Translations under genes and position numbers: made by a program
Notes under the pieces: model-generated
Seen by the model: the letters and a program-made list of their open reading frames with translations, nothing else
Told to the model about the DNA's origin: nothing
The model's database searches: none
In this document: piece by piece, positions 1 through 64,000 of the stretch
How positions within the stretch are numbered: position 1 is the first letter of the stretch
How the letters are laid out: each line of letters begins with the position of its first letter
Assembly (NCBI RefSeq): GCF_000317575.1
Contig: NC_019748.1
Location: 1,814,001 to 1,878,000 of the forward strand
Length of the DNA: 64,000 nt
DNA from: Stanieria cyanosphaera PCC 7437
GTDB taxonomy: Bacteria > Cyanobacteriota > Cyanobacteriia > Cyanobacteriales > Xenococcaceae
Direction of reading: 5' to 3'

Positions 1-60
1 CAAACAGGACAACAAGTATTTATTAAACTTAAAGAAACCAAATCCTTTGTTCACTCCTAA
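1..60 (+). CDS. C-terminal end of an unidentified protein (5' end outside window)
   Basis: An open frame enters from the left edge and ends at the TAA at 58-60, giving the tail QTGQQVFIKLKETKSFVHS. The Gly-Gln-x-Val-x-Ile-x-Leu-Lys pattern resembles the last strand of a TOBE-type domain, as found at the end of ABC-transporter ATPases, but 19 residues are too few to name the gene. It runs in the same direction as the following Crp/Fnr gene. Confidence 0.4.
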   Translation, partial: QTGQQVFIKLKETKSFVHS

Positions 61-133
61 ATAAATAAGAAAAAAACTGGTAGTGGCTAAAAGATTACCA
101 ATTTAATTAGAAAAAACTGAGCAATTATTTTAT

Positions 134-718
134 ATGTTTACTTCTTCTTTGTCTAATCTTGTTGCTAAAGGTATTTACCATCGTTTTAAACGTCGTGTTA
201 CATTTCCAAATAATACAAATAATGTCTGGAAAATTGAAACAGGAGTAGTCAGAACTTTAACTTGGCTTGAAGATGGTTCAATTGTAACTTTAGGATTATG
301 GGGACAAGGAGATATTGTGGGGCAGTCTTTATCAAAAATAGAGCCTTATACGATAGAGTGTCTTACAGAAGTAGAAGCCATTAATTTTTCTTGGCACAAT
401 GGAGAGCAGTTAACCAGTAATTTACTTAATCAAATTTATCAATTAGAAGAATTAGCTATTATTCGTAGTCATAAAAGAATTGAAATAGCACTGATCAAGT
501 TTTTGGGTTGGCTAGCTAAAAAATTTGGTCGTCAAATAGAAACTGGATATTTAATTGATTTTCAACTTACTCATCAAGATATGGCTGAGATATTGGGAGC
601 AACAAGAGTAACTATTACCCGCGCATTAAAAAATTTAGAAGAACAGAGGATAATCGAACGTCTTCCTCTACGTCAAATTTTGTTGCGAGAAGAAGAAGTA
701 TGGTATTACGAGATTTAA
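134..718 (+). CDS. Crp/Fnr family transcriptional regulator
   Basis: This 194-residue protein is a soluble DNA-binding regulator. An N-terminal cupin-like sensor half (residues about 20-90, with ETGVVRTLTWLEDGS and a GxGDIVGQS segment) is followed by a dimerisation helix and a winged helix at about 147-180 (LTHQDMAEILGATRVTITRALKNL), the usual Crp recognition helix pattern. It is a little shorter than typical Crp proteins (about 220 residues) because the N-terminal strands are short. No cysteine cluster for an Fnr iron-sulfur centre is visible, and the ligand cannot be inferred. The hairpin at 742-766 separates it from the prohibitin gene. Confidence 0.85.
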   Translation: MFTSSLSNLVAKGIYHRFKRRVTFPNNTNNVWKIETGVVRTLTWLEDGSIVTLGLWGQGDIVGQSLSKIEPYTIECLTEVEAINFSWHNGEQLTSNLLNQIYQLEELAIIRSHKRIEIALIKFLGWLAKKFGRQIETGYLIDFQLTHQDMAEILGATRVTITRALKNLEEQRIIERLPLRQILLREEEVWYYEI

Positions 719-741
719 AACTAAATTTAAAATTATGTTAT

Positions 742-766
742 GTTAGGTCAACTAATTTGACCTAAC
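742..766 (+). terminator. Perfect 10-bp stem-loop between the Crp-like and prohibitin genes
   Basis: GTTAGGTCAA and its exact reverse complement TTGACCTAAC are separated by a 5-nt loop. It sits 24 nt after the Crp-like stop codon. No strong U-tract follows, so it may be a weak terminator, a processing site or an operator palindrome for the upstream regulator. Confidence 0.5.
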
Positions 767-781
767 AAATCTTCACTATTT

Positions 782-1642
782 ATGAATATAAAATTGAATG
801 AACAAAAACCAAATTTAAAATCAAATAAAAAAACTAATAAAGATACTTTTCTCGCCAGTAGAATATTTTTAGTTTTAACCTTAACATTTTTACTTGCTAA
901 TTGTTTGATAATCGTTCATGCAGGAGAACGAGGAGTTTTAATGACATTTGGAAAAATCCAAGAGCGAGTATTAGACGAAGGAATTCATGTAATCATTCCG
1001 ATAGTTGATACTGTTGAAAAATTAAGTGTTAGGGTACAAAAACAAGAAATTTCTGCGGAAGCTTCTTCAAAAGATCTTCAAGATGTTTTTACTGATGTAG
1101 CACTTAATTGGCATATTAATCCAGAAGAAAGTAATTTAATTTTTCAACAAATTGGTAACAAAAACTCAATTGTCGACCGTATTATTAATCCAGCCGTTGA
1201 AGAAGTACTTAAAGCTGTTATGGCTGAATATACAGCAGAAGAAATTATTACTAAAAGAAGAGCAGTAAAAGCCGAAGTAGATACTTTTTTGACCGAAAGA
1301 CTCACTCCATATCATCTTGCGGTTGATGATATTTCTCTAGTTCATGTTCACTTTTCTGAAAGATTTGGTGAAGCAGTAGAAGCTAAACAAATTGCCGAAC
1401 AGGAAGCAAAAAGAGCAGGATTTATGGCAATTAAAGCAGCAAAAGAAGCCGAAGCTAAAGTGAATTTAGCCAGAGGAGAAGCGGAAGCTCAAGGATTAAT
1501 CCGTACAACTTTAAATAATGAACTTTTGAAAAAACAAGCAATTGAAAAATGGGATGGTAAACTACCTTTAATTATGGGTAATGACCATACCAAATTATTA
1601 GAGTTGGAATTAGATAATTTTATAAAAAATCGTGACAAATAA
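782..1642 (+). CDS. Prohibitin family (SPFH domain) membrane protein
   Basis: This 286-residue protein has a cytoplasmic N-terminal tail rich in Lys and Asn, one transmembrane helix at about residues 27-47, and then an SPFH/band-7 domain (GERGVLMTFGKIQERVLDEG, then VEKLSVRVQKQEISAEAS) to about residue 195. An Ala/Glu-rich coiled coil follows (EAKQIAEQEAKRAGF and beyond, about 198-240). Prohibitins form ring assemblies that organise membranes and modulate membrane proteases; the partner here is unknown. Length and layout match cyanobacterial prohibitin homologues. It is separated by a short hairpin from the upstream Crp-like gene and converges with the LysR gene. Confidence 0.9.
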   Translation: MNIKLNEQKPNLKSNKKTNKDTFLASRIFLVLTLTFLLANCLIIVHAGERGVLMTFGKIQERVLDEGIHVIIPIVDTVEKLSVRVQKQEISAEASSKDLQDVFTDVALNWHINPEESNLIFQQIGNKNSIVDRIINPAVEEVLKAVMAEYTAEEIITKRRAVKAEVDTFLTERLTPYHLAVDDISLVHVHFSERFGEAVEAKQIAEQEAKRAGFMAIKAAKEAEAKVNLARGEAEAQGLIRTTLNNELLKKQAIEKWDGKLPLIMGNDHTKLLELELDNFIKNRDK

Positions 1643-1670
1643 AAGTAAAAAAATTTATTATTTTTATTAA

Positions 1671-2630
1671 TCATTCGTGTTTTCTAACTTCAAATAAAGC
1701 TCTAATATTTTTAGTTTCTTGTTTCATCAAAATTGTCTCAAAAGCCTTAGATATTTTCGTTTGAAAGCGTTGACGATGTTTGATTAATAAAACAGGTCTA
1801 ATAATATCAAAAGTTATATCTTGAGTTGGATGTTCAATTTTGACACAATTGAGCGTAGAAAATTGGATTTCTTTCTGAACCATTAACTCAGGAACTGCTG
1901 CTGCTCCAACACCTTTTTCTACTAATGTTTTAATCATCTCGCTACTATTTAAAACAAACATTACCTTAAGTTTGTTAGGTGCAATTCCCCATTTTTGTAA
2001 AGCTTGCTCAAACATTTGTTGAGTTCCCGAACCAGGTTCTCGCATAATCCAAGTTGTAGTTGTCAGTTCTCTAACATTAATTGTTGTCCGTTGAAACCAA
2101 GGATGAGATTTACCAACCACAATTTGCAAGCGATCGCTTCCTACTATTTTTTGTTCTAAACTATTTTGTAGTGATAGCTTAACTTCTCCCGCAAATAAGC
2201 CGAGATCAAAATGTCCTGTTACTGTTCCCGTCACAATTTTTTCAGCATTAGCAAGGGTGCAATTAATTGAAAGATTGGGATATAGTTGTTTAAACTTACT
2301 AATCTTTTGTGGTAACCAATAGTTGCCAATAGTAAAACTTGCTCCTAATCTTAATTCTCCTCTTTGCAAATCGTTTAACTCTTTTAATGCTCGCTCTGTT
2401 ATGGCTACCTGATCAAGAATTTTTTGTGCCTCTAGATGTAAAAGTTTTCCAGCTTCCGTAATTTCAATATGACGACCAATGCGATGAAATAATTTGACAC
2501 CATACTCTCCTTCCAAATTTTGAATTGCAGCACTAACAGCAGGTTGAGTAATATAGAGAGCATCGGCAGCACGAGTAAAATGCAAATGTTCTACTACAGC
2601 TAAAAAAATTCTTAACTGCTCCAATGTCAT
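1671..2630 (-). CDS. LysR family transcriptional regulator
   Basis: The 319-residue protein begins with the LysR winged-helix domain (residues 1-60: MTLEQLRIFLAVVEHLHFTR, then AADALYITQPAVSAAIQNLE). A linker helix and a periplasmic-binding-protein-like effector domain follow from about residue 90 (GELRLGASFTIGNYWLPQ). It lies 188 nt downstream of sbpA on the same strand. A role in sulfur control is therefore possible, but cyanobacterial LysR paralogues (CbbR/RbcR, CmpR, NtcB) are too similar to assign by eye. The spacer contains repeated TAAC/TAAT-type short repeats and no clear terminator. Confidence 0.88.
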   Translation of the reverse strand: MTLEQLRIFLAVVEHLHFTRAADALYITQPAVSAAIQNLEGEYGVKLFHRIGRHIEITEAGKLLHLEAQKILDQVAITERALKELNDLQRGELRLGASFTIGNYWLPQKISKFKQLYPNLSINCTLANAEKIVTGTVTGHFDLGLFAGEVKLSLQNSLEQKIVGSDRLQIVVGKSHPWFQRTTINVRELTTTTWIMREPGSGTQQMFEQALQKWGIAPNKLKVMFVLNSSEMIKTLVEKGVGAAAVPELMVQKEIQFSTLNCVKIEHPTQDITFDIIRPVLLIKHRQRFQTKISKAFETILMKQETKNIRALFEVRKHE

Positions 2631-2818
2631 TAGGCATCTCCGAAAATAAGATCAGTAACAGGTAATAAGTAATAGAAAGTAGAGGGAGACAAATTAAAGC
2701 TGATAGCTGATAACTAATGACTAATAACAATCAACTCAGTAATATGTGTGAGAAGCTAGTGTTGTGTTCAAGAGTGATCAACAAAAATTGGCTCGGACTA
2801 ATTTTCTAGTTAATTAAA

Positions 2819-3862
2819 TTAGTATTTACTTGCTTGAGCAAGAATTTGATCGAAAATAGCTCCATCTTCAAAAAATTTGCTTTGAATTGAGTCCCAACCA
2901 CCTAAATCCTCTACAGTAAACAGATTATTAATAGTTGGATATTGAGAAGCAAACTCTTGAGCTACTGTAGAATCAACAGAACGAAATCCAACTTTAGCGA
3001 ATTCTCTTTGTGCTTCAGGAGTAAATAAATACTGAACGAAGGCTTCTGCTACTTCCCGATTGCCATGTCTGTCAACATTTTCATCAACAACGGCAACTGG
3101 ATTGTCAATCGAAATATTGTAATCTGTGGGTACTAAATAAGGTAAATTTTCACCCTGTTGATTGGCTAACAATACTTCGTTTTCATAATTAATTAAGACG
3201 TTACCCTGGTCTTGGTTAAAGAAAACTTCACTAGCTTCACGAGCATCTTTAGGTAGTAAGGGTACATTTTGAAACACTTTACCAATAAAATCTGTAGCTT
3301 GTTGTTCGCTTCCTCCTGCTTGAGTCACAGAACCCCAAAGTGCTAGAAAATTCCAACGTGCGCCACCAGAGGTTTTGGGATTTGCAGTAACTACTTGAAT
3401 CCCGTCGTTAGCTAAATCAGACCATCCACTAACAGCAATGGTGTCATCACGTTTGACCAATGCAGCAACAGACTTGGTAACAATTGAACCGTTTGGAAAT
3501 TCTTGTTCCCAACCAGGTTGAATTAATCCTCCTTCTTCAATCTTCTTAGTATCAAGAGCAAGAGCTAAAGCAACTACATCTGCTTCTAAACCATCGATAA
3601 CAGCACGGGTTTGCGAACCAGAACCTCCATAACTTTGATTGAAGTTAACAGTTTGTCCTGTTTTTTCCTGCCATTGCTTAGTAAAGTTGGCAATGATGTT
3701 TTTGTAAGCATTTTCGGTAACCGCATAAGATACTAACGTTAATTCAACGGCGTTGTCAGCAGTAGCCCTAGTTGTTTTGATAGCCGAGCCAGAATAAATA
3801 ACGATCAAACTAATAATTGCTCCAATCAAAAAGAATTTTTGGAGCTTAGGCAGTTTTTGCAT
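2819..3862 (-). CDS. sbpA: Sulfate-binding protein of the sulfate/thiosulfate ABC transporter
   Basis: This is the periplasmic substrate-binding protein that delivers sulfate to the CysT-CysW-CysA importer. Starting at the ATG at 3862 gives about 347 residues with a Lys-containing n-region, a hydrophobic core (FFLIGAIISLIVIYSGSAI) and a mature part beginning near ELTLVSYAVTENAYKNII. Family hallmarks are the SYGGSGSQTRAVIDGLEADVV segment and NPKTSGGARWNFLALWG. An in-frame ATG 18 codons upstream (3916) would put a hydrophilic stretch before the signal peptide and is less likely. The permease and ATPase genes are not adjacent, so sbpA stands alone here, upstream of a LysR gene. Confidence 0.92.
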   Translation of the reverse strand: MQKLPKLQKFFLIGAIISLIVIYSGSAIKTTRATADNAVELTLVSYAVTENAYKNIIANFTKQWQEKTGQTVNFNQSYGGSGSQTRAVIDGLEADVVALALALDTKKIEEGGLIQPGWEQEFPNGSIVTKSVAALVKRDDTIAVSGWSDLANDGIQVVTANPKTSGGARWNFLALWGSVTQAGGSEQQATDFIGKVFQNVPLLPKDAREASEVFFNQDQGNVLINYENEVLLANQQGENLPYLVPTDYNISIDNPVAVVDENVDRHGNREVAEAFVQYLFTPEAQREFAKVGFRSVDSTVAQEFASQYPTINNLFTVEDLGGWDSIQSKFFEDGAIFDQILAQASKY

Positions 3863-4004
3863 TACTTTATTATTTGCTAAATGTCTAATCAGGATCGAAT
3901 TATAAATTATTTTCAATACAAATTCAATTTTTTTTTAGTTCAAATAGAAAGTAAAATTATCATGACAGGATTCACATTTTCAGCAAAGTTATGTTCTCCT
4001 CCTC

Positions 4005-4041
4005 AAAAAAAAATTAACCCTAACTAAATTAGTCAGGGTTT
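4005..4041 (-). terminator. Rho-independent terminator downstream of cbiX
   Basis: Read on the minus strand, a hairpin with arms AACCCTGACTAA and TTAGTTAGGGTT (one mismatch) is followed directly by a run of about nine T. It lies about 170 nt past the cbiX stop codon in the right orientation for cbiX transcripts. Confidence 0.7.
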
Positions 4042-4164
4042 TAAGTTTCAAATTTTTCATTCTTTAAGATTTGCTTAAAGCTTAGAACGTACTAGTAAAA
4101 AAGAGTCCCCAAATACTACCAGTTACTCCCACAGCAATTAAAATATTACTGAAAAATCGTCCTA

Positions 4165-4215
4165 CTGACGTGTCGCCGACACATCTCTACTGGTAAGTGG
4201 TCACCGGTAACTGAA
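4165..4215. repeat. Dispersed short palindromic repeat (degenerate copy)
   Basis: The segment contains GTGTCGCCGACAC (self-complementary), then ATCTCTACTGGTAA and GGTCACCGGTAACTG. The CTCTACTGGTAACTG piece recurs at 18245-18260, 19655-19665 and near 35340, so this is one member of a small dispersed family. The rest of the 3863-4216 gap holds the cbiX terminator. It also holds a short minus-strand hydrophobic reading frame (about 4080-4160) without a start codon, which is not called. Confidence 0.5.
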
Positions 4216-4216
4216 T

Positions 4217-5218
4217 TTAAGGTGTGTTCCAAATGCGCTGGTGATAATCTTCTAACTTGGCGTAGGGATCGTTGTTCCCATGATGGTGATGGTGTCCATA
4301 ATCATGGTGATGATGGTGTTCATGCCCATGTCCATGATCTTTGTCTGTAACAGCGAGGCGAAATTTGCACATTTCACAATTCATGGCAACTTGACCTAAC
4401 TGCGCTTCAATTTCTCGCTCTCTAACTATTTGTAGCAATTGGGAAGCAATACCCATTTCTGGTAAACAAGTAAAATCTAGATCGGGATATTGTTCTTGCT
4501 GTTGAGCGGTAAAATTAAAGATTTTTTCGACTAAAGTACCTGTAAATAAGAAATAGGGCAAGACTATCACTCGTTTTGGTTGATACAAATAAGCCCGACG
4601 GAAACCTTCTTCTAAACGAGGATGAGTAATACCAATAAAACAAGTTTCTACTGTTTTGTAACCACTACCTTCCCAGATAATTCGAGCTATTTTGCAAACA
4701 TCTCCGTTAGCATCAGGATCACTTGAACCTCGACCAACAAATAAAAGTACTGTATCAGCACGGGATATATTTCGGGGGTTGTGTTTTGGTTCATCTAATG
4801 CTGCTAAACGATCGCGCCATAGTTCTATAATTTTTGGAGTAATGCCAAAGTGACGACCATAATTAAAGCTTAACTGAGGATAAAGCGATCGCGCGCGATC
4901 CAATTCGTTAGTGACATCAAATTTGTTATGTCTAGCAGCAAATAATAAAATTGGCAAAGCAGTAATTTCGTTATAACCTCGTTCCAGACAAGTTTCTACT
5001 CCCTGTTGAATAGTTGGTTCGGTTAGTTCTAAAAAACAGGGAATAACTGGACGGGAAAGGTCTAATTTTTGATAAGTTTCAACAAAGTCGAGGAAGGTTT
5101 GTCTTCCTTGTTCGTTTCTAGTACCATGACCAATTGCCAGTAAAGGTTTTGCCTGTGGTAGAGGCGCTAATTGAAGTGAGTTAAAAAGTGATTTGGGCAA
5201 TGAATTAGAAATAACCAT
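4217..5218 (-). CDS. cbiX: Sirohydrochlorin cobaltochelatase, long form with MxCxxC and His-rich tail
   Basis: CbiX inserts Co(II) into sirohydrochlorin, the first committed step of anaerobic cobalamin synthesis. Two tandem chelatase halves are visible: one starting [17 protein letters not shown] (about residue 26) and one starting [17 protein letters not shown] (about 158). They are followed by MNCEMCKFR, a match to the MxCxxC motif of long CbiX proteins that carry an Fe-S centre, and then a tail with about 20 His ([17 protein letters not shown]) that probably binds metal. I chose the ATG at 5218, preceded by GCGAGGTACAG, over the in-frame TTG at 5245. The cobalamin riboswitch upstream supports cobalt rather than iron chelation. 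A SirB (ferrochelatase) role in siroheme synthesis cannot be excluded. Confidence 0.9.
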
Positions 5219-5292
5219 CTGTACCTCGCAGATCTGTTGTTGCAATGAAGTTAGTTGCTAGTTATCACGTGACACGAAAAAACTGATAACTG

Positions 5293-5420
5293 TTGCTCGG
5301 CGGGCATTCTGACTAAGAGATCTGTTGATAATCTCATCACAGTTGCGGGACAGCGTTGGACTTACACCAAACTTTCCCCATTACTTCTAATGACTGTTCC
5401 CATTAGAACCGATGATTTGT
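5293..5420 (-). promoter_or_regulatory. Cobalamin (B12) riboswitch in the cbiX leader
   Basis: On the minus strand the element reads through GGGAAAGTTTGGTGTAAG, TCCAACGCTGTCCCGCAAC and TGTGATGAG, then AGTCAGAATGCCCGCC. These are the conserved core blocks of the cobalamin riboswitch (GGGAA, GGTG-AA-TCC, GC-G-CCCGCaACTGT, and the B12 box normally AGCCAGGAGACCTGCC). A stem with arms TTCTAATGGG and TTAGAAGTAAT lies at its 5' side. It ends about 75 nt before the cbiX start, so adenosylcobalamin should repress cbiX, probably at translation or by termination. Confidence 0.93.
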
Positions 5421-5761
5421 AATCATAACCTAAATCCGAACGCTAGAAATCAGGAATAAGGTTTAAATTTACAGTCGTTTTCGATTGGATTGATCTTTTC
5501 TGCTTGATTAGCAATAATTTTGGCTGCTGAAAGAACTATAGAAAATTATCCTTTCTCACATCTCGAATCCGAAGTTAATATTAAAGCTCTAGGGCGGTCG
5601 CGTTTTCTCAACTTAATCTGGTTTGTATCCTGCCATTTGCTTATTGGACTTGGAGATCGCGGTTGAGAATAAACAATCAATCTCTCAATACTTTTATTTT
5701 TTTTACTTGTCAGAATCAATGATAATAAAAACAAGTGTTGCATAGATAACTCAACTCTTCG
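5421..5761. other. Intergenic region between the cbiX riboswitch and the rluE-like gene
   Basis: This divergent gap must hold the cbiX promoter (minus) and the promoter of the plus-strand pseudouridine synthase. A 65-codon minus-strand frame at 5546-5743 has no recognisable features and is not called. Nothing else was seen. Confidence 0.4.
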
Positions 5762-6370
5762 ATGGATCGCTATATTTTGTTTTACAAACCCTATGGAGTA
5801 CTATGTCAATTTACTGACAATAGTAACGATACAAATAAGCGTAGTACTCTTAAAGATTTTATTGCTGTTCCTTCCGTTTATCCTGTAGGCAGATTGGATT
5901 TAGATAGCGAAGGATTACTATTACTAACTAATAACGGAAAATTACAACATCGTCTTGCTCATCGTCAATTCGCCCATCCCCGTACTTATTTAGTTCAAGT
6001 TGAAAAAATTCCTGATCAATCTGCACTTGATCGCCTGAGAAAAGGTATTAAGATCGAAGATTATTATACTCGTCAGGCCCAAGTTCAAAAGCTAACAGCA
6101 GAACCTAATTTACCACCCAGAAATCCACCCATTCGCTATCGTAAAACAGTTCCTACTTGCTGGTTATCAATCACTCTTACCGAAGGAAGAAACAGACAAG
6201 TGAGAAAAATGACAGCAGCAATCGGTTTTCCGACTTTGAGATTAGTCAGAGTTGCGATCGCTATTACCAAAGATAAACAACTATCCCTCGAAGGTTTAAA
6301 ACTAGGAGATTGGCGAGATTTAACTACCTCAGAAATTAGCTCTTTAAAAAATTTAATGCGATCAAATTAG
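5762..6370 (+). CDS. 23S rRNA pseudouridine synthase, RluE/RsuA family
   Basis: The 202-residue enzyme isomerises uridine to pseudouridine in rRNA. The opening [14 protein letters not shown] and the catalytic block [18 protein letters not shown] (catalytic Asp within GRLD, about residue 43) are diagnostic of the RsuA/RluB/E/F group. The later [13 protein letters not shown] matches motif III. There is no N-terminal S4 RNA-binding domain and the length is close to E. coli RluE (about 217), so RluE-type is the best fit. The exact target uridine is inferred from the family only. Confidence 0.9.
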
Positions 6371-6526
6371 TTAATAGTTTAATGTTTTCTATTTCCCTAT
6401 CTCCCCTTCTCCCTTTCCCTTCAACACAATCAAGATCAATCAGACTTATGCCAGAGGTATATTCGATGTTGGAGACGATAGACTGAACTTACACAGATTC
6501 TTATCTAACCCTAGGATAAACAAGGC

Positions 6527-8437
6527 ATGATACGCTTAAAACCTTGGCAGTGGGTAGTTTTAGCAACTCCGATCGCATCTATTGTTATTTTCTTTTTAAT
6601 CGCAGCAGGATGGCAAATTAATCATTGGGGAATTAACTGGATTTGGGCAATTTTTACCTTAATTTTGGTTGCTTGGCGTTGGTTATTAGTGAAATGGACT
6701 AATCCTGCGATCGCACAAATTGAAGCAGTCATGACGGAAGTAAATCAGGAGTTAGAATCAACTGTAGCAACTCCCGTTACTTTGTCTACAGGCGAAGAAA
6801 CCAGTCAACAAGTAGAAACTGTCTTACAAAATATTTTACAAACAGCTAGCAATGATGCACCCATCTGGGAAGATTGGAATACTTTTTGGCAAAGATGTCA
6901 AAATCTAGTCATCAATATCGCTCATATTTATCATCCTGAAGTTAAGTATCCCTTACTCAATATCTATATTCCCCAAGCTTATGGTTTAATTCGAGGGACA
7001 GTAGACGATCTCGATCTGTGGATGCAAAAATTATCTCCTGTCTTGAATCAAGTTACCGTCGGACAAGCTTATCAAGCTTATGAAGTTTATCAAAAATTAG
7101 AGCCATCTGCTCGTAAATTATGGCAAGCTTGGAATTGGATGCAGTGGTTGATTAATCCTGCTGTAGCTTTAGCTAGACAAGCAAGTCAACGTTCAAGCGA
7201 TCGCGCTACTCAACAATTACTGATCAATTTAGGTCAATCTCTTCGTGAAGTCGCCTTAAGAAACCTATGCAGACAGACAGTTACACTTTATAGTGGTACA
7301 AATTTACCTGAAAGTTTTGCGCCTAGTATCCCTTCTTTACCCAAAGCCAAAACTCAAACTCTACAAAATATCTTACAACAGGCTGAACCAACAGAAATAG
7401 TCGCACAAAAACCAGTTAATATACTTTTAGTGGGTAGAACTGGTGCAGGAAAAAGTAGCTTAATCAATACTCTGTTTCAATCAGAATTAGCAGAAGTTGA
7501 TGTCTTACCTAGTACCGATCAAATCAAAAATTACCATTGGCAAGCAAGCACTGGGGAAAGTTTAACCCTTTGGGATACCCCAGGTTATGAACAAATTAAT
7601 CGAAGTGATTTTCGCGAACAAGTCTTAGATTATGCCGTAAATGCCGATTTGTTATTATTAGTTACTCCTGCCCTCGATCCTGCCTTGCAAATGGATTTAG
7701 ATTTCCTCAAAGACATCAAAGCAGAAGTCGAAAACTTACCCACATTTACCATTGTCACTCAAGTTGATCGCCTGCGTCCAATTCGTGAATGGAATCCTCC
7801 CTATAATTGGCAAGAAGGAGAATTACCCAAAGAAAAAAACATCCGCGAAGCAGTTATCTATCGCAATGAACTTTTAGGCGAATTTTGTGATTTAGTTTTA
7901 CCAGTAGTAACTAGCGATCCGCAAACTAATCGCAAAGCTTGGGGAATAGATGCCTTATCCTTCAATTTACTTGACGTACTTTCTCCTGCCAAACAACTTC
8001 GTCTTGCCCGTTTTTTAAGAGATTTAGAAACCCGTAGTGTTGCTGCTGCAAAAATTATTGACCACTATACTTTTCAAATGGCAACTACTCAAGGATTAAC
8101 TACTCTATTAAAAACCCCAGTCTTACAATTTATATCTACTTTATCCACAGGTTCACCTACCTTAGCCTATATCCTCGCCGAACAAATTCCTGTCGAACAA
8201 TTACCTGTTGTAATTGGAAAATTACAAATGGCTTACGATTTATTTAATTTATTAAATACTAGTAATAATCCCCTTGATTTCGATCTGCTTTCTCTGTGGC
8301 CAATCTTATTAGAAAATCCTAACCCACCAGAACGTAATGCTTGGGCATTTGGTCATGCTTTAGTTGAATATTGGACTCAAGATTTAAGCTTAGAACAATT
8401 AAGCGAAAGATTTGAATATTACTTTAATAAGAGATAA
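6527..8437 (+). CDS. Membrane-associated Era/YcjX-like GTPase
   Basis: The 636-residue protein starts with two transmembrane helices (about residues 9-28 and 33-52), then a long helical region, then a TRAFAC-class G domain. Walker A is GRTGAGKSSLIN at about residue 303, the switch/G3 motif is LWDTPGYEQ at about 348, and the specificity loop is TQVDRL at about 410. A C-terminal helical domain of about 150 residues follows. Conserved cyanobacterial proteins of this layout are annotated as 50S-ribosome-binding-type GTPases, but the role is not known. It stands alone between short gaps. Confidence 0.8.
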   Translation: MIRLKPWQWVVLATPIASIVIFFLIAAGWQINHWGINWIWAIFTLILVAWRWLLVKWTNPAIAQIEAVMTEVNQELESTVATPVTLSTGEETSQQVETVLQNILQTASNDAPIWEDWNTFWQRCQNLVINIAHIYHPEVKYPLLNIYIPQAYGLIRGTVDDLDLWMQKLSPVLNQVTVGQAYQAYEVYQKLEPSARKLWQAWNWMQWLINPAVALARQASQRSSDRATQQLLINLGQSLREVALRNLCRQTVTLYSGTNLPESFAPSIPSLPKAKTQTLQNILQQAEPTEIVAQKPVNILLVGRTGAGKSSLINTLFQSELAEVDVLPSTDQIKNYHWQASTGESLTLWDTPGYEQINRSDFREQVLDYAVNADLLLLVTPALDPALQMDLDFLKDIKAEVENLPTFTIVTQVDRLRPIREWNPPYNWQEGELPKEKNIREAVIYRNELLGEFCDLVLPVVTSDPQTNRKAWGIDALSFNLLDVLSPAKQLRLARFLRDLETRSVAAAKIIDHYTFQMATTQGLTTLLKTPVLQFISTLSTGSPTLAYILAEQIPVEQLPVVIGKLQMAYDLFNLLNTSNNPLDFDLLSLWPILLENPNPPERNAWAFGHALVEYWTQDLSLEQLSERFEYYFNKR

Positions 8438-8474
8438 AGTTAATAATGCTAAATTTTATTAATTTGTTTTTAAT

Positions 8475-9884
8475 TTAGTTATATTCTAAAACCGTCCAAT
8501 ATTGTGCATTATTAGAAAATTTAGCCACAATATTTACTTTACCATTACTAACTGGTGCAAAGCCTTGAAATGAATTACCAGAACGTTCCAAAGGCGTCCA
8601 AATTTGGGAATTAAAATCTATTACTTGGACATCTAAAGCTTGTGGTAGATCGAGCTTGAAATATACTGACTGATTAACTGGTAAATTTTGAACCAACGGT
8701 TCATAAAGATAAGCCTTGTTTTTATGAAAAGTCTCAAAATTATTTAAAGGAAATGAAGCTACATTATTATTAGCAATAATTTGATAACTAATAGCATTAA
8801 TATACATTCCTGGATCAGTTTGTTTTTTAGCAAAAACTGTCAATTCATAATTGCCTGATGAAGGGAAAGCAACATTGATTATAAAATAACCATTTTTTCT
8901 TTGAATAAAATGATAATTATCTGGTAAAACTTCTGAGTTTTGCTGAACTGTTGCTGAAAGAATCACATCTTCTGGTGCTTTCAAAACTATTTCCACACGT
9001 CGATTAGTTTCAATAATTTTGGTTTTATGACTTATTATTTCTAATCCATATTTAAAAAATTGCGATGAAATTTTTGGTAGTTGCTCAAATTCTTGTTTAT
9101 TATAAGGTTTAGATAATAATTGCCATGCCGAATTACTCGGAAAATGATCGTAAATAAACTGTTTAGGTGCAGTAGCAAAATAATAGGAGTTAAAATTAGG
9201 TTGAAACTGCTCATTGGTTAGTGTACCTGCACCCCAAGTAGCATCTAATAAATACCAACCTCCATCTATTTTTACTGCATTCCAAGCATGATTGGGTTGA
9301 TCACCATTACCAACAGCATAACCATAGCCTTTAGCATAGCCTTCAATAATAGCAACTTCTAATCCCATTTCAATTGCCAAAGCATGATAAAGATTCGCAT
9401 ATCCAGAACAAACTGCTTGGCGATTTATTAATACTACTTCTGGATTGCCACTAGGATATTGTCCACTTAAAAAACCTTTAGCATCATAAGCAATATGATA
9501 GCCGACCCAAGCATAAATAATTCTAGCCTTTTCTAAATCGGTGGTTACATATTGTGATAGCAAAGAAGCTAATTCTGAAATAGATTTTCCCTGATAGTTA
9601 AGATTAGCTGCCTGACGATCTAAATTTGTGTAATTATAATTTTTAGCAATAAATTGAGAACCAATTTCTGTCGGCTTAGGATTTATTTGGGTAATAGAAT
9701 TTTGATGACTATTAAATGTAATTGAATAATTGTCACTCCAAGAAATATTTGTTCTTTGCTGTTGTTTCCAGGTCAAATAAATAGATAAAATAATTGTGCA
9801 AACAATAAAATAATTTTGAATAGAGATTGAGTTTTTCTGACTTATTTTTCGGTTTAATTTTTTATGTTCTTTCTTAGTTACCAT
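8475..9884 (-). CDS. Transglutaminase-like domain protein, membrane anchored
   Basis: This 469-residue protein has a basic N-terminus and one hydrophobic helix at about residues 25-40, so the rest is probably periplasmic. The transglutaminase/protease-like core lies at about 100-225. The Cys is in NRQAVCSGYANLYHALA, the His in QPNHAWNAVKI and the Asp in WYLLDATWG, so the catalytic triad is complete. This arrangement matches the kyphoscoliosis-peptidase-like branch. The C-terminal half has beta-rich segments typical of the cyanobacterial version and no known catalytic motif. The substrate is unknown. Convergent with the GTPase gene. Confidence 0.8.
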   Translation of the reverse strand: MVTKKEHKKLNRKISQKNSISIQNYFIVCTIILSIYLTWKQQQRTNISWSDNYSITFNSHQNSITQINPKPTEIGSQFIAKNYNYTNLDRQAANLNYQGKSISELASLLSQYVTTDLEKARIIYAWVGYHIAYDAKGFLSGQYPSGNPEVVLINRQAVCSGYANLYHALAIEMGLEVAIIEGYAKGYGYAVGNGDQPNHAWNAVKIDGGWYLLDATWGAGTLTNEQFQPNFNSYYFATAPKQFIYDHFPSNSAWQLLSKPYNKQEFEQLPKISSQFFKYGLEIISHKTKIIETNRRVEIVLKAPEDVILSATVQQNSEVLPDNYHFIQRKNGYFIINVAFPSSGNYELTVFAKKQTDPGMYINAISYQIIANNNVASFPLNNFETFHKNKAYLYEPLVQNLPVNQSVYFKLDLPQALDVQVIDFNSQIWTPLERSGNSFQGFAPVSNGKVNIVAKFSNNAQYWTVLEYN

Positions 9885-10019
9885 TTTAGTTGGATAAATT
9901 TTTATCTAACTACTAATTTTGCTTGAATCTAGAAAAAAACAGTGATTTTAAACAAAGAAAGAAGTGATTTTAAACCGAAGTTGTCAAAAAAATTTATTTT
10001 AGTCAGGAAAAAATAATAA

Positions 10020-10057
10020 TAGCACTGCCACAAGGATTAAATTGCTAAACAGTGCTA
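10020..10057 (-). terminator. Stem-loop downstream of nblA
   Basis: TAGCACTG and CAGTGCTA form a perfect 8-bp stem with a 22-nt loop. On the minus strand it is followed by ATTATTATTTTTTCC, a T-rich stretch. It lies 33 nt past the nblA stop codon, which suits a terminator. Confidence 0.55.
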
Positions 10058-10090
10058 TAAATATGATTATTAAATTACAGAAATATTAAT

Positions 10091-10303
10091 TTAATTATTA
10101 TTTTCACTAAACAAAGCATCTACCAAATCTTTACCTTGCTCCAAAAGTAAAACCTTATAAAGATTATCTTTGTAAAGCATTTGCTTATGAAGTTGAATTG
10201 ATAATTCTTGTGCTTCTTGATGAGATAAGTTTTGAACTGCATCAGCAAAAAGTTTATGACTAAATTCTTGCTCTAAGCTAAGTTGTTCGAGATGTTTATC
10301 CAT
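10091..10303 (-). CDS. nblA: NblA, phycobilisome degradation adaptor
   Basis: NblA is a small alpha-helical protein that docks on phycobiliproteins and recruits Clp protease to dismantle phycobilisomes during nitrogen or sulfur starvation. The 70-residue protein contains the family pattern LSLEQEFSHKLFADAVQ, then QEAQELSIQLHKQMLYKDNL and YKVLL. A good RBS-like AGGAAAAT precedes the ATG. It forms a monocistronic unit with its own 3' hairpin. The upstream 250 nt are very AT-rich, but no NtcA box (GTA-N8-TAC) was recognised. Confidence 0.92.
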   Translation of the reverse strand: MDKHLEQLSLEQEFSHKLFADAVQNLSHQEAQELSIQLHKQMLYKDNLYKVLLLEQGKDLVDALFSENNN

Positions 10304-10553
10304 GATTTTCCTAATCTAAAATTAATTCGAGAGAAAAATTGTATTTTGAAATTTTCTCTTACAAACTAGATTGATTAACTAAACTCTAATTTATTTTTAT
10401 TAAGTCAAATTACATTGACTTTTGCGCAAAAATTATCGATCAATCTTTTTTTATTGTAGATACATATTTGTTGATAATTAAGAGAATTGATGTAGTGATA
10501 ACCGTAACAATTTAAGATTGTATTCTTTAGTAGAGACAATTCCTGAATCGCTC

Positions 10554-11672
10554 TTACTTTTCAATGTTTAAATATCCCTCAATTAAAATATCCGAATCAA
10601 TAGTTTGTAACTTAATATTTTCCAGTTTTAAAGCATCAGTCATTTTAATTAAACCAAGATTTCCGACTGGGGAAGGTGCAGCTTGACCCCCAATGATTTT
10701 TGGTGCGATAAATGCCATAATTTTTTGTACAGCACCATCAGCGATCGCTTGAGCAGCTAATATTCCTCCGCATTCCCATAAAATAGAAGATAATTCTCTA
10801 TCGTATAAATGTTTCATCACTGATTGAGGAGTTAATGCAGTTAAACTAACTACTTCTACTCCTTTCGCCTCTAACTGATTTCTTAACTGAGAATTATTAT
10901 TTGTTTCGGTAAATACTATCGTAGCTGCTTGATCGATATGCCAAAGCTGACAATCTTCTGGTAAATCTAAATTACGACTCATCACCACTCGTAAAGGATT
11001 GCGATCGCTTGTACCATGAGTAGTCAACTGGGGGTTATCTCGACGTACGGTATTACCACCAATAATTATTGCATCACAAGCACTTCTTAACTGATGAACC
11101 AAATGACGAGAAGCAGGAGTAGTTACCCAAGCACTATGTCCTGTGGAAGTAGCAATCTTGCCATCTAAAGTCATAGCATATTTAAGAATACCAAAAGGAC
11201 GTTGATGAAGAATGCGATGGATAAAAGCTTCATTAAGTTGACGACAAGCTTCTTCTTCTACTCCCACAATAACTTCAATACCGCGATCGCGTAAACGTTC
11301 AATTCCTTTTCCTGATACCAAAGGGTTCGGATCTACCATTCCGACAACAACTTTAGCTACTTGTGCTGCAATCAAAGCTTCTGTACAGGGAGGAGTCCGT
11401 CCATAATGATTGCACGGTTCAAGGTTAACATAAATAGTCGCTCCTTTTGCTTGTTCTCCTGCTGCTTGAAGAGCAAATACCTCTGCGTGAGGTTTTCCTG
11501 CACCAGGATGAAAACCTTCTCCCACTATATTACCTGCTTGGACAACTACAGACCCGACTAGAGGATTAGGAGAAGTATGTCCGCTAGCACGACTTGCCAA
11601 TTGTAGGCAGCGTTGCATCATCTGACAATCAAACGAAGATGATTGAGAATTGTCATTTAATTGGTTGTCCAT
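10554..11672 (-). CDS. ribD: Bifunctional riboflavin biosynthesis deaminase/reductase RibD
   Basis: RibD carries out steps 2 and 3 of riboflavin synthesis: deamination and then side-chain reduction of the pyrimidine intermediate. The N-terminal deaminase domain (about 12-150) shows the zinc motifs HAEVFALQAAG and EPCNHYGRTPPCTEAL. The reductase domain (about 155-370) starts at RPFGILKYAMTLDGKIAT and contains IIIGGNTVRRDNPQLT. I chose the ATG at 11672, preceded by AGGA, over the in-frame TTG two codons upstream. Length (372) is typical. No FMN riboswitch was seen in front. Confidence 0.95.
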   Translation of the reverse strand: MDNQLNDNSQSSSFDCQMMQRCLQLASRASGHTSPNPLVGSVVVQAGNIVGEGFHPGAGKPHAEVFALQAAGEQAKGATIYVNLEPCNHYGRTPPCTEALIAAQVAKVVVGMVDPNPLVSGKGIERLRDRGIEVIVGVEEEACRQLNEAFIHRILHQRPFGILKYAMTLDGKIATSTGHSAWVTTPASRHLVHQLRSACDAIIIGGNTVRRDNPQLTTHGTSDRNPLRVVMSRNLDLPEDCQLWHIDQAATIVFTETNNNSQLRNQLEAKGVEVVSLTALTPQSVMKHLYDRELSSILWECGGILAAQAIADGAVQKIMAFIAPKIIGGQAAPSPVGNLGLIKMTDALKLENIKLQTIDSDILIEGYLNIEK

Positions 11673-11811
11673 GCTCAATTTTCCTAGTTGATCGCTATTA
11701 CTCCTCCATAATCAGATTTACATATTTATATAAAAATTATCAATATTTTGGCAATTGTAATTTAAATTACTTGGGAACTTTTTAAATTGATGTTGGTCTA
11801 GCAAAAAAAAA

Positions 11812-11895
11812 TCGGCGTTTTTTAATTAGCTAAAAGTTTTTATAAGTCAATTACAGTTACTTAATTTATAAAAAAATTTAACGTTAAAACGCCGA
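11812..11895. repeat. Long-range inverted repeat in a leader region
   Basis: TCGGCGTTTT at 11812-11821 is the exact reverse complement of AAAACGCCGA at 11886-11895. The two are separated by 64 nt of A/T-rich DNA. It lies 31 nt before the GTG of the small wHTH-like gene and could be a paired operator or an RNA fold in its leader. Confidence 0.4.
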
Positions 11896-11926
11896 AGATT
11901 TAGTTGTAGACAGGGGAAAATTTACG

Positions 11927-12166
11927 GTGACGAAAATCAAAATTATTAATGCTATTTCAGGGAAAAATACTACTCAGCAAATTTTAGAAACAATTCAAAT
12001 TTACCAAGATGGTATTACAATTCAAGCATTAAGCAAATCTTTAAATCGTCCCGTTTCTATGTTACAAATTTGTCTCAAAAACTTAATTGCCTTAAAAAAA
12101 ATTTCTGTTCGTAAAAGTAAAACTGATTTAAGTTTAATTTATTATCCTAACAACAAAAATATTTGA
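11927..12166 (+). CDS. Small hypothetical protein, winged-helix-like
   Basis: This 79-residue basic protein starts at a GTG, with GGGGAAAA about 9 nt upstream as a possible RBS. The middle (QQILETIQIYQDGITIQALSK, then SLNRPVSMLQICLKNLI) has the helix-turn-helix spacing of small MarR/GntR-like winged helices, followed by a Lys-rich wing. Function is not known. It is convergent with sigF. Confidence 0.55.
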   Translation: MTKIKIINAISGKNTTQQILETIQIYQDGITIQALSKSLNRPVSMLQICLKNLIALKKISVRKSKTDLSLIYYPNNKNI

Positions 12167-12188
12167 TAATATTAATTAAAGATTAAGC

Positions 12189-12974
12189 TTAAGCACAATT
12201 TTCTTGCTTCATCGATTTTTTGAGGATTTTCAAACCTTTTTTCATCTGACGAGAAACGGTAACCACACTAATTCCTAATAATTGGGCAGTCTCTTTTTGA
12301 GTTAAATCGTGTAAAAAAACAAATTCTACTACATTTCTAGTGCGGTCTTCCAATTGAGATAAAGCTTGTTGTAAACGAAAACGATCCTCATGGGCTAATT
12401 GAAAACTACGGTATTTAGGATCGGGAACTAAATCTGATAAAAGGGTTTGACTGTCATTATCATGATTAACAGAAACGTCTAAACTTAATGGATTTCTATT
12501 TTGATGAGCTAATTTAATATCGTGCCACTCTTTTAAAGAAATTTCTAAAAACTGCGCGATTTCTGAATCTAAAGGTTGACGATTAAATTGAGTACGAAAA
12601 CTTTGAATAAAATTAATTGATTGTTGTCTTAATTCTACCCAACGTCTAGGAATGCGGAGAGTAGAACTTTTATCTCGGAGATAGTGTTGAATTTCACCTC
12701 TAATATAAGGAATAGCAAAAGAACTAAAAGCATTACCTTTTTCAAGATCGAAACGTTCAATTGCTCTAATTAAACCAATACAACCGACTTGTAATAAGTC
12801 TTCATAAGTTTCATTGCATTGATTGAGCCAATGATTTACCTCTTTTTTAACCAAACCAATATTTAATTCCATGATTTGGTTACGTAATTTAGTGCTTTTA
12901 TTAATTTGATATTCCTGTAATAAAAGTAAGCTATCAATTTTAATATTATTATTAATACAAACTGACATTGTCAT
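12189..12974 (-). CDS. sigF: Group 3 RNA polymerase sigma factor, SigF type
   Basis: The 261-residue protein carries sigma-70 region 2 (EDLLQVGCIGLIRAIERFDL, then AFSSFAIPYIRGEIQHYLRD, about 60-110), region 3 (RIPRRWVELRQQ) and region 4 with a terminal HTH (TQKETAQLLGISVVTVSRQM, about 225-245). The absence of region 1.1 and the short length place it in the sporulation/flagellar-like group 3. In cyanobacteria SigF controls type IV pili, motility and cell-surface functions. The assignment to SigF rather than another group 3 factor is by overall resemblance. The upstream gap (12975-13242) shows no gene. Confidence 0.85.
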   Translation of the reverse strand: MTMSVCINNNIKIDSLLLLQEYQINKSTKLRNQIMELNIGLVKKEVNHWLNQCNETYEDLLQVGCIGLIRAIERFDLEKGNAFSSFAIPYIRGEIQHYLRDKSSTLRIPRRWVELRQQSINFIQSFRTQFNRQPLDSEIAQFLEISLKEWHDIKLAHQNRNPLSLDVSVNHDNDSQTLLSDLVPDPKYRSFQLAHEDRFRLQQALSQLEDRTRNVVEFVFLHDLTQKETAQLLGISVVTVSRQMKKGLKILKKSMKQENCA

Positions 12975-13242
12975 TATCCCTAAATTGAAAGCAAAATACT
13001 TTTTAAACTTGATAAGTTAAAAGGAAATCAACAATTAATCAATTGGGAAATATTGGCAATCAATAAATATCAATTTCTACCTTTAACTAAACCAAGCATA
13101 TTCTTTGCTTTAAGTTAGAGACAACAGCATTTTCACGTCATTTTTTTTATAAAATTCCAGTGAATTAAATGGAGATTTTACTGATTAACTTTTAAAAGTT
13201 GTGTAAAAATACCGAATATTTAAATTTAAAATAAAATTATTG

Positions 13243-13268
13243 AAAAAAAAGGGGGCTAACTGCCCCAA
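13243..13268 (-). terminator. Rho-independent terminator of psbO
   Basis: On the minus strand GGGGCAGTTAGCCCC forms a GC-rich hairpin followed by TTTTTTTT. It lies 50 nt after the psbO stop codon. The 343-nt sigF-psbO gap holds no other recognised element. Confidence 0.85.
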
Positions 13269-13317
13269 TTTTTATTTGCTAATTATGTGTTTCTTCAAAA
13301 AACTGTAACCAAATTTG

Positions 13318-14148
13318 TTATGCTGCTGGTTGAACTCGACCATAGAATGTGCCACGAACTTTAACTTCTTCTGGTTCTTCAGCACCTAAATCTGTAGCAG
13401 AAGTTTGTTCACTTACAAACACTCCAGCAATTTCCCCTGTGCTGCTATCAACTTTGGTAACATTTAAAGCAATTTTGCCTTTCCTTGAAACAAATTCTTT
13501 AACATTGGCACGAGTAAAATCTTCATCATCTGCTCTGGCTGGTAATGCTACCGCATTATCGTAACCACTGGCAAGACTACGACCTTTAGGATCGAGAAAT
13601 ACTTGTCCACGATAGGAAGGAACTTTAAATTCTCCAGAAAAATCAGTAGAAGCATTGATTGAATTTAAGTTAGGTTGAGTTTTAGCAATCAAATTTTTAA
13701 TGGTAAACAGAAAAGGTACTTCTTTACCTCCAGGTAATAAAACAGTAATTGCCTGGAAATCAATTCCATCTTTTTCCTTAAAAGTAAGACTACCGTCTTC
13801 ATTTAAGATGATGTCTCCACTAATTTGATCGAGACTAGAAGTATATCTGGTCAGTTTTTTACCTTGGATAAATTCAGCTTCTTGGCGTTTGTTAGCGGGT
13901 TCTTCTTTGACAAAAAACTCTTTTGGTTCGATACACAAATCTGTGATTGTGTATGATTTACTCGAATCTAAAGAAATAGAACCGCGACTAGTTTCTGGAA
14001 TATCAAGACAGGTATTAGCTATCCCAGTATTGAGAATATCATCATAAGTTAATTGATCTCTACTGATATTTTTTGGATTTTCACTACAAGCTGTCAACAC
14101 CCCTAAGCACAATGCTAAAAAGGCAGCAATTAATGCACGATACCTCAT
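13318..14148 (-). CDS. psbO: Photosystem II manganese-stabilizing protein PsbO
   Basis: PsbO is the 33-kDa extrinsic lumenal subunit that stabilises the Mn4CaO5 cluster. The start at 14148 (MRYRALIAAFLALCLGV) gives a lipoprotein-type signal ending at the lipobox LTAC (Cys near residue 19). Family blocks are QLTYDDILNTGIANTCLDI, ITDLCIEPKEFFVKEE, FTIKNLIAKTQPNLNSI, YRGQVFLDPKGRSLASGYD and VRGTFYGRV. The two Cys that form the disulfide (NTCLD and DLCIE) are present. An ATG four codons upstream (14160) is possible. Monocistronic, with a strong 3' terminator. Confidence 0.97.
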   Translation of the reverse strand: MRYRALIAAFLALCLGVLTACSENPKNISRDQLTYDDILNTGIANTCLDIPETSRGSISLDSSKSYTITDLCIEPKEFFVKEEPANKRQEAEFIQGKKLTRYTSSLDQISGDIILNEDGSLTFKEKDGIDFQAITVLLPGGKEVPFLFTIKNLIAKTQPNLNSINASTDFSGEFKVPSYRGQVFLDPKGRSLASGYDNAVALPARADDEDFTRANVKEFVSRKGKIALNVTKVDSSTGEIAGVFVSEQTSATDLGAEEPEEVKVRGTFYGRVQPAA

Positions 14149-14408
14149 GGTCAACCTCATTTTGTCAATTTTAGATTTAACATCGAGCGCGAATGTCAGT
14201 AAAAATATGTAATTTAGACAAGTTTAGTTAGTCTGGATGGTATCTACTCTACCAAATAGACACTACCCATAGTTCAATCATTAGAGATCCAATTGAAAAA
14301 ATTCTTTGATATAGAGCTTGTGACTTTCTGCACAACTAGACAAAAATCGACTTATGATAGCTTTAATCACTACAAAAACAAAGATCAAATTAGCCTTGTC
14401 GATGATTA

Positions 14409-14720
14409 ATGAGTAGCCAACAAAATTCACTTTCCACAGATTTAGAACAAAAACTTCAGGAAATTACTACTGTAGTTACGAGTTTAGCCGAAACTAATCA
14501 AGAAGATTTGCTATTTTTATTATCTCTATTACGGACTTTAGAATTAATTCATCGTCAGATTAGAACAGAAATGTTTGAACCAGCTTTACCCAATAGTCGA
14601 AATCAGTTATATCATTTGGTTAAAGATATTGAGGAACAAGGTGGTTGGCCATATATAGAACGAATGAAATTAAAAGATTTACTTTTAAATTTAGAGTCTG
14701 ATTCTAGTGAGATTATTTAG
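14409..14720 (+). CDS. Conserved hypothetical protein
   Basis: A 103-residue acidic, helical protein with no signal peptide or membrane segment. Leu-rich amphipathic stretches (LLFLLSLLRTLELIHRQIR) and the motif GGWPYIERMKLKDLL are visible. It resembles small hypothetical proteins of cyanobacteria, but no function can be given. It is divergent from psbO and 144 nt upstream of the phosphohexomutase gene. Confidence 0.6.
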   Translation: MSSQQNSLSTDLEQKLQEITTVVTSLAETNQEDLLFLLSLLRTLELIHRQIRTEMFEPALPNSRNQLYHLVKDIEEQGGWPYIERMKLKDLLLNLESDSSEII

Positions 14721-14864
14721 CCTTGGCAAAATAATTAACCAAGATAGAAGAAAAGATGAGTTTGAGTAGGTTAAAGTGCTGAAAATTCTTAGAGCTTTAG
14801 GTTCTCAAACCGTCATTTAAAAGCTAATCTGGAAGAAGTTATTTAAGTTATTAATCTTGGTTTT

Positions 14865-16307
14865 ATGGCTTTTACGATCAATCCAATTAAATTTGGTACG
14901 GATGGTTGGCGGGGTGTAATTGCTGCGGACTTTACTTTTGAGCGAGTAGCAATGCTTGCTCCTTTGGCAGCTAAGGTTTTAGCAGACAATTATGGTGGTG
15001 CTACGGGAAGTCGTACAGTAATTGTTGGTTATGATCGCCGTTTTTTGGCAGAGGATTTTGCTAAAGTTGCAGCCGAAGCTATTCAAGCAGCAGGTTTTGA
15101 CGTATTATTATCTCAGTCTTATGCTCCTACTCCTGCCTTTAGTTGGGCAGCTAAAGTTCAAAATGCTCTGGGTGCAATTGTGATGACTGCTTCTCATAAT
15201 CCGGCTGCTTATTTGGGGTTGAAGGTAAAAGGAGCTTTTGGGGGTTCGGTTTCGCCAGAAATTACCCAGCAAATTGAAGCAATTTTGGGTCAACCTTTGC
15301 CTGATGCAGAAAAACCTGGAAAATTAGAATTATTCGACCCTTGGGTAAGTTATTGTCAAGGTTTAAAAACTAAAGTTGATATTAAAACAATTAAAGCTGC
15401 GATCGCTTCTGGAAAAGTTCGGGTTTATGCCGATGTCATGCATGGTGCTGCTGCAACGGGTTTGGAAAGGTTGCTAGATTGTTCAATTGAAGAAATTAAT
15501 AGCGCACGCGATCCATTATTTGGCGGTGGCGCACCTGAACCTTTACCTAAGTATTTGCCCGATTTGTTTCGGACTATTAAGGAAGCTGCTCACCAATATC
15601 CTGATAGTATTAGAGTTGGGTTAGTTTTTGATGGGGATAGCGATCGCATTGCAGCCGTAGATGGTCAAGGTAATTTCTTAAGTTCTCAAGTTTTAATTCC
15701 TATTTTGATCGAACATTTGTCACAGAAAAAGGGTTTTACTGGGGAAATTGTTAAAACTGTTAGTGGTTCGGATTTAATTCCTCGTCTTGCCAAGCTTTAT
15801 AATTTGTCGGTTTACGAAACTCCGATTGGTTATAAATACATTGCGGATCGGATGTTATCGACAGAAGTTTTGGTTGGTGGGGAAGAATCGGGAGGAATTG
15901 GTTACGGTACTCACATCCCCGAACGCGATGCTTTATTATCTGCACTTTATGTGTTAGAAGCTGTAGTAGAATCAGGACGAGATTTAAGTGATATTTACGG
16001 ACAATTAGAGCAGAAAACTAATTTTACGGCAACTTACGACCGCATTGATTTGCCTCTAGCTAGTATGGAAGTCAGAGCGAAATTAGTGGAACGATTACAA
16101 AACGAACCTCTTCAAGAAATAGCTGGTAAATCAGTTGTTGATTGTTTGGATGTTGATGGTTATAAATATAGATTGGCAGATGATAGTTGGTTGTTGATTC
16201 GTTTTAGTGGTACTGAACCAGTTTTACGTCTTTATTGTCAAGCTCCTACCATGATAGAAGTTAAAAAAACCTTAGATTGGGCAAGAGATTGGGCAAATTC
16301 TGTTTAA
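14865..16307 (+). CDS. Phosphoglucomutase/phosphomannomutase family protein
   Basis: This 480-residue alpha-D-phosphohexomutase moves phosphate between C1 and C6 of a hexose phosphate, feeding glycogen or nucleotide-sugar synthesis. All four family loops are visible: the phosphoserine loop TASHNPAAYLGLK (about 103), the metal loop DGDSDRIAAVDG (about 257), the sugar-recognition loop GGEESGGIGYG (about 342) and the phosphate-binding loop RFSGTEPVLRLY (about 449). Cyanobacteria have several paralogues and the preferred sugar cannot be read from sequence. Confidence 0.93.
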   Translation: MAFTINPIKFGTDGWRGVIAADFTFERVAMLAPLAAKVLADNYGGATGSRTVIVGYDRRFLAEDFAKVAAEAIQAAGFDVLLSQSYAPTPAFSWAAKVQNALGAIVMTASHNPAAYLGLKVKGAFGGSVSPEITQQIEAILGQPLPDAEKPGKLELFDPWVSYCQGLKTKVDIKTIKAAIASGKVRVYADVMHGAAATGLERLLDCSIEEINSARDPLFGGGAPEPLPKYLPDLFRTIKEAAHQYPDSIRVGLVFDGDSDRIAAVDGQGNFLSSQVLIPILIEHLSQKKGFTGEIVKTVSGSDLIPRLAKLYNLSVYETPIGYKYIADRMLSTEVLVGGEESGGIGYGTHIPERDALLSALYVLEAVVESGRDLSDIYGQLEQKTNFTATYDRIDLPLASMEVRAKLVERLQNEPLQEIAGKSVVDCLDVDGYKYRLADDSWLLIRFSGTEPVLRLYCQAPTMIEVKKTLDWARDWANSV

Positions 16308-16429
16308 TCTGAGTTAATTTACACAACATCTAATCTTTGGGGTAATTTCTAAATTGCCCCTACAAACTTTGACTTCCACGTAGCGATAGTAGTTTAATTT
16401 AATCTGTGGGCAATGATTAGTCTTAATTA

Positions 16430-17002
16430 ATGAAAAAATTAATCGTAGCGACAGGTAATCCTGGGAAATTAAACGAAATTCAAGAATATCTTGTAGGTTT
16501 AGATTGGCAATTAGAACTAAAACCAGCCGAATTAGAAATTGAAGAAACGGGAACTACTTTTATTGAAAATGCCTGTCTCAAAGCATCTCAAGTAGCTCAA
16601 GCAGTGGGAGAGTGGGCGATCGCAGATGATTCGGGATTGGCAGTTGATGCGTTGGGTGGTGCGCCTGGATTGTATTCTGCTCGTTATGGTAAAAGTGATC
16701 AAGATAGAATTGCTAGATTATTAACCGAATTGGGAGAGCAACAAAATCGAAAAGCTCAGTTTATTTGTGCAATTGCGATCGCTGGCCCTGATGGTGTGAT
16801 TGCTTTACAAGCTGAAGGTATTTGTCCAGGAGAAATTCTTGATGCTCCTTGTGGAAAGGGAGGCTTTGGTTATGATCCGATTTTTTATGTACCTCAGATG
16901 CAACAAACTTTTGCCCAAATGCCCCCAGAAGTTAAGCAAAGAATTAGTCATCGCGGTAGAGCTATGAATCAGTTATTACCTCAATTAAGGCAGCTTAAGT
17001 AA
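16430..17002 (+). CDS. rdgB: XTP/dITP diphosphatase (RdgB/HAM1)
   Basis: This house-cleaning pyrophosphatase hydrolyses dITP, ITP and XTP so that deaminated purines are not incorporated. The 190-residue protein has the family blocks ATGNPGKLNEIQEYL (5-19), ADDSGLAVDALGGAPGLYSA (about 65-85), GKGGFGYDPIFYVP (about 142-155) and SHRGRAMNQL near the end. Catalytic Asp and substrate-binding residues are intact and the length is typical. It follows the phosphohexomutase by 122 nt on the same strand. Confidence 0.94.
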   Translation: MKKLIVATGNPGKLNEIQEYLVGLDWQLELKPAELEIEETGTTFIENACLKASQVAQAVGEWAIADDSGLAVDALGGAPGLYSARYGKSDQDRIARLLTELGEQQNRKAQFICAIAIAGPDGVIALQAEGICPGEILDAPCGKGGFGYDPIFYVPQMQQTFAQMPPEVKQRISHRGRAMNQLLPQLRQLK

Positions 17003-17224
17003 TAAATATCTAGGCAAAATTAATTGTGTACTTTAGGACTCAAAAGCTTGAGGAGAAAAGCAGCAAAGAAAAATATACAAATAAATTTGCTGAAGTACTT
17101 AAATATCTAATTTTTGCGCTAGTAAAAAAGTGCATCGGAATTTTTGCTACAGCAAACTGTATGCCATAAATTATCGTTAAAATAAACTCATAATGACTAT
17201 GAATAAATTAACAGATAAATAATT

Positions 17225-18097
17225 ATGGCTACTTTAAAACAAAGGCGAGCGGAAAATATCGACGGTGATTTTTACGTTGATGCTACTTGTATTGACTGTG
17301 ATACCTGTCGTTGGTTAGCACCAGAAGTATTTAATCGCCAAGGAGAACAATCGGCAGTATATCATCAACCGAATCGGGTAGAAGAAAGATTAAAAGCTAT
17401 GCAAGCCCTGCTTTCTTGTCCCACCAGTTCAATTGGTACAGTAGAAAAACCTCAAGATATTAAAAGCGTACAGGAAAGTTTACCTAGCCTGATTGAAGAC
17501 AATGTTTATTATTGTGGCTATCATTCTGAAGCTTCTTATGGTGCAGCTAGTTATTTAATTCAAAGACCAGAAGGTAACATTTTAATTGACTCTCCTCGTT
17601 TTGCTCCACCTTTAGTCAAAAAGTTAGAAGCAATGGGAGGAGTAAGATATATGTATCTAACTCATCAAGATGACGTTGCCGATCATCACAAATTTCACAA
17701 TCATTTTGGTTGTGAGCGTATTCTACATCAAGACGATTTTACTTCTGACACTAAAAACGTAGAAATTAAAATTGCTGGACTTGAAACAATTGAATTTGCC
17801 CCTGATATCTTAATTATTCCTGTTCCTGGTCATTCTAAAGGGCATACTGTCCTACTTTACCGCAATAAATTTTTGTTTACAGGAGATCATTTAGCTTGGT
17901 CACCTCGTCTTAATCATCTGGCTGCTTTTCATCGTTATTGCTGGTATTCTTGGTCAGAACAAATCAAATCAATGGAAAAACTCACCAATTATTCCTTTGA
18001 ATGGATTTTACCAGGGCATGGTCGTCGCTATCATAGCGATCGCGAAACAGTTCACGCTCAAATGAAACAATGCGTCGCTTGGATGAAGCAGCAATAG
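17225..18097 (+). CDS. Ferredoxin-like domain fused to a metallo-beta-lactamase-fold hydrolase
   Basis: Residues 15-85 look like a single-cluster ferredoxin: CIDCDTCRWLAPEVF followed about 45 residues later by LLSCPTS. Residues 95-290 have the MBL fold: ILIDSPRF, the metal loop LTHQDDVADHHKFH in place of the classical HxHxDH, a PVPGHSKGHTVLLY block, FTGDHLAWS and the terminal PGHGRRYH. Fusions of this type occur in cyanobacteria and plastids, and the substrate is unknown. The altered first metal motif (H-x-D-D-x-x-D-H) still offers His and Asp ligands. Confidence 0.85.
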   Translation: MATLKQRRAENIDGDFYVDATCIDCDTCRWLAPEVFNRQGEQSAVYHQPNRVEERLKAMQALLSCPTSSIGTVEKPQDIKSVQESLPSLIEDNVYYCGYHSEASYGAASYLIQRPEGNILIDSPRFAPPLVKKLEAMGGVRYMYLTHQDDVADHHKFHNHFGCERILHQDDFTSDTKNVEIKIAGLETIEFAPDILIIPVPGHSKGHTVLLYRNKFLFTGDHLAWSPRLNHLAAFHRYCWYSWSEQIKSMEKLTNYSFEWILPGHGRRYHSDRETVHAQMKQCVAWMKQQ

Positions 18098-18177
18098 GGA
18101 AATTAGAAAGAACGCAAGTAACGATTAACTGATAACTGTTGATGGTCAATGGTTAATTGTTGATTTTCATCCCTCAT

Positions 18178-18218
18178 AATTAGTAATTAGTAATTAGTAA
18201 TTAGTAATTAGTAACTGG
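18178..18218. repeat. Short tandem heptamer repeat (TAGTAAT)n
   Basis: Five consecutive TAGTAAT units are followed by TAGTAACTGG. This is a cyanobacterial short tandemly repeated repetitive sequence. A second array of the same heptamer is at 57853-57885. Confidence 0.85.
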
Positions 18219-18223
18219 TAACT

Positions 18224-18251
18224 GTAGAGACGTAACATGTTACGTCTCTAC
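18224..18251. repeat. Perfect 28-bp palindrome, dispersed repeat family
   Basis: GTAGAGACGTAACA is followed immediately by its exact reverse complement. The flank CTGGTAACTG and the half-site ACGTCTCTAC recur at 4170-4215, 19650-19665 and around 35335-35350, which marks a small family of mobile palindromic elements in intergenic DNA. Confidence 0.75.
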
Positions 18252-18320
18252 TGGTAACTGAATCTCTGTACTAGGATCAAATTATTAGTAGCAAACTAGC
18301 AGCGAGGAAATAAATAGTCA

Positions 18321-19610
18321 TTGCGTCAACTACTTATTCAAGTTCCTTCAGGAGAAGGCAAAAAAGTTATAGAGATAGCCAAAAATCATGAGGGAGCAAA
18401 CTTATTACTGTTTGAAGCAATTAGCGATGGGGAAGTAGTAGATACAGTAATAGTGCATCTTGCCAATCGCAAGCTTGAAGATTGTTTAGCTCAGTTAGAA
18501 TCAATTCCTCAACTAAAATTAACTTTAATTCCTCGCGGAGTTATCACTCTGAAACCTCCGTCAGACCAAGCTCCTCAGCAAGTTACAGAAGTTAGCGATC
18601 GCAGTCCGATTGAAGTTTTTTTAGCAGGTTTACAAAGTGTTGGTTCTTGGCGCAGTTTCTTGGCTTATGCAGCATTAGCAGGGGTAGTAGTTTGGATTGG
18701 TTTATTTACTAATACTAATTATTTATTAGTCGCAGCCATGTTAATTGCTCCTTTTGCTGGACCAGCGATGAATACTGCGATCGCAACAGCTAGAGGCGAT
18801 CAAAATTTATTAAAACGCAGTTTAATTCGCTATTTTTCAGCTTTAGGCTTAACTATTGTTGTCGCAGCTTTACTTAGTTTAATTTTTCAACAAAAGGCAG
18901 CCAGCAATCTCATGGTGCAAAATAGCCAGATTTCTGTAGTCGCTGTTTTGCTTCCCTTGGTAGCAGGTGCAGCAGGTGCATTAAATTTGTTTCAATCAGA
19001 AAGAAGTAGTTTGGTTTCTGGTGCTGCGACGGGGATGTTAGTAGCTGCTTCTTTAGCACCGCCAGCAGGAATTATTGGGATGTCTTTAGCTATTAATCGC
19101 TGGGATATGGTTGTCAGTGGCATATTTTTGTTATTGCTACAGTTAGTTGGGATTAATTTAACTGCTGCCACTGTATTTCGACTGTATGGTTTATCGGCAA
19201 AAGGTGCAAGATACAATCGCGGTAAAGCTTGGATTTTTCCGATTGGTTTGAGTTTGACAGGAATTGTTTTGGCTGGGTTACTCGGTTGGCAATTGTCCAA
19301 CCCTCCTGAATTTCAACGTTCCAGTCGCGCCCAGCGTGCTACAGAAACCATTCAACAAGTACTGAAGCAGAGTTCTTTAGTACAATTGGTAGAGGCTAAT
19401 GTGCGCTTTACTCGTTCCAATATTAAAGATCAAAATACTTTGCTTGGTGTAATTTATGTGCAACCTCATACGGGTGTTAATTTATCTGCCTCAGAAATTC
19501 GCGAGCGCATTACTGCTCAAATTCAATCTTCTTTATTACAAGAAGGATTTAATGCCGTACCACTGATCGATACCATTGTGCTAGAGAAACCAGCAACCCA
19601 AACCAAATAA
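18321..19610 (+). CDS. DUF389 family membrane protein
   Basis: The 429-residue protein has a soluble alpha/beta N-terminal domain (1-85) and then a hydrophobic core with about six to seven transmembrane helices (about 105-325) that includes the conserved AAMLIAPFAGPAMNTAIATARGD segment. A soluble C-terminal tail follows. DUF389 proteins are widespread and of unknown function. The start is a TTG at 18321 with GAGGAAAT about 9 nt upstream; no ATG lies nearby in frame. Confidence 0.85.
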   Translation: MRQLLIQVPSGEGKKVIEIAKNHEGANLLLFEAISDGEVVDTVIVHLANRKLEDCLAQLESIPQLKLTLIPRGVITLKPPSDQAPQQVTEVSDRSPIEVFLAGLQSVGSWRSFLAYAALAGVVVWIGLFTNTNYLLVAAMLIAPFAGPAMNTAIATARGDQNLLKRSLIRYFSALGLTIVVAALLSLIFQQKAASNLMVQNSQISVVAVLLPLVAGAAGALNLFQSERSSLVSGAATGMLVAASLAPPAGIIGMSLAINRWDMVVSGIFLLLLQLVGINLTAATVFRLYGLSAKGARYNRGKAWIFPIGLSLTGIVLAGLLGWQLSNPPEFQRSSRAQRATETIQQVLKQSSLVQLVEANVRFTRSNIKDQNTLLGVIYVQPHTGVNLSASEIRERITAQIQSSLLQEGFNAVPLIDTIVLEKPATQTK

Positions 19611-19617
19611 AATGGTA

Positions 19618-19730
19618 CATCTAGACGTTCCATGTTCCCGAAGGGTGCGAAGCAACGTCTCTACTGGTGTACGGGCAAGGCAGTGCCTTGCTCCCTATTG
19701 ATAACTGATAACTGATAACTGGTAACTGAT
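19618..19730. repeat. Dispersed repeat fragments downstream of the DUF389 gene
   Basis: The segment contains TAGACGTTCCATGTTCC, then CAACGTCTCTACTGG, a small GGCAAGGCAGTGCCTTGC hairpin, and tandem TGATAACTGATAACTGGTAACTG-like units split by the mysC stop. It matches the ACGTCTCTAC/TGGTAACTG family seen at 18224 and 35215. The GGCAAGGCAGTGCCTTGC stem might also end transcripts. Confidence 0.55.
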
Positions 19731-21074
19731 TCAATCTCCTTCTAATTCGACCAACTTACCGATATTGAAATCAATTCTGATCCAACCTTTGAGACGACGG
19801 AGATTATCTAACAATAACAAAGGAATTTGCCAGTTGTGTAGCATCAGAAAAGGAAGTGGATCGTCCCCTTGTAAAATCGCATCCGTACCTCGGCTAACTT
19901 TATGCCACCAAGCTTGTAATTCCGAAAGCGATCGCACTTGTAATAATCGCCAGAGTTCGTGATAAGTCCAGTAAGTCGGCTTACTATCTGGTAAGGGTGT
20001 AATAGCTTGTTCTCCATCTAATAAGTAGGCATCTGCTACCCCTGGATGATCGTGAAACATGGTAATAGCCGAATGCAAACGAGGATTACATTCAATCGGA
20101 TAAACTGTACCGTCAGGGGTTTGAATCATATCAAAACAAATTTGTCCTGTTAAATTTAGTTCCCTGACAAATTTTTCTACCCATTGATAAATTGCAGGAT
20201 TATCTACTTGTTCGTAGTTGACTTGAAAAGGAGAAGATTGAGAACAGCAATGTAGTCTGATTTTACCTTTCCTTACTGTGGCATGAAAACAGTATTCCTG
20301 TCCGCGAATAAATTCTTGCATTACCCAAGGTTTTTCTGAACTAATTGGTAAGCTACGGAGGTAACTTTCCATTCCTTCAAAGGGTAATTTGGTTAGATCG
20401 AGACGGCGTACCGAATCATAAGGAATACTTTTAACAATGTACTGACTACCATCGGACTCAAAATCAAAATCGATTACCTGTTGTGGACTGGTAAAGCAGA
20501 AGACTTTCGGTGCAGATAAACCCAATTCCTTAGCTTTGGTACAAAAGGCATACTTATCATCCAGCATGGCGGTGATTTCTGGATCGAAATGAATCGCTTC
20601 GCAATCTGGTTCGAGTATTTTTTTTGCCAACGAATCATAATAACTAGCAATTGGACTAGAAACAGGAATAAATACGTCAATATTCTTCTGTTGAACAATT
20701 TCTAATAATCTCTGACAATAAGCATCAGGTTCTTTTTCTGGTGTGGGTACGGTAAAAAATCCTTTGACAGCGCGGGAAAAACGATGACCCGATAACCAAT
20801 ATTTGTGAGTTTCAACTAAATATACTTCGTGTCCTCTCTGATGAAATGACCTTGCTAACTGCAATGCCTTGGTCATTTTCGCCCCAGTGATCAAGATGCG
20901 TTTTGGTACGTCGGTTTTGGTTAATCGCTGTTTACTACCACTAAAAATATTTATAACTGCGGAAAATGCTACTGCTATTAAATTAAAAGGCAATAAAAAC
21001 AATAGTAAGACCAGAGTACCGAGATTCTGTAATACTGCCGAACCTCGTCCTGAAACAAAAAATATTTGTGTCAT
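19731..21074 (-). CDS. mysC: ATP-grasp ligase of mycosporine biosynthesis (4-deoxygadusol:glycine ligase)
   Basis: MysC joins glycine to 4-deoxygadusol using ATP to give mycosporine-glycine, a UV-absorbing sunscreen. The 447-residue protein has a hydrophobic N-terminal segment (about 15-40), a pre-ATP-grasp Rossmann region (RILITGAKMTKALQLARSFH) and an ATP-grasp domain (YIVKSIPYDSVRRLDL, then PWVMQEFIRGQEYC, then FDMIQTPDGTVYPIECNPR). The IECNPR block is the usual Mg/ATP site. It is the third gene of mysA-mysB-mysC, 116 nt after mysB, with a stem-loop in the spacer. No mysD or NRPS-like mysE follows. Confidence 0.93.
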   Translation of the reverse strand: MTQIFFVSGRGSAVLQNLGTLVLLLFLLPFNLIAVAFSAVINIFSGSKQRLTKTDVPKRILITGAKMTKALQLARSFHQRGHEVYLVETHKYWLSGHRFSRAVKGFFTVPTPEKEPDAYCQRLLEIVQQKNIDVFIPVSSPIASYYDSLAKKILEPDCEAIHFDPEITAMLDDKYAFCTKAKELGLSAPKVFCFTSPQQVIDFDFESDGSQYIVKSIPYDSVRRLDLTKLPFEGMESYLRSLPISSEKPWVMQEFIRGQEYCFHATVRKGKIRLHCCSQSSPFQVNYEQVDNPAIYQWVEKFVRELNLTGQICFDMIQTPDGTVYPIECNPRLHSAITMFHDHPGVADAYLLDGEQAITPLPDSKPTYWTYHELWRLLQVRSLSELQAWWHKVSRGTDAILQGDDPLPFLMLHNWQIPLLLLDNLRRLKGWIRIDFNIGKLVELEGD

Positions 21075-21103
21075 GTAACCAAATTTTTAATCGATATTTA
21101 CGA

Positions 21104-21186
21104 TTGGGGCGAACAACCCTTCTGGTTCGACACTTTTCTCAAGTCGAGAAACCCATCCAACTAAAGTGTTTTACTGTTCGCCCCAA
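21104..21186. repeat. Nested inverted repeat in the mysB-mysC spacer
   Basis: TTGGGGCGAACA (21104-21115) is exactly complementary to TGTTCGCCCCAA (21175-21186). A second inner pair ACACTTT/AAAGTGT lies inside. The fold spans nearly the whole spacer and could act as a partial terminator or processing site, or be a palindromic mobile element. Confidence 0.65.
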
Positions 21187-21190
21187 CAAA

Positions 21191-22024
21191 TTATTTCCGT
21201 TTAATGATGGTTATGCCGTCACGCAGGGGAATTAAAACCTGTTCGACACGCTCATCTTCAGCGACAAAACGATTAAATCGTGCGATCGCTTCTCCATTAG
21301 CGGAACGTTGTTCTTTCGGCAGATAGGGTTGTCCTTGCAACAAAGTATTATCTATACAGATAAAACCCTTGGAAGTTAACAAATTACTATCTAATAAAAG
21401 ATTGAAGTAATCAATATACTCTTGCTTATCTGCATCGATGAATACCAGATCGAAAGCTTCCTCTGCTTGGGCTAACTGCTGCATCGTTTCTAAAGCGGGG
21501 GCAACTCTAACTTCAATTTTTTTCCCATGAGGAGAAACGGCAAAACAATCTTGGGCAAATTTAGCTACATACTCATCTACTTCACAAGCAATCACGTAAC
21601 CATCCTCAGGGATAGTTTCTGCCATTGCTAAAGCAGAGTAACCAGTAAACATTCCTACTTCTAAAATGCGTTTTGCCCCAGTTAAAGCGATCAACATCTT
21701 GAGAAATTGCCCTTCAATATGTCCTGATAGCATTTCCTGTTCCAGGGCGCGCACAGTTTCTCCGTCATCAAACCGCTTACTCCAGTCTTCGGCTTGGGTT
21801 TTTTGTGCCAGATTTGCCAGTGCTTCCGATTCAGAACTGCTGCACTCTTCTAGATAGGGGTCGATACCTGCTGCCAAATGATATGCTTGCTTTAAGGATA
21901 CTTTAAGTTGGGCGGATACCTGCTCATTTTCCGCCTGCTTAAGGATAGTTTCTAGCTGCTGGACGAGAATTCCTAGAGGAGTAACTGGTCTGGCAGTTTT
22001 TTTGTTTTCTACTGCACTAACCAT
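21191..22024 (-). CDS. mysB: O-methyltransferase of mycosporine biosynthesis
   Basis: MysB methylates 2-demethyl-4-deoxygadusol with S-adenosylmethionine to give 4-deoxygadusol. The 277-residue protein has the class I methyltransferase core of the CCoAOMT-like group: KRILEVGMFTGYSALAMAE (motif I, about 114-132), VIACEVDEY, and AFDLVFIDADKQEYIDYF. The mysA stop is only 2 nt before its start, so the two are almost certainly translationally coupled. Confidence 0.94.
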   Translation of the reverse strand: MVSAVENKKTARPVTPLGILVQQLETILKQAENEQVSAQLKVSLKQAYHLAAGIDPYLEECSSSESEALANLAQKTQAEDWSKRFDDGETVRALEQEMLSGHIEGQFLKMLIALTGAKRILEVGMFTGYSALAMAETIPEDGYVIACEVDEYVAKFAQDCFAVSPHGKKIEVRVAPALETMQQLAQAEEAFDLVFIDADKQEYIDYFNLLLDSNLLTSKGFICIDNTLLQGQPYLPKEQRSANGEAIARFNRFVAEDERVEQVLIPLRDGITIIKRK

Positions 22025-22026
22025 TA

Positions 22027-23259
22027 CTATACCTCTACTAATTCTGGTTCTGTTTCTAATTGCATATATACGTCTGTTCCTAAACCTGCATCGGGATAAT
22101 CAGCACAAAGACGTTTGTGTTCGGCTAAAGCTTCTTCGAGTTCTTCTTTAGTCAAATCATTGATAAAATAACAAGTACCGATAGGACGGGGTACTGCTGC
22201 TCTCAGTTTACCGTCACGAGTGAGTGAAATTGACTCGCTAGCGCGCCACAATAAATCAATTTCTAGTAAAGGATGGTCTAACGCCAAACCAATACGGTTC
22301 ATTGTCTTATGAATGCGATCGCGTTCGGCTGGAGTAAGATAGCCTCGTTGTGCTGCTAAAGTTGCTGATAGTGCCATGTCGATATTGACTGATTGACCGT
22401 GATAAATTGGTACTTTGGGAGCAAGTTCTAAAGTTGGACTCCAAGTATGTCCGTAGGCAATTACGCGGTCTAAATCTAATTCATGGAGATTGGGTACTTC
22501 CAATTCCAACATTTTTTTGATCGCTTCGTAGGTTAACTGATGTGCGATTTGTTTTAATTGCGAAGAACCATCAACGTAACCGAAGTGAGTTTTGAGTAAC
22601 TCTTCTCCATACTCTTCTAACCAATCAAACACTTGTGAATGCGCGACTACAGCAATTTTAACCAACTCTGCCATCCCATTACGAACCTGGGCAGTAGGTA
22701 AAGTCTTTAAAAAAGAAAAGTCGAGGATTACTTTTTGGGAAGCGTGATAAGCACCAAGGCGATTTTTCAGTTTTTTATGATTAACTGCAACTTTAATTGC
22801 TACAGAAGCATCAATCAAACCAATTAGAGTAGTAGGGATGCGGATATAGTTACTACTGCGACGGTAAGAGGCACAAGCAAAACCAGTGACATCGGTAATT
22901 AAACCACCGCCAACTACTAAAACTGGTTCTTTTCTGACTAACCCAAACTCAGCAAAGACATCAATAATTTTTTCTAAAGTTCGCAGACTTTTATTAGGTT
23001 CGGTAATTGTAATCGGAAAAGCAGTTAGTTCAATTTGATAATGCTGAAAATAAGCATTGATTTGCTCTTGGTAAAGTTGATAAACCTTAGCGTCAATTAC
23101 CATCAAACATCGTTTAAACGGCTGGTAACAATCTGCCAATTCCCGATTTTCAGGATTAAATACGCCATCTACGTAAACTAAATCGTACTCAATTTTTTCA
23201 TAACCTTCAACATGAAATAAATTATCTGTAGCAATAAACTTTGCTTCAATTTGACTCAT
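22027..23259 (-). CDS. mysA: 2-demethyl-4-deoxygadusol synthase (sugar-phosphate cyclase)
   Basis: MysA cyclises sedoheptulose 7-phosphate to 2-demethyl-4-deoxygadusol, the entry step of mycosporine synthesis. The 410-residue protein belongs to the dehydroquinate synthase-like cyclases. The NAD-binding part contains [20 protein letters not shown], and the active-site region contains [35 protein letters not shown] and [14 protein letters not shown] (metal-binding His). With mysB and mysC in this order the cluster assignment is firm. The related EVS (2-epi-5-epi-valiolone synthase) is less likely given the context. Confidence 0.94.
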
Positions 23260-23941
23260 TTTTTCATTTCCTTACTATTAGTAATGACCAAATATTTTTT
23301 GACAGGAGAGATTGTTAACTAATCGTCATCAAAGACTTTTAGTCACACGGATTTAGTTAGCTTGTTTAAACAAACTAATCAGCAAAAATCTAGTAATGTT
23401 ATTGTGAAAAAATTACAATAATTACTGATAATAGCTCTATGGATTTAATAAATTCTCTTGGAATATTTTTTTTGTGTGAGAGAATACTCCTATTTCTTGA
23501 TGACAAAATTATGAGATTGAACGGGGCTTAATGAATGAGAATAATAGCAATAGCCTAGAAAACCATGAATACTTAGTCGGAAAAAGACTAGTGGTTATTG
23601 AATTGCTTAAATTATCAAAGGTATTTTCTCGCTCTAACATCAATTAGCTAGATTACCAGAAAATAAATTGATCCTTAGCCATAATTCAATAGTTAATTGT
23701 AAGAGTTAACGAGTGGAATTAAGGGCTATAGATAGAGTAACAATTTACTAAAATAAAGTCTACCCAAAAAGAGCAAAAATAAGCAATGATTAGACAGATT
23801 TAACCCAAGATTAACTTGTTACTGGTTGAGCAAAATGATTAATTAATCTCAGAATGTTAGACTATTTTAATTACATCTATCAAAGGTCTGAAAAATTCAT
23901 CTGTAATCTACACAGAAGGTAGCACATCTAGTCAGAGTAAT
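23260..23941. other. 682-nt gap upstream of mysABC
   Basis: This AT-rich gap must contain the mysA promoter (minus strand). It also has a 38-codon plus-strand ORF at 23531-23647 (starts MNENNSNSLENHEYLVGKR) with no known features and no firm RBS, which is not called as a gene. No repeat or RNA motif was recognised. Confidence 0.4.
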
Positions 23942-26900
23942 TCAATTCAGTTGCATGAGTTGAGTAGTCAGCTTAATTAACTCAGTCAAGTTAATCGGTT
24001 TAGGTAAGTGTGCTTGATAACCTGCTGCTAGTGCCTGTTGTCGGTCTGATTCTCCTGCGTAAGCAGTTAAAGCGATCGCAATTAATTCTTTCCCTTGAGG
24101 CATCTGACGCAGTTGACGCATCAACATATAACCATCAATTTCTGGCATTCCAATATCACTAATTAATAAATCTGGAGTTGATTTAGTAATAGCTATTAGT
24201 GCGTCGTTTGCCGAGCCTACTTTAGTGACTTTAGCACCCTGTTGTTGAAGGATAAAAGCAAGTAAATCTTGTGAATCTTTTTCATCATCGACTACTAAAA
24301 CTTTAATTCCTTTTAAATTAAGAATACTATTGGGCTGAGAAACGGTATTAGGTGTTTTGCTAGTCTTTGCTTTAATTGGAATCCTAACGGTAAAAGTAGC
24401 ACCTTGTCCTTCGCCTAAACTATCAGCTTGTACTGTACCGCCATGAAGTTCGGTTAGGTAACGAACAATCGCTAGTCCTAATCCCAATCCACCAAATTTG
24501 CGAATTGTAGAACTTTCTGCTTGGCGAAAAAGTTCAAACACATAAGGAAGAAAGTCTGGTTCAATGCCTTTGCCAGTATCTTGGACTTGAATTTGGGCAT
24601 AAGTGCTAGTTGTGGTTAATTGAATACTTACTTGTCCTGCTTCTGGTGTAAACTTGATCGCATTGGAAAGAAGATTCCAGACAATTTGTTGAAGACGACC
24701 TGGATCGCCCAAAACTGGTTCGTTATTTGGTGCAAAAGTACTAATAATTTTGATTGATTTGGCTTCGGCTGCTAATTGCATAGTTGCGATCGCTGATCGA
24801 ATGACTAATTCTAAATCTACTAAAGTATTCTCAAGATTAATTTTGCCTCGCAGGATACGAGAAACATCAAGGAGGTCTTCAATTAACTGCGCTTGTAGCT
24901 TGGCGTTGCGGTGAATGGTTTCTAACCCATTAGCAGTTTGCTCAGAATCTAATTTTCCCATTGCTAATAATTGTGACCAACCCAGGATAGGATTAAGTGG
25001 AGTACGTAGCTCATGGGAAACAATCGCTAAAAACTCATCTTTAATTCGATTTGCTTCGATTAGTTTTTCAGTTTGTTGTTGAAGTTCTTGTTCTATCTGT
25101 TTGCGATCGCTTATATCAATATTAATCCCACTAAATCTAATTGGTTCTCCTTGTTCATCGGTAGTTACATTACCTAATCCTAGTAACCAGCGAATTCCCT
25201 GTTGAGGATGAAAAATCCTAAATTCAGAGCGAAATTCAGAACTTTCGTGGTTAAAGACTTTTTGAACCTCAGCGTTGGTACGTTCCAAATCCTCTGGATG
25301 TAATGTACTTTCCCAATCTTGGTATTGTAGCGGTTGGCGATTGGGGTCAATTCCATATAAATCATAATTTTCTTGTGACCAAATTAAGGTTTCGCTCTTG
25401 ATATCCCAGTCCCACAAACCCGCTTTAGCACCTGATAGAGCGAATTTGAGTATCTTTTGATTTTCTTGCAGTTTTTTTTCTGCTAGTTTGCGCTCGCTAA
25501 TATCACGAAAATATACTGATAAAGCTTGTTTTGAAGGATAGACAGATATTTCAAACCAACTCGCTAAAGCAGAATAATAATATTCAAATCTAGTAGTAAC
25601 CTGCTGATTGAAAGCTCGATGATATTGTGAATACAATTCGGTGTCAAACAAAGAAGCAAATTCCGACCAAATATTTTTGCCTATCAGTTCATCTTTCGAT
25701 TTGTTAAGTTTTCGTGCTGCTTCTTGATTGACATAAGTAAAATTCCAGTTGCGGTCGAGAGCATAAAAAGCATCGGTCATACTTTCGAGAATAGTGGTAA
25801 TCAGTCGATTTGATTCTCGCAGAGATTTTTCGATTTGCTTGCGTCCGCTAATATTTTGTAAAGTCCCCATCATGCGCAGAGGTTTGCCATGTTGGTCATA
25901 AAAACATTTTCCTTTAGCAACTAGCCAATGCACACTGCCATCTGACCAAACAACCCGATACTCTACGTTGTAGTAAGTTTTCTTTTCAATACACTCTTCA
26001 ACAGCTATTTTAATGCGATCGCGGTCTTCTGGATGTAAAGTTTTTAAAAATAGCTCGTAAGTTACTTCACGATCACCAGCAATGCCTAATAAAGTTTTAC
26101 AACGAGTTGTCAATTCTAATTGGTCATTGACTAAATCCCAAAACCACATCCCCATATTAGAAGCTTCGGTAGCCAGACGTAAGCGTTCTTCACTATTACG
26201 CAGATCTAGCTCGATTTGTTTGCGTTCTGCTTCGCGGTGTTTGGCGTCGCTGATATCTTGGGCAATACCTAAAACTTGAGCTAGTCTTCCATCCGCAGTA
26301 CGGCTTAAAACGCGGTCTTGACTAGAAAACCATCGCCATTGACCATTACTGTGGCGCATTCGATATTGAAATTCACAAACTTTACCGATGGGAGCTTGAT
26401 TAAGCTCTTGTAAATGAAAGGGTAAGCGTGCCAGATCTTCAGGGTGCATAATACGAACTACAAAATTTTTTTCTTGTAGTTGTTGTTGGGGTGAATAACC
26501 TAATAAAGGTAAAATTTGGGAATTAACATAGAGATTTTTTTGTTTGAGGGTATCGACTAAATAAATAATGCCAGGAATAGCTTCAGTAATCTGTTTCAAT
26601 AACTGTTGATTTTGTTGTAATTCAATTACAGTCTGCTGGTGTTGAGTGCGTAACTTTGATTCTTCAATGGCTCGCTCAACAAATAAGTTTAATTTATCTA
26701 TAGTGATTTGATTTTTCACTAAATAATCAGCAGCACCTTGTTGAAGAAACTCCACTGCTATTCGTTCGTCTCCTTGTCCAGTCAAAACAATTACAGGGGG
26801 ACGTTGCTCAAAGGTTTGTTGTTGCCATCGAGATAACCATTCCAACCCATCCATATCGGGTAAAAGGTAATCGAGCAAAATTAAATCGGGTTGACACTGC

Positions 26901-27499
26901 TGATAAAGTTCTAATCCTTCTTCTCCTGATTCAGCTTCGTAAAAACAATAGTTCCAGATTGAATCTGTTTGTAGGTAACGGCGGTATACTAGTCGGTCTT
27001 CTTGACTATCTTCGATTAATAAGACTCTTCGTTGAAAAGATGCTTGAGATGAAGGTGAGGAAATTTTTTTGAGAGGAGGCTGCTGGAATTGTAACTGCTT
27101 TTGTGGGCTAATATCTGTAAAAGTTACAATTACTCCGTAGGGCTTAGTTTGATTTCCTGTCAATAAAGGCTGAGAGTCTAATAATAACCAGATCAATTCC
27201 CCATTAGGCTGATAAAAACCCATCACTACATTGGTACAAGGTTGACCGGTAGTTAAGGTAATGCTCGCAGGATGAGTTTCGGGCGGAAAAGCAGAACCAT
27301 CTTGATGAATTGTCTGCCAAGGTGGTTCAAACGAAGAACTGCCCACCAATTGTTCGGCTGTATAACCCAAAATTTTCTCGGCATCAGCATTACAAGCTTG
27401 AATACTCCCATCAGCATCATGAATAACCATTCCTTTTTCTGCTGCTAGATTTAACTTCTGTTGTAATTGAGTATTCATCTGGGCAGATTTCTTAAACAA
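23942..27499 (-). CDS. Hybrid sensor histidine kinase with receivers at both sides and multiple PAS domains
   Basis: This soluble 1185-residue sensor has the order PAS (about 12-130), receiver REC1 (about 155-270, phospho-Asp in LILLDYLLPDMDG near 210), four or five PAS/PAC modules (about 300-805), HisKA (phospho-His in IVSHELRTPLNPILGW near 830), HATPase (N box NLLSNAIKFT; G boxes DTGKGI and GGLGLGLAI) and a C-terminal REC2 (about 1065-1185, LLISDIGMPEIDG). No transmembrane segment or GAF chromophore pocket is apparent. The signal is unknown. It probably works with the receiver protein encoded just upstream (27652-28092). Confidence 0.92.
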   Translation of the reverse strand: MFKKSAQMNTQLQQKLNLAAEKGMVIHDADGSIQACNADAEKILGYTAEQLVGSSSFEPPWQTIHQDGSAFPPETHPASITLTTGQPCTNVVMGFYQPNGELIWLLLDSQPLLTGNQTKPYGVIVTFTDISPQKQLQFQQPPLKKISSPSSQASFQRRVLLIEDSQEDRLVYRRYLQTDSIWNYCFYEAESGEEGLELYQQCQPDLILLDYLLPDMDGLEWLSRWQQQTFEQRPPVIVLTGQGDERIAVEFLQQGAADYLVKNQITIDKLNLFVERAIEESKLRTQHQQTVIELQQNQQLLKQITEAIPGIIYLVDTLKQKNLYVNSQILPLLGYSPQQQLQEKNFVVRIMHPEDLARLPFHLQELNQAPIGKVCEFQYRMRHSNGQWRWFSSQDRVLSRTADGRLAQVLGIAQDISDAKHREAERKQIELDLRNSEERLRLATEASNMGMWFWDLVNDQLELTTRCKTLLGIAGDREVTYELFLKTLHPEDRDRIKIAVEECIEKKTYYNVEYRVVWSDGSVHWLVAKGKCFYDQHGKPLRMMGTLQNISGRKQIEKSLRESNRLITTILESMTDAFYALDRNWNFTYVNQEAARKLNKSKDELIGKNIWSEFASLFDTELYSQYHRAFNQQVTTRFEYYYSALASWFEISVYPSKQALSVYFRDISERKLAEKKLQENQKILKFALSGAKAGLWDWDIKSETLIWSQENYDLYGIDPNRQPLQYQDWESTLHPEDLERTNAEVQKVFNHESSEFRSEFRIFHPQQGIRWLLGLGNVTTDEQGEPIRFSGINIDISDRKQIEQELQQQTEKLIEANRIKDEFLAIVSHELRTPLNPILGWSQLLAMGKLDSEQTANGLETIHRNAKLQAQLIEDLLDVSRILRGKINLENTLVDLELVIRSAIATMQLAAEAKSIKIISTFAPNNEPVLGDPGRLQQIVWNLLSNAIKFTPEAGQVSIQLTTTSTYAQIQVQDTGKGIEPDFLPYVFELFRQAESSTIRKFGGLGLGLAIVRYLTELHGGTVQADSLGEGQGATFTVRIPIKAKTSKTPNTVSQPNSILNLKGIKVLVVDDEKDSQDLLAFILQQQGAKVTKVGSANDALIAITKSTPDLLISDIGMPEIDGYMLMRQLRQMPQGKELIAIALTAYAGESDRQQALAAGYQAHLPKPINLTELIKLTTQLMQLN

Positions 27500-27651
27500 T
27501 TTTTAGGCAAAGTAAACACAAAAATAGTCAAGCTATAGTATAAGCAATTGATTTGGATCAAGTCTATTCTAATTGAGCGAACAGAATTAATTACTTTAAT
27601 TTAAAATTAACTTGAGAAAAAATTTTTGATTTTGCTCTTCATTAGCGTTTT

Positions 27652-28092
27652 TTAGGCAGTTTTTTGGCGATTTTGCTGATTTTGTTGCATTACTTTAGCG
27701 ATTAATGCAGTTAAATGGTCTAACAGAAAAGGCTTAGAAAGATAAGCATCATAACCTGCTGACAAGATTTTTTCGCGGTCTTTGGCTTTAGCAGCAGCAG
27801 TTATAGCGATCGCTGCCAGATGTCTATTTGAGGTTTTTTCCATCTTTTTTAACTGATTAATCAACCAAAAACCATTTTCTTCGGGCATAAAAATATCACT
27901 TAGAATAATTTCTGGTTGAAAAAATTGGATTTCTTCTACGGCTACTTTGGCACTAGCAACTGATTTCACTTTTGCACCAATCTGCTCGAGATAAAACAAC
28001 AACAAGTCCCTTGAATCTCTGTCATCATCAACTACCAATACTCGTAATTTACTGATCTCTTCTTCTGTCTGCTTGCTTCTTGTTGTGATCAT
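27652..28092 (-). CDS. Single-domain response regulator
   Basis: The 146-residue protein is a stand-alone receiver: acidic pair in LRVLVVDDDRDSRDLL, phospho-Asp in EIILSDIFMPEENGF, the Thr/Ala switch AITAAAKAKD and Lys in LSKPFLLDH. It closely resembles REC2 of the adjacent hybrid kinase and lies 152 nt upstream on the same strand, so it is likely part of the same phosphorelay. No output domain. Confidence 0.92.
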   Translation of the reverse strand: MITTRSKQTEEEISKLRVLVVDDDRDSRDLLLFYLEQIGAKVKSVASAKVAVEEIQFFQPEIILSDIFMPEENGFWLINQLKKMEKTSNRHLAAIAITAAAKAKDREKILSAGYDAYLSKPFLLDHLTALIAKVMQQNQQNRQKTA

Positions 28093-28492
28093 TCCGATTG
28101 CTCCAATCTTTGTTTACCTTAGCACCACCAGTTAAAATTTTTGTTAAGAATACTACCCTCATATCAAAATAGTAAAAGATGTTATTTGGTATGTTATTTA
28201 CGCTGACATAAATCTTTGTTGAAATTGTGTTGAATTGCCTTTAATGGCTAGAGATTTTTCTAGTAGGGCATTGAGATCAATTGGTTAGGCATGAAAAATT
28301 CATTTTAGCCTTCTAATATCAAGTTCTAATCATCACTTTAAATAAATTTTCTCATTATCCCCAGTCCCCCCTCGTCAATCATCACCTTTAACTGTTTAAA
28401 CTAACCTGATTTAACCCCCAAGCTTGGGACAATCAATCGAGCATTTTAGCCTGGAGATGCTACTAAATATTTTTAATGTTGACAAAGTTGCC
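28093..28492. other. 400-nt gap between the response regulator and thiO-thiG
   Basis: No reading frame with gene-like features, RNA motif or repeat was recognised. It must contain the promoter of the response regulator (minus strand). Confidence 0.4.
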
Positions 28493-30436
28493 TTATTTAA
28501 TTGTTCCTGTTAAAGGAGAACTAGCAGCAGCATATTGTTTGATTGGAATTCTACCTGATAAATAAGCTAGCCTACCAGCTTCAGTTGCTAAACCCATTGC
28601 CCGCGCCATAGCAACAGGATCTTGAGCCATTGCGATCGCACTATTAATGAGTAAGGCATCTGCCCCTAATTCCATTGCATAAGCAGCTTCACTAGGCGTA
28701 CCAATACCTGCATCTACCACTACAGGAATTTTGGCTTCTTCAATGATAATGGCAATATTAGCAGCGTTTTTAATTCCCTGTCCCGAACCGATGGGTGAAC
28801 CCAAAGGCATGACTGTGGCACAACCTATTTCTTCTAATCGTTTAGCAAGTAGCGGATCGGCATTAATATAAGGTAAAACGGCAAAACCTTCTTTAACTAG
28901 TTGTTCGGCTGCTTCTAAAGTTCCAATCGGATCGGGTAATAAATATTTAGCATCGGGAATAACTTCTAATTTAACGAAATTATTGTCTTCTTGCCCTAAT
29001 AACTTCGCCATTTCTCTACCTAAGCGCGCTACTCGAATTGCTTCTTCGGCAGTTTGACAACCTGCGGTATTAGGTAACATCCAAATTTTATTCCAGTCTA
29101 AAGCTTCTGCTAATCCTTCGTGTCCAGGTGCTTTGGTTTGTACTCTTCTCACGGCGACGGTGACAATCTCGCAACCACTAGCAATGACGCTTTGTTGCAT
29201 GGTTTCAATCGTGGGATATTTACCCGTACCTGTCATCAAACGAGAATTAAAAGTTCTTCCAGCAATAGTTAGTTGATTAGTTTGATTAATAGTTGTTGGT
29301 GTGCTGAGTTGTTGAGAAACAGTTGTTTGAATTTCTAGAGGCATTTTGTAACCATTGGATGAATTAAAATTGGGCTGAGGTTGAGCCAAAAATCGCTCGC
29401 AGCTAAAATGAGATAATAGAGGATCGGATTTTCCTTCTAAAATCAAATTGGCGATCACAGAAGCAGTAACAGGAGCAAGTAAAATACCATTACGATAATG
29501 CCCAGTCGCCAAAAATAAATTTTCACAAGGACTTCTACCTAAAATTGGCAGTTCATCAGGTGTACCTGGGCGAAAACCTGACCAAAACTCTTCAATTTGC
29601 CAATTAGCGACCGCAGGAAACAATTTAATCGCATTATTTAATAAATTTTGGATTCCTTGAGGTGTATTATGAGGATTCCAACCAACTTCTTCTACGGTTG
29701 CCCCAATAATCAAACGCCCATCTCGTCGGGGTACTAAATAAATACCTTCCCCAAATAATACCCGATGCAGATTAGCTTCTGTGGGCATTCTCAAAGAAAG
29801 CATTTGTCCTTTGACTGGGCGGACAGGAATCGGTAATAATTGACTAGCCCAAGAACCAGTAGCTAAAACATATTTTTCTGCTTCTAGTTCTCCTTCAGAA
29901 GTAAAAATACTGGTTACTCTACCCTGTCGTTGTTCAATTGCTTTAACTGCTACTCCTTCCTTAATTTCTACTCCTAAAATTTCAGCTGCTTGCAAAAGCG
30001 ATCGCATTAAACAACGATTATCGACTTGTCCATCTTCAGGATACCACCAACCCCCAACTATTGCTGTTCCTAAACCAGGTTGATACATTTCTAGCGTAGC
30101 TCGATTCAACCATAAATCTGATGGAGATTGAGGTAAATTAAAAACAGGAGCAACAATACCAGAAGGTAAATAACCAGTAGTAATACCAGTTAAATCTTCT
30201 AATTTACGAACCCATTCAGGATAAAGCCAACGTGATTTCAGACATAAATCTAGCATCGGGGGATTACTAATTTTTTCCGCCATCGGTGCGAGCATTCCTG
30301 CTGCTGCATGGGAAGCTGCTTGAGCAAAATCTCGACTTACCACAGTTACACTTGCCCCACGCAACTTTAATTCTACTGCGATCGCCAGACCGATAACTCC
30401 ACCACCAATCACCAGAATATCTTTTGTTGCCTTCAT
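28493..30436 (-). CDS. thiO/thiG: Bifunctional glycine oxidase/thiazole synthase (ThiO-ThiG fusion)
   Basis: The 647-residue fusion makes the thiazole half of thiamine. The N-terminal ThiO part (1-360) is an FAD-dependent glycine oxidase that produces dehydroglycine: the dinucleotide motif [20 protein letters not shown] is at 10-29 and [18 protein letters not shown] near 310-330. The C-terminal ThiG part (about 392-647) starts at [20 protein letters not shown] and has the phosphate-binding [19 protein letters not shown] plus the Schiff-base Lys in FVKLEVIPD. This fusion order is known in cyanobacteria. No TPP riboswitch was seen in the 142-nt upstream gap. Confidence 0.95.
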
Positions 30437-30466
30437 CTGTTCAAGTCCGTTTTCAATTTTTTGTAT

Positions 30467-30502
30467 ATAGCAGTTCTCACTTCTATGAGGTACATCCGTT
30501 CG
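30467..30502 (+). repeat. Solo half of a MITE-like element
   Basis: TATATAGCAGTTCTCAC followed by TATGAGGTACATCC matches the left end of the complete element at 57756-57849 (TATAGCAGTTCTCAT, then GGTGAGGTACA). The right half is missing here. Confidence 0.55.
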
Positions 30503-30578
30503 ATATTGATTGAGCGTTAATGATTGATTGTTTGTCCACAGCCAATAGCAGATAAACTTTTGATTTTTTTGCGATCGC

Positions 30579-31931
30579 TCAGGACGCTTCGCGCTTTTTA
30601 CTTTTTACTTCAACTTTACATTCAGCACAACGAGACAAAATTAAACAACACCACCAGCGAGCATAACTTCCGACTAATCCTATTTCTTTCAATTCTCCAT
30701 CGGGTAAATGTCCATCCCAAGGTAAATGACCTTCAGGAGCAGCCAAAGTATATTGAATTTGACTAGAATCTTGCCAACGATTTCTGACCCGCCAACCAAG
30801 TCGTTCTCCCAAAGTACACTCGGTCTTATAATCGATCTTACCACCAAGTTCCTGCCAAATTCTTCTTTGCACCGAGAAACCAAAACGTTCTTCACTGTAT
30901 TTTAACCACAGGAGATCAATAACTTGCAGTGTTTCACAGGTAAGCTTTTGAGTAGATTTATAATCCAACCAACCTTCTTTAACTCGATTAGCTATTTTGA
31001 GTAAAATTTCGTAAGTTTCTTCATCGGCTTGTTGCCATTCTCCCTTTGACAAATAAATTTCTAATCTTTGGTAAATATTTTCTGGGTTAGAAGAAGTTTT
31101 TTCTAATTCTAGTTGTTGAGCATCAGGAATCATCTCCAACCATTGCTGCACGGATTGAGGACGATGTTCTGCTTGTAATGCCATTCCTTTAACAATAGCA
31201 GCATTTAATTGATCGCTCAGGCGAGGATTATGTTTTTTAGGCAGGATTAAACTAGCACCTTGAGAGCGAAATTGTGCTGGTAGTGGCTGTACTCCAGTTA
31301 ATAAAAAGTAACAAGTAGCAGCTAAAGCATGAACATCTGTATAAGGACCGCGTTTTGCTCTTTGATAATATTGTTCTATCGGAGCAAAAGATTCTGTCCG
31401 AGCATTAGTATGTGTTAAAGTTTTGCCATCAATAAACTCTCTTGCCAAACCAAAATCAATCAATACTGCTTCTTCTGCATTGTCTCGCAACATAATATTT
31501 GATGGTTTAACATCACGATGTAAAAGCCCTTGTTGATGAATATAGCTTAGTGCTTCTCCTATCTGCCTGATATACAGTAAAGCTTTTTTTTCTGACAAAA
31601 CACCTTGTTCAATAATTTTGCTTTCTAAATCTCCTCCTGTGAGATATTCCATCACCATGCACCAAATTCCTTGTTCTTGGCACACATCATGAACTTGAAC
31701 AATATGATTATGATTACATTTAGCCAGACGAAAAGCTTCTTGAATAAATTTTTCTTGATGTTGAGCAAAATCGGGTTTAGATAAAATTAAATCGTTAGCG
31801 GTTTTAATCGCAACTAATCTAGTTAAATGACAATCTTGAGCGCGATAAGTGATACCAAATCCTCCCACACCCAATACTTCTTCAATTACATATTTACCAT
31901 CTTGAATTGCTTCTCCTCGTCTCCAGATCAT
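30579..31931 (-). CDS. Serine/threonine protein kinase with C-terminal GUN4-like domain
   Basis: Residues 10-270 form a Hanks-type kinase: the G loop [15 protein letters not shown], the catalytic loop [15 protein letters not shown], the activation start IDFGLAREF and the P+1 region SFAPIEQYY. Residues about 300-440 resemble GUN4 ([20 protein letters not shown], then RIWQELGG, then [20 protein letters not shown]). GUN4 binds porphyrins and stimulates Mg-chelatase, so the fused domain may let this kinase sense a tetrapyrrole, which is inference. Such kinase-GUN4 fusions are known in cyanobacteria. Confidence 0.9.
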
Positions 31932-31999
31932 TTGTTTTTGCGACTTTGCTTAAGTTATGGTTTTGCTGCAATTCTTAATTGGTTTTAGGCTTTTTTAGT

Positions 32000-32446
32000 T
32001 TAGGGCAAATATTTTTGAACAACTTGCCAACCCGTTAAAGAAACAAAAATAAAACCAACAAATAAAGTAAGATTTATCCCAACATGAAGTAAACGCGCCC
32101 ATGATTTTTGTGGACTAATTTGAGTAGCACTCCAACCCGATAACAACACTAAAATAACCACAGTTAAACCTGCAATCAAATGAGGCGAGTGACCCAGACT
32201 ACCATAGTAACCTATCGTTCCGACTAGCCCGATCGCGAGTAACAGTAAAACAAGCAGACACAATACTATCCCACTAATAATATGAAACTTTCTTAAGGAA
32301 GCAGGACGCGCTTGTCGATTAATTCGAGTTGATAAAATTCCTAAACCCGAAAAAAATAGCACTCCATAAGTTGCGAGTGCTAAACCCATTGACCAAGCAG
32401 CTATTTTCCACAGCCAAAGAAAAGAAGGTAAATTCAAAACCGACAC
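32000..32446 (-). CDS. DUF4079 family membrane protein
   Basis: The 148-residue protein has four predicted transmembrane helices (about 12-32, 50-72, 80-100 and 118-140), with conserved His residues in KFHIISGIVL, SPHLIAGLTV and LLHVGINLTL that could bind haem. This layout fits the DUF4079/cytochrome b561-like membrane proteins common in cyanobacteria. Function is not established. Confidence 0.7.
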   Translation of the reverse strand: MSVLNLPSFLWLWKIAAWSMGLALATYGVLFFSGLGILSTRINRQARPASLRKFHIISGIVLCLLVLLLLAIGLVGTIGYYGSLGHSPHLIAGLTVVILVLLSGWSATQISPQKSWARLLHVGINLTLFVGFIFVSLTGWQVVQKYLP

Positions 32447-32669
32447 CTAGTTAAGCTCTCTACTAAAAGATAGTTTAAGCTGAACTAACTAAGATCACAC
32501 CAAAGAAATAAATAGATAAAATGTTTAATTGAGGTTAACTGAAGAATTGTTAATCAAGCTTAAATTCTGATTTTTTTGGTTAGCTCTTGATTAAATATTT
32601 ATTTGCTCAACTCAATGTCAATTTTTTTTGTAAATATATATAAATGGTTGGCAAAAATCTTTTGTTTAA

Positions 32670-33059
32670 TTAAACTACACTAACAGTAGTTTTGAATTGA
32701 TTTGTTGTAGGTTGATGATTGTTATTAACGCGATCGTTCTTAGTTGAATTCTCTGTTGTTTTGGACTCAGTTTGAGTTGGTTTTTCTGACTCAGAATCTT
32801 GACCTTCATTAATACAAAGACGCTCACATGGGATCGTGTCTGACAAGATAGCACTAGCCATCATGCCAGTATGAATTTCCAATAAAGCATCTCGGACAGC
32901 TTCAAAAACTAGCCTTTGTCCAGGAAAAACAACTCTTTCAAAATACCAGTTGGGAATATTAGTAATTCGAGCTACTTGGATTTGACTAGTTGCATTTACA
33001 TAGCAGCACAAAATAGTGTTCTTTTCATTATTGGGTACCGGATCAAGTATTTGAGACAT
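32670..33059 (-). CDS. DUF1830 domain protein
   Basis: The 129-residue protein contains a compact domain at about 17-90 (ILCCYVNATSQIQVARITN, then NWYFERVVFPGQRLVFEA), followed by a low-complexity polar tail rich in Thr, Ser, Asn and Glu. DUF1830 is confined to cyanobacteria and has no known function. Monocistronic, divergent from the radical SAM gene. Confidence 0.75.
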   Translation of the reverse strand: MSQILDPVPNNEKNTILCCYVNATSQIQVARITNIPNWYFERVVFPGQRLVFEAVRDALLEIHTGMMASAILSDTIPCERLCINEGQDSESEKPTQTESKTTENSTKNDRVNNNHQPTTNQFKTTVSVV

Positions 33060-33473
33060 AGTTATTGAAGCGATTATTTAAAATTGGTTTGCTATTACAC
33101 TTGATAAGCTAACACTTCCCGATCCCCACTAGCTGTAAAAGGGAATACCAATCAGAGCTTATCTTAGTGCCTTAAATCAGCTTTCATGGTATTATAGATT
33201 TTTTTAAGATTTGAACCTAGATTAGGTTAAAGATTGCGTTCGAGAGCAACCGTACTCTTGATAAGTTTTAATAAATTAAATTTGCTCATTTATTCCTGAC
33301 TACTTTGAGATGAAATTTAGCTCAGGAGCAAATCAGTTGAGCGAAATTGGCTAGTTGATTGTAACTAATAATATAGTTAAAGTTAAGTTATATGAAAAAA
33401 ATGATTAATTTTTCCTGGGGGAAGGAACTGGTTGGTTCAAAAACCTCAACAACTTTAAAAAAATTTTTATCCT
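33060..33473. other. 414-nt divergent gap between the DUF1830 and radical SAM genes
   Basis: It must hold two divergent promoters. No RNA gene, terminator or repeat was recognised. Confidence 0.4.
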
Positions 33474-35054
33474 ATGACTCAGAAAATTCTCTATGTTCGT
33501 CTGCCTTGTAATCCCATTTTTCCCATAGGAGTTGTTTATCTAGCTGATTTTGTGCATAAGTTATTTCCCGACTTAGAACAAAAAATCTTTGACTTGGGAA
33601 CAGTACCACCCTTAGATTTTGTACCAGCCTTAGAACAATGTATCGATCAATTTCAACCAACCCTGTTGGTATTTTCATGGCGAGATATTCAAATTTATGC
33701 ACCTGTGGGAGGTAGAGGCGGAAATCCTCTGCAAAACGCTTTTGAATTTTACTATGCTAAAAATCCCCTAACTAGATTAAAAGGAGCTTTAGGAGGATTA
33801 AAAGTTACTACCGCTTATTATGGAGAACTTTGGCGCAATTTAGGCTTAATTAATCGCGGTTTAAAAAGAGCCAGAAAATATCATCCCGAAGCTCGCTCTA
33901 TAGTTGGTGGTGGTGCAGTTAGTGTTTTTTATGAACAGTTAAAGCAAAAATTACCTCAAGGAACAATTGTTTCGGTTGGAGAAGGAGAACAATTATTAGC
34001 CAAACTTCTGCGCGGTGAAGATTTTAGTGATGAGCGTTGTTATGTAGTGGGAGAAACAGAACCACGAAAACGCTTAATCCACGAACAACCAGAGGCAATC
34101 GAAAAAACGGCTTGTAATTATGACTATATTGCTAAAATTTGGTCAGAATTTGATTATTATCTTCAAGAAAACGATTTTTATCTAGGAGTACAAACTAAAC
34201 GAGGCTGTCCTCATAATTGCTGCTACTGCGTCTACACTGTAGTTGAAGGTAAGCAAGTTAGAATTAACCCTGCTGATGAAGTAGTTAAAGAAATGCGTCA
34301 GCTTTATGAGCGAGGTATCCGCAATTTTTGGTTTACTGATGCTCAGTTTATTCCAGCGCGTAGGTTTATCCCTGATGCTATCGAATTATTACAAAAAATT
34401 CTTGATTCGGGTATGAAAGATATTCACTGGGCTGCTTATATCAGGGCTGATAATCTTTCTCCCGAATTATGTGACTTAATGGTTCAAACTGGCATGAACT
34501 ATTTTGAAATAGGGATTACTAGTGGTTCGCAAGAATTAGTTCGGAAGATGCGGATGGGTTACAATCTGCGTACTGTACTGCAAAATTGTCGAGATTTGAA
34601 AGCTGCTGGTTTTAATGATCTGGTTTCGGTTAACTATTCTTTTAACGTCATTGATGAAACGTACGATACTATCAGACAAACTGTAGCTTATCATCGAGAA
34701 TTAGAACGGATTTTTGGTGCAGATAAAGTAGAACCAGCCATTTTCTTTATTGGTTTGCAACCTCATACTCATTTAGAAGAATATGCTTTTAAAAATGAAA
34801 TTCTTAAACCTGGATACGATCCGATGAGTTTGATGCCTTGGACAGCCAAAAAACTGTTGTGGAACCCCGAACCCCTTGGTTCTTTTTTTGGAGAAGTTTG
34901 TCTGCAAGCTTGGCAACAAAATCCTAATGATTTTGGACGAGAAGTTATGGAAATTTTGGAACAAAAATTAGGAATTGCTTCATTAGAAGAGGCTTTAAGC
35001 GCACCCATAGAATCTGCTCAACCAGAATTAGCCACGATATCTTTAAACAAATAG
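33474..35054 (+). CDS. Radical SAM protein with B12-binding-like N-terminal domain
   Basis: The 526-residue enzyme has an N-terminal Rossmann region of the cobalamin-binding type (about 5-180; SIVGGGAVSVFYEQL and TIVSVGEGEQLLAKL), though no clear DxHxxG cobalamin motif was seen. The radical SAM barrel starts at RGCPHNCCYCVYTVVEG (about residue 242), with the CxxxCxxC cluster intact, followed by FWFTDAQFIP and YFEIGITSGSQELVRKM. Related cyanobacterial proteins carry a label referring to photosystem II high-light acclimation; I recall this name but cannot confirm it here. The reaction is unknown. Confidence 0.82.
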   Translation: MTQKILYVRLPCNPIFPIGVVYLADFVHKLFPDLEQKIFDLGTVPPLDFVPALEQCIDQFQPTLLVFSWRDIQIYAPVGGRGGNPLQNAFEFYYAKNPLTRLKGALGGLKVTTAYYGELWRNLGLINRGLKRARKYHPEARSIVGGGAVSVFYEQLKQKLPQGTIVSVGEGEQLLAKLLRGEDFSDERCYVVGETEPRKRLIHEQPEAIEKTACNYDYIAKIWSEFDYYLQENDFYLGVQTKRGCPHNCCYCVYTVVEGKQVRINPADEVVKEMRQLYERGIRNFWFTDAQFIPARRFIPDAIELLQKILDSGMKDIHWAAYIRADNLSPELCDLMVQTGMNYFEIGITSGSQELVRKMRMGYNLRTVLQNCRDLKAAGFNDLVSVNYSFNVIDETYDTIRQTVAYHRELERIFGADKVEPAIFFIGLQPHTHLEEYAFKNEILKPGYDPMSLMPWTAKKLLWNPEPLGSFFGEVCLQAWQQNPNDFGREVMEILEQKLGIASLEEALSAPIESAQPELATISLNK

Positions 35055-35214
35055 GTAGGTGAGCTAATTCATAGTTATAAAACGCAGGAAGACAAAGGAA
35101 GCTTTCGGTGCTTCGGGTGCAACAAAATAGAAATAAGAGTTTTTATTTTATATTTAATTTTGTCTTGGTACTTAGAACAGCAAAAGCTTTGATAATTGTA
35201 CAGAGGTAGCATAC

Positions 35215-35373
35215 TACTGATAACTGTACAGACGTAAAATGTTGCGGTGAGACCCTGCGCCACGCCAGTCGCTCCACTTGGGGATACCCCAAGACCGCGC
35301 TGGCTCACCTGCGGGCGCAAAGGAACGCTCACCAAGACACGTCTCTACCAATAACTAATAACTGATAACTGAA
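35215..35373. repeat. MITE-like dispersed repeat with imperfect inverted ends
   Basis: The left part GTACAGACGTAAAATGTTG and the right part CACGTCTCTACC are imperfect inverted ends of the family seen at 18224. The GC-rich centre holds the self-complementary CTTGGGGATACCCCAAG and a GTGAGACC/GGCTCACC pair. The GC content is far above the flanks. TAACTGATAACTG repeats follow up to the next gene. Confidence 0.6.
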
Positions 35374-35374
35374 A

Positions 35375-36754
35375 ATGCTCGAAGGTTCAATCTTACAACA
35401 ATTAGTACAAGCTCATCAAAACAGTAAAAGACCGATCAATTTGGGAGTTTATTACAAAAATACTTTAGTTGCTCTTTGTCATGCCCTGGAAGACTTTATT
35501 TTAGAGTCGGAAGATAAACCACTTATGATTGCAGCCTTTCAGCGAGGAAAATGGTATTTGGAAGAAGCTGAACGTTATAATGATTTGGCTCAAAAGTCGC
35601 TGCAAGTAGCAATTATGGCTGCACCAGAAGCCGGATTTGCAGAGCATCCTACTAGTCAAAAAGATAATGTAGCTTTAGTTAGTTTAAAACCTGACGATCC
35701 TGTGGCTCAAGAGTGGCACTTAATGATCATATCTTCCACCTATACAGCAATGGTTTTATGTCAGGAATTGTCTGAAGCAGATTATGGGATCGAAGGAAGA
35801 CCTCATGCTGATTTAGAGCGAAAATTTTATGGTTTTTGGACTTTTGAGCCAGATTTAGTCACAGAAACTGTCAAATTAGCGATCGCACATATTCAAAGCT
35901 ACAATCCAGATTTAGCTCATACCCTAACTACTCAAGTAGAACAAATCCTCACTCAATCTATTTCCCAACCAAGAGAAGATTTAAGTGTTGTCGTCTCACG
36001 AGTAGTAGAATACCTGCAAAATTGTCAACAGGATTTACATAATTCCCAACCAACCGCAGCCTATGCTTATTTTCAAGCCTTAGATGACAATATTGTTTCT
36101 AACGAAATGCAAGCTCTGTTACGCATGGCTCAAATCATCGACTTGACGGATGTACGCAACCCAATGGCTGCTACAGAAGTATCGGCAATGGCTGAAGCGA
36201 TGGGACAATTATTAGATTTACCAGCTTGGCAAGTTAAGCGATTGCGTTTGGGAGGACTGTTATACCGTTTAGGTTTATTCTCTACAGTTAAGATTGATAA
36301 TGAGAAAAAATCTCCTGTTCAACAACAAGTGTTACAAGCTTCCGAATCCTTACCCCAGGCATCAGTGTTGAGAATTATGCCTCAACTTCAAGCGATCGCT
36401 ACAATTTTAACTCATCAAACCGAAGCTTGGGATGGCTCTGGTACTCCTGCAGGTTTAGCTTATGATAGCATTCCTCTCGAATCCAGAATTCTTCGTTTAG
36501 TTGCTGATTTTCAACAACAAGTTACAAACTATAGTCAAGCAGAAACAGTTGACAATCCTCTCGCTCAAGCTTTATCTTACTGCCAAAATCAAGCAGGAGA
36601 AACTTATGACCCCAAATTAGTAGAGGCACTAGGTTTACTGGTAATGGGGATGCAACAAGGAATGAGTATTCAAGCTTATCAACCCAAAATTGCGACTGGA
36701 ATGTGGTTACTAGATTCAGAGCAAATTGGTAAAAATCCCACCACTTCTTCTTAA
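35375..36754 (+). CDS. DICT-domain protein with degenerate HD-GYP-like output
   Basis: Residues 1-160 form a DICT sensory domain (starts MLEGSILQQLVQAHQNSKRP; KPLMIAAFQRGKWYLEEAERY). Residues about 240-430 resemble an HD-GYP module (LRLGGLLYRLGLFST, then ILTHQTEAWDGSGTPAGLAY, then IPLESRILRLVADFQ). The metal-binding HD and GYP residues are largely replaced (no HD pair at the expected place, GTP in place of GYP). Loss of cyclic-di-GMP hydrolysis is therefore likely, and the module may act as a binding or protein-interaction domain. Confidence 0.8.
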   Translation: MLEGSILQQLVQAHQNSKRPINLGVYYKNTLVALCHALEDFILESEDKPLMIAAFQRGKWYLEEAERYNDLAQKSLQVAIMAAPEAGFAEHPTSQKDNVALVSLKPDDPVAQEWHLMIISSTYTAMVLCQELSEADYGIEGRPHADLERKFYGFWTFEPDLVTETVKLAIAHIQSYNPDLAHTLTTQVEQILTQSISQPREDLSVVVSRVVEYLQNCQQDLHNSQPTAAYAYFQALDDNIVSNEMQALLRMAQIIDLTDVRNPMAATEVSAMAEAMGQLLDLPAWQVKRLRLGGLLYRLGLFSTVKIDNEKKSPVQQQVLQASESLPQASVLRIMPQLQAIATILTHQTEAWDGSGTPAGLAYDSIPLESRILRLVADFQQQVTNYSQAETVDNPLAQALSYCQNQAGETYDPKLVEALGLLVMGMQQGMSIQAYQPKIATGMWLLDSEQIGKNPTTSS

Positions 36755-36797
36755 ATTTGAGTAATACTTATAAACTAAAATTATTAATTACTAGCTG

Positions 36798-37457
36798 ATG
36801 AGCAAAATAGAAGTAATTCGTGCAGGACAAGAAAAACATTTTCCAGGAATTGATTTAGAAGACGAAGATTTATCTGGCTGTCAATTAGAAAGAGTCAACT
36901 TGGCTGGTGCTAACTTAGTAGGCACAGATTTGCGTCAAGCTAACCTTAAAGGCGCAAGATTAGATGGGGCAAATTTGTTAGGAGCTCAACTCAATTTAAC
37001 AGATTTGAGAGCTAATTTACTCGGTGCTAACTTAATGCAAACCGACTTAAGTAATGCAGATCTTAGAGGTAGTAATCTCCGAGGTGCTAATCTAATGGGA
37101 GCGAAAGTAACTCAAGCGTCTTTAGCAGGAGCATTTTTAAGCGGTGCTAATCTTACAGGAGTCAATTTTAAAGGAGTTGATTTTCGTGGCGCAGACTTAA
37201 GAGGTGCTAATCTCAGTGGTGCTAATCTCAAAGGAGCTAATTTAGCTCAAACCGATTTACAAGGTGCTAATCTCAGCGAAACCAATTTAGAAGAAGTTGA
37301 TTTAAGAGGTGCTAATTTAGCGGGAGCAAATTTATCAGGAGCTAACTTGCTTTGCGCGGAAACCGAAGGAGCAAATTTTGATGGTGTAAATTTAGATCGA
37401 GCTTGTTTATTAGGTATTTCAACTGTAAAAAATGAAGTTAACATCTCGAAACAATAG
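36798..37457 (+). CDS. Pentapeptide repeat protein
   Basis: The 219-residue protein is made almost entirely of A(N/D)LxG pentapeptides from about residue 25 to 205 (GANLVGTDLRQANLKGARLD and similar), enough for a right-handed quadrilateral beta-helix of about nine turns. No signal peptide or other domain is present. Such proteins are abundant in cyanobacteria and mostly uncharacterised. It follows the DICT gene by 43 nt and precedes a membrane protein gene by 63 nt, so the three may be co-transcribed. Confidence 0.9.
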   Translation: MSKIEVIRAGQEKHFPGIDLEDEDLSGCQLERVNLAGANLVGTDLRQANLKGARLDGANLLGAQLNLTDLRANLLGANLMQTDLSNADLRGSNLRGANLMGAKVTQASLAGAFLSGANLTGVNFKGVDFRGADLRGANLSGANLKGANLAQTDLQGANLSETNLEEVDLRGANLAGANLSGANLLCAETEGANFDGVNLDRACLLGISTVKNEVNISKQ

Positions 37458-37520
37458 CTGACTTGGACGTGATTGCCTTTAATAATTAACATTATTGTGA
37501 TTCCGCCATAGGAAATTTTT

Positions 37521-38282
37521 GTGTCTAGAAGTTTATTTCGCTATCAGCAAATTATTAACTTGGTGTCCGCCCTTGGCTCAAATAGAATTTTGAGAATGCT
37601 TCAGCAACAGTTCAAAAACCATAGTGGTCGATTATTTTATGCTTTGGGAATTGGTTTATTGTGGTGGTGGAATTGGAAGTTACTACTAGCTACGGTAGGT
37701 GGAATGGGATTGATGTTGCTAGCCTATTCACTACAAACCAACCATTGGCAACAATCTTGGTTCAAATGGCAACGCTTTTTAACAGGTTCTCAAGGTAAGC
37801 TAGCGATCGCAGTTGGGACAGGAGGAATTGGTGCTTTTACTACTTATTTGGCAACTTCGATCTGGGCGGATACCGAAAATCGTTGGTTAGCTACAGGTTT
37901 GATTTTACAAGGCTTAGGAACTTTTATTACTGTAGGATTGTTAATTTGGCAGATTAGTTCTCATCGAGCGATCGCAACTATCACAAAATTTGAACAATTA
38001 TTAGCGGATCTAACTGCTTCAGACTCACTTAAACGTCTGATTGCGATTCACCGCTTAACTCGTTTGGCAAGACATCATCGTTTATCTTCAGCAGAAGAAA
38101 GTCAATTAAAAGAATATTTTTGTCTAATGCTATCTCAATCTGAAGACATGACCATTAAACAAGCCCTGTTGGATAGTTTAGAACAGCTAGGCATTAATTT
38201 ATTCAAGGCAAAAGAAAAGTCTGCCCTGCAAATTCCGATTCAACTACAAGCATCTGCTAAACCTATTTATCACAATAAATAG
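37521..38282 (+). CDS. Conserved membrane protein with C-terminal helical domain
   Basis: The 253-residue protein begins at a GTG with AGGAAATT just upstream. It has about four transmembrane helices (about 38-70, 95-115 and 122-145) with Trp-rich borders (GIGLLWWWNWKLLLATVGG). A soluble C-terminal part follows with a helical-repeat look (LIAIHRLTRLARHHRLSSAE). It resembles hypothetical cyanobacterial membrane proteins; no function can be given. Last backbone gene before the island. Confidence 0.7.
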   Translation: MSRSLFRYQQIINLVSALGSNRILRMLQQQFKNHSGRLFYALGIGLLWWWNWKLLLATVGGMGLMLLAYSLQTNHWQQSWFKWQRFLTGSQGKLAIAVGTGGIGAFTTYLATSIWADTENRWLATGLILQGLGTFITVGLLIWQISSHRAIATITKFEQLLADLTASDSLKRLIAIHRLTRLARHHRLSSAEESQLKEYFCLMLSQSEDMTIKQALLDSLEQLGINLFKAKEKSALQIPIQLQASAKPIYHNK

Positions 38283-38297
38283 GTGTTGCTGAATTAG

Positions 38298-38777
38298 GGT
38301 ATCAAATATTACCTTAATTTTAGAACAAAAGGATTAGAAGAGTATTATGAGATAAATCCTAATGTCACAGACCCTAGAGAACTACCTCCAGAATTCGCCA
38401 AAATCCTATTAGCACACGATATTTCCCATATTATTCTTGGTTGCGACACAGGTATGTATGACGAAATCAAAATACTACCATTAAGTTTTTGGACGAGCGA
38501 TTTTAAGTTTGGGGATTTCATACGTACCCGTAAAGACCCCAAAATTAGACCTGCAATAGATATTATGTATGACGATTTAATTAAACAACATGGGGTTCTA
38601 TGGCTTTATAGCTCAATTTTGTTCGTGTTACCGCGACTATTACCAGAAATTATAACCATCTGGTTCAAAACTCGTGCTACAAGAAAATATTACCCTTTTC
38701 TCAATTATAAATCTTTACTCAATCGCTCTCTGCTAGAAATACGCCAAGATTTCGACCTCTTACCATTGCTCAAATAA
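38298..38777 (+). pseudogene. N-terminally truncated COQ4-like gene remnant
   Basis: An open frame from 38298 to the TAA at 38775-38777 encodes about 159 residues, but has no ATG, GTG or TTG before the internal ATG at 38454. The part before that ATG is clearly coding-like (ELPPEFAKILLAHDISHIIL, then GCDTGMYDEIKILPL). HDxxH in AHDISH recalls the HDxxH metal motif of the COQ4/ubiquinone-biosynthesis family. The 5' end has been lost, so the gene is probably dead; translation from 38454 (107 residues) would lack the motif. It marks the left border of the island. Confidence 0.55.
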
Positions 38778-38958
38778 AAAGTTTTACCTTCTCTATTTGT
38801 AGTTTGTTCTTCATATTTTACTTCTCTTTCTTTTAAGACAGTTAGACCTTGGTTAAATGACCTTGGTTTTGATTTTTCTGTGACCGGGTGCAATTTAATC
38901 TCAATTTAATGATATGGCTTTGTTTTGAGCAGAATCGATGTGTTAATGACCCTTGGCT

Positions 38959-41766
38959 TTAAGCATGTGTTCCTAATCTCACGAGCCGTTGAAGCTGCCG
39001 ACCTTCGAGATCTAAAATTCGACGGGCAAAACTAGAGTCTCTTTCAAGCAGATCGTCCAGCGCATCGACAGGAATTGCCACAATACGAGTTCTTTCACTT
39101 TCAGCAAGAATTGTATTTTCTAAGGTGCTGTGGGTTAGAACCTCCAGTTCATCAAGGATTTGTCCAGGATGAAGGCGATCAATTCGTATAATGGTTTGCC
39201 CATTCGTACCTTGAATGCTAGCATCGCCCTCAATCAGCAGTAGAAATTCTCGACAAGTATCGCCCGCCTCAGTAATCACATCGCCCTTAGTGTAGGTTTT
39301 AATTTCTGAACGATCGCTTAAGGCGATCAGTGTTTCGCACTGAAGACGATCAAAGAAATCACTGTTCGATAAATGCACCAGTTTTTCTAGAACAGGAAAC
39401 TCTGTTAAAGCTGGAGAAGGGGGCAAAGCTAGTAACCGTTCTGCGGTGTCGTTTAGCAAAGATGGAGACGAGTCACGCTGGATCATTTGAGCCATAGTTT
39501 GAGCGCGTTGGGGATCGAGTTGGGCGATCGCAAATAGAGCCGCCGCCTGAATGACTGAATTGTAATGGTGCAACAGCGTTTCAAGATGACTCAAGGTATC
39601 CTGCGTCGATACTACTTGAGCAGATTGTTCTAGTGCTTGGGGCTGGATTAGCAAATCCGCAATGCTTTGCTGTAAATGAGATTGCCAAGAATTACGACTA
39701 ACTAATTCTGTCGTCAAATGTGGCGAAAGTTGTTTGAGCGATCGGGCAATTGTCGTTGCGCTGGGATGGTCTTTTAGAGAAACAAGAATTTCCAGAATCG
39801 AGCGCACAATCAATTCTCGTTTATGCTGGACTCCCTGATGCAAAAGCTGCAAGATTGCAGGATGAGCTTGAAGGCTAGGATGGTTTAAATCGCGATCGCA
39901 CAAATTCCACTCGTTTAACCGAGCGAGTAATGATTCTGCTTTCTGAGTGTTGCCAGCATCAGGCGCAAATCCGCTCAACACCCACTCTTCTTCTTGAGGT
40001 GTGATCGAATACTCACGACGCAATGCCCGAATCGCATCTGACGCTTCAGCCGATGAAGTGAATTCTGTAGAACTTATCTGCTGCTGCAATCGGAGAAATC
40101 GTTCCAATGATTTCTGGTAGCCTGTGAGACGGATTTGATTTTCGAGCGATCGCTTGCGGTTAGGATTGAGCAGTTCTGGATCTTTTACGCCTAATTCTTC
40201 CAAAACTTCTTGGTGTTCATCATCAGAAATCCCTAACTCATGACGCATTTGTTGAAGGACTGCGAGACTACTAGAGGTACTCACATAACCTTCCTCTAAA
40301 GCTTCTCGAACTACTCCTTTGTAAGCTTCATGCCGTTTCTCTTGGGTAAAGCCAGGAAGCACTTTCGCGAGAACATACACTTCATTGGTGTGTAAATCAT
40401 CAAGAGAACGACCGTCTAGATACTGGGAGACATCAAGCTGTAATCGCTCAAGCTGCTTACGAAATCGGTTCGCCAGATTTTCCCGTGAATAGAGATCAGA
40501 ACTCCGTCGCCAGGATTTTTGCAGCCATAGTGTACTCAAAAAAACAATGCTCAAATCAAAGGCATATTGCACCCAAATCGGGGTGAGTTGAAGCAAGGGA
40601 CGACCTGCGAACAAAAAGAAGAAGTTAAATATAGCAAAGGTACAAATTACAAAAATGCGATGCCGAATCAGATCGGTATCTGAGTGTTTGTGATGTTGTT
40701 GATCGTAAGATTTGGCCCGCTGTTCAATCCAAGTTCCGAGGAAATAGCCGGTCGCACTAAATCCACCCAGCACCAGCGGCACCGCAAAAAGCTTCGGAAT
40801 GTTGATCGGCTGTCCCGATAGATAAAGACCGGGACTCATCAGCGAAGCAAGCTGATTCGGATCGCGATTCCAAACGCCCGAAAAGTAATAGTCCCAGTTG
40901 CCCGCATACAGATAGTAGTAGAGAAAATAGCCAACCACTAAACCGACATAACCATATCGGATGATCGATTCTTCGGGATTGTTCAAGCCATTCCAATAAG
41001 TTCGTTCCGAATCAATATCAAAACAGGGACTCTGGCAGGCAACACAGGCACTTTGTTCATTGCCATCTGATTGCACGGTGCGACACATTGATTGAGTAAT
41101 CCGCTGTTCACTCATATGAGCCTTGCTACCAAGCAAACCTCGTGGCTCACTAAAAATCGTCTGCACCGGAGCCATCGGGCAGAAATATTGACACCAGGAC
41201 TTACCGCCGTAATAGTAGCCAACCGCGATTGCTGCCACGATCGTAAAAACTAGCCACAGTCCTAGAACTAAGCGGTCAGCATTAAAAAACAGAATTCTTC
41301 CACACAGTCCAATAAACAGCCAACCAAACTGTACATAAGGATAGTTTCTGCCCAGCCAAGAATCGGATTTCACTTTCGCAAGCTCGTAGCGAATCTTACC
41401 CGTTTTCGGGTTTTCCCGTTTGAACTGCCGCTGTTTACCGAGTCCTCTTGGAATCTGAGACAGAAAAGCCAGCGGACAAATCCGCCGCCAGAGTTCATGT
41501 CCAAACACGAGCAAGATGAAAATCCCAGAAGGAACGATCGCACCCCAAAATAAAGTTGCTCCGATCGGGTAAGGCTGCTCTTCAACACAACTGCCCTGTA
41601 CCTGAATACACTGACCTGTGAGCCGCAAAGGGCTCCAGGTATGATCGGGTTTTGTAAGCGCTACAGTCCAAGGATCGTAAAACAGAGATGCAATCACTAA
41701 GAGCCAACTGATCGTTAAGACCCATCTTACCGAGTGCATCGGACGTTCTGGCAATTGTGCAAACAT
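38959..41766 (-). CDS. Membrane 4Fe-4S protein with C-terminal cyclic-nucleotide-binding domain
   Basis: The 935-residue protein has an N-terminal membrane part with about seven helices (about 13-430) of NapH/NosR style. It includes RRICPLAFLSQIPRG, CQYFCPMAP (about 190) and CVACQSPCFD (about 238), which are Cys clusters suited to 4Fe-4S centres. A long helical region (about 430-780) with repeat-like Leu patterns follows. The final domain (about 790-930) is a Crp-like cNMP-binding fold (TKGDVITEAGDTCREFLLLI). No DNA-binding domain is visible. A redox or electron-transfer role controlled by a cyclic nucleotide is an inference. GGAG precedes the ATG at 41766. Confidence 0.82.
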   Translation of the reverse strand: MFAQLPERPMHSVRWVLTISWLLVIASLFYDPWTVALTKPDHTWSPLRLTGQCIQVQGSCVEEQPYPIGATLFWGAIVPSGIFILLVFGHELWRRICPLAFLSQIPRGLGKQRQFKRENPKTGKIRYELAKVKSDSWLGRNYPYVQFGWLFIGLCGRILFFNADRLVLGLWLVFTIVAAIAVGYYYGGKSWCQYFCPMAPVQTIFSEPRGLLGSKAHMSEQRITQSMCRTVQSDGNEQSACVACQSPCFDIDSERTYWNGLNNPEESIIRYGYVGLVVGYFLYYYLYAGNWDYYFSGVWNRDPNQLASLMSPGLYLSGQPINIPKLFAVPLVLGGFSATGYFLGTWIEQRAKSYDQQHHKHSDTDLIRHRIFVICTFAIFNFFFLFAGRPLLQLTPIWVQYAFDLSIVFLSTLWLQKSWRRSSDLYSRENLANRFRKQLERLQLDVSQYLDGRSLDDLHTNEVYVLAKVLPGFTQEKRHEAYKGVVREALEEGYVSTSSSLAVLQQMRHELGISDDEHQEVLEELGVKDPELLNPNRKRSLENQIRLTGYQKSLERFLRLQQQISSTEFTSSAEASDAIRALRREYSITPQEEEWVLSGFAPDAGNTQKAESLLARLNEWNLCDRDLNHPSLQAHPAILQLLHQGVQHKRELIVRSILEILVSLKDHPSATTIARSLKQLSPHLTTELVSRNSWQSHLQQSIADLLIQPQALEQSAQVVSTQDTLSHLETLLHHYNSVIQAAALFAIAQLDPQRAQTMAQMIQRDSSPSLLNDTAERLLALPPSPALTEFPVLEKLVHLSNSDFFDRLQCETLIALSDRSEIKTYTKGDVITEAGDTCREFLLLIEGDASIQGTNGQTIIRIDRLHPGQILDELEVLTHSTLENTILAESERTRIVAIPVDALDDLLERDSSFARRILDLEGRQLQRLVRLGTHA

Positions 41767-41773
41767 GAATAGT

Positions 41774-42009
41774 CTCCGGTAAGTGAATGTTGTGAGTCAA
41801 TTCGGGATGCTGTATGATAAACTTTTGCGCCACTTCTTTGAAGCGAGGTAGTTTGTCAAAAGCTTCTTTTGGAAACACCGAAACTGCCATCAGCGAGAGT
41901 AAACCAACCAGCGATCGTAAACCCCAAGAATAATTAAAGCAATATTGAGGGCGATCACCCAACCCGTAGACTTTCTAATGTTGTCATCAACAAGATCTGG
42001 AGTTATCAT
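41774..42009 (-). pseudogene. Chimeric relic: HdeD start joined to an internal GH63 fragment
   Basis: A 40-codon ORF starts at the ATG at 42009 (GCGAGGTACAC upstream) and begins MITPDLVDDNIRKSTGWVIA, then LNIALIILGV. This resembles the first 30 residues of the HdeD protein at 59465 (REINRGLGWLVALGVLMILLG). From about 41918 to 41774 another frame encodes RSLVGLLSLMAVSVFPKEAF, then DKLPRFKEVAQKFI, then HPELTHNIHLPE, nearly the same as residues about 655-705 of the glucosidase at 60077. The HdeD and glucosidase genes are adjacent at 59.4-62.8 kb, so this is a second copy of that pair collapsed by a large internal deletion. Sequence divergence says it is not a recent duplicate. Confidence 0.82.
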
Positions 42010-42186
42010 GTGTACCTCGCTTTTAGAGGGGTATTCAAGATTTGAGAACTGAATTAACACTTCAGCGTAAGTTCATATGCGGAAGGTGAGATGCAACCTG
42101 CACTGAACGGCTTGGAGCGCTCATGTGCTGTGATGAAGCACCTATTGAAATGAATGCGATACGCTTCTTCAAATTAAAACAATAAG

Positions 42187-42203
42187 ATATGAAACTGATA
42201 TGA
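42187..42203 (-). promoter_or_regulatory. Direct-repeat regulatory site 1 (island motif)
   Basis: On the minus strand TCATATCAGTTTCATAT, followed by CTTATTGTTTTAA, matches the sites at 51094 and 58444. The two TCATAT half-sites are 11 bp apart. It lies about 180 nt upstream of the HdeD-like start at 42009 and points to the relic and the Fe-S/cNMP gene. Confidence 0.65.
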
Positions 42204-42209
42204 TGTCGC

Positions 42210-42313
42210 CCTCTCAGATGAAATGAATCCGTTATCGACATTTGATGCTCTAATTCTTGTATTCCTTTGCGAATAGTGCGTCGATTCCACCCCAGTTCTC
42301 GTTCTGCAGTAAT
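42210..42313 (-). pseudogene. Possible transposase fragment (HTH piece)
   Basis: The minus strand encodes ITAERELGWNRRTIRKGIQE, then LEHQMS, which resembles the N-terminal helix-turn-helix of ISAzo13/Rhodopirellula-type transposases (pattern V-R/S-R-x-T-I-R-K-G-x-x-E-L). A stop codon lies just upstream in frame and no catalytic part remains. The rest of the 42010-42409 gap shows only the direct-repeat site. Confidence 0.35.
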
Positions 42314-42409
42314 CTAAAAAATTTTCGACATTGATTCTGGTTCAGAAGCTTGGTTATGCGATCGCCAAAGTTGATTGACCGAACTTCTTAGAATAGCGAA
42401 GATTGAAAA

Positions 42410-43012
42410 TTAATCCTGTGGGTTGCGATGTTGTCCAATCTGATAGAGCAACAGTAATGCCACAATAGTTCCAATTAATCCGGCGGCGATCGCATTTACC
42501 ATGGCTTGAATTGCAATCATATTCGATGGTGCGATTAATGCTCCCTGGGTCATTGTCGTCGTAGTTTGATTGGGGACAATTACAGTGGAACCTTGAGGCA
42601 GTATCAACATTTTGAAGGTCAATTCACCCACCCGCATTAAGGCGATTAGTACGGCAATTGTCATAATACCGAGGTTGGCAACTAGCCCTAACTTCAGATC
42701 TCGAAATACCTTGGATTTGGTCGGACGCAGTTCCCTACTTTCTAGCTTGTTTGCTAGCTGCGTATAGCGAAAACACCAGTAGATACTGAAGATTAAAATT
42801 GCCAGACAGGCGATCGCAAACCATAAACCAAAGGAAAACACGCGGAGTTGCTGCTGTCGCGTTCTAAATAAAATAGTTGTGATCGTTACTAGAAGCGGAA
42901 TAAATCCGAGTAGGGCTTGTAACCAAAAGCCAATCCATCCCAACCTGCGGAGAGAACTGGCAATCTGTTGGGGAGTTGGGCTAATAGATTTAGGCTTGAG
43001 GAAATCAATCAT
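42410..43012 (-). CDS. DUF3611 family membrane protein
   Basis: The 200-residue protein has four hydrophobic helices (about 25-50, 60-80, 112-132 and 165-192). The N-terminal pattern ISPTPQQIASSLRRLGWIGF, followed by WLQALLGFIP, is typical of the cyanobacterial/plastid DUF3611 group. Function is unknown. Its upstream gap carries site 2 of the island direct repeat in the same orientation, so it may belong to the same regulon. Confidence 0.78.
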   Translation of the reverse strand: MIDFLKPKSISPTPQQIASSLRRLGWIGFWLQALLGFIPLLVTITTILFRTRQQQLRVFSFGLWFAIACLAILIFSIYWCFRYTQLANKLESRELRPTKSKVFRDLKLGLVANLGIMTIAVLIALMRVGELTFKMLILPQGSTVIVPNQTTTTMTQGALIAPSNMIAIQAMVNAIAAGLIGTIVALLLLYQIGQHRNPQD

Positions 43013-43163
43013 AGGATGGATTAATTTAAAAGAAAGTTAAAGTATCCATCTGTGGTTTTCACAGTGAAGTAGAACGGAAATTTAGTCTTACTTATCGCTC
43101 GATAAATTCTTTTTAAAATCGTCTTCGATCACAATAATATTCAAATTAATTTAGAAGATAAAA

Positions 43164-43182
43164 ATATGAAACTTATATGAAA
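43164..43182 (-). promoter_or_regulatory. Direct-repeat regulatory site 2 (island motif)
   Basis: On the minus strand TTTCATAT-AAG-TTTCATAT, followed by TTTTATCTTCTAA: two perfect 8-bp half-sites with an 11-bp period, about 150 nt upstream of the DUF3611 start. The rest of the 43013-43476 gap holds no recognised element apart from the promoter region of the divergent MFS gene. Confidence 0.7.
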
Positions 43183-43476
43183 TTAAAAAATTCCTTAAAT
43201 AGCGATCGCTGTTGTCTCGAATTGGATCGTCTTGAGCAAGGTTAAAATCTTGCGGTCGTTGTGTTACAAAAAAAAATCAATGGTAGGCTGAATGAATATT
43301 CTAGTGGACTGGCACTTCGATTGCAGATCGACTCTCTCTACATACTTTGTGTAAGAGAAAATCGTATTTTCTTTAAAAGCAGCTAACTAATTTAACCTAC
43401 CAGGCACAGGAGGCAAAAAAAAACCAGTCTTTAGGTAAAACCTTAAGCTTATAATCAGGTATCTGCCGAGGCGTAT

Positions 43477-45105
43477 ATGGAGCAAACGCAAAAAGTTCAA
43501 TTCGCACATAAAACTTTTTGGGCGATCGCTATCACTTTATTTATGATTGCCTACAATGTCAGTGTCATGCCTACCATTATGTCTCCGCTCGTGCGCGATC
43601 TCAATTCGAGTGTTGGTGCCATACAGAGTATTTTGGTCGTATATTTCCTTGTAGCTGCTTCCTTTGCACCCTCAACGGAAAATCTGTGTCGCTTTTACGG
43701 TCGAACTCGTATATTTAGCATCAGCTTAGTTTTGTATGGTATTGGGATGACCCTCACCTCCCTAAGTCCTACAATTGAAATTCTTGCCCTCTGTTTTTCA
43801 CTATTGACGGGTCTGGCTTCGACACCTTTGATTAGTACTCCTTTGGCGATCGCTGATTTAATTTATGGCGACGATGAAGAGCGAGTAACTATAGCGCTTA
43901 TTTTAGCTTCGACACTGGGGGGCTTGTTTGGTTCTTTGCTTGGAGGTTATCTTGCCTCCAATTTGGGTTGGCGTTGGGCATTTGTGCCTTCACTGCTGGT
44001 TCTGATGTTCGTGTTCCGTTTGAGGCGATCGCTACCTAATCTAATTGTCAACTGTACGCAACCTATAGATTGGATCGGAGGTTTACTCTCCTTTTTAGGA
44101 CTTAGTTCTATTTTTGTAGGTATGAGCTTGGCGGGAGAATTCGGGTGGTGGGAACCAAAACGAGCGTTTTCAATTGCGGGTTTGATTATTCCACCTTTTG
44201 CGATCTCGATCGTACCTACATTATTTGCCGTGGGGATGATTCTTTTGGGGTTCTTTGTTTTCTGGCAACGACGACAGGCAAACCTAGGTAAGGCTTGTTT
44301 GTTCCGAGTCGGACTATTGCGTAACCGAGAATTCGTCTTGGGGCTTCTTACTGCGATGCTGCATACACTGATTGTAACGGGCGTGCAATTTAACCTATTT
44401 CAATTTGTACCGCTTGCCTTATCGCTCAATCCATTTAGAACGGCACTAACGATAATACCTTACAACCTAACCATGGTAATCGTTATAATCTCCGTCCTGA
44501 AGTATTTAGTTTTGGGCAATCGCATCACACCTAAGTATATTGTCTGTATTGGCATTTCTTTGCTTGCTGCTGGCATTGGAGTGCTTTACAGTAGCCTGCA
44601 TCTCTCAGTTACCTCATTAGAACTGATGCCGGGGTTAATTATTATGGGCGTGGGTTCGGGATTATTTTCGTCATATATTAGCACCCTTACTTACTCAAAC
44701 GCTTCAAAGGGAGACAAACCTCAAGCCTCTGGCATTTACGATCCCATTCAGAATTTGGGCTGTTCCTTGGGACGAGGAATCCTCGGTACAGCACTTGTAT
44801 ATTATACCGCTCGAAGCATTGTGGATGACATTTTAGAAAACCTTGGCAAAACCTTGTCACCAGTCGAACGTCTTGAAGTGATTGTTAAGTTACAAGAAAT
44901 GTTGCAAACCTTTTCTCGAGAAGAAGTTAGAGAAGTATTTGCTAACAAACTGCCACCATCAATCTATCCATTGCTGCGATTGATTAGTCTTGATGCAGCA
45001 ACTTCAGGAATCAAAATTTCTCTATTAATTGCACTCTTCCTGACGGGGATTTGTTTTCTGCTCGCCGTCACTTTACCCAAGTATCCTTCGTGTCGTCGTT
45101 CCTAG
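43477..45105 (+). CDS. MFS transporter, 14-helix drug/exporter type
   Basis: The 542-residue inner-membrane protein has about 14 predicted helices. It carries MFS features: VGAIQSILVVYFLVAASFAP in helix 2, an altered loop 2-3 motif FYGRTRIFSISLVLYGIGMT, and GGLFGSLLGGYLASNLGWRWAF, which matches motif C of antiporters in DHA2-type exporters. A soluble loop near 460-510 precedes the last helix. The substrate is unknown. It is the first plus-strand gene in the island. The start is an ATG at 43477. Confidence 0.85.
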   Translation: MEQTQKVQFAHKTFWAIAITLFMIAYNVSVMPTIMSPLVRDLNSSVGAIQSILVVYFLVAASFAPSTENLCRFYGRTRIFSISLVLYGIGMTLTSLSPTIEILALCFSLLTGLASTPLISTPLAIADLIYGDDEERVTIALILASTLGGLFGSLLGGYLASNLGWRWAFVPSLLVLMFVFRLRRSLPNLIVNCTQPIDWIGGLLSFLGLSSIFVGMSLAGEFGWWEPKRAFSIAGLIIPPFAISIVPTLFAVGMILLGFFVFWQRRQANLGKACLFRVGLLRNREFVLGLLTAMLHTLIVTGVQFNLFQFVPLALSLNPFRTALTIIPYNLTMVIVIISVLKYLVLGNRITPKYIVCIGISLLAAGIGVLYSSLHLSVTSLELMPGLIIMGVGSGLFSSYISTLTYSNASKGDKPQASGIYDPIQNLGCSLGRGILGTALVYYTARSIVDDILENLGKTLSPVERLEVIVKLQEMLQTFSREEVREVFANKLPPSIYPLLRLISLDAATSGIKISLLIALFLTGICFLLAVTLPKYPSCRRS

Positions 45106-45751
45106 AGACTTACAAGTAAAAAAATAGCCCATCCTTTTGAGAGAAAGAGTATAGTTGCAAGGTGCAGGGGGAGAAAAATTTATCTATTGAAGTTTATTTT
45201 AAGGGTGATAGTAAGATTAAATCAATGTAAACTATCTCACTTTTGGCAACATACTTCTGATATATATTGAGTTGACCTTATAAAAAAATAATTTCACTAT
45301 TCAACTACTTATAACTGTGATCGCTCTATTGATTAATAGCGTGAATTTATGATTTGAAAAAAAGATTGTCAAACTTAAGTAAGTCTTTTTAAGCAAACGA
45401 TCGCTTGACTTTCGCTCCTGCCTACCTAAAACATTTGCAACAAAATTTAAATTATTTTTAAAATCCAAATTTGGCAGGCACGATGATCGGAGGTTTTCAA
45501 ACTTCCAATCTATTTCAAAACAGGTTGTGACAGTTGAGTCAGACTCTAGACAACATCAGCTTTTAACGCATCTTTGCCAGGCAGCTTTTGCTGTTATTTA
45601 AATAATAATTTCTCCAGAAATTAAATTTTAACTACGGTTTATTCAATGGGTTTAAATTAAGCTTTGGAAATGTCTAATGAAAAGATATTAGAAAAAGCAA
45701 TTCTGTCTAGACTCTGCTTTCAGCTAATGCAAAGTTGACAGGAGAGTGCAT
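45106..45751. other. 646-nt gap between the MFS gene and the OmpR-type regulator
   Basis: AT-rich, with no gene-like ORF. The start codon region shows GACAGGAGAG before the ATG at 45752. No TTTCATAT direct repeat was found here, so the regulator gene itself does not show the island motif. Confidence 0.4.
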
Positions 45752-46900
45752 ATGAAAATTCTGTTTATAGAAGATGATGAACATACTAGTGAACTATTCT
45801 CAGCCATGCTCTCTAGCCATCGTTATACAGTCGATGTGGTTGCAGATGGAATGGCAGGGTTAGATCTAGCAACTCGATCAAATTACGATCTGATTCTTTT
45901 AGATCTTTTGATTCCAACGTTAAATGGACTTGAAGTTTGCCGTCGTTTACGCGCTCAAGGCTGTCAAACACCAATTCTGATGCTAACAACGAAAGACGCG
46001 AACGAAGATGTTATTGCCGGACTTGATGCTGGTGCCGATGACTATGTTGCCAAATCTTGCGCTTCTTCCCAGCTACTGGCAAGATTGCGAGCAATTCTGA
46101 GGCGCGATCAAAGATACTCATCTTCGCCAGTATTAACTTGGGGGCTACTCTGTCTCGATCCTACTTCAGCTAGGGTTACTTACGACCGCAAAGAAATTTC
46201 CCTGCGTCCCAAAGAATACAATCTGCTCGAACTATTTCTCCGCCACCCCCAACACATTCTCAGCCGTAGTGCCATTATTGATCGCCTGTGGTCGATCGAA
46301 AAAACTCCCGTTGAAGGTTCTGTCACCACTTTAATCAAAGACTTACGGCATCGTTTGAAGTCTGCCGGAATGGAGGATGATTCGATCGAGACAGTTTATG
46401 GGTTGGGATATCGGTTAAAAGCAGCACCAAAAGAAGACAAAAGAACACGGGAATCGGAGTATGTAAAGAGGAGAAGCGAAGAGGGCGCGATTGCCTGGGA
46501 ATTTGATTTGCCAGTGGATTGGGACGAGGATTGGCAAGTTCGAGAGCAGCGAGGGAGAATAGCAATTGAGAAAATTACAGCTCGTTTTCAGATCTCACTC
46601 GAGCAAAGAATTACTGCATTGGAAGCAGTAGAGCGATCGTTTCAAACAGGCGATTTTACCGTGCAGCAACAACAAGCTGCGCGAACACAAGCCCATAAAC
46701 TAGCAGGCGGATTGGGAACATTTGGTTATATTAAAGCTTCGGAGATAGCACGAGCGATCGAATGCTTATTGGAAACCAAGATTAGCCAAGAAACACAATT
46801 AGCCAAGCAGTTCTCTCAATTGTTGGAAGAGTTGAGACAGAAACTGACTAAACCGTTGAGCGATAAATTAATTGCGGAGCCAAGCCTTACCAGGAGGTGA
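45752..46900 (+). CDS. OmpR/PhoB-type response regulator with C-terminal HPt domain
   Basis: I start at the ATG at 45752 (GGAG 7 nt before) rather than the GTG two codons earlier; this gives 382 residues. Residues 1-118 are a receiver (KILFIEDDEHTSELF; phospho-Asp in LILLDLLIPTLNGL; Lys in DDYVAKS). About 125-228 is an OmpR winged helix (LRPKEYNLLELFLRHPQHIL; VTTLIKDLRHRLKSAG; VYGLGYRLKA). About 285-370 is an HPt-like helical bundle (ARTQAHKLAGGLGTFGYIKA, His near 312). The receiver-wHTH-HPt order is unusual but known in cyanobacteria. It is the best candidate to bind the island direct repeats, an inference from domain type and position. Confidence 0.9.
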   Translation: MKILFIEDDEHTSELFSAMLSSHRYTVDVVADGMAGLDLATRSNYDLILLDLLIPTLNGLEVCRRLRAQGCQTPILMLTTKDANEDVIAGLDAGADDYVAKSCASSQLLARLRAILRRDQRYSSSPVLTWGLLCLDPTSARVTYDRKEISLRPKEYNLLELFLRHPQHILSRSAIIDRLWSIEKTPVEGSVTTLIKDLRHRLKSAGMEDDSIETVYGLGYRLKAAPKEDKRTRESEYVKRRSEEGAIAWEFDLPVDWDEDWQVREQRGRIAIEKITARFQISLEQRITALEAVERSFQTGDFTVQQQQAARTQAHKLAGGLGTFGYIKASEIARAIECLLETKISQETQLAKQFSQLLEELRQKLTKPLSDKLIAEPSLTRR

Positions 46901-46959
46901 TTGAGAACGCGGGATTTTTTAGATTAAGTTGTTTATTTTTTCAGCGTTAAGCATCCCTC

Positions 46960-49900
46960 ATGCCCCTCGCCCTTTCACAAATTTTCCACCGCTTGATCGC
47001 CAATGTTCCGCTACGTTGGGTATTAACAATTCCATTCGTATTGCCAACTATTGGAGCGGTAGCAATAGTAGGTTATCTGTCCTATCGGGACGGGCAGGAA
47101 GCAGTAGAAGATTTGGGTCATCAACTAGTAGCAGAGACGAACGAGCGGGTAAAGCAAGAACTCGAAACGTATCTGCAAACACCTGTATTAATTAATCGTT
47201 TGAATGTAGATGCAGTCGCTCGGGGACAACTCGATCTCCAAAATATTGTAGCACTCGAAGCTGTCTTATTTGCTCGGTTGCAGCAATTCGAGCGAGTATC
47301 GGCAGTTTTATTTGCCAGTCCTCAAGGCACGTTTAGGTTGGTTGACCGACTGCCAGATTTGTATTTGGTCGTTGCCGATCCCCCTCGTCCCGAGCAAATC
47401 CTCATCTATAGCCTGAACAGCGACGGCAGCCGAAAAGAACTCGTCCGCACGAACGAAGGCTTAGATGTTCGACGCGATAACCCTTGGTATCGACGAGCTG
47501 TCAGGACGGGTAAGCCTGGATGGAGTCCAATTGCCCAGTATGGTTCTCTTAATTTCCTGACCTTAGATGCGTCTCAACCTGTTTACGACCGCACTACAAA
47601 AAGTCTGCTCGGAGTTTTTGCAGTTCATATTCGACTAGATTATTTGAGTGAGTTTCTCCATCACTTGGACATCAGTCGCTCCGGTCGAGTTATCATTATG
47701 GATCGAAATGGTGCCCTTATCGCCACGTCTACAGAGGAACAACCCTATAAATTTCTGGCTGGAACGGGGTATCAACGCCAGTTCGAGCAAATAAATATTG
47801 ATGAAAGTCAGGATAATTTAACGCGATCGCTGGGGAAATATTTGCGCAAGCGTCCAGAGATATTGAAATCTCTCGAGCGAACCCGTCTCTTGGATTTTCG
47901 CTACAACGGTGAACTGCAATTGGTACAGATCGCGCCGTTTCAAGATCAATACGGGCTTAATTGGCAAATTGTGACGGTAATTCCCAAGTCTCATTTCCTA
48001 AAAGATATTCAAGAGAATAAACGGACAACAGCTTTGCTTTGTCTGTTGACTCTAGGCGTGGCACTCGCGCTGGGACTGGTCGCTGCCGATAAACTCACAG
48101 CAAGCTTTGCGCGATTAAGTCGAGTCAGTCGAGAATTGGCAGCAGGGAATCTCGCTCGACGGCTACCAACCGACAGTTCAATCTACGAATTAAACGGTCT
48201 GGCACAAACATTTAACCAAATGGCAGACCAACTACAACAGTCCTTTGATCGCATCCAAATTGCCCTAGAAGAATCTGAAGAGAAATTCGCGACTGTTTTC
48301 CGTACCAGTCCCGACCCTATGGCGATCGCTAGCTTAGCTGAGGGACGCATCTTAGAAGTTAACGACAGTCACGTCGATTTCTTTGGCTATTCCCGTGCAG
48401 AGACTATCGGTCGTACTGTCTTAGTACTCAACCTATGGAGCAACCTAGATGAGCGCGAAAAGTTCAGAGCCTTACTGCATCAGCAAGGAAGCGTTCGCAA
48501 TTTGGAAGCGCAATTACGCACGAAATCCGGTGAAGTCAGAACAGTTTTGGTGTCTGCCGAAGTTCAAACTTTAGAAGGACAAGACTGCACGATCATAGTA
48601 CTTCGGGATATTAGTGAACGCAAACAAGCACAAGCAGCTCTACAAGAAAGCGAAACTCGCTTCCGTCAATTAGCAGAAACCGTGCGGGAAGGATTTTTCG
48701 TTTATGAAACAAAATCGGATCACTACTCCTACGTGAATCCTGCCTATGCAGCCATCATGGGAACACCAGCCCAATTGTTCTACCAAGGAATGTTCCATTG
48801 GCTGAACAATATTCACCCCGACGATTGCGATCACATCGAAGCAGGTTTACTGAGGGAACATCAAGGCGAAAACTTTGATGAAGAGTATCGCTTTATCCGC
48901 CCGAATGGGGAAATACGCTGGTTGCGATCAAAAGCATTTCCACTCCGAGACGAGACTAAAACCATCGTTCGGATTGTAGGGACGGTAGAGGATATTACCG
49001 AGCGCAAACAGTTAGAGCAATCGCTGCGATCGCAAGCAGAAGAGGAACGGTTAATTACTACCATCACCCAGAACATTCGTCAGTCTCTAGATTTAAAAAA
49101 GATTCTGGCAACTACGGTGATCGAAGTGCAGCAGACTCTCAATGCCGAGCGCGTCTTGATTTTCCGAATGAACCCAGATGGTTCGGGACAGGTAATTGAG
49201 GAAGCCGTTGTCCCAAAATATCCAGTGACTGACCAAATGCGTTGGGAAGACGAACATTTTCCAGAAGATTGCTATGAATATTACCGACAGGGAATCCCCC
49301 GAATCGTACCCGATGTCGCAACCGATGAATGGGCGAAATGTCTGGTCGAGTTTATGCAAGAGGTAGGTGTTAAGTCTAAAGTAGTTGCGCCGATCGTACA
49401 GGTGTATGAAAAATCCTCCACGAACGCGAAAGTCTGGGGTTTACTGATCGTTCATGCCTGTTCCCATTACCGCCAGTGGCAAGAATCAGAAGTCGATTTC
49501 TTGCAGCGAATCGGCAACCAGTTGGCGATCGCGATCAACCAGGCGAACCTCTATCAGCAGTTGCAAGCAGAACTGGCAGAGCGTCAACAGACTGAAGAAG
49601 CTTTCAGGGAAAGTGAAGAACTTTTTCGCAGAGCCTTTGATGATGCGCCCATCGGGATTGCCCTCGTTTCACCTACCGGACAATTTCTCAAAGCAAATAC
49701 TTACTATTGCAACCTGCTGGAATATAGCGAAGAAGAACTATTAACTCTTACATTTCAAAATATTACCCATCCGACAGATTTAGAAGCAGATTTTGAGGTT
49801 TTTCGCCAGATGATGGCAGGTGAAATTCGTTCGTATCACCTTGAAAAACGATACATCACCAAGCAAGGAATAGTCATTCCAGTACTCTTGAATGCAGCAT

Positions 49901-50715
49901 CTATCCGCGATCAAGACGATCGACCCCTTTATTGTGTGGGACAAATTCAAGACATTCGCGATCGCCTAAAAGTGGAACGAATGAAAGATGAATTTATTTC
50001 CGTTGTCAGCCACGAACTCCGCACTCCCTTAACTTCTATTCGAGGTGCGCTCGGCATTCTAGGCTCGGGTGTTTTCGACAATAGACCAGAAAAAGCCAAA
50101 CATATGCTACAAATTGCCATCAACAATAGCGATCGCTTGGTGCGACTCGTCGATGACATTCTCAGTTTAGAACGATTGGAGTCTGGTAAAGTCCAGCTCG
50201 TGATGGAGCAATGTCAGGTCGCAGAATTAATGCAACAAGCTATAGACAGCTTACAGGCACTTGCCGAGCGAGCAGATCTGACTCTTTCAGTCACTCCCAT
50301 CTCGGCAACTTTATGGGCAGCCCCCGATGCGATCATTCAGACTCTTACCAACCTACTGAGCAATGCCATTAAGTTTTCCTCACCAGGAGATACGGTTTGG
50401 CTCAAGGCTGAAATAGGCAGTGGAGAATGGGCAACGGCCAATGGGCAACAATTCTCCGATACCCAGACTCCCTACATTCTCTTTACAGTTAAAGATCGAG
50501 GGCGCGGTATTCCCGAAGATAAACTCGAAATCATTTTTGAACAGTTCCAACAGGTGGATGTGTCCGATTCTCGGCAAAAAGGGGGAACCGGATTGGGGCT
50601 GTCAATTTGTAAAAGAATCGTGCAACAACATGGCGGACGAATTTGGGTAGAGAGTAGCCTCGGAGAGGGAAGCACCTTTTACTTTACATTGCCGATCAAG
50701 GAGGAAAATGACTAA
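46960..50715 (+). CDS. Membrane sensor histidine kinase: Cache-HAMP-PAS-PAS-GAF-PAS-HisKA-HATPase
   Basis: The 1251-residue kinase has a transmembrane helix at about 18-40, a periplasmic Cache-like sensor (about 45-340), and a second helix (about 355-372, TALLCLLTLGVALALGLVAA). HAMP follows (about 375-430), then PAS (about 440-555), PAS (about 565-690), GAF (about 705-860) and PAS (about 875-990). HisKA is next (FISVVSHELRTPLTSIRGAL, His near 1015), then HATPase with N box NLLSNAIKFS and G boxes DRGRGIPED and GGTGLGLSI. The downstream receiver gene overlaps its 3' end by 8 nt, so they are co-translated partners. The OmpR-type regulator lies just upstream. Confidence 0.92.
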   Translation: MPLALSQIFHRLIANVPLRWVLTIPFVLPTIGAVAIVGYLSYRDGQEAVEDLGHQLVAETNERVKQELETYLQTPVLINRLNVDAVARGQLDLQNIVALEAVLFARLQQFERVSAVLFASPQGTFRLVDRLPDLYLVVADPPRPEQILIYSLNSDGSRKELVRTNEGLDVRRDNPWYRRAVRTGKPGWSPIAQYGSLNFLTLDASQPVYDRTTKSLLGVFAVHIRLDYLSEFLHHLDISRSGRVIIMDRNGALIATSTEEQPYKFLAGTGYQRQFEQINIDESQDNLTRSLGKYLRKRPEILKSLERTRLLDFRYNGELQLVQIAPFQDQYGLNWQIVTVIPKSHFLKDIQENKRTTALLCLLTLGVALALGLVAADKLTASFARLSRVSRELAAGNLARRLPTDSSIYELNGLAQTFNQMADQLQQSFDRIQIALEESEEKFATVFRTSPDPMAIASLAEGRILEVNDSHVDFFGYSRAETIGRTVLVLNLWSNLDEREKFRALLHQQGSVRNLEAQLRTKSGEVRTVLVSAEVQTLEGQDCTIIVLRDISERKQAQAALQESETRFRQLAETVREGFFVYETKSDHYSYVNPAYAAIMGTPAQLFYQGMFHWLNNIHPDDCDHIEAGLLREHQGENFDEEYRFIRPNGEIRWLRSKAFPLRDETKTIVRIVGTVEDITERKQLEQSLRSQAEEERLITTITQNIRQSLDLKKILATTVIEVQQTLNAERVLIFRMNPDGSGQVIEEAVVPKYPVTDQMRWEDEHFPEDCYEYYRQGIPRIVPDVATDEWAKCLVEFMQEVGVKSKVVAPIVQVYEKSSTNAKVWGLLIVHACSHYRQWQESEVDFLQRIGNQLAIAINQANLYQQLQAELAERQQTEEAFRESEELFRRAFDDAPIGIALVSPTGQFLKANTYYCNLLEYSEEELLTLTFQNITHPTDLEADFEVFRQMMAGEIRSYHLEKRYITKQGIVIPVLLNAASIRDQDDRPLYCVGQIQDIRDRLKVERMKDEFISVVSHELRTPLTSIRGALGILGSGVFDNRPEKAKHMLQIAINNSDRLVRLVDDILSLERLESGKVQLVMEQCQVAELMQQAIDSLQALAERADLTLSVTPISATLWAAPDAIIQTLTNLLSNAIKFSSPGDTVWLKAEIGSGEWATANGQQFSDTQTPYILFTVKDRGRGIPEDKLEIIFEQFQQVDVSDSRQKGGTGLGLSICKRIVQQHGGRIWVESSLGEGSTFYFTLPIKEEND

Positions 50716-51085
50716 ACGGATTCTCATTGTGGATGATGAAGAAGATATTCGCGATGTCGTGCAGGTATCCCTAGAAGAATTTGGGGGTTGGTTGGCGATC
50801 GCTGCTGCTTCGGGTAGTGAAGGATTGCAAATCGCTAAAACCGAAGCGTTAGATGCGATTTTGTTGGATGTATCAATGCCCGATCTAGATGGTTTTCAGC
50901 TATGTGAGGAACTCAAGATAGACCCTACAACTCAGAACATTCCAGTGATTTTGTTGACAGCGAAAGTTTTGCCAAGCGATCGCCAGCGATTTGCCGCTCT
51001 CGAGGTTGCAGGCGTGATCGCCAAGCCCTTCGATCCAATAACGGTTTGGCAACAGGTTGCAGAAATATTGGATTGGAATGGATAA
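50708..51085 (+). CDS. CheY-like response regulator
   Basis: The 125-residue single receiver has the acidic pair in ILIVDDEEDIRDVV, phospho-Asp in DAILLDVSMPDLDGF, the Thr switch in VILLTAKVLPS and Lys in VIAKPFDPITVW. Its start overlaps the kinase stop by 8 nt. No output domain, so it may pass phosphate to the HPt of the OmpR-type regulator, an inference. Confidence 0.93.
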   Translation: MTKRILIVDDEEDIRDVVQVSLEEFGGWLAIAAASGSEGLQIAKTEALDAILLDVSMPDLDGFQLCEELKIDPTTQNIPVILLTAKVLPSDRQRFAALEVAGVIAKPFDPITVWQQVAEILDWNG

Positions 51086-51093
51086 AAACGTCT

Positions 51094-51112
51094 TTTCATA
51101 TCAATTTCATAT
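51094..51112 (+). promoter_or_regulatory. Direct-repeat regulatory site 3 (island motif)
   Basis: TTTCATAT-CAA-TTTCATAT followed by CTTTTTGTTCTAATCTAAA. It begins 9 nt after the CheY-like stop and about 280 nt before the degenerate receiver gene. Together with site 4 it shares the left flank GTCTTTTCATATCA. The rest of the 51086-51391 gap shows no gene. Confidence 0.75.
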
Positions 51113-51391
51113 CTTTTTGTTCTAATCTAAAAAGCGAATCATCTCAGTCACTTTTATGTGTTTACTGTCATGTTGGAGTGGCGATCGATGTTTTAAACTA
51201 AGCTTTCTAAAAGCTACACGAGCATGATTATACTTCTGCACGGGTTATGGTAACGCTTGCCAGACAAGTGTTATAAAAGCTGTAACTGAACTTCGATCTC
51301 CATTTTCAGGCTGAAGAAATGCTTAAACAGCTTCTTGAATAGTCATCCTAATGAAGGCTGTTCCCTTTTTAACGACAGAGGGGCGTTATTC

Positions 51392-51781
51392 ATGTCTAGA
51401 AAATCAATTTTATTGATCGAACATGAAGCCAGCATCGGAGAAGTTTTGCGTACCTGCCTCAGTGAGTTCGGCGGCTGGAGAGTCATTCTATCGAACTCGA
51501 TTCAAGAGGGAGTCGATCTGTGTATGGCGACTCGCCCTGATGTCATCTTGCTAGATACTTCTATTTCAGAAATAGATGCTCTGATATTTATCGAACAACT
51601 GAAACAACATTCAATGGATAGAGCTATCCCAATTTTACTGATTACTGCCAGAGCCAGTTGGTTTACCTTAAAGCAACTTCACCAAATGGGATTTGCTGGA
51701 GCGATCGCCAAACCTTTTAATCCCTCAACTCTATCCACTCAAATTTCTCACTTGCTGGGATGGAGTGAGAAAGAGTTTTAG
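51392..51781 (+). CDS. Divergent response-regulator receiver domain protein
   Basis: Starting at the ATG at 51392 (MSRKSILLIEH) gives 129 residues; an in-frame ATG at 51335 would add 19 residues without receiver character. The fold is a receiver with phospho-Asp in DVILLDTSISEIDAL, Thr in ILLITARASW and Lys in AIAKPFNPSTLS. The first acidic pair is changed (IEHEASIGEVL: His-Glu in place of Asp-Asp), so Mg binding and phosphorylation may be weakened. Likely derived from the neighbouring CheY-like gene; the GW/LGW C-termini are alike. Confidence 0.85.
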   Translation: MSRKSILLIEHEASIGEVLRTCLSEFGGWRVILSNSIQEGVDLCMATRPDVILLDTSISEIDALIFIEQLKQHSMDRAIPILLITARASWFTLKQLHQMGFAGAIAKPFNPSTLSTQISHLLGWSEKEF

Positions 51782-51855
51782 CCAGCCTATTTCAAATCTG
51801 ATTAGCTCGAACCAGTCAAGAAGGATTACAAATCAAGATTAACTAGGAGAAAAAT

Positions 51856-52350
51856 ATGTCAACTTTAACCGTCTGGAAATTCAATACTACTGATGGGGCA
51901 GATAATGCATTGAGCAAACTAGAAACCCTGCAAAAACAGCAGTTGATTCAAGTTCTAGATGCAGCCATCGTATCTTGGCCGCGGGGACGAAAACGGCCTA
52001 AAACTTACCAGGCGATGAATACTGTGGGAGCGGGTGCCCTAGGAGGAGCTTTTTGGGGAATGTTGTTTGGTCTGCTCTTTTTTGGGCCATTATTAGGGAT
52101 AATAGTGGGTGCGACAGCAGGTGCGCTTTCAGGTAAGTTTACTGACTATGGGATTAATGACAATTTTATCAAAGAGTTGCAAAGCAAAGTCACAGAAGGA
52201 ACTTCTGCCTTATTTTTATTGACGGGGCAAGTCACGATAGACAAGGTTGAAGCAGCTTTCGCACCCGATGAAAAAGGCGAATTGATTCAATCGAATCTAT
52301 CTATTGAGCAAGAAGCCAGGCTGCGGGAAGACTTTGGCGCAGAGGTATAG
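51856..52350 (+). CDS. DUF1269 membrane stress protein
   Basis: The 164-residue protein starts at an ATG with AGGAGAAAA 5-8 nt upstream. Family features are STLTVWKFNTTDGADNAL, then WPRGRKRPKTYQA, and a glycine-rich hydrophobic hairpin (about 55-98; GALGGAFWGMLFGLLFFGPL, then LGIIVGATAGAL). DUF1269 proteins are often linked to acid or general stress in bacteria, but the mechanism is not known. It sits 74 nt after the divergent receiver gene and probably shares its promoter at site 3. Confidence 0.85.
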   Translation: MSTLTVWKFNTTDGADNALSKLETLQKQQLIQVLDAAIVSWPRGRKRPKTYQAMNTVGAGALGGAFWGMLFGLLFFGPLLGIIVGATAGALSGKFTDYGINDNFIKELQSKVTEGTSALFLLTGQVTIDKVEAAFAPDEKGELIQSNLSIEQEARLREDFGAEV

Positions 52351-52413
52351 AGCTAGGTAATAGGTAATGAGTAATGAATGAAAAGTTATAAGTTATGAAT
52401 TCTAAATTTTTAA

Positions 52414-52492
52414 CTCAACGCTCAGCACGACTAAACGAGGGGCTGTGTCGTCCCCTTACCTTGTAAGCCCCTTGTCGAGAGTAAACGTTGAG
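52414..52492. repeat. Nested inverted repeat between DUF1269 and arcA
   Basis: CTCAACG (52414-52420) pairs with CGTTGAG (52486-52492), and inside GGGGCT pairs with AGCCCC. It may terminate the DUF1269 transcript or be a palindromic element. The remaining 52351-52669 gap holds short TAATGAGTAATGAAT repeats. Confidence 0.5.
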
Positions 52493-52669
52493 CTTGCTCA
52501 AAATTCAAAATTTTTTGTTACCTGCTCCCTACTACCTCTATTCTGATTCCTGGCTTTAGTATTTACCTTCGGTGATGGTTTCGTTTTATCTGTGGCTGCG
52601 CTCGCTCTTAGATCTGACCCTTATGCGCTCGTAAAAGGTCGAATCTGCAATCTAATCGGAGGAGTTATT

Positions 52670-53935
52670 ATGACTGTCGTTAAAGATCGAAGTTCCATTT
52701 CTTATGGAGTCCACTCAGAAGTGGGCAAGCTGCGAAAAGTAATGGTGTGTTCGCCAGGCTTGGCACATGCCCGTTTGACCCCCACCAACTGCGACGATCT
52801 GCTGTTTGACGATGTGCTGTGGGTAGAGCGAGCCAAGCAGGATCATTTAGACTTCATGGCAAAGATGCGCGATCGCGGTATTGAAGTCGTCGAAATGCAC
52901 GAACTGCTGGCCCAAACTCTTAATATTTCAGAAGCAAAAAAATGGATTTTAGACCAACAGATCGTACCCAATGAAGTCGGACTGGGTCTAATTGAGGACG
53001 TTCGAGCCTTTTTAGAAAGCTTGATTTCTACACAATTAGCTGAATATCTCATCGGTGGACTTGCCGCTTACGATATCCCCAAAGATTTTGGTGGGGACTT
53101 TCTCCGGGCAGCTCAAGAAGCAAGTGGTATTACCGGCTATTTACTACCGCCCTTGCCCAATACCTTGTACACTCGCGATACTACCTGCTGGCTTTATGGC
53201 GGTGTTACCCTCAATCCACTCTACTGGCCCGCTCGCCACGAAGAAACCGTCCTTACAACAGCAATTTACAAATTTCACCCCAGCTTTGCCCAAGCAAACT
53301 TCCAAATTTGGTGGGGCGATCCAGAAGTCAACCACGGTTCGGCGACCCTCGAAGGTGGGGATGTCATGCCTATCGGTAACGGCATTGTCCTGATTGGCAT
53401 GAGCGAACGCACCTCGCGCCAAGCAATTACCCAACTGGCAGCAGCTTTATTTAGTAAGGGAGGTGCCCAACGGGTAATTGTCGCTGGGATGCCTAAACTT
53501 CGGTCGGCGATGCACCTCGATACGGTATTTACCTTTTGCGACCGCGATGTCGTCACCTTGTTTCCCGAGATTATGGATCGAGTCGCAACCTTTTCTCTCT
53601 GGCCGAGCGACAAACCTCCTGGGTACGAATTGACTAAAGAGTCTCAGCCATTTGTCGATGTGGTAGCTGCATCCCTGAGTCTGAAAAAGCTGCGGGTTGT
53701 AGAGACTGGGGGCAACACCTATGCCAGACAGCGTCAGCAGTGGGATAGCGGCAACAACGTTGTCTGCTTGGAACCAGGTGTAGTTTTCGCCTACGATCGC
53801 AATACTCATACCAATAACGCGATACGCGAAGAAGGGATAGAAGTTATCCCCATCGTGGGCAGTGAATTGGGACGCGGACGGGGTGGCGGTCATTGCATGA
53901 CCTGTCCGTTGATTCGGGATGCAGTTGATTTCTAA
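52670..53935 (+). CDS. arcA: Arginine deiminase, proteobacterial type
   Basis: Arginine deiminase converts L-arginine to citrulline and ammonia. Starting at the ATG at 52670 (GGAGGAGTTATT just before) gives 421 residues. The protein tracks Pseudomonas-type ArcA along its length: [97 protein letters not shown] and the catalytic end [18 protein letters not shown] with the nucleophile Cys. It is not the cyanobacterial arginine dihydrolase (ArgZ/AgrE). No carbamate kinase, ornithine carbamoyltransferase or arginine/ornithine antiporter gene is present nearby. Transfer is likely. Confidence 0.94.
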
Positions 53936-54010
53936 GAAGATGGTTGAGTGGCATTCAATTTATTAAATGCTGAAACAGCAGATATTTTAGCAATTGGAGG
54001 AACACTTATT

Positions 54011-54832
54011 ATGGGTACTGAACAAAAAAGGGGTGCTCTAGTCATTATTGGCGGAGCAGAAGATAGAGAAGGCGAGCTTCTAGTCTTGCGAGAATTTATC
54101 CGAACGGCTGGTGGCGTGAAAGCTCGAATCGCGGTAATGACTGCCGCTACTGGTTATCCCAGAGAAGTAGGAGACGAATACACCGACATTTTTGAGCGAT
54201 TAGGAGCAGAGTCAGTGGAGGTAATTCATACCGAACACCGCGACGATTCCGAACGAGAAGACTCTCTCCGCATCGTTAAGGAGGCAACAGGCATCTTCTT
54301 TACCGGAGGTGACCAAATGCGCATTGTAAACTTCATCAAAGGAACGTCTTTAGATAAGGTTATTCACAATCGTTATGAGGAAGGAGCCGTAATTGGCGGC
54401 ACCAGTGCTGGGGCTGCCATGATGCCCGATCAAATGATTTTGGGAGGGACATCCGTGGCCAATCCCAGTGTTGATGCGGTTAGTATAGGTCCTGGTATGG
54501 GGTTTTTACCAGGTATCCTCGTGGATCAGCATTTTGCTCAACGAGGTCGCCTCGGTCGCCTGCTGGCAGCCCTGGTGCTGGAACCTGCCGTACTAGGTTT
54601 AGGCATTGATGAAGACACGGCTATCATTATCAACGGCGATGAATTTGAAGTAGTAGGAAGGGGTGCCGTTACCGTCGTTGATGAAACGACCTCTACCCAC
54701 AACAACCTGGAAGGATTGCTCAAAGATGAACCCATTGCCCTTTGTGGGGTGCAGTTGCATATTTTACCCCACGGCTATCGGTTTAACCTGAAGACGCACC
54801 TACCACGGTTTGTTGAAAAAGGTAAGGGTTAA
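54011..54832 (+). CDS. cphB: Cyanophycinase
   Basis: Cyanophycinase is a serine exopeptidase that releases beta-Asp-Arg dipeptides from cyanophycin. The start at 54011, preceded by GGAGGAACACTT, gives 273 residues, the usual length; an in-frame GTG at 53948 is less likely. Key segments are GALVIIGGAEDREGE, TGGDQMRIVNF, the nucleophile elbow GGTSAGAAMMPDQM, VDQHFAQRGRLGRLLAAL and LGLGIDEDTAIII. It lies 75 nt after arcA on the same strand. Its last 55 nt are copied at 56535. Confidence 0.93.
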   Translation: MGTEQKRGALVIIGGAEDREGELLVLREFIRTAGGVKARIAVMTAATGYPREVGDEYTDIFERLGAESVEVIHTEHRDDSEREDSLRIVKEATGIFFTGGDQMRIVNFIKGTSLDKVIHNRYEEGAVIGGTSAGAAMMPDQMILGGTSVANPSVDAVSIGPGMGFLPGILVDQHFAQRGRLGRLLAALVLEPAVLGLGIDEDTAIIINGDEFEVVGRGAVTVVDETTSTHNNLEGLLKDEPIALCGVQLHILPHGYRFNLKTHLPRFVEKGKG

Positions 54833-54959
54833 AGATGACGACTTTAAATTAATTCGCAAAAGACAGTTTACACTGGCGATCAAATCCAGGGGTATCTGTC
54901 GTCAGTCAATTAGATATTAACGACCTCGAACCTGGCAAAAAGCACCGCTTTTTCTGCCA
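54778..54959 (+). repeat. Left copy of 182-bp direct repeat flanking the ClC gene (with dead hydrolase start)
   Basis: This copy covers the cphB 3' end plus a broken start of the downstream hydrolase gene (54834-54959). Aligned by eye with 56535-56716 it shows about 18 differences, including two 1-nt indels. The first indel turns the hydrolase start ATG-ACG-ACT into a frame that stops after five codons. Homology ends sharply near 54959. Confidence 0.88.
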
Positions 54960-55027
54960 AATTTTCGCTCAATATACATTTGAACTGATAACGCTCACCC
55001 CACAACCACTCTTCGTACAAAAACGCC

Positions 55028-56440
55028 ATGGCAAACGACAAGCTACTATCTCTGTTGACCAGCGTGGGCGGATGGACTATTGGCGGTCTGCTCGGAGGTT
55101 TAGTCGGCTCCTTGGCTGCGGTTCTGCTGACCGAGTCGATCAAGCGAAGCCTCGATGCCGTTTCCAGACTAGACACCGTCTGGCTGCTGCTGCTGCCATT
55201 GCTCGGTGTTACGCTAGCTGTGCTGGTGTTGCATGGACTAGGCAAGGGTAAAGCCGTGCAGGTATTGGTTTCCCCTAAAGCCGCTCTCCCTCTGCGCCGA
55301 CTTCCACCGCCCACATGGTACTCCTTCCCCCACGACGTTATGCGCCGACTTCCACCGCCTACATGGTACTCCTTCCCCCACGACGTTGCCCGGGCCGATC
55401 TCTCCGCCGACGTGGTGGCCACGGCCGGAGCAGAAGAACGCTTCCCCTGGAATCTGGCACCATTGCGTGCCCTTGCCATCTTATCCACTGTTGGGCTTGG
55501 TGCGACTATGGGAACAGAATCTCCAGCAGCCCATATCGGTGTTGCGACGGGGGTCTGGTTGGGTAGCACAAATCCAGCGCTGCGCCGACTGGTGCGGCCT
55601 ATGGCAGTAGGTGGTGGTGCTGCGGGTGTGGCTGCCTTGATGGGGATACCGCTGGTGGGCAGCTTCTTCATGTTTGAACTGAGTCAGCGACGAAAGGTTC
55701 CGATCGCCCCTAAGCGAGTGGCTGCGATGTTAGCGGGCGGACTGGTGGGATGGGGAGTCAACGTAGCCTTCAGGCTCGATCTGATCCGGCTCGTCGTGCC
55801 GAAGGTTTCCCCCGCTGACTTCTGGGATGGGGTGGCTGCTGCTCTGTTCATCGGAGCGCTCGCGGGCGCGATTACGGCGCTCACTGGTGAGGCCATCTAC
55901 TGGGCTCGAGGTTTACCGACCAAGCCAGTCATTCGTCTCCTGATTGGTGGCATGGTTATGCTATCTCTGGCGATGGTGATAGGACTGATTGCCACCCCAA
56001 CAGCGGCCTTTGGTCCTGGGGGAGCCGCCATCATCTGGGCCGAAACCGTCCAAACTAGCCCTTACCAACTACTGGCTGTGGCTCTGCTTCGGGCGGCATC
56101 GACCACTGCTGCCGTTGTAGCCGGGGGCTGTGGTGGCGTGTTTGTACCTTTTCTAGCGATCGGCGACCTGAGTGGCCGAGTGTTTGCGACAGCATTTGGG
56201 ATTCCGGCAGATCTGGCGGGTGCCGCTGGAGCAGCAGCTGGCATTACTGGTGGCTATCGGCTACCGTTCACAGCTGTAGCAATGGTGCTAGGGATCGGTG
56301 GCCCAAGTACAGCCAAGCTAACCTGCCTCGCCACAGTTGTGGTCGCCGCCCTCTCTGGATTGGTGACTACACGGGCAGTTAATACACTGTCCAGTTCCCT
56401 GTTCACCACGCTCCGTCGGAAGAGATCGTCAGCAGACTAA
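55028..56440 (+). CDS. ClC family chloride channel/antiporter
   Basis: The 470-residue membrane protein has about ten hydrophobic helices. The motif GTESPAAHIG (Glu near residue 162) matches the GxEGP gate, and GGVFVPFLAIGD matches the GxFxP motif of ClC proteins. Retention of the gating Glu leaves open H+/Cl- exchange. The classical GSGIP selectivity motif is not visible where expected; that stretch holds a 16-residue in-frame duplication. GC content and codon use are clearly higher than in neighbours. No strong RBS precedes the ATG. With its flanks it appears inserted between cphB and the hydrolase gene. Confidence 0.78.
   Translation: MANDKLLSLLTSVGGWTIGGLLGGLVGSLAAVLLTESIKRSLDAVSRLDTVWLLLLPLLGVTLAVLVLHGLGKGKAVQVLVSPKAALPLRRLPPPTWYSFPHDVMRRLPPPTWYSFPHDVARADLSADVVATAGAEERFPWNLAPLRALAILSTVGLGATMGTESPAAHIGVATGVWLGSTNPALRRLVRPMAVGGGAAGVAALMGIPLVGSFFMFELSQRRKVPIAPKRVAAMLAGGLVGWGVNVAFRLDLIRLVVPKVSPADFWDGVAAALFIGALAGAITALTGEAIYWARGLPTKPVIRLLIGGMVMLSLAMVIGLIATPTAAFGPGGAAIIWAETVQTSPYQLLAVALLRAASTTAAVVAGGCGGVFVPFLAIGDLSGRVFATAFGIPADLAGAAGAAAGITGGYRLPFTAVAMVLGIGGPSTAKLTCLATVVVAALSGLVTTRAVNTLSSSLFTTLRRKRSSAD
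55293..55388 (+). repeat. 48-bp in-frame tandem duplication inside the ClC gene
   Basis: Two adjacent 48-nt copies (55293-55340 and 55341-55388) differ at one base. Each encodes the 16 residues RRLPPPTWYSFPHDV plus one. The near-identity indicates a recent slippage or duplication event. Confidence 0.93.
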
Positions 56441-56534
56441 AACTGGATCGAGGACGTTCAATACCTGTAGCGACCCAGAATGTGCGATTCGTTTCTAGGT
56501 GAATAAATAGCCTAGAGTGTCGGTCAAACATAAA

Positions 56535-56716
56535 TCGGTTTAACCTGAAAACTCACTTACCACGGTTTGTTGAAAGAGGCAAAAGTGAAAAATGACGACT
56601 CTAATTAATTCGCAGAAGACAGTTTACACTGGCGATCAAATCCAGGGGGTATCTGTCATCAGTCAGTTAGATATCAACGACCTCGAACCAGGCAAAAAGC
56701 ACCGCTTTTTCTTCCA
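56535..56716 (+). repeat. Right copy of 182-bp direct repeat flanking the ClC gene
   Basis: The first 55 nt are a leftover of a cyanophycinase 3' end (NLKTHLPRFVERGK in frame, no gene body). The rest is the true start of the hydrolase gene at 56592. The homology with 54778-54959 begins abruptly at TCGGTTTAACC. Confidence 0.88.
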
Positions 56717-57647
56717 GGGGGTGCAAATGGGTACCGGTCAGCACTGGTATGTTCCCGTCGTTGTTGCCAAAGGCATTCGTGACGGTAAGCGGATCTCCCT
56801 GACTGCTGGGGTACACGGCGATGAATTAAGCCCAGTGAATGCAGTGCAGCGAATCATGGCAAATCTCGATCCGACAAAAATGTCGGGTACGGCGATCGCT
56901 GTATTTGACCTCTCTCGTCCGGCCAAGGAATACACGCAGCGCAAGTGGCCTGTTGCACAAAAAGGCGGTTCCTTAATCGACCTCAATCGCGTGTGGCCGG
57001 GCAACGAAATGGGCGACGATACGCCGACACGTCATGCTGGCATTCTCTGGAATCGACTGTTTAAACATAACGTCGATGTTGCCCTTGACTATCACACGGC
57101 TTCGACTGGTGGCGATTTTACGATGTTCATCTTCGCCGACTTTCGTAAGTCGGAAATCCGAAAAATTGCCGAGCTGTTTCCATGCGAACAGATCAAGAAC
57201 GATTTGGGCGAAAGCGGTTCCCTCGAAATGGCGTTCGTCGAGGCGGGCATCTCGGTTATAACTATCGAGATCGGCGGTCCCCGTATCTTCGATCAACCGA
57301 AGATCGCGATGGTCGTCGAAGGCAGCACGAACGTCCTCAAGCACTATAAAGTGATTGACGGTTCTATGGGTCGCACGTCCCAGGAAGCTGGAACCTTCTT
57401 CGGCGATGCTTTTGAGACCATCCGTTCGACGACTGGCGGTTATCTCGAGTTGCTTGTCGATCTTAGAGACAAAGTTACACCAGGTCAGAAAATCGCCCTC
57501 CAGCGCAACTCTTTCGGCGATGTCGTCGCCGAGTATACAGCTAGCGTGGCAGGGGAAGTCGCAACGATCGCTCGCGATGCTCTCTGCGAACCTGGCTCGC
57601 GGATAATGCAGATTTTGTACGACAGCGCGAACTCGATAAATCAGTAA
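56592..57647 (+). CDS. Succinylglutamate desuccinylase/aspartoacylase family hydrolase
   Basis: The 351-residue protein belongs to the M14-like zinc hydrolases. Zn ligands are in AGVHGDELSPVNAV (His, Glu) and the downstream VDVALDYHTAS (His); DLNRVWPGN is the substrate-arginine loop and ITIEIGG carries the likely catalytic Glu. A C-terminal beta domain (about 275-345) is typical. Family members cleave N-acyl or amide bonds of amino acids. With arcA and cphB alongside, a role on aspartyl/arginyl compounds from cyanophycin is possible, but this is inference. It was originally adjacent to cphB, as the flanking repeat shows. Confidence 0.85.
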   Translation: MTTLINSQKTVYTGDQIQGVSVISQLDINDLEPGKKHRFFFQGVQMGTGQHWYVPVVVAKGIRDGKRISLTAGVHGDELSPVNAVQRIMANLDPTKMSGTAIAVFDLSRPAKEYTQRKWPVAQKGGSLIDLNRVWPGNEMGDDTPTRHAGILWNRLFKHNVDVALDYHTASTGGDFTMFIFADFRKSEIRKIAELFPCEQIKNDLGESGSLEMAFVEAGISVITIEIGGPRIFDQPKIAMVVEGSTNVLKHYKVIDGSMGRTSQEAGTFFGDAFETIRSTTGGYLELLVDLRDKVTPGQKIALQRNSFGDVVAEYTASVAGEVATIARDALCEPGSRIMQILYDSANSINQ

Positions 57648-57755
57648 TCAAGAGTATTTGATCTAGAAAACGTAGGGCTTACAAGCACTTGATTAAACCC
57701 TAAATGCTTGTAATATCAAGTTCGGTTGAATAATTATATTAAAGTTGAGGTCAGA

Positions 57756-57849
57756 TATAGCAGTTCTCATACTGGTGAGGTACAAAGTATTTGGATTTAA
57801 GGCAGGAGGCAGGTGTTAAGTGTACCTCGTGGATTCGAGAAACGCTATA
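57756..57849. mobile_element. 94-bp MITE-like element
   Basis: The ends are inverted: TATAG, then GTTCTC, then GAGGTACA at the left, against TGTACCTC, then GAGAA, then CTATA at the right. TA dinucleotides border it, recalling IS630/Tc1-type elements that target TA. No ORF is present. A half copy is at 30467-30502. Confidence 0.65.
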
Positions 57850-57852
57850 ACA

Positions 57853-57885
57853 AGTAATTAGTAATTAGTAATTAGTAATTAGTAA
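57853..57885. repeat. Short tandem heptamer repeat (AGTAATT)n
   Basis: Four tandem units of the same heptamer seen at 18178. It directly follows the MITE-like element. The surrounding 57648-58570 stretch (over 900 nt) otherwise holds relics and a 64-codon ORF at 57942-58136 that I could not recognise. Confidence 0.8.
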
Positions 57886-58120
57886 ATGCAACCAGGCTTT
57901 TTTATTTCAACCAATTATTCGTACTTGATATAAGCCCCCTCATGAACATAAAGGACAAAAAAACAAAGTTATCACTGACAACAATCGATCCGATCAGTTT
58001 TTCCCAGAAGAGAGAAACAAAAATCTCTCCATCGAAATTCCTGCCGAACAATCTCCCAGATTTACTGAGAAAATTCTTTCTGGATACTAGCCGATGGGAG
58101 AAATCCAGCTTCGCAGTCGA

Positions 58121-58333
58121 ATGTTTAGAGGCTTAGCTGGTGGAAGAATGCCTTGGTGAGTTCTCATTTCAGGCTGGAGCTTGTTTGGCGGTATTTTTTG
58201 GCTGCTGCGTGTCGCAGTCAACTGATCATCGGTTATGGCGTGGATTTATGTAGCGATCGCAGGAATTCCACTCTTCATTTTGTGGAAAGGGATAAAAGCT
58301 AAGCTTTCAAGCAAAAGACGCAGGAGGCTATAG
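58121..58333 (+). pseudogene. Small membrane protein gene interrupted by two TGA codons
   Basis: One frame reads MFRGLAGGRMPW-stop-VLI, ISGWSLFGGIFWLLRVAVN, stop, SSV, MAWIYVAIAGIPLFILWKG, then a Lys/Arg-rich end and TAG. The two hydrophobic segments and the basic tail make a coherent 70-residue two-helix protein apart from the two TGA stops. The last 32 codons (from 58235) could be translated alone. No homologue is recognised. Confidence 0.4.
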
Positions 58334-58443
58334 CAAACAATTGCTTATTTGTCGTCATACCCAGTCCCTTTAATGAATGACTAACGAAAATTCCCCCTCT
58401 CGAGACGACAAGCCAGATTGAATGGGATTAGATAGAGAAGTCT

Positions 58444-58462
58444 TTTCATATCAGTTTCATAT
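58444..58462 (+). promoter_or_regulatory. Direct-repeat regulatory site 4 (island motif)
   Basis: TTTCATAT-CAG-TTTCATAT, followed by TTTTTTGTTTTACGCTAAAG. It is 108 nt upstream of the aldo-keto reductase start remnant and thus of the SDR-HdeD-glucosidase row. The left flank (GATTGAATGGGATTAGATAG) resembles the sequence before site 3, so the two sites share more than the core. Confidence 0.78.
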
Positions 58463-58570
58463 TTTTTTGTTTTACGCTAAAGAACAATATTTCAAGCAAG
58501 AATGTCTGCGTTAGCTATTTTAGCTGCTTAAGATATGGGTAAAGACAATAAAAATATTTAATTATTTCTT

Positions 58571-58627
58571 ATGCAATACACTCAACTTGGAAAAACAACT
58601 CTCAATGTTTCAAAAGTTTGTTTGGCA
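58571..58627 (+). pseudogene. Aldo-keto reductase 5' remnant
   Basis: The ATG at 58571 opens MQYTQLGKTTLNVSKVCL, matching the typical aldo-keto reductase start (M-x-Y-x-x-L-G-x-T-x-L-x-V-S-x-x-C-L-G). The frame is then joined to SDR sequence and stops after 27 codons. The rest of the gene is deleted. Confidence 0.65.
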
Positions 58628-58634
58628 AAACACC

Positions 58635-59418
58635 ATGAGAAATTTGAAAGGTAAAAATGGATTGATTACCGGAGCGAGTTCTGGGATTGGACAGGCGATC
58701 GCCATCCGTCTTGCTCGAGAAGGTTGTAATATTGCGATTAGCTACCGCAAAAATGCTGAAGAAGCAAAACGCACCGAAGAAATCGTACTGCAATATGCTC
58801 GTGAATCGGGTAAAGCAAGTAATGTGCAGACTCTCATCGTACAGGGAGATGCTGCGAAAGAAGAAGACATTAAATTTGGCAGCCTGGATATTCTGATTAA
58901 CAGTGCCAGAATTCAACTAGAATCGCCCTCCCACGAAATTACAACCGATAAATTCGATCAAGTCATCGCCGTAAATCTCCGAGGTGCTTATCTTTATGCG
59001 CGAGAAACCATCAAGCATAATGTTGGCACAAAAGCGTTTCGGTGTAATTATCAATATTTCCAGCGTTCACGAAATCATTCCTCGCCCGATGTATCTCAGC
59101 TACTCTATCAGCAAAGGAGGAATGGGCAATTTGACTAAAACTCTAGCGTTGGAATATGCCAATCGAGGAATTAGAGTCAATGGGATCGGCCTCGGAGTCA
59201 CCATCACCCCCATCAGTGAAAACTGGACAGAGGAGCTAGAGAAAAAGGCGCTGGTTGAAAGTCATATTCCAATGGGGCGAGCAGGAACTTCTGAGGAAAT
59301 GGCGATGGCGGTTGCTTTTTTAGTATCTGACGAAGCTGCCTACATCACCGGACAAACCCTGTTCATCGATGGAGGGCTGACCCTCTATGCTGACTTCCGA
59401 GAAGCATGGTCGGCATAG
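58635..59418 (+). pseudogene. Frameshifted short-chain dehydrogenase (glucose 1-dehydrogenase-like)
   Basis: Two overlapping frames together make one SDR. Frame 1 (from ATG 58635) has the cofactor motif GLITGASSGIGQAIAIRLA and DILINSARIQLES, where the expected NNAG is changed to NSAR. About ten residues are missing before KFGSLD. A frameshift near 59015-59025 then moves to frame 2 (ends 59418), which holds GVIINISSVHE, the catalytic YLSYSISKGG, and the C-terminal ITGQTLFIDGGLTLY. With a frameshift, an internal deletion and an altered NAG motif, the gene is very likely dead. Confidence 0.85.
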
Positions 59419-59464
59419 GATGTACAAATCAAATACAAGATAAATCCTTGTCGGAGCAACTATT

Positions 59465-60028
59465 ATGAGTACTGAAATGTTTAATCGGGAAATAAACCGA
59501 GGTTTGGGCTGGTTGGTCGCCCTAGGCGTCTTGATGATTTTGCTGGGCATTGCTGTAATTGTAGAACCCTTCATTGCAACAATCGCCGTCGCCCGTATCC
59601 TTTCCTGGACTCTTTTATTTGCTGGTATTGTCCGAACGGTTCATGCTCTTCAGTCCCGCCAACAACGAGGCTTTTGGTTAAAGCTATTAGTAGGAATTTT
59701 CTACGTAATTGCCGGTATTTTGTTACTTAGCAACGTCTTTGGGGCTGCTCTCACCCTTACCCTAGCCTTTGGAGGGGTCATCCTAGCTCAGGGCATTCTT
59801 GAAGTGATTGCAGCATTCAAAGTTCGACCAGAACTCAACTGGGGTTGGATGCTGTTGAGCGGCATCATCGCGATTATTTTAGGAATTTTTATTTTGTACC
59901 AGTGGCCCTTTAATGCCATCTGGTTAATAGGACTTTTTACGGGGATTAGTTTCATCTTGTCAGGAATTTGGATGATTGTCTTTCCCTTGGCAATTCTTAG
60001 CCATTTATCAAGAACGACATTGCCCTGA
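59465..60028 (+). CDS. HdeD family acid-resistance membrane protein
   Basis: The 187-residue protein has about six transmembrane helices in three hairpins (about 17-37, 42-62, 73-93, 97-116, 127-147 and 153-178), with the duplicated G-W-x-L/M-L-x-G-I pattern (GLGWLVALGVLMILLGIAVI; GWMLLSGIIAIILGIFILY) of DUF308/HdeD proteins. In E. coli HdeD is in the acid fitness island. TCGGAG precedes the ATG. It is 48 nt upstream of the glucosidase gene. An N-terminal fragment of a second copy is at 42009. Confidence 0.88.
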   Translation: MSTEMFNREINRGLGWLVALGVLMILLGIAVIVEPFIATIAVARILSWTLLFAGIVRTVHALQSRQQRGFWLKLLVGIFYVIAGILLLSNVFGAALTLTLAFGGVILAQGILEVIAAFKVRPELNWGWMLLSGIIAIILGIFILYQWPFNAIWLIGLFTGISFILSGIWMIVFPLAILSHLSRTTLP

Positions 60029-60076
60029 AATCCCCAAACACATCAGCCAAATTAACTAATATTGCAGGAGACATCT

Positions 60077-62836
60077 ATGACTGCGGAAGAACGACGGCTC
60101 GAACAAAACCGCACTGGCAAAGTCAATTGGTATAAATGGGGACCCTATCTGAGTGAGCGGCAGTGGGGCACGGTGCGCGAAGATTACAGTTCTGATGGGA
60201 ATGCCTGGAATTATTTCCCCCACGACCACGCGCGATCGCGAGCATATCGCTGGGGAGAAGACGGACTAGGCGGTATCACTGACGACCACAACCTGCTCTG
60301 CTTTGCGCTGGCACTATGGAATGGCAAAGATCCCATCCTCAAAGAACGGTTGTTCGGATTGACCAATGGTGAAGGCAACCACGGTGAGGATGTCAAAGAG
60401 TACTACTTCTACCTCGATAGTACGCCTACCCACTCCTACATGAAGTACCTCTACAAATACCCCCAAAAAGAGTTTCCTTATATCGATCTGGTCGAAACTA
60501 ATCGCAACCGTAACCGTTATGAACTGGAATACGAGCTGTTAGATACGGGCATTTTTGATGACGATCGCTACTTTGATGTGTTTGTAGAATACGCCAAAGC
60601 AGATGCCGAAGATATTTTGATTAAAATTAACATTGCCAACCGAGGACCCGAAGCGGCTCCGATTGATGTATTACCCACTCTTTGGTTTCGCAATACTTGG
60701 TCTTGGTCAGACAGTGGCTCTAAACCTGTACTAACAAAATTTGAGGGCACTGGAAATAGCGTTATTCAAGCCCAAATTACGAATGACTTACTGAGACAGT
60801 ATGTGAGTGAATATTACTTTTATTGTGATGGGGTCGTTCCGCTCTTGTTCGCGGAAAATGAAACCAACAATGAAAGGTTGTTTGGTTCTTCTAATTCCAC
60901 TCCCTATGTGAAAGACAGCATTAACAATTACATCGTGGACGGACAGAAGAATGCCATTAATCCTTATAATGTTGGCACAAAAGTTACGCCCCATTACCAA
61001 CTTACAGTTGGATCTGGAGAAACTAAGACGATTCGATTGCGCTTGAGCAAACAGTCTCCGACTCAGTTAGAAGAGCCATTTGGTCAATTCGAGCAAATAT
61101 TTGCGACTCGTCTTCAGGAAGCGGATGAGTTTTATGAGACAGTGATTCCACCATCTGTTCTGGTAGATAATGATCGCACCAACGTCATGCGACAAGCCCT
61201 AGCTGGGATGATGTGGACGAAACAATACTTTTACTACGACTTGGATCTATGGCTGAGGGAGCGTGGCGTTACTCCTTGGACAATGACAGACCAGAAGAGG
61301 CACGTGCGAAACAGCGATTGGTTTCATATGCATAACGACGATATCGTTTCCATGCCGGACAAGTGGGAATATCCCTGGTACGCTGCCTGGGATCTAGCAT
61401 TCCATGTAATTCCCATTAGCCTGATCGATCCAGACTTTGCCAAAAAGCAACTGATGTTGATGTTGCAGGAAGATTACATCCATCCAAATGGTCAAATTCC
61501 TGCCTATGAATGGAATTTTGGCGATGTCAATCCGCCCGTACATGCTTGGGCTACCTGGGAAATTTATACCCGCGATCGCGCAGCGCCTCGCTGGGAGCGA
61601 GATCGCGAACGCAACAAGGGAGTTGGCGATATTGATTTCCTCAAATACGCCTTTTCTAAATTGCTGATCAACTTTACTTGGTGGGTCAACCGCAAAGATG
61701 AAGGCGGCAATAATTTGTTTCAAGGTGGCTTCCTGGGACTGGATAACATTGGTGTATTTGATCGCAGTTCTTCTTTGCCAACTGGAGGACATTTAGAACA
61801 GGCGGATGGTACCGCCTGGATGGTTTTCTTCAGTGAGCAGATGTTCCAGATTGCGATCGAGTTGGCAATTCACGATTCCCTCTACGAAGACTTTGCCATT
61901 AAGTTCTTTGAACATACCATGTGGATTGCCGGAGCGATGGATCGCATTGGCGAACAACATGACGAACTGTGGGACGAAGAGGATGGCTTTTTCTATGATG
62001 TATTGCGCTTACCAGATGGCAATTCCACTCGCTTAAAGGTGCGATCATTGGTGGGCTTGTTATCCCTGATGGCAGTGGCTGTCTTCCCCCGCGAAGCCTT
62101 CGACAAGCTGCCGCGCCTGAAGGAAGTGGCGCAAGAGTTCATTCAAAGGCATCCCGAACTGGCTCATAATGTTCACCTACCAATTCAGCCTGGACTCCGA
62201 GGACGGCTGATGCTGTCTATCTTGAACGAACAGAAGTTGCGCCGTATTCTACAAAGAATGCTAGATGAATCTGAGTTTCTCAGCGATTATGGCATTCGTT
62301 CTCTCTCGCGCTATCACCTCGACCATCCTTACTTTTTCTATCATGCAGGGCAGGAGTACAAAGTGGGATACGTTCCAGGTGATTCAACCTCAGGGATGTT
62401 TGGTGGCAATTCAAACTGGCGCGGTCCGATTTGGATGCCAATGAATATTTTGCTGTTAAAAGGGCTGCTGCAATTCTATAGCTACTATGGTGATGATTTT
62501 ACCGTGGAATATCCAACGGGGTCTGGCAAATATCTGACGCTGTATGAAATTGCCAATTGTATTAGCGAACGCATTGTCAGCATTTTTCTGAAGGATGAAT
62601 CTGGTCGTCGTCCATTATATGGCGGTGCTGAGAAGTTCCAGACCGACCCTCACTGGCGCGGTCTGATTCTGTTCTATGAATATTTCAACGGCGATAACGG
62701 GGCAGGAATTGGTGCTTCTCACCAAACCGGATGGACGGGTTGCGTCGCCCGAATCATCCAGGCTCTAGGCTACTTTACTCCAGAAATGATTTTAGATACT
62801 ATTACACCCGGAGAACTGGCAAAGTACCGAGTTTAG
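60077..62836 (+). CDS. GH63/MGH1-type glucosidase
   Basis: Starting at the ATG at 60077 (AGGAG 7 nt before) gives 919 residues; the in-frame TTG at 60062 is less likely. The N-terminal half is beta-sandwich-like (NWYKWGPYLSERQWGTVRED; YSSDGNAWNYFPHDHARSRA). The C-terminal half is an (alpha/alpha)6 barrel with WYAAWDLAFHVIPISLIDPD, IPAYEWNFGDVNPPVHAWAT and GGNSNWRGPIWMPMNILLLK. It matches large bacterial glucosidases of the GH63/mannosyl- or glucosylglycerate hydrolase clan. The substrate, possibly an alpha-glucoside or compatible solute, is inferred. No signal peptide. A 48-residue piece of a paralogue lies at 41774-41918. Confidence 0.85.
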   Translation: MTAEERRLEQNRTGKVNWYKWGPYLSERQWGTVREDYSSDGNAWNYFPHDHARSRAYRWGEDGLGGITDDHNLLCFALALWNGKDPILKERLFGLTNGEGNHGEDVKEYYFYLDSTPTHSYMKYLYKYPQKEFPYIDLVETNRNRNRYELEYELLDTGIFDDDRYFDVFVEYAKADAEDILIKINIANRGPEAAPIDVLPTLWFRNTWSWSDSGSKPVLTKFEGTGNSVIQAQITNDLLRQYVSEYYFYCDGVVPLLFAENETNNERLFGSSNSTPYVKDSINNYIVDGQKNAINPYNVGTKVTPHYQLTVGSGETKTIRLRLSKQSPTQLEEPFGQFEQIFATRLQEADEFYETVIPPSVLVDNDRTNVMRQALAGMMWTKQYFYYDLDLWLRERGVTPWTMTDQKRHVRNSDWFHMHNDDIVSMPDKWEYPWYAAWDLAFHVIPISLIDPDFAKKQLMLMLQEDYIHPNGQIPAYEWNFGDVNPPVHAWATWEIYTRDRAAPRWERDRERNKGVGDIDFLKYAFSKLLINFTWWVNRKDEGGNNLFQGGFLGLDNIGVFDRSSSLPTGGHLEQADGTAWMVFFSEQMFQIAIELAIHDSLYEDFAIKFFEHTMWIAGAMDRIGEQHDELWDEEDGFFYDVLRLPDGNSTRLKVRSLVGLLSLMAVAVFPREAFDKLPRLKEVAQEFIQRHPELAHNVHLPIQPGLRGRLMLSILNEQKLRRILQRMLDESEFLSDYGIRSLSRYHLDHPYFFYHAGQEYKVGYVPGDSTSGMFGGNSNWRGPIWMPMNILLLKGLLQFYSYYGDDFTVEYPTGSGKYLTLYEIANCISERIVSIFLKDESGRRPLYGGAEKFQTDPHWRGLILFYEYFNGDNGAGIGASHQTGWTGCVARIIQALGYFTPEMILDTITPGELAKYRV

Positions 62837-63004
62837 TAGCAAACAGTAGAGAAGAGGGTAGGAGGCACTGCATGAGGTGTCTCCTAATTTTTAATGCCAT
62901 TGATTCCTAAAGTCTACAATAATTATCTAGCTCCGCATTGAAATCCTTAATGAGCAGTACAATTTCAACCCTCGATTTGATACTTTCAATCAGCAATAAC
63001 AATA

Positions 63005-64000
63005 TTATTTATTAGCAAGAGCGTCGCTTGGTAACAAACCAACTTGAACATTTAAATTCATGGTTTGATCTTGACGATATAACGTTAAAGGTAAGCTTGC
63101 TCCAACTTGAGTTTTTTCTACTGTTTGTTGTACTTGATCGGCAGATTTAATCGGTTGATTATTAATCATAGTAATGACATCACCACCGCGTAAACCTGCT
63201 TGAGCAGCAGGAGAATTGGGCAACACTTCGATGATTAATACCCCTTCCCTATCGCCTAAATCTAGGTTTTGGGTGGTTTTAAGTTGTTGTTTGACTTCTG
63301 GAGTCAAAGAAGCCATGCGAATTCCTAAGAACGGATGATCTACTCTACCTTTAGCAATTAACTGTTCGGCAATGTTTCTAGCCGTATTAATCGGAATGGC
63401 AAAACCCAATCCTTGGGCGCGTTGAATAATGGCCGTATTAATTCCAATTACCTCACCATTGGCATTTAGTAGAGGGCCACCAGAATTACCAGGATTAATT
63501 GCTGCATCAGTTTGAATAAAATCAATTCGTTTATCGCCAACCCCAATTTGAGAACTACTACGTCCAGTAGCACTGACAATTCCAGTGGTAACTGTATTAT
63601 CTAAACCAAGAGGATTGCCAATTGCGATCGCCCATTCCCCAATTTGCAGATTATCAGAGTCGCCAAAAGTAACTGTAGGTAAATTTTCTGCTTCGATTTT
63701 GACTACACCCATATCTGTAATCGAGTCAATCCCCATTACTTTTCCTTGAAAAGTACGACCATCTTTAAGCACAACACTAACCGAGTCTGCGCCATCAACT
63801 ACATGGGAATTCGTCAGAATTATTCCGTCGGCACTAACAATAAAACCCGAACCAGTACCTCGTTCTACTTGTGTTTCAGGTATTTGTTCCAATTGAGAAC
63901 CAAAAAATCTACGGAAAAAAGGATCGTTAAAAGCTTCTGGTAATCGAGTTTCTACTGTGCGAGCAGAATCAATTCTTACTACCGCAGGGCCTACTTTATT
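63005..64000 (-). CDS. HtrA/Deg-type serine protease (5' end outside window)
   Basis: The frame is open to the right edge, beginning within [19 protein letters not shown], so the signal region is missing. The protease domain has His in [11 protein letters not shown], Asp in [11 protein letters not shown] and Ser in [14 protein letters not shown]. One PDZ domain follows ([20 protein letters not shown]). The single PDZ and sequence fit the cyanobacterial HhoA/HhoB/HtrA group, which degrades or refolds damaged periplasmic and thylakoid-lumen proteins. The paralogue cannot be chosen. Codon use is back to the AT-rich backbone type. Confidence 0.93.

Follow-up and report, generated by a model that had tools for sequence, protein, structure and literature searches.

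MMBIR-like template switching in Escherichia coli under starvation, as described in PMC3161906, places an insertion at novel joints and, when the switch leads back to an already replicated region, duplicates that region, which is the outcome seen at the locus presented here; the events in that account are of kilobase size with visible microhomology, whereas here the duplication is 182 bp long and age has made the joints unreadable. A circularised fragment that integrates by a single crossover likewise leaves an insert inside direct repeats of its target, each truncated inwardly, and circularised linear DNA integrating by a single crossing-over has been reported in E. coli (PMC3240628); our locus differs in that no circle or homologous donor was found. 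The transformation-induced tandem duplications and merodiploidy described for Streptococcus pneumoniae in PMC3784515 are of another size, the duplications there being ~100-900 kb. As regards gene content, in the descriptions consulted of known cyanophycin-degradation clusters with AstE/AspA-type dipeptide hydrolases, the cyanophycin genes have as their neighbour one annotated as succinylglutamate desuccinylase/aspartoacylase, a setting like that of the hydrolase at our locus. No paper on this locus was among the matches listed in our literature searches.

The window (the whole stretch analysed, 64,000 nucleotides) covers positions 1,814,001-1,878,000 of the 5,041,209-bp chromosome of Stanieria cyanosphaera PCC 7437, which has a genome of 5.54 Mb in six contigs. 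The genes follow each other in the order arcA, cphB, a dead 125-bp hydrolase stub, a ClC gene, a group II intron remnant, a headless cphB tail and the hydrolase (Table 1). The cphB product clears the TIGR02069 equivalog cut-off for cyanophycinase (311.7 bits against 126.6), and the hydrolase carries the catalytic domain PF24827 (80.2 bits, cut-off 25). The four PDB matches of the latter are other AstE/AspA proteins, all distant, and we name the intact enzyme a candidate cyanophycin-dipeptide (beta-Asp-Arg) hydrolase from its gene context, a cphB relative lying upstream in 8 of 16 named loci. The ClC product belongs to the Voltage_CLC family (PF00654, 101.6 bits against a gathering cut-off of 24.8) and falls outside the equivalog for the H+/Cl- exchanger ClcA (PRK05277, 29.1 bits against 350); by sequence, its closest solved structures are 1kpl and a fluoride CLC, the four ClC sequences from the PDB all being distant. 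Neither the promoter scan (1 against 3.4 in shuffles) nor the terminator scan (4 against 4.0) gave an excess, and the Rfam matches in 54700-56800, at E 0.6-6.2, were taken as chance. Elsewhere in the window there is a cobalamin riboswitch (RF00174, 5282-5428, minus strand), and downstream of the hydrolase a tandem run of TAATTAG units (57853-57884), with the stretch ~57714-57930 having no counterpart in the sister species.

Table 1. Features of the interrupted cphB-hydrolase locus, in window positions.
Feature	Position	Strand	Evidence
arcA, arginine deiminase	52670..53935	+	TIGR01078 498.2 bits (cut-off 489.1); PF02274 E 5.9e-134
cphB, cyanophycinase, intact	54011..54832	+	TIGR02069 E 3.4e-93
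cphB-hydrolase junction, left copy	54778..54959	+	repeat search, BLAST
Dead hydrolase stub	54835..54959	+	window: 1-base frameshift, stop at codon 6; sister: TAA at codon 12
Left flank of insert, 68 bp	54960..55027	.	sister 97% identical
ClC-family gene, 470 aa	55028..56440	+	PF00654 E 6.8e-29
48-bp tandem duplication within ClC	55293..55388	+	sister without it; sits in mosaic patch
Group II intron 5' exon (TGTAGCGACCCAGAAT)	56466..56481	+	conserved upstream of other copies
Group II intron, first 52 nt, cut at right junction	56482..56533	+	shared 5' end with other copies
cphB-hydrolase junction, right copy (headless cphB tail and hydrolase 5' end)	56535..56716	+	repeat search, BLAST
AstE/AspA-type hydrolase, intact	56592..57647	+	PF24827 E 1.9e-22

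The sequence spanning the cphB end and the hydrolase start is present twice. When the left copy was searched by BLAST against the rest of the window, the two aligned over 183 columns at 90.16% identity (16 mismatches, 2 gaps, 242 bits, E 7.8e-67), which bears out the "about 18 differences" counted by eye in the sequence-only reading of this DNA, and they fall into three in-register repeat blocks (54777-54959 against 56534-56716, spacing 1756-1757). The next best place for the left copy in the window reaches 24.7 bits and the maximum over 50 mononucleotide shuffles of the window is 32.8 bits; chance similarity is ruled out by these scores, and the two segments are homologous beyond doubt. The duplication, the 1.57-kb insert and the decay of the stub can be read directly. 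The left copy holds the end of the intact cphB and a hydrolase stub that in the window runs ATG ACG ACT TTA AAT TAA, and the right copy holds a headless cphB tail and the start of the intact hydrolase; the dead start and the headless tail had both been pointed out earlier and are indeed there. In both species the headless tail reads LPRFVERGKSEK up to a stop that overlaps the hydrolase ATG (ATGA). This overlap has been lost at the window's intact cphB and is kept behind a 6-bp deletion at the sister's; the old joint is best kept in the copy that still stands ahead of a working hydrolase. The direct repeats, the cargo between them and the truncated genes on the inside together form the anatomy of a Campbell-type integrant. 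A transposon with a target-site duplication, which would show terminal inverted repeats and a short target duplication, was rejected, since no inverted repeat of at least 10 bp links the two ends of the insert and the duplication measures 182 bp. Such a length far exceeds that of usual target duplications.

Relatives of the hydrolase had to be taken from other searches, since at E <= 1e-80 it was found in only 1 of 386 phylum genomes (an even draw from a larger group), namely its own. Among the eight named loci with cphB upstream, the uninterrupted arrangement is directly observed: the gap is ~9-35 bp in five, ~0.14 kb in L109, ~0.4 kb in L110 and ~1.1 kb in L107, where two cphB genes stand in a row (the gaps for L108 and L110 rest on cphB ends extended by two codons). 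None of the 16 loci holds a ClC gene. Of the eight loci without cphB, L112 starts within the hydrolase itself, upstream sequence in L098 amounts to 1.25 kb, and L099, L100, L101, L103, L104 and L106 have 1.75-6 kb with no cphB. The closest hydrolase-bearing relative outside the genus, G011 from the same family, has two stand-alone copies (L101 and L104) and no cphB, so for the old joint of Stanieria the deduction draws on what is left of it in the genus and on relatives further away.

The ClC gene has its relatives elsewhere. Close ones (E <= 1e-50) are present in 10 of the 386 phylum genomes, that is, its own and nine of one other family (f8), at 73-78% identity; the sister species also carries the gene. 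When the Stanieria and the nine f8 ClC loci are compared, DNA similarity ends within ~7 bp of the gene start and at or before the gene end, and arcA, cphB and the hydrolase are all absent near ClC in the five of the nine f8 loci with wide flanks. The 68-bp left flank of the insert has no match in any fetched locus of other genomes. Of nine genomes selected because they have the hydrolase, five carry a ClC gene that is 75-83% identical, as does plasmid pA of Kovacikia, chosen for ClC. This plasmid was the only one of 72,556 plasmid records to match ClC; its hydrolase lies ~57 kb away and no cphB is present in the 8-kb flanks. The presence of ClC in those five genomes could be taken to mean that the gene was ancestral at this place and was lost by the relatives. 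We regard this as hardly credible: in all five, ClC is on contigs other than that of the hydrolase (in draft assemblies), no hydrolase locus among the 16 has it, and the truncated stub and tail reveal an interruption. The empty arrangement in several relatives, the insert in the sister and the ClC relatives elsewhere support, as had been proposed, ClC being a late arrival inside what would formerly have been a cphB-hydrolase operon. The ClC phylogeny called for by the sequence-only reading was built as an unrooted tree, in which the Stanieria pair falls between two groups and no donor is named. In a locus of a cyanobacterial metagenome-assembled genome outside the genus (L164), the same arcA and ClC are ~2 kb apart on opposite strands, on a contig with other window-related genes; arcA, a gene read by eye as aspartate ammonia-lyase, and ClC are found there within 5 kb (3542-8161).

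The sister species (G001) has the same gene arrangement, insert included. Its left junction is observed at the same base, followed by 68 bp of near-identical DNA (Table 1), and since insert and left joint are common to both species, the insertion predates their split; the hydrolase stub has been killed by different lesions in the two. The sister's right copy begins later, behind an extra stretch of ~0.1 kb which hides the right edge, so that sharing is demonstrated for the left joint only. This extra stretch (L033, 9804-9900) lies within the intron remnant and contains the palindrome GCGAATCGCGATTCGC, read as MITE-like. With the copies labelled w (window) or s (sister) and L (left) or R (right), their identities are 165/181 for wL-wR, 152/164 for wR-sR, 158/176 for wR-sL, 136/158 for sL-sR, 139/163 for wL-sR and 148/175 for wL-sL. 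This star-like pattern may mean either that the insertion took place shortly before the split or that some homogenisation occurred later in the window genome. The grouping of wL with wR has 73% bootstrap support, and of the two-against-two sites, two put left with left, three window with window and one favours the third pairing; with the sites thus divided, the topology by itself decides nothing, and it is the shared joint that does. The synteny with the sister extends over a block of 11.5 kb (window 51357-62867). On either side of it, a stretch of ~20.8 kb of the sister's DNA upstream (L155 with the beginning of L033) and one of 1 kb downstream have no match in the window at E 1e-20, which may mean that the whole block moved together.

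Whether the junction copies are native bears on the proposal that a circular piece carrying both this junction and ClC was integrated by a single crossover, a Campbell event. In its favour, such an integration classically yields direct repeats in which the outer gene at each end is complete and the inner one truncated. Among the four copies, the 125-bp hydrolase heads show pairwise identities of 0.82-0.94, the best outgroup (Phormidesmis, L097) reaching 0.79-0.83, and no copy is as close to any of 15 outgroup sequences as it is to the other three. Over the cphB end and spacer, the four copies can be aligned with one another but not with the four cphB-bearing outgroups, and the overlap of the cphB end with the hydrolase start, kept in three of the four copies, is found in none of these outgroups. 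In the tree of the hydrolase head, the four copies are separated from the outgroups with 43% bootstrap support, and no single site divides all four from all outgroups. Since the copies are mutually closest, the duplication is probably native, weak as the tree support is. The mutual closeness of the copies and the shared overlap speak against a circle that brought the junction from a distant species, the tree of the short head being weak; near kin could still have donated the junction. What is left for a Campbell event is thus mainly a circle from near kin or derived from the genome itself, and this circle must beforehand have held both odd joints, i.e. hydrolase to ClC flank and intron to cphB tail, with the crossover still to come. 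No circular donor with ClC and the junction segment was seen in the 72,556 plasmid records, an absence which is weak evidence. Taken together, we consider integration by a single crossover unlikely.

A truncated group II intron at the right edge of the insert is a new finding here. From 56466 the insert reads TGTAGCGACCCAGAAT followed directly by GTGCGATTCGTTTCTAGG, which is a 5' exon and then the beginning of the intron, broken off where the right repeat starts. Group II introns have the 5' end consensus GTGYG, and this end is common to the window remnant and to the copies that precede a reverse transcriptase ORF. A 34-bp pattern from the intron 5' end, searched in 100 genomes, was found in 11, among them the own genome and that of the sister, the reversed control giving 0. 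Of 17 intron places, the two scanned were picked for their long downstream ORFs; in each of them RVT_N and RVT_1 are encoded ~0.5 kb downstream. An intron copy on plasmid C2 of the own genome has the domain V (RF00029) ~0.36 kb downstream on the same strand; the Rfam scan found no domain V in the window, where the copy is a 5' fragment only, and none was found around the copies L150-L152 or near the G011 copy. Several other copies end at contig edges or are themselves truncated, and those in L134, L143 and the window (56482-56533) are reduced to their 5' end (~36-60 nt), a loss of the 3' part that is not the outcome expected of incomplete reverse transcription.

That an intron 5' end with its 5' exon marks the right edge could suggest that ClC was brought here by a mobile group II intron or by some other transposable element, the repeats being a target-site duplication. 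We hold this to be very improbable: the upstream DNA is still joined to the intron 5' end, the insert ends are linked by no inverted repeat of at least 10 bp, and the repeats are unlike the outcome of group II homing and far longer than usual target duplications. Group II intron homing is not known to produce target duplications of the 182-bp repeat kind. Either the captured fragment ended within the intron, or a later deletion removed the rest of it along with part of a longer right copy. The latter would fit a larger tandem duplication of the cphB-hydrolase region that came first, ClC and the intron later replacing or deleting its interior and leaving the 182-bp edges: a later deletion could cut the intron at the start of the right repeat, and one relative, L107, has two successive cphB genes. 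More events are required, however, and beside the repeat no further cphB or hydrolase similarity was detected at the threshold used (repeats of at least 20 bp). This route therefore seems to us on the improbable side, while far from negligible.

The account we favour, with about an even chance of being right, is that the common ancestor of both species captured the ClC fragment illegitimately and that the joint was duplicated locally in the process. The arcA-cphB-hydrolase operon of this ancestor would have been broken at the cphB/hydrolase overlap, and the break filled by an illegitimately captured 1.57-kb fragment that carried ClC and ended on the right in the first part of a group II intron. 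The joining, by repair or replication, would have used flanks with a 182-bp overlap (by template switch or a filled-in staggered break), and it is this overlap that would have duplicated the junction on both sides. One-step capture is preferred because the two new joints, hydrolase to ClC flank and intron to cphB tail, suffice for it, with no circle and no extra recombination step. This ranking is one of parsimony, not proof, as one-step capture, tandem duplication with replacement and a single crossover all lead to the same anatomy, and microhomology at the joints is unreadable after this much divergence. The latter two were the mechanisms put forward by the sequence-only reading; both fit the anatomy, and neither is established. 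We infer the one-step joining as well as the origin of ClC in another cyanobacterium; a donor molecule in which ClC adjoins this intron was not found.

The insert had also been described as a GC-rich block of 1.6 kb with only the ClC gene. ClC is the sole ORF between the copies that was matched to a family, an overlapping antisense ORF (54910-55671) and an 83-aa ORF also being listed among the ORFs of at least 80 aa, and its GC content is 0.60. The GC-richness of the insert is partly due to amino-acid composition: the fourfold-degenerate GC of ClC is 0.55, against 0.56 for arcA and 0.59 for the hydrolase, and because it is close to that of the neighbours, ClC was rejected as a GC outlier at the codon level. 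Genes within the window's first 38 kb have values of 0.14-0.38; over 38962-62833 the value climbs to 0.40-0.59, as in an acquired island.

Between window and sister, dN/dS by NG86 is 0.058 for arcA, 0.064 for cphB, 0.106 for the hydrolase and 0.243 for ClC (0.388 by YN00), and dS is 0.22 for ClC and 0.32-0.42 for its neighbours. The genome-wide Ks between the two species is given as 0.2828 in PMC7381351. ClC is under looser constraint than its neighbours, yet it is open in both species. Part of the difference stems from a mosaic patch at about 55,200-55,390, where the identity between window and sister falls to 0.64 over one 120-column step (gaps excluded). In this patch the window sequence is nearest to L162, L164 and L165 (0.77-0.79), a Phormidesmis-like type, and that of the sister to the f8 and L163 types (0.75-0.82, with f8_L120 as an exception at 0.59), being mostly of the f8 type. 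This suggests an exchange between ClC alleles of different cyanobacteria.

The insertion is real and well preserved, and looks like an ordinary, old accident of repair or recombination. E. coli ClC proteins act in arginine-dependent acid resistance. By analogy, the insertion might have been kept since ClC provides arginine catabolism (arginine deiminase together with cyanophycin breakdown) with an anion or charge partner, a reading drawn from the proximity of ClC to arcA in L164 (~2 kb) and from ClC staying open in both Stanieria (dN/dS ~0.24-0.39), which we consider doubtful. The biological significance beyond the splicing itself is modest. The locus is nevertheless a clear example, older than the species split, of an unrelated gene spliced into a working operon, in which one can still read the two edges, the doubled joint, the decaying stub and, in relatives, the arrangement without the insert. 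Judging by this example, an insertion with a target duplication of well over 100 bp on its flanks would require no transposon.
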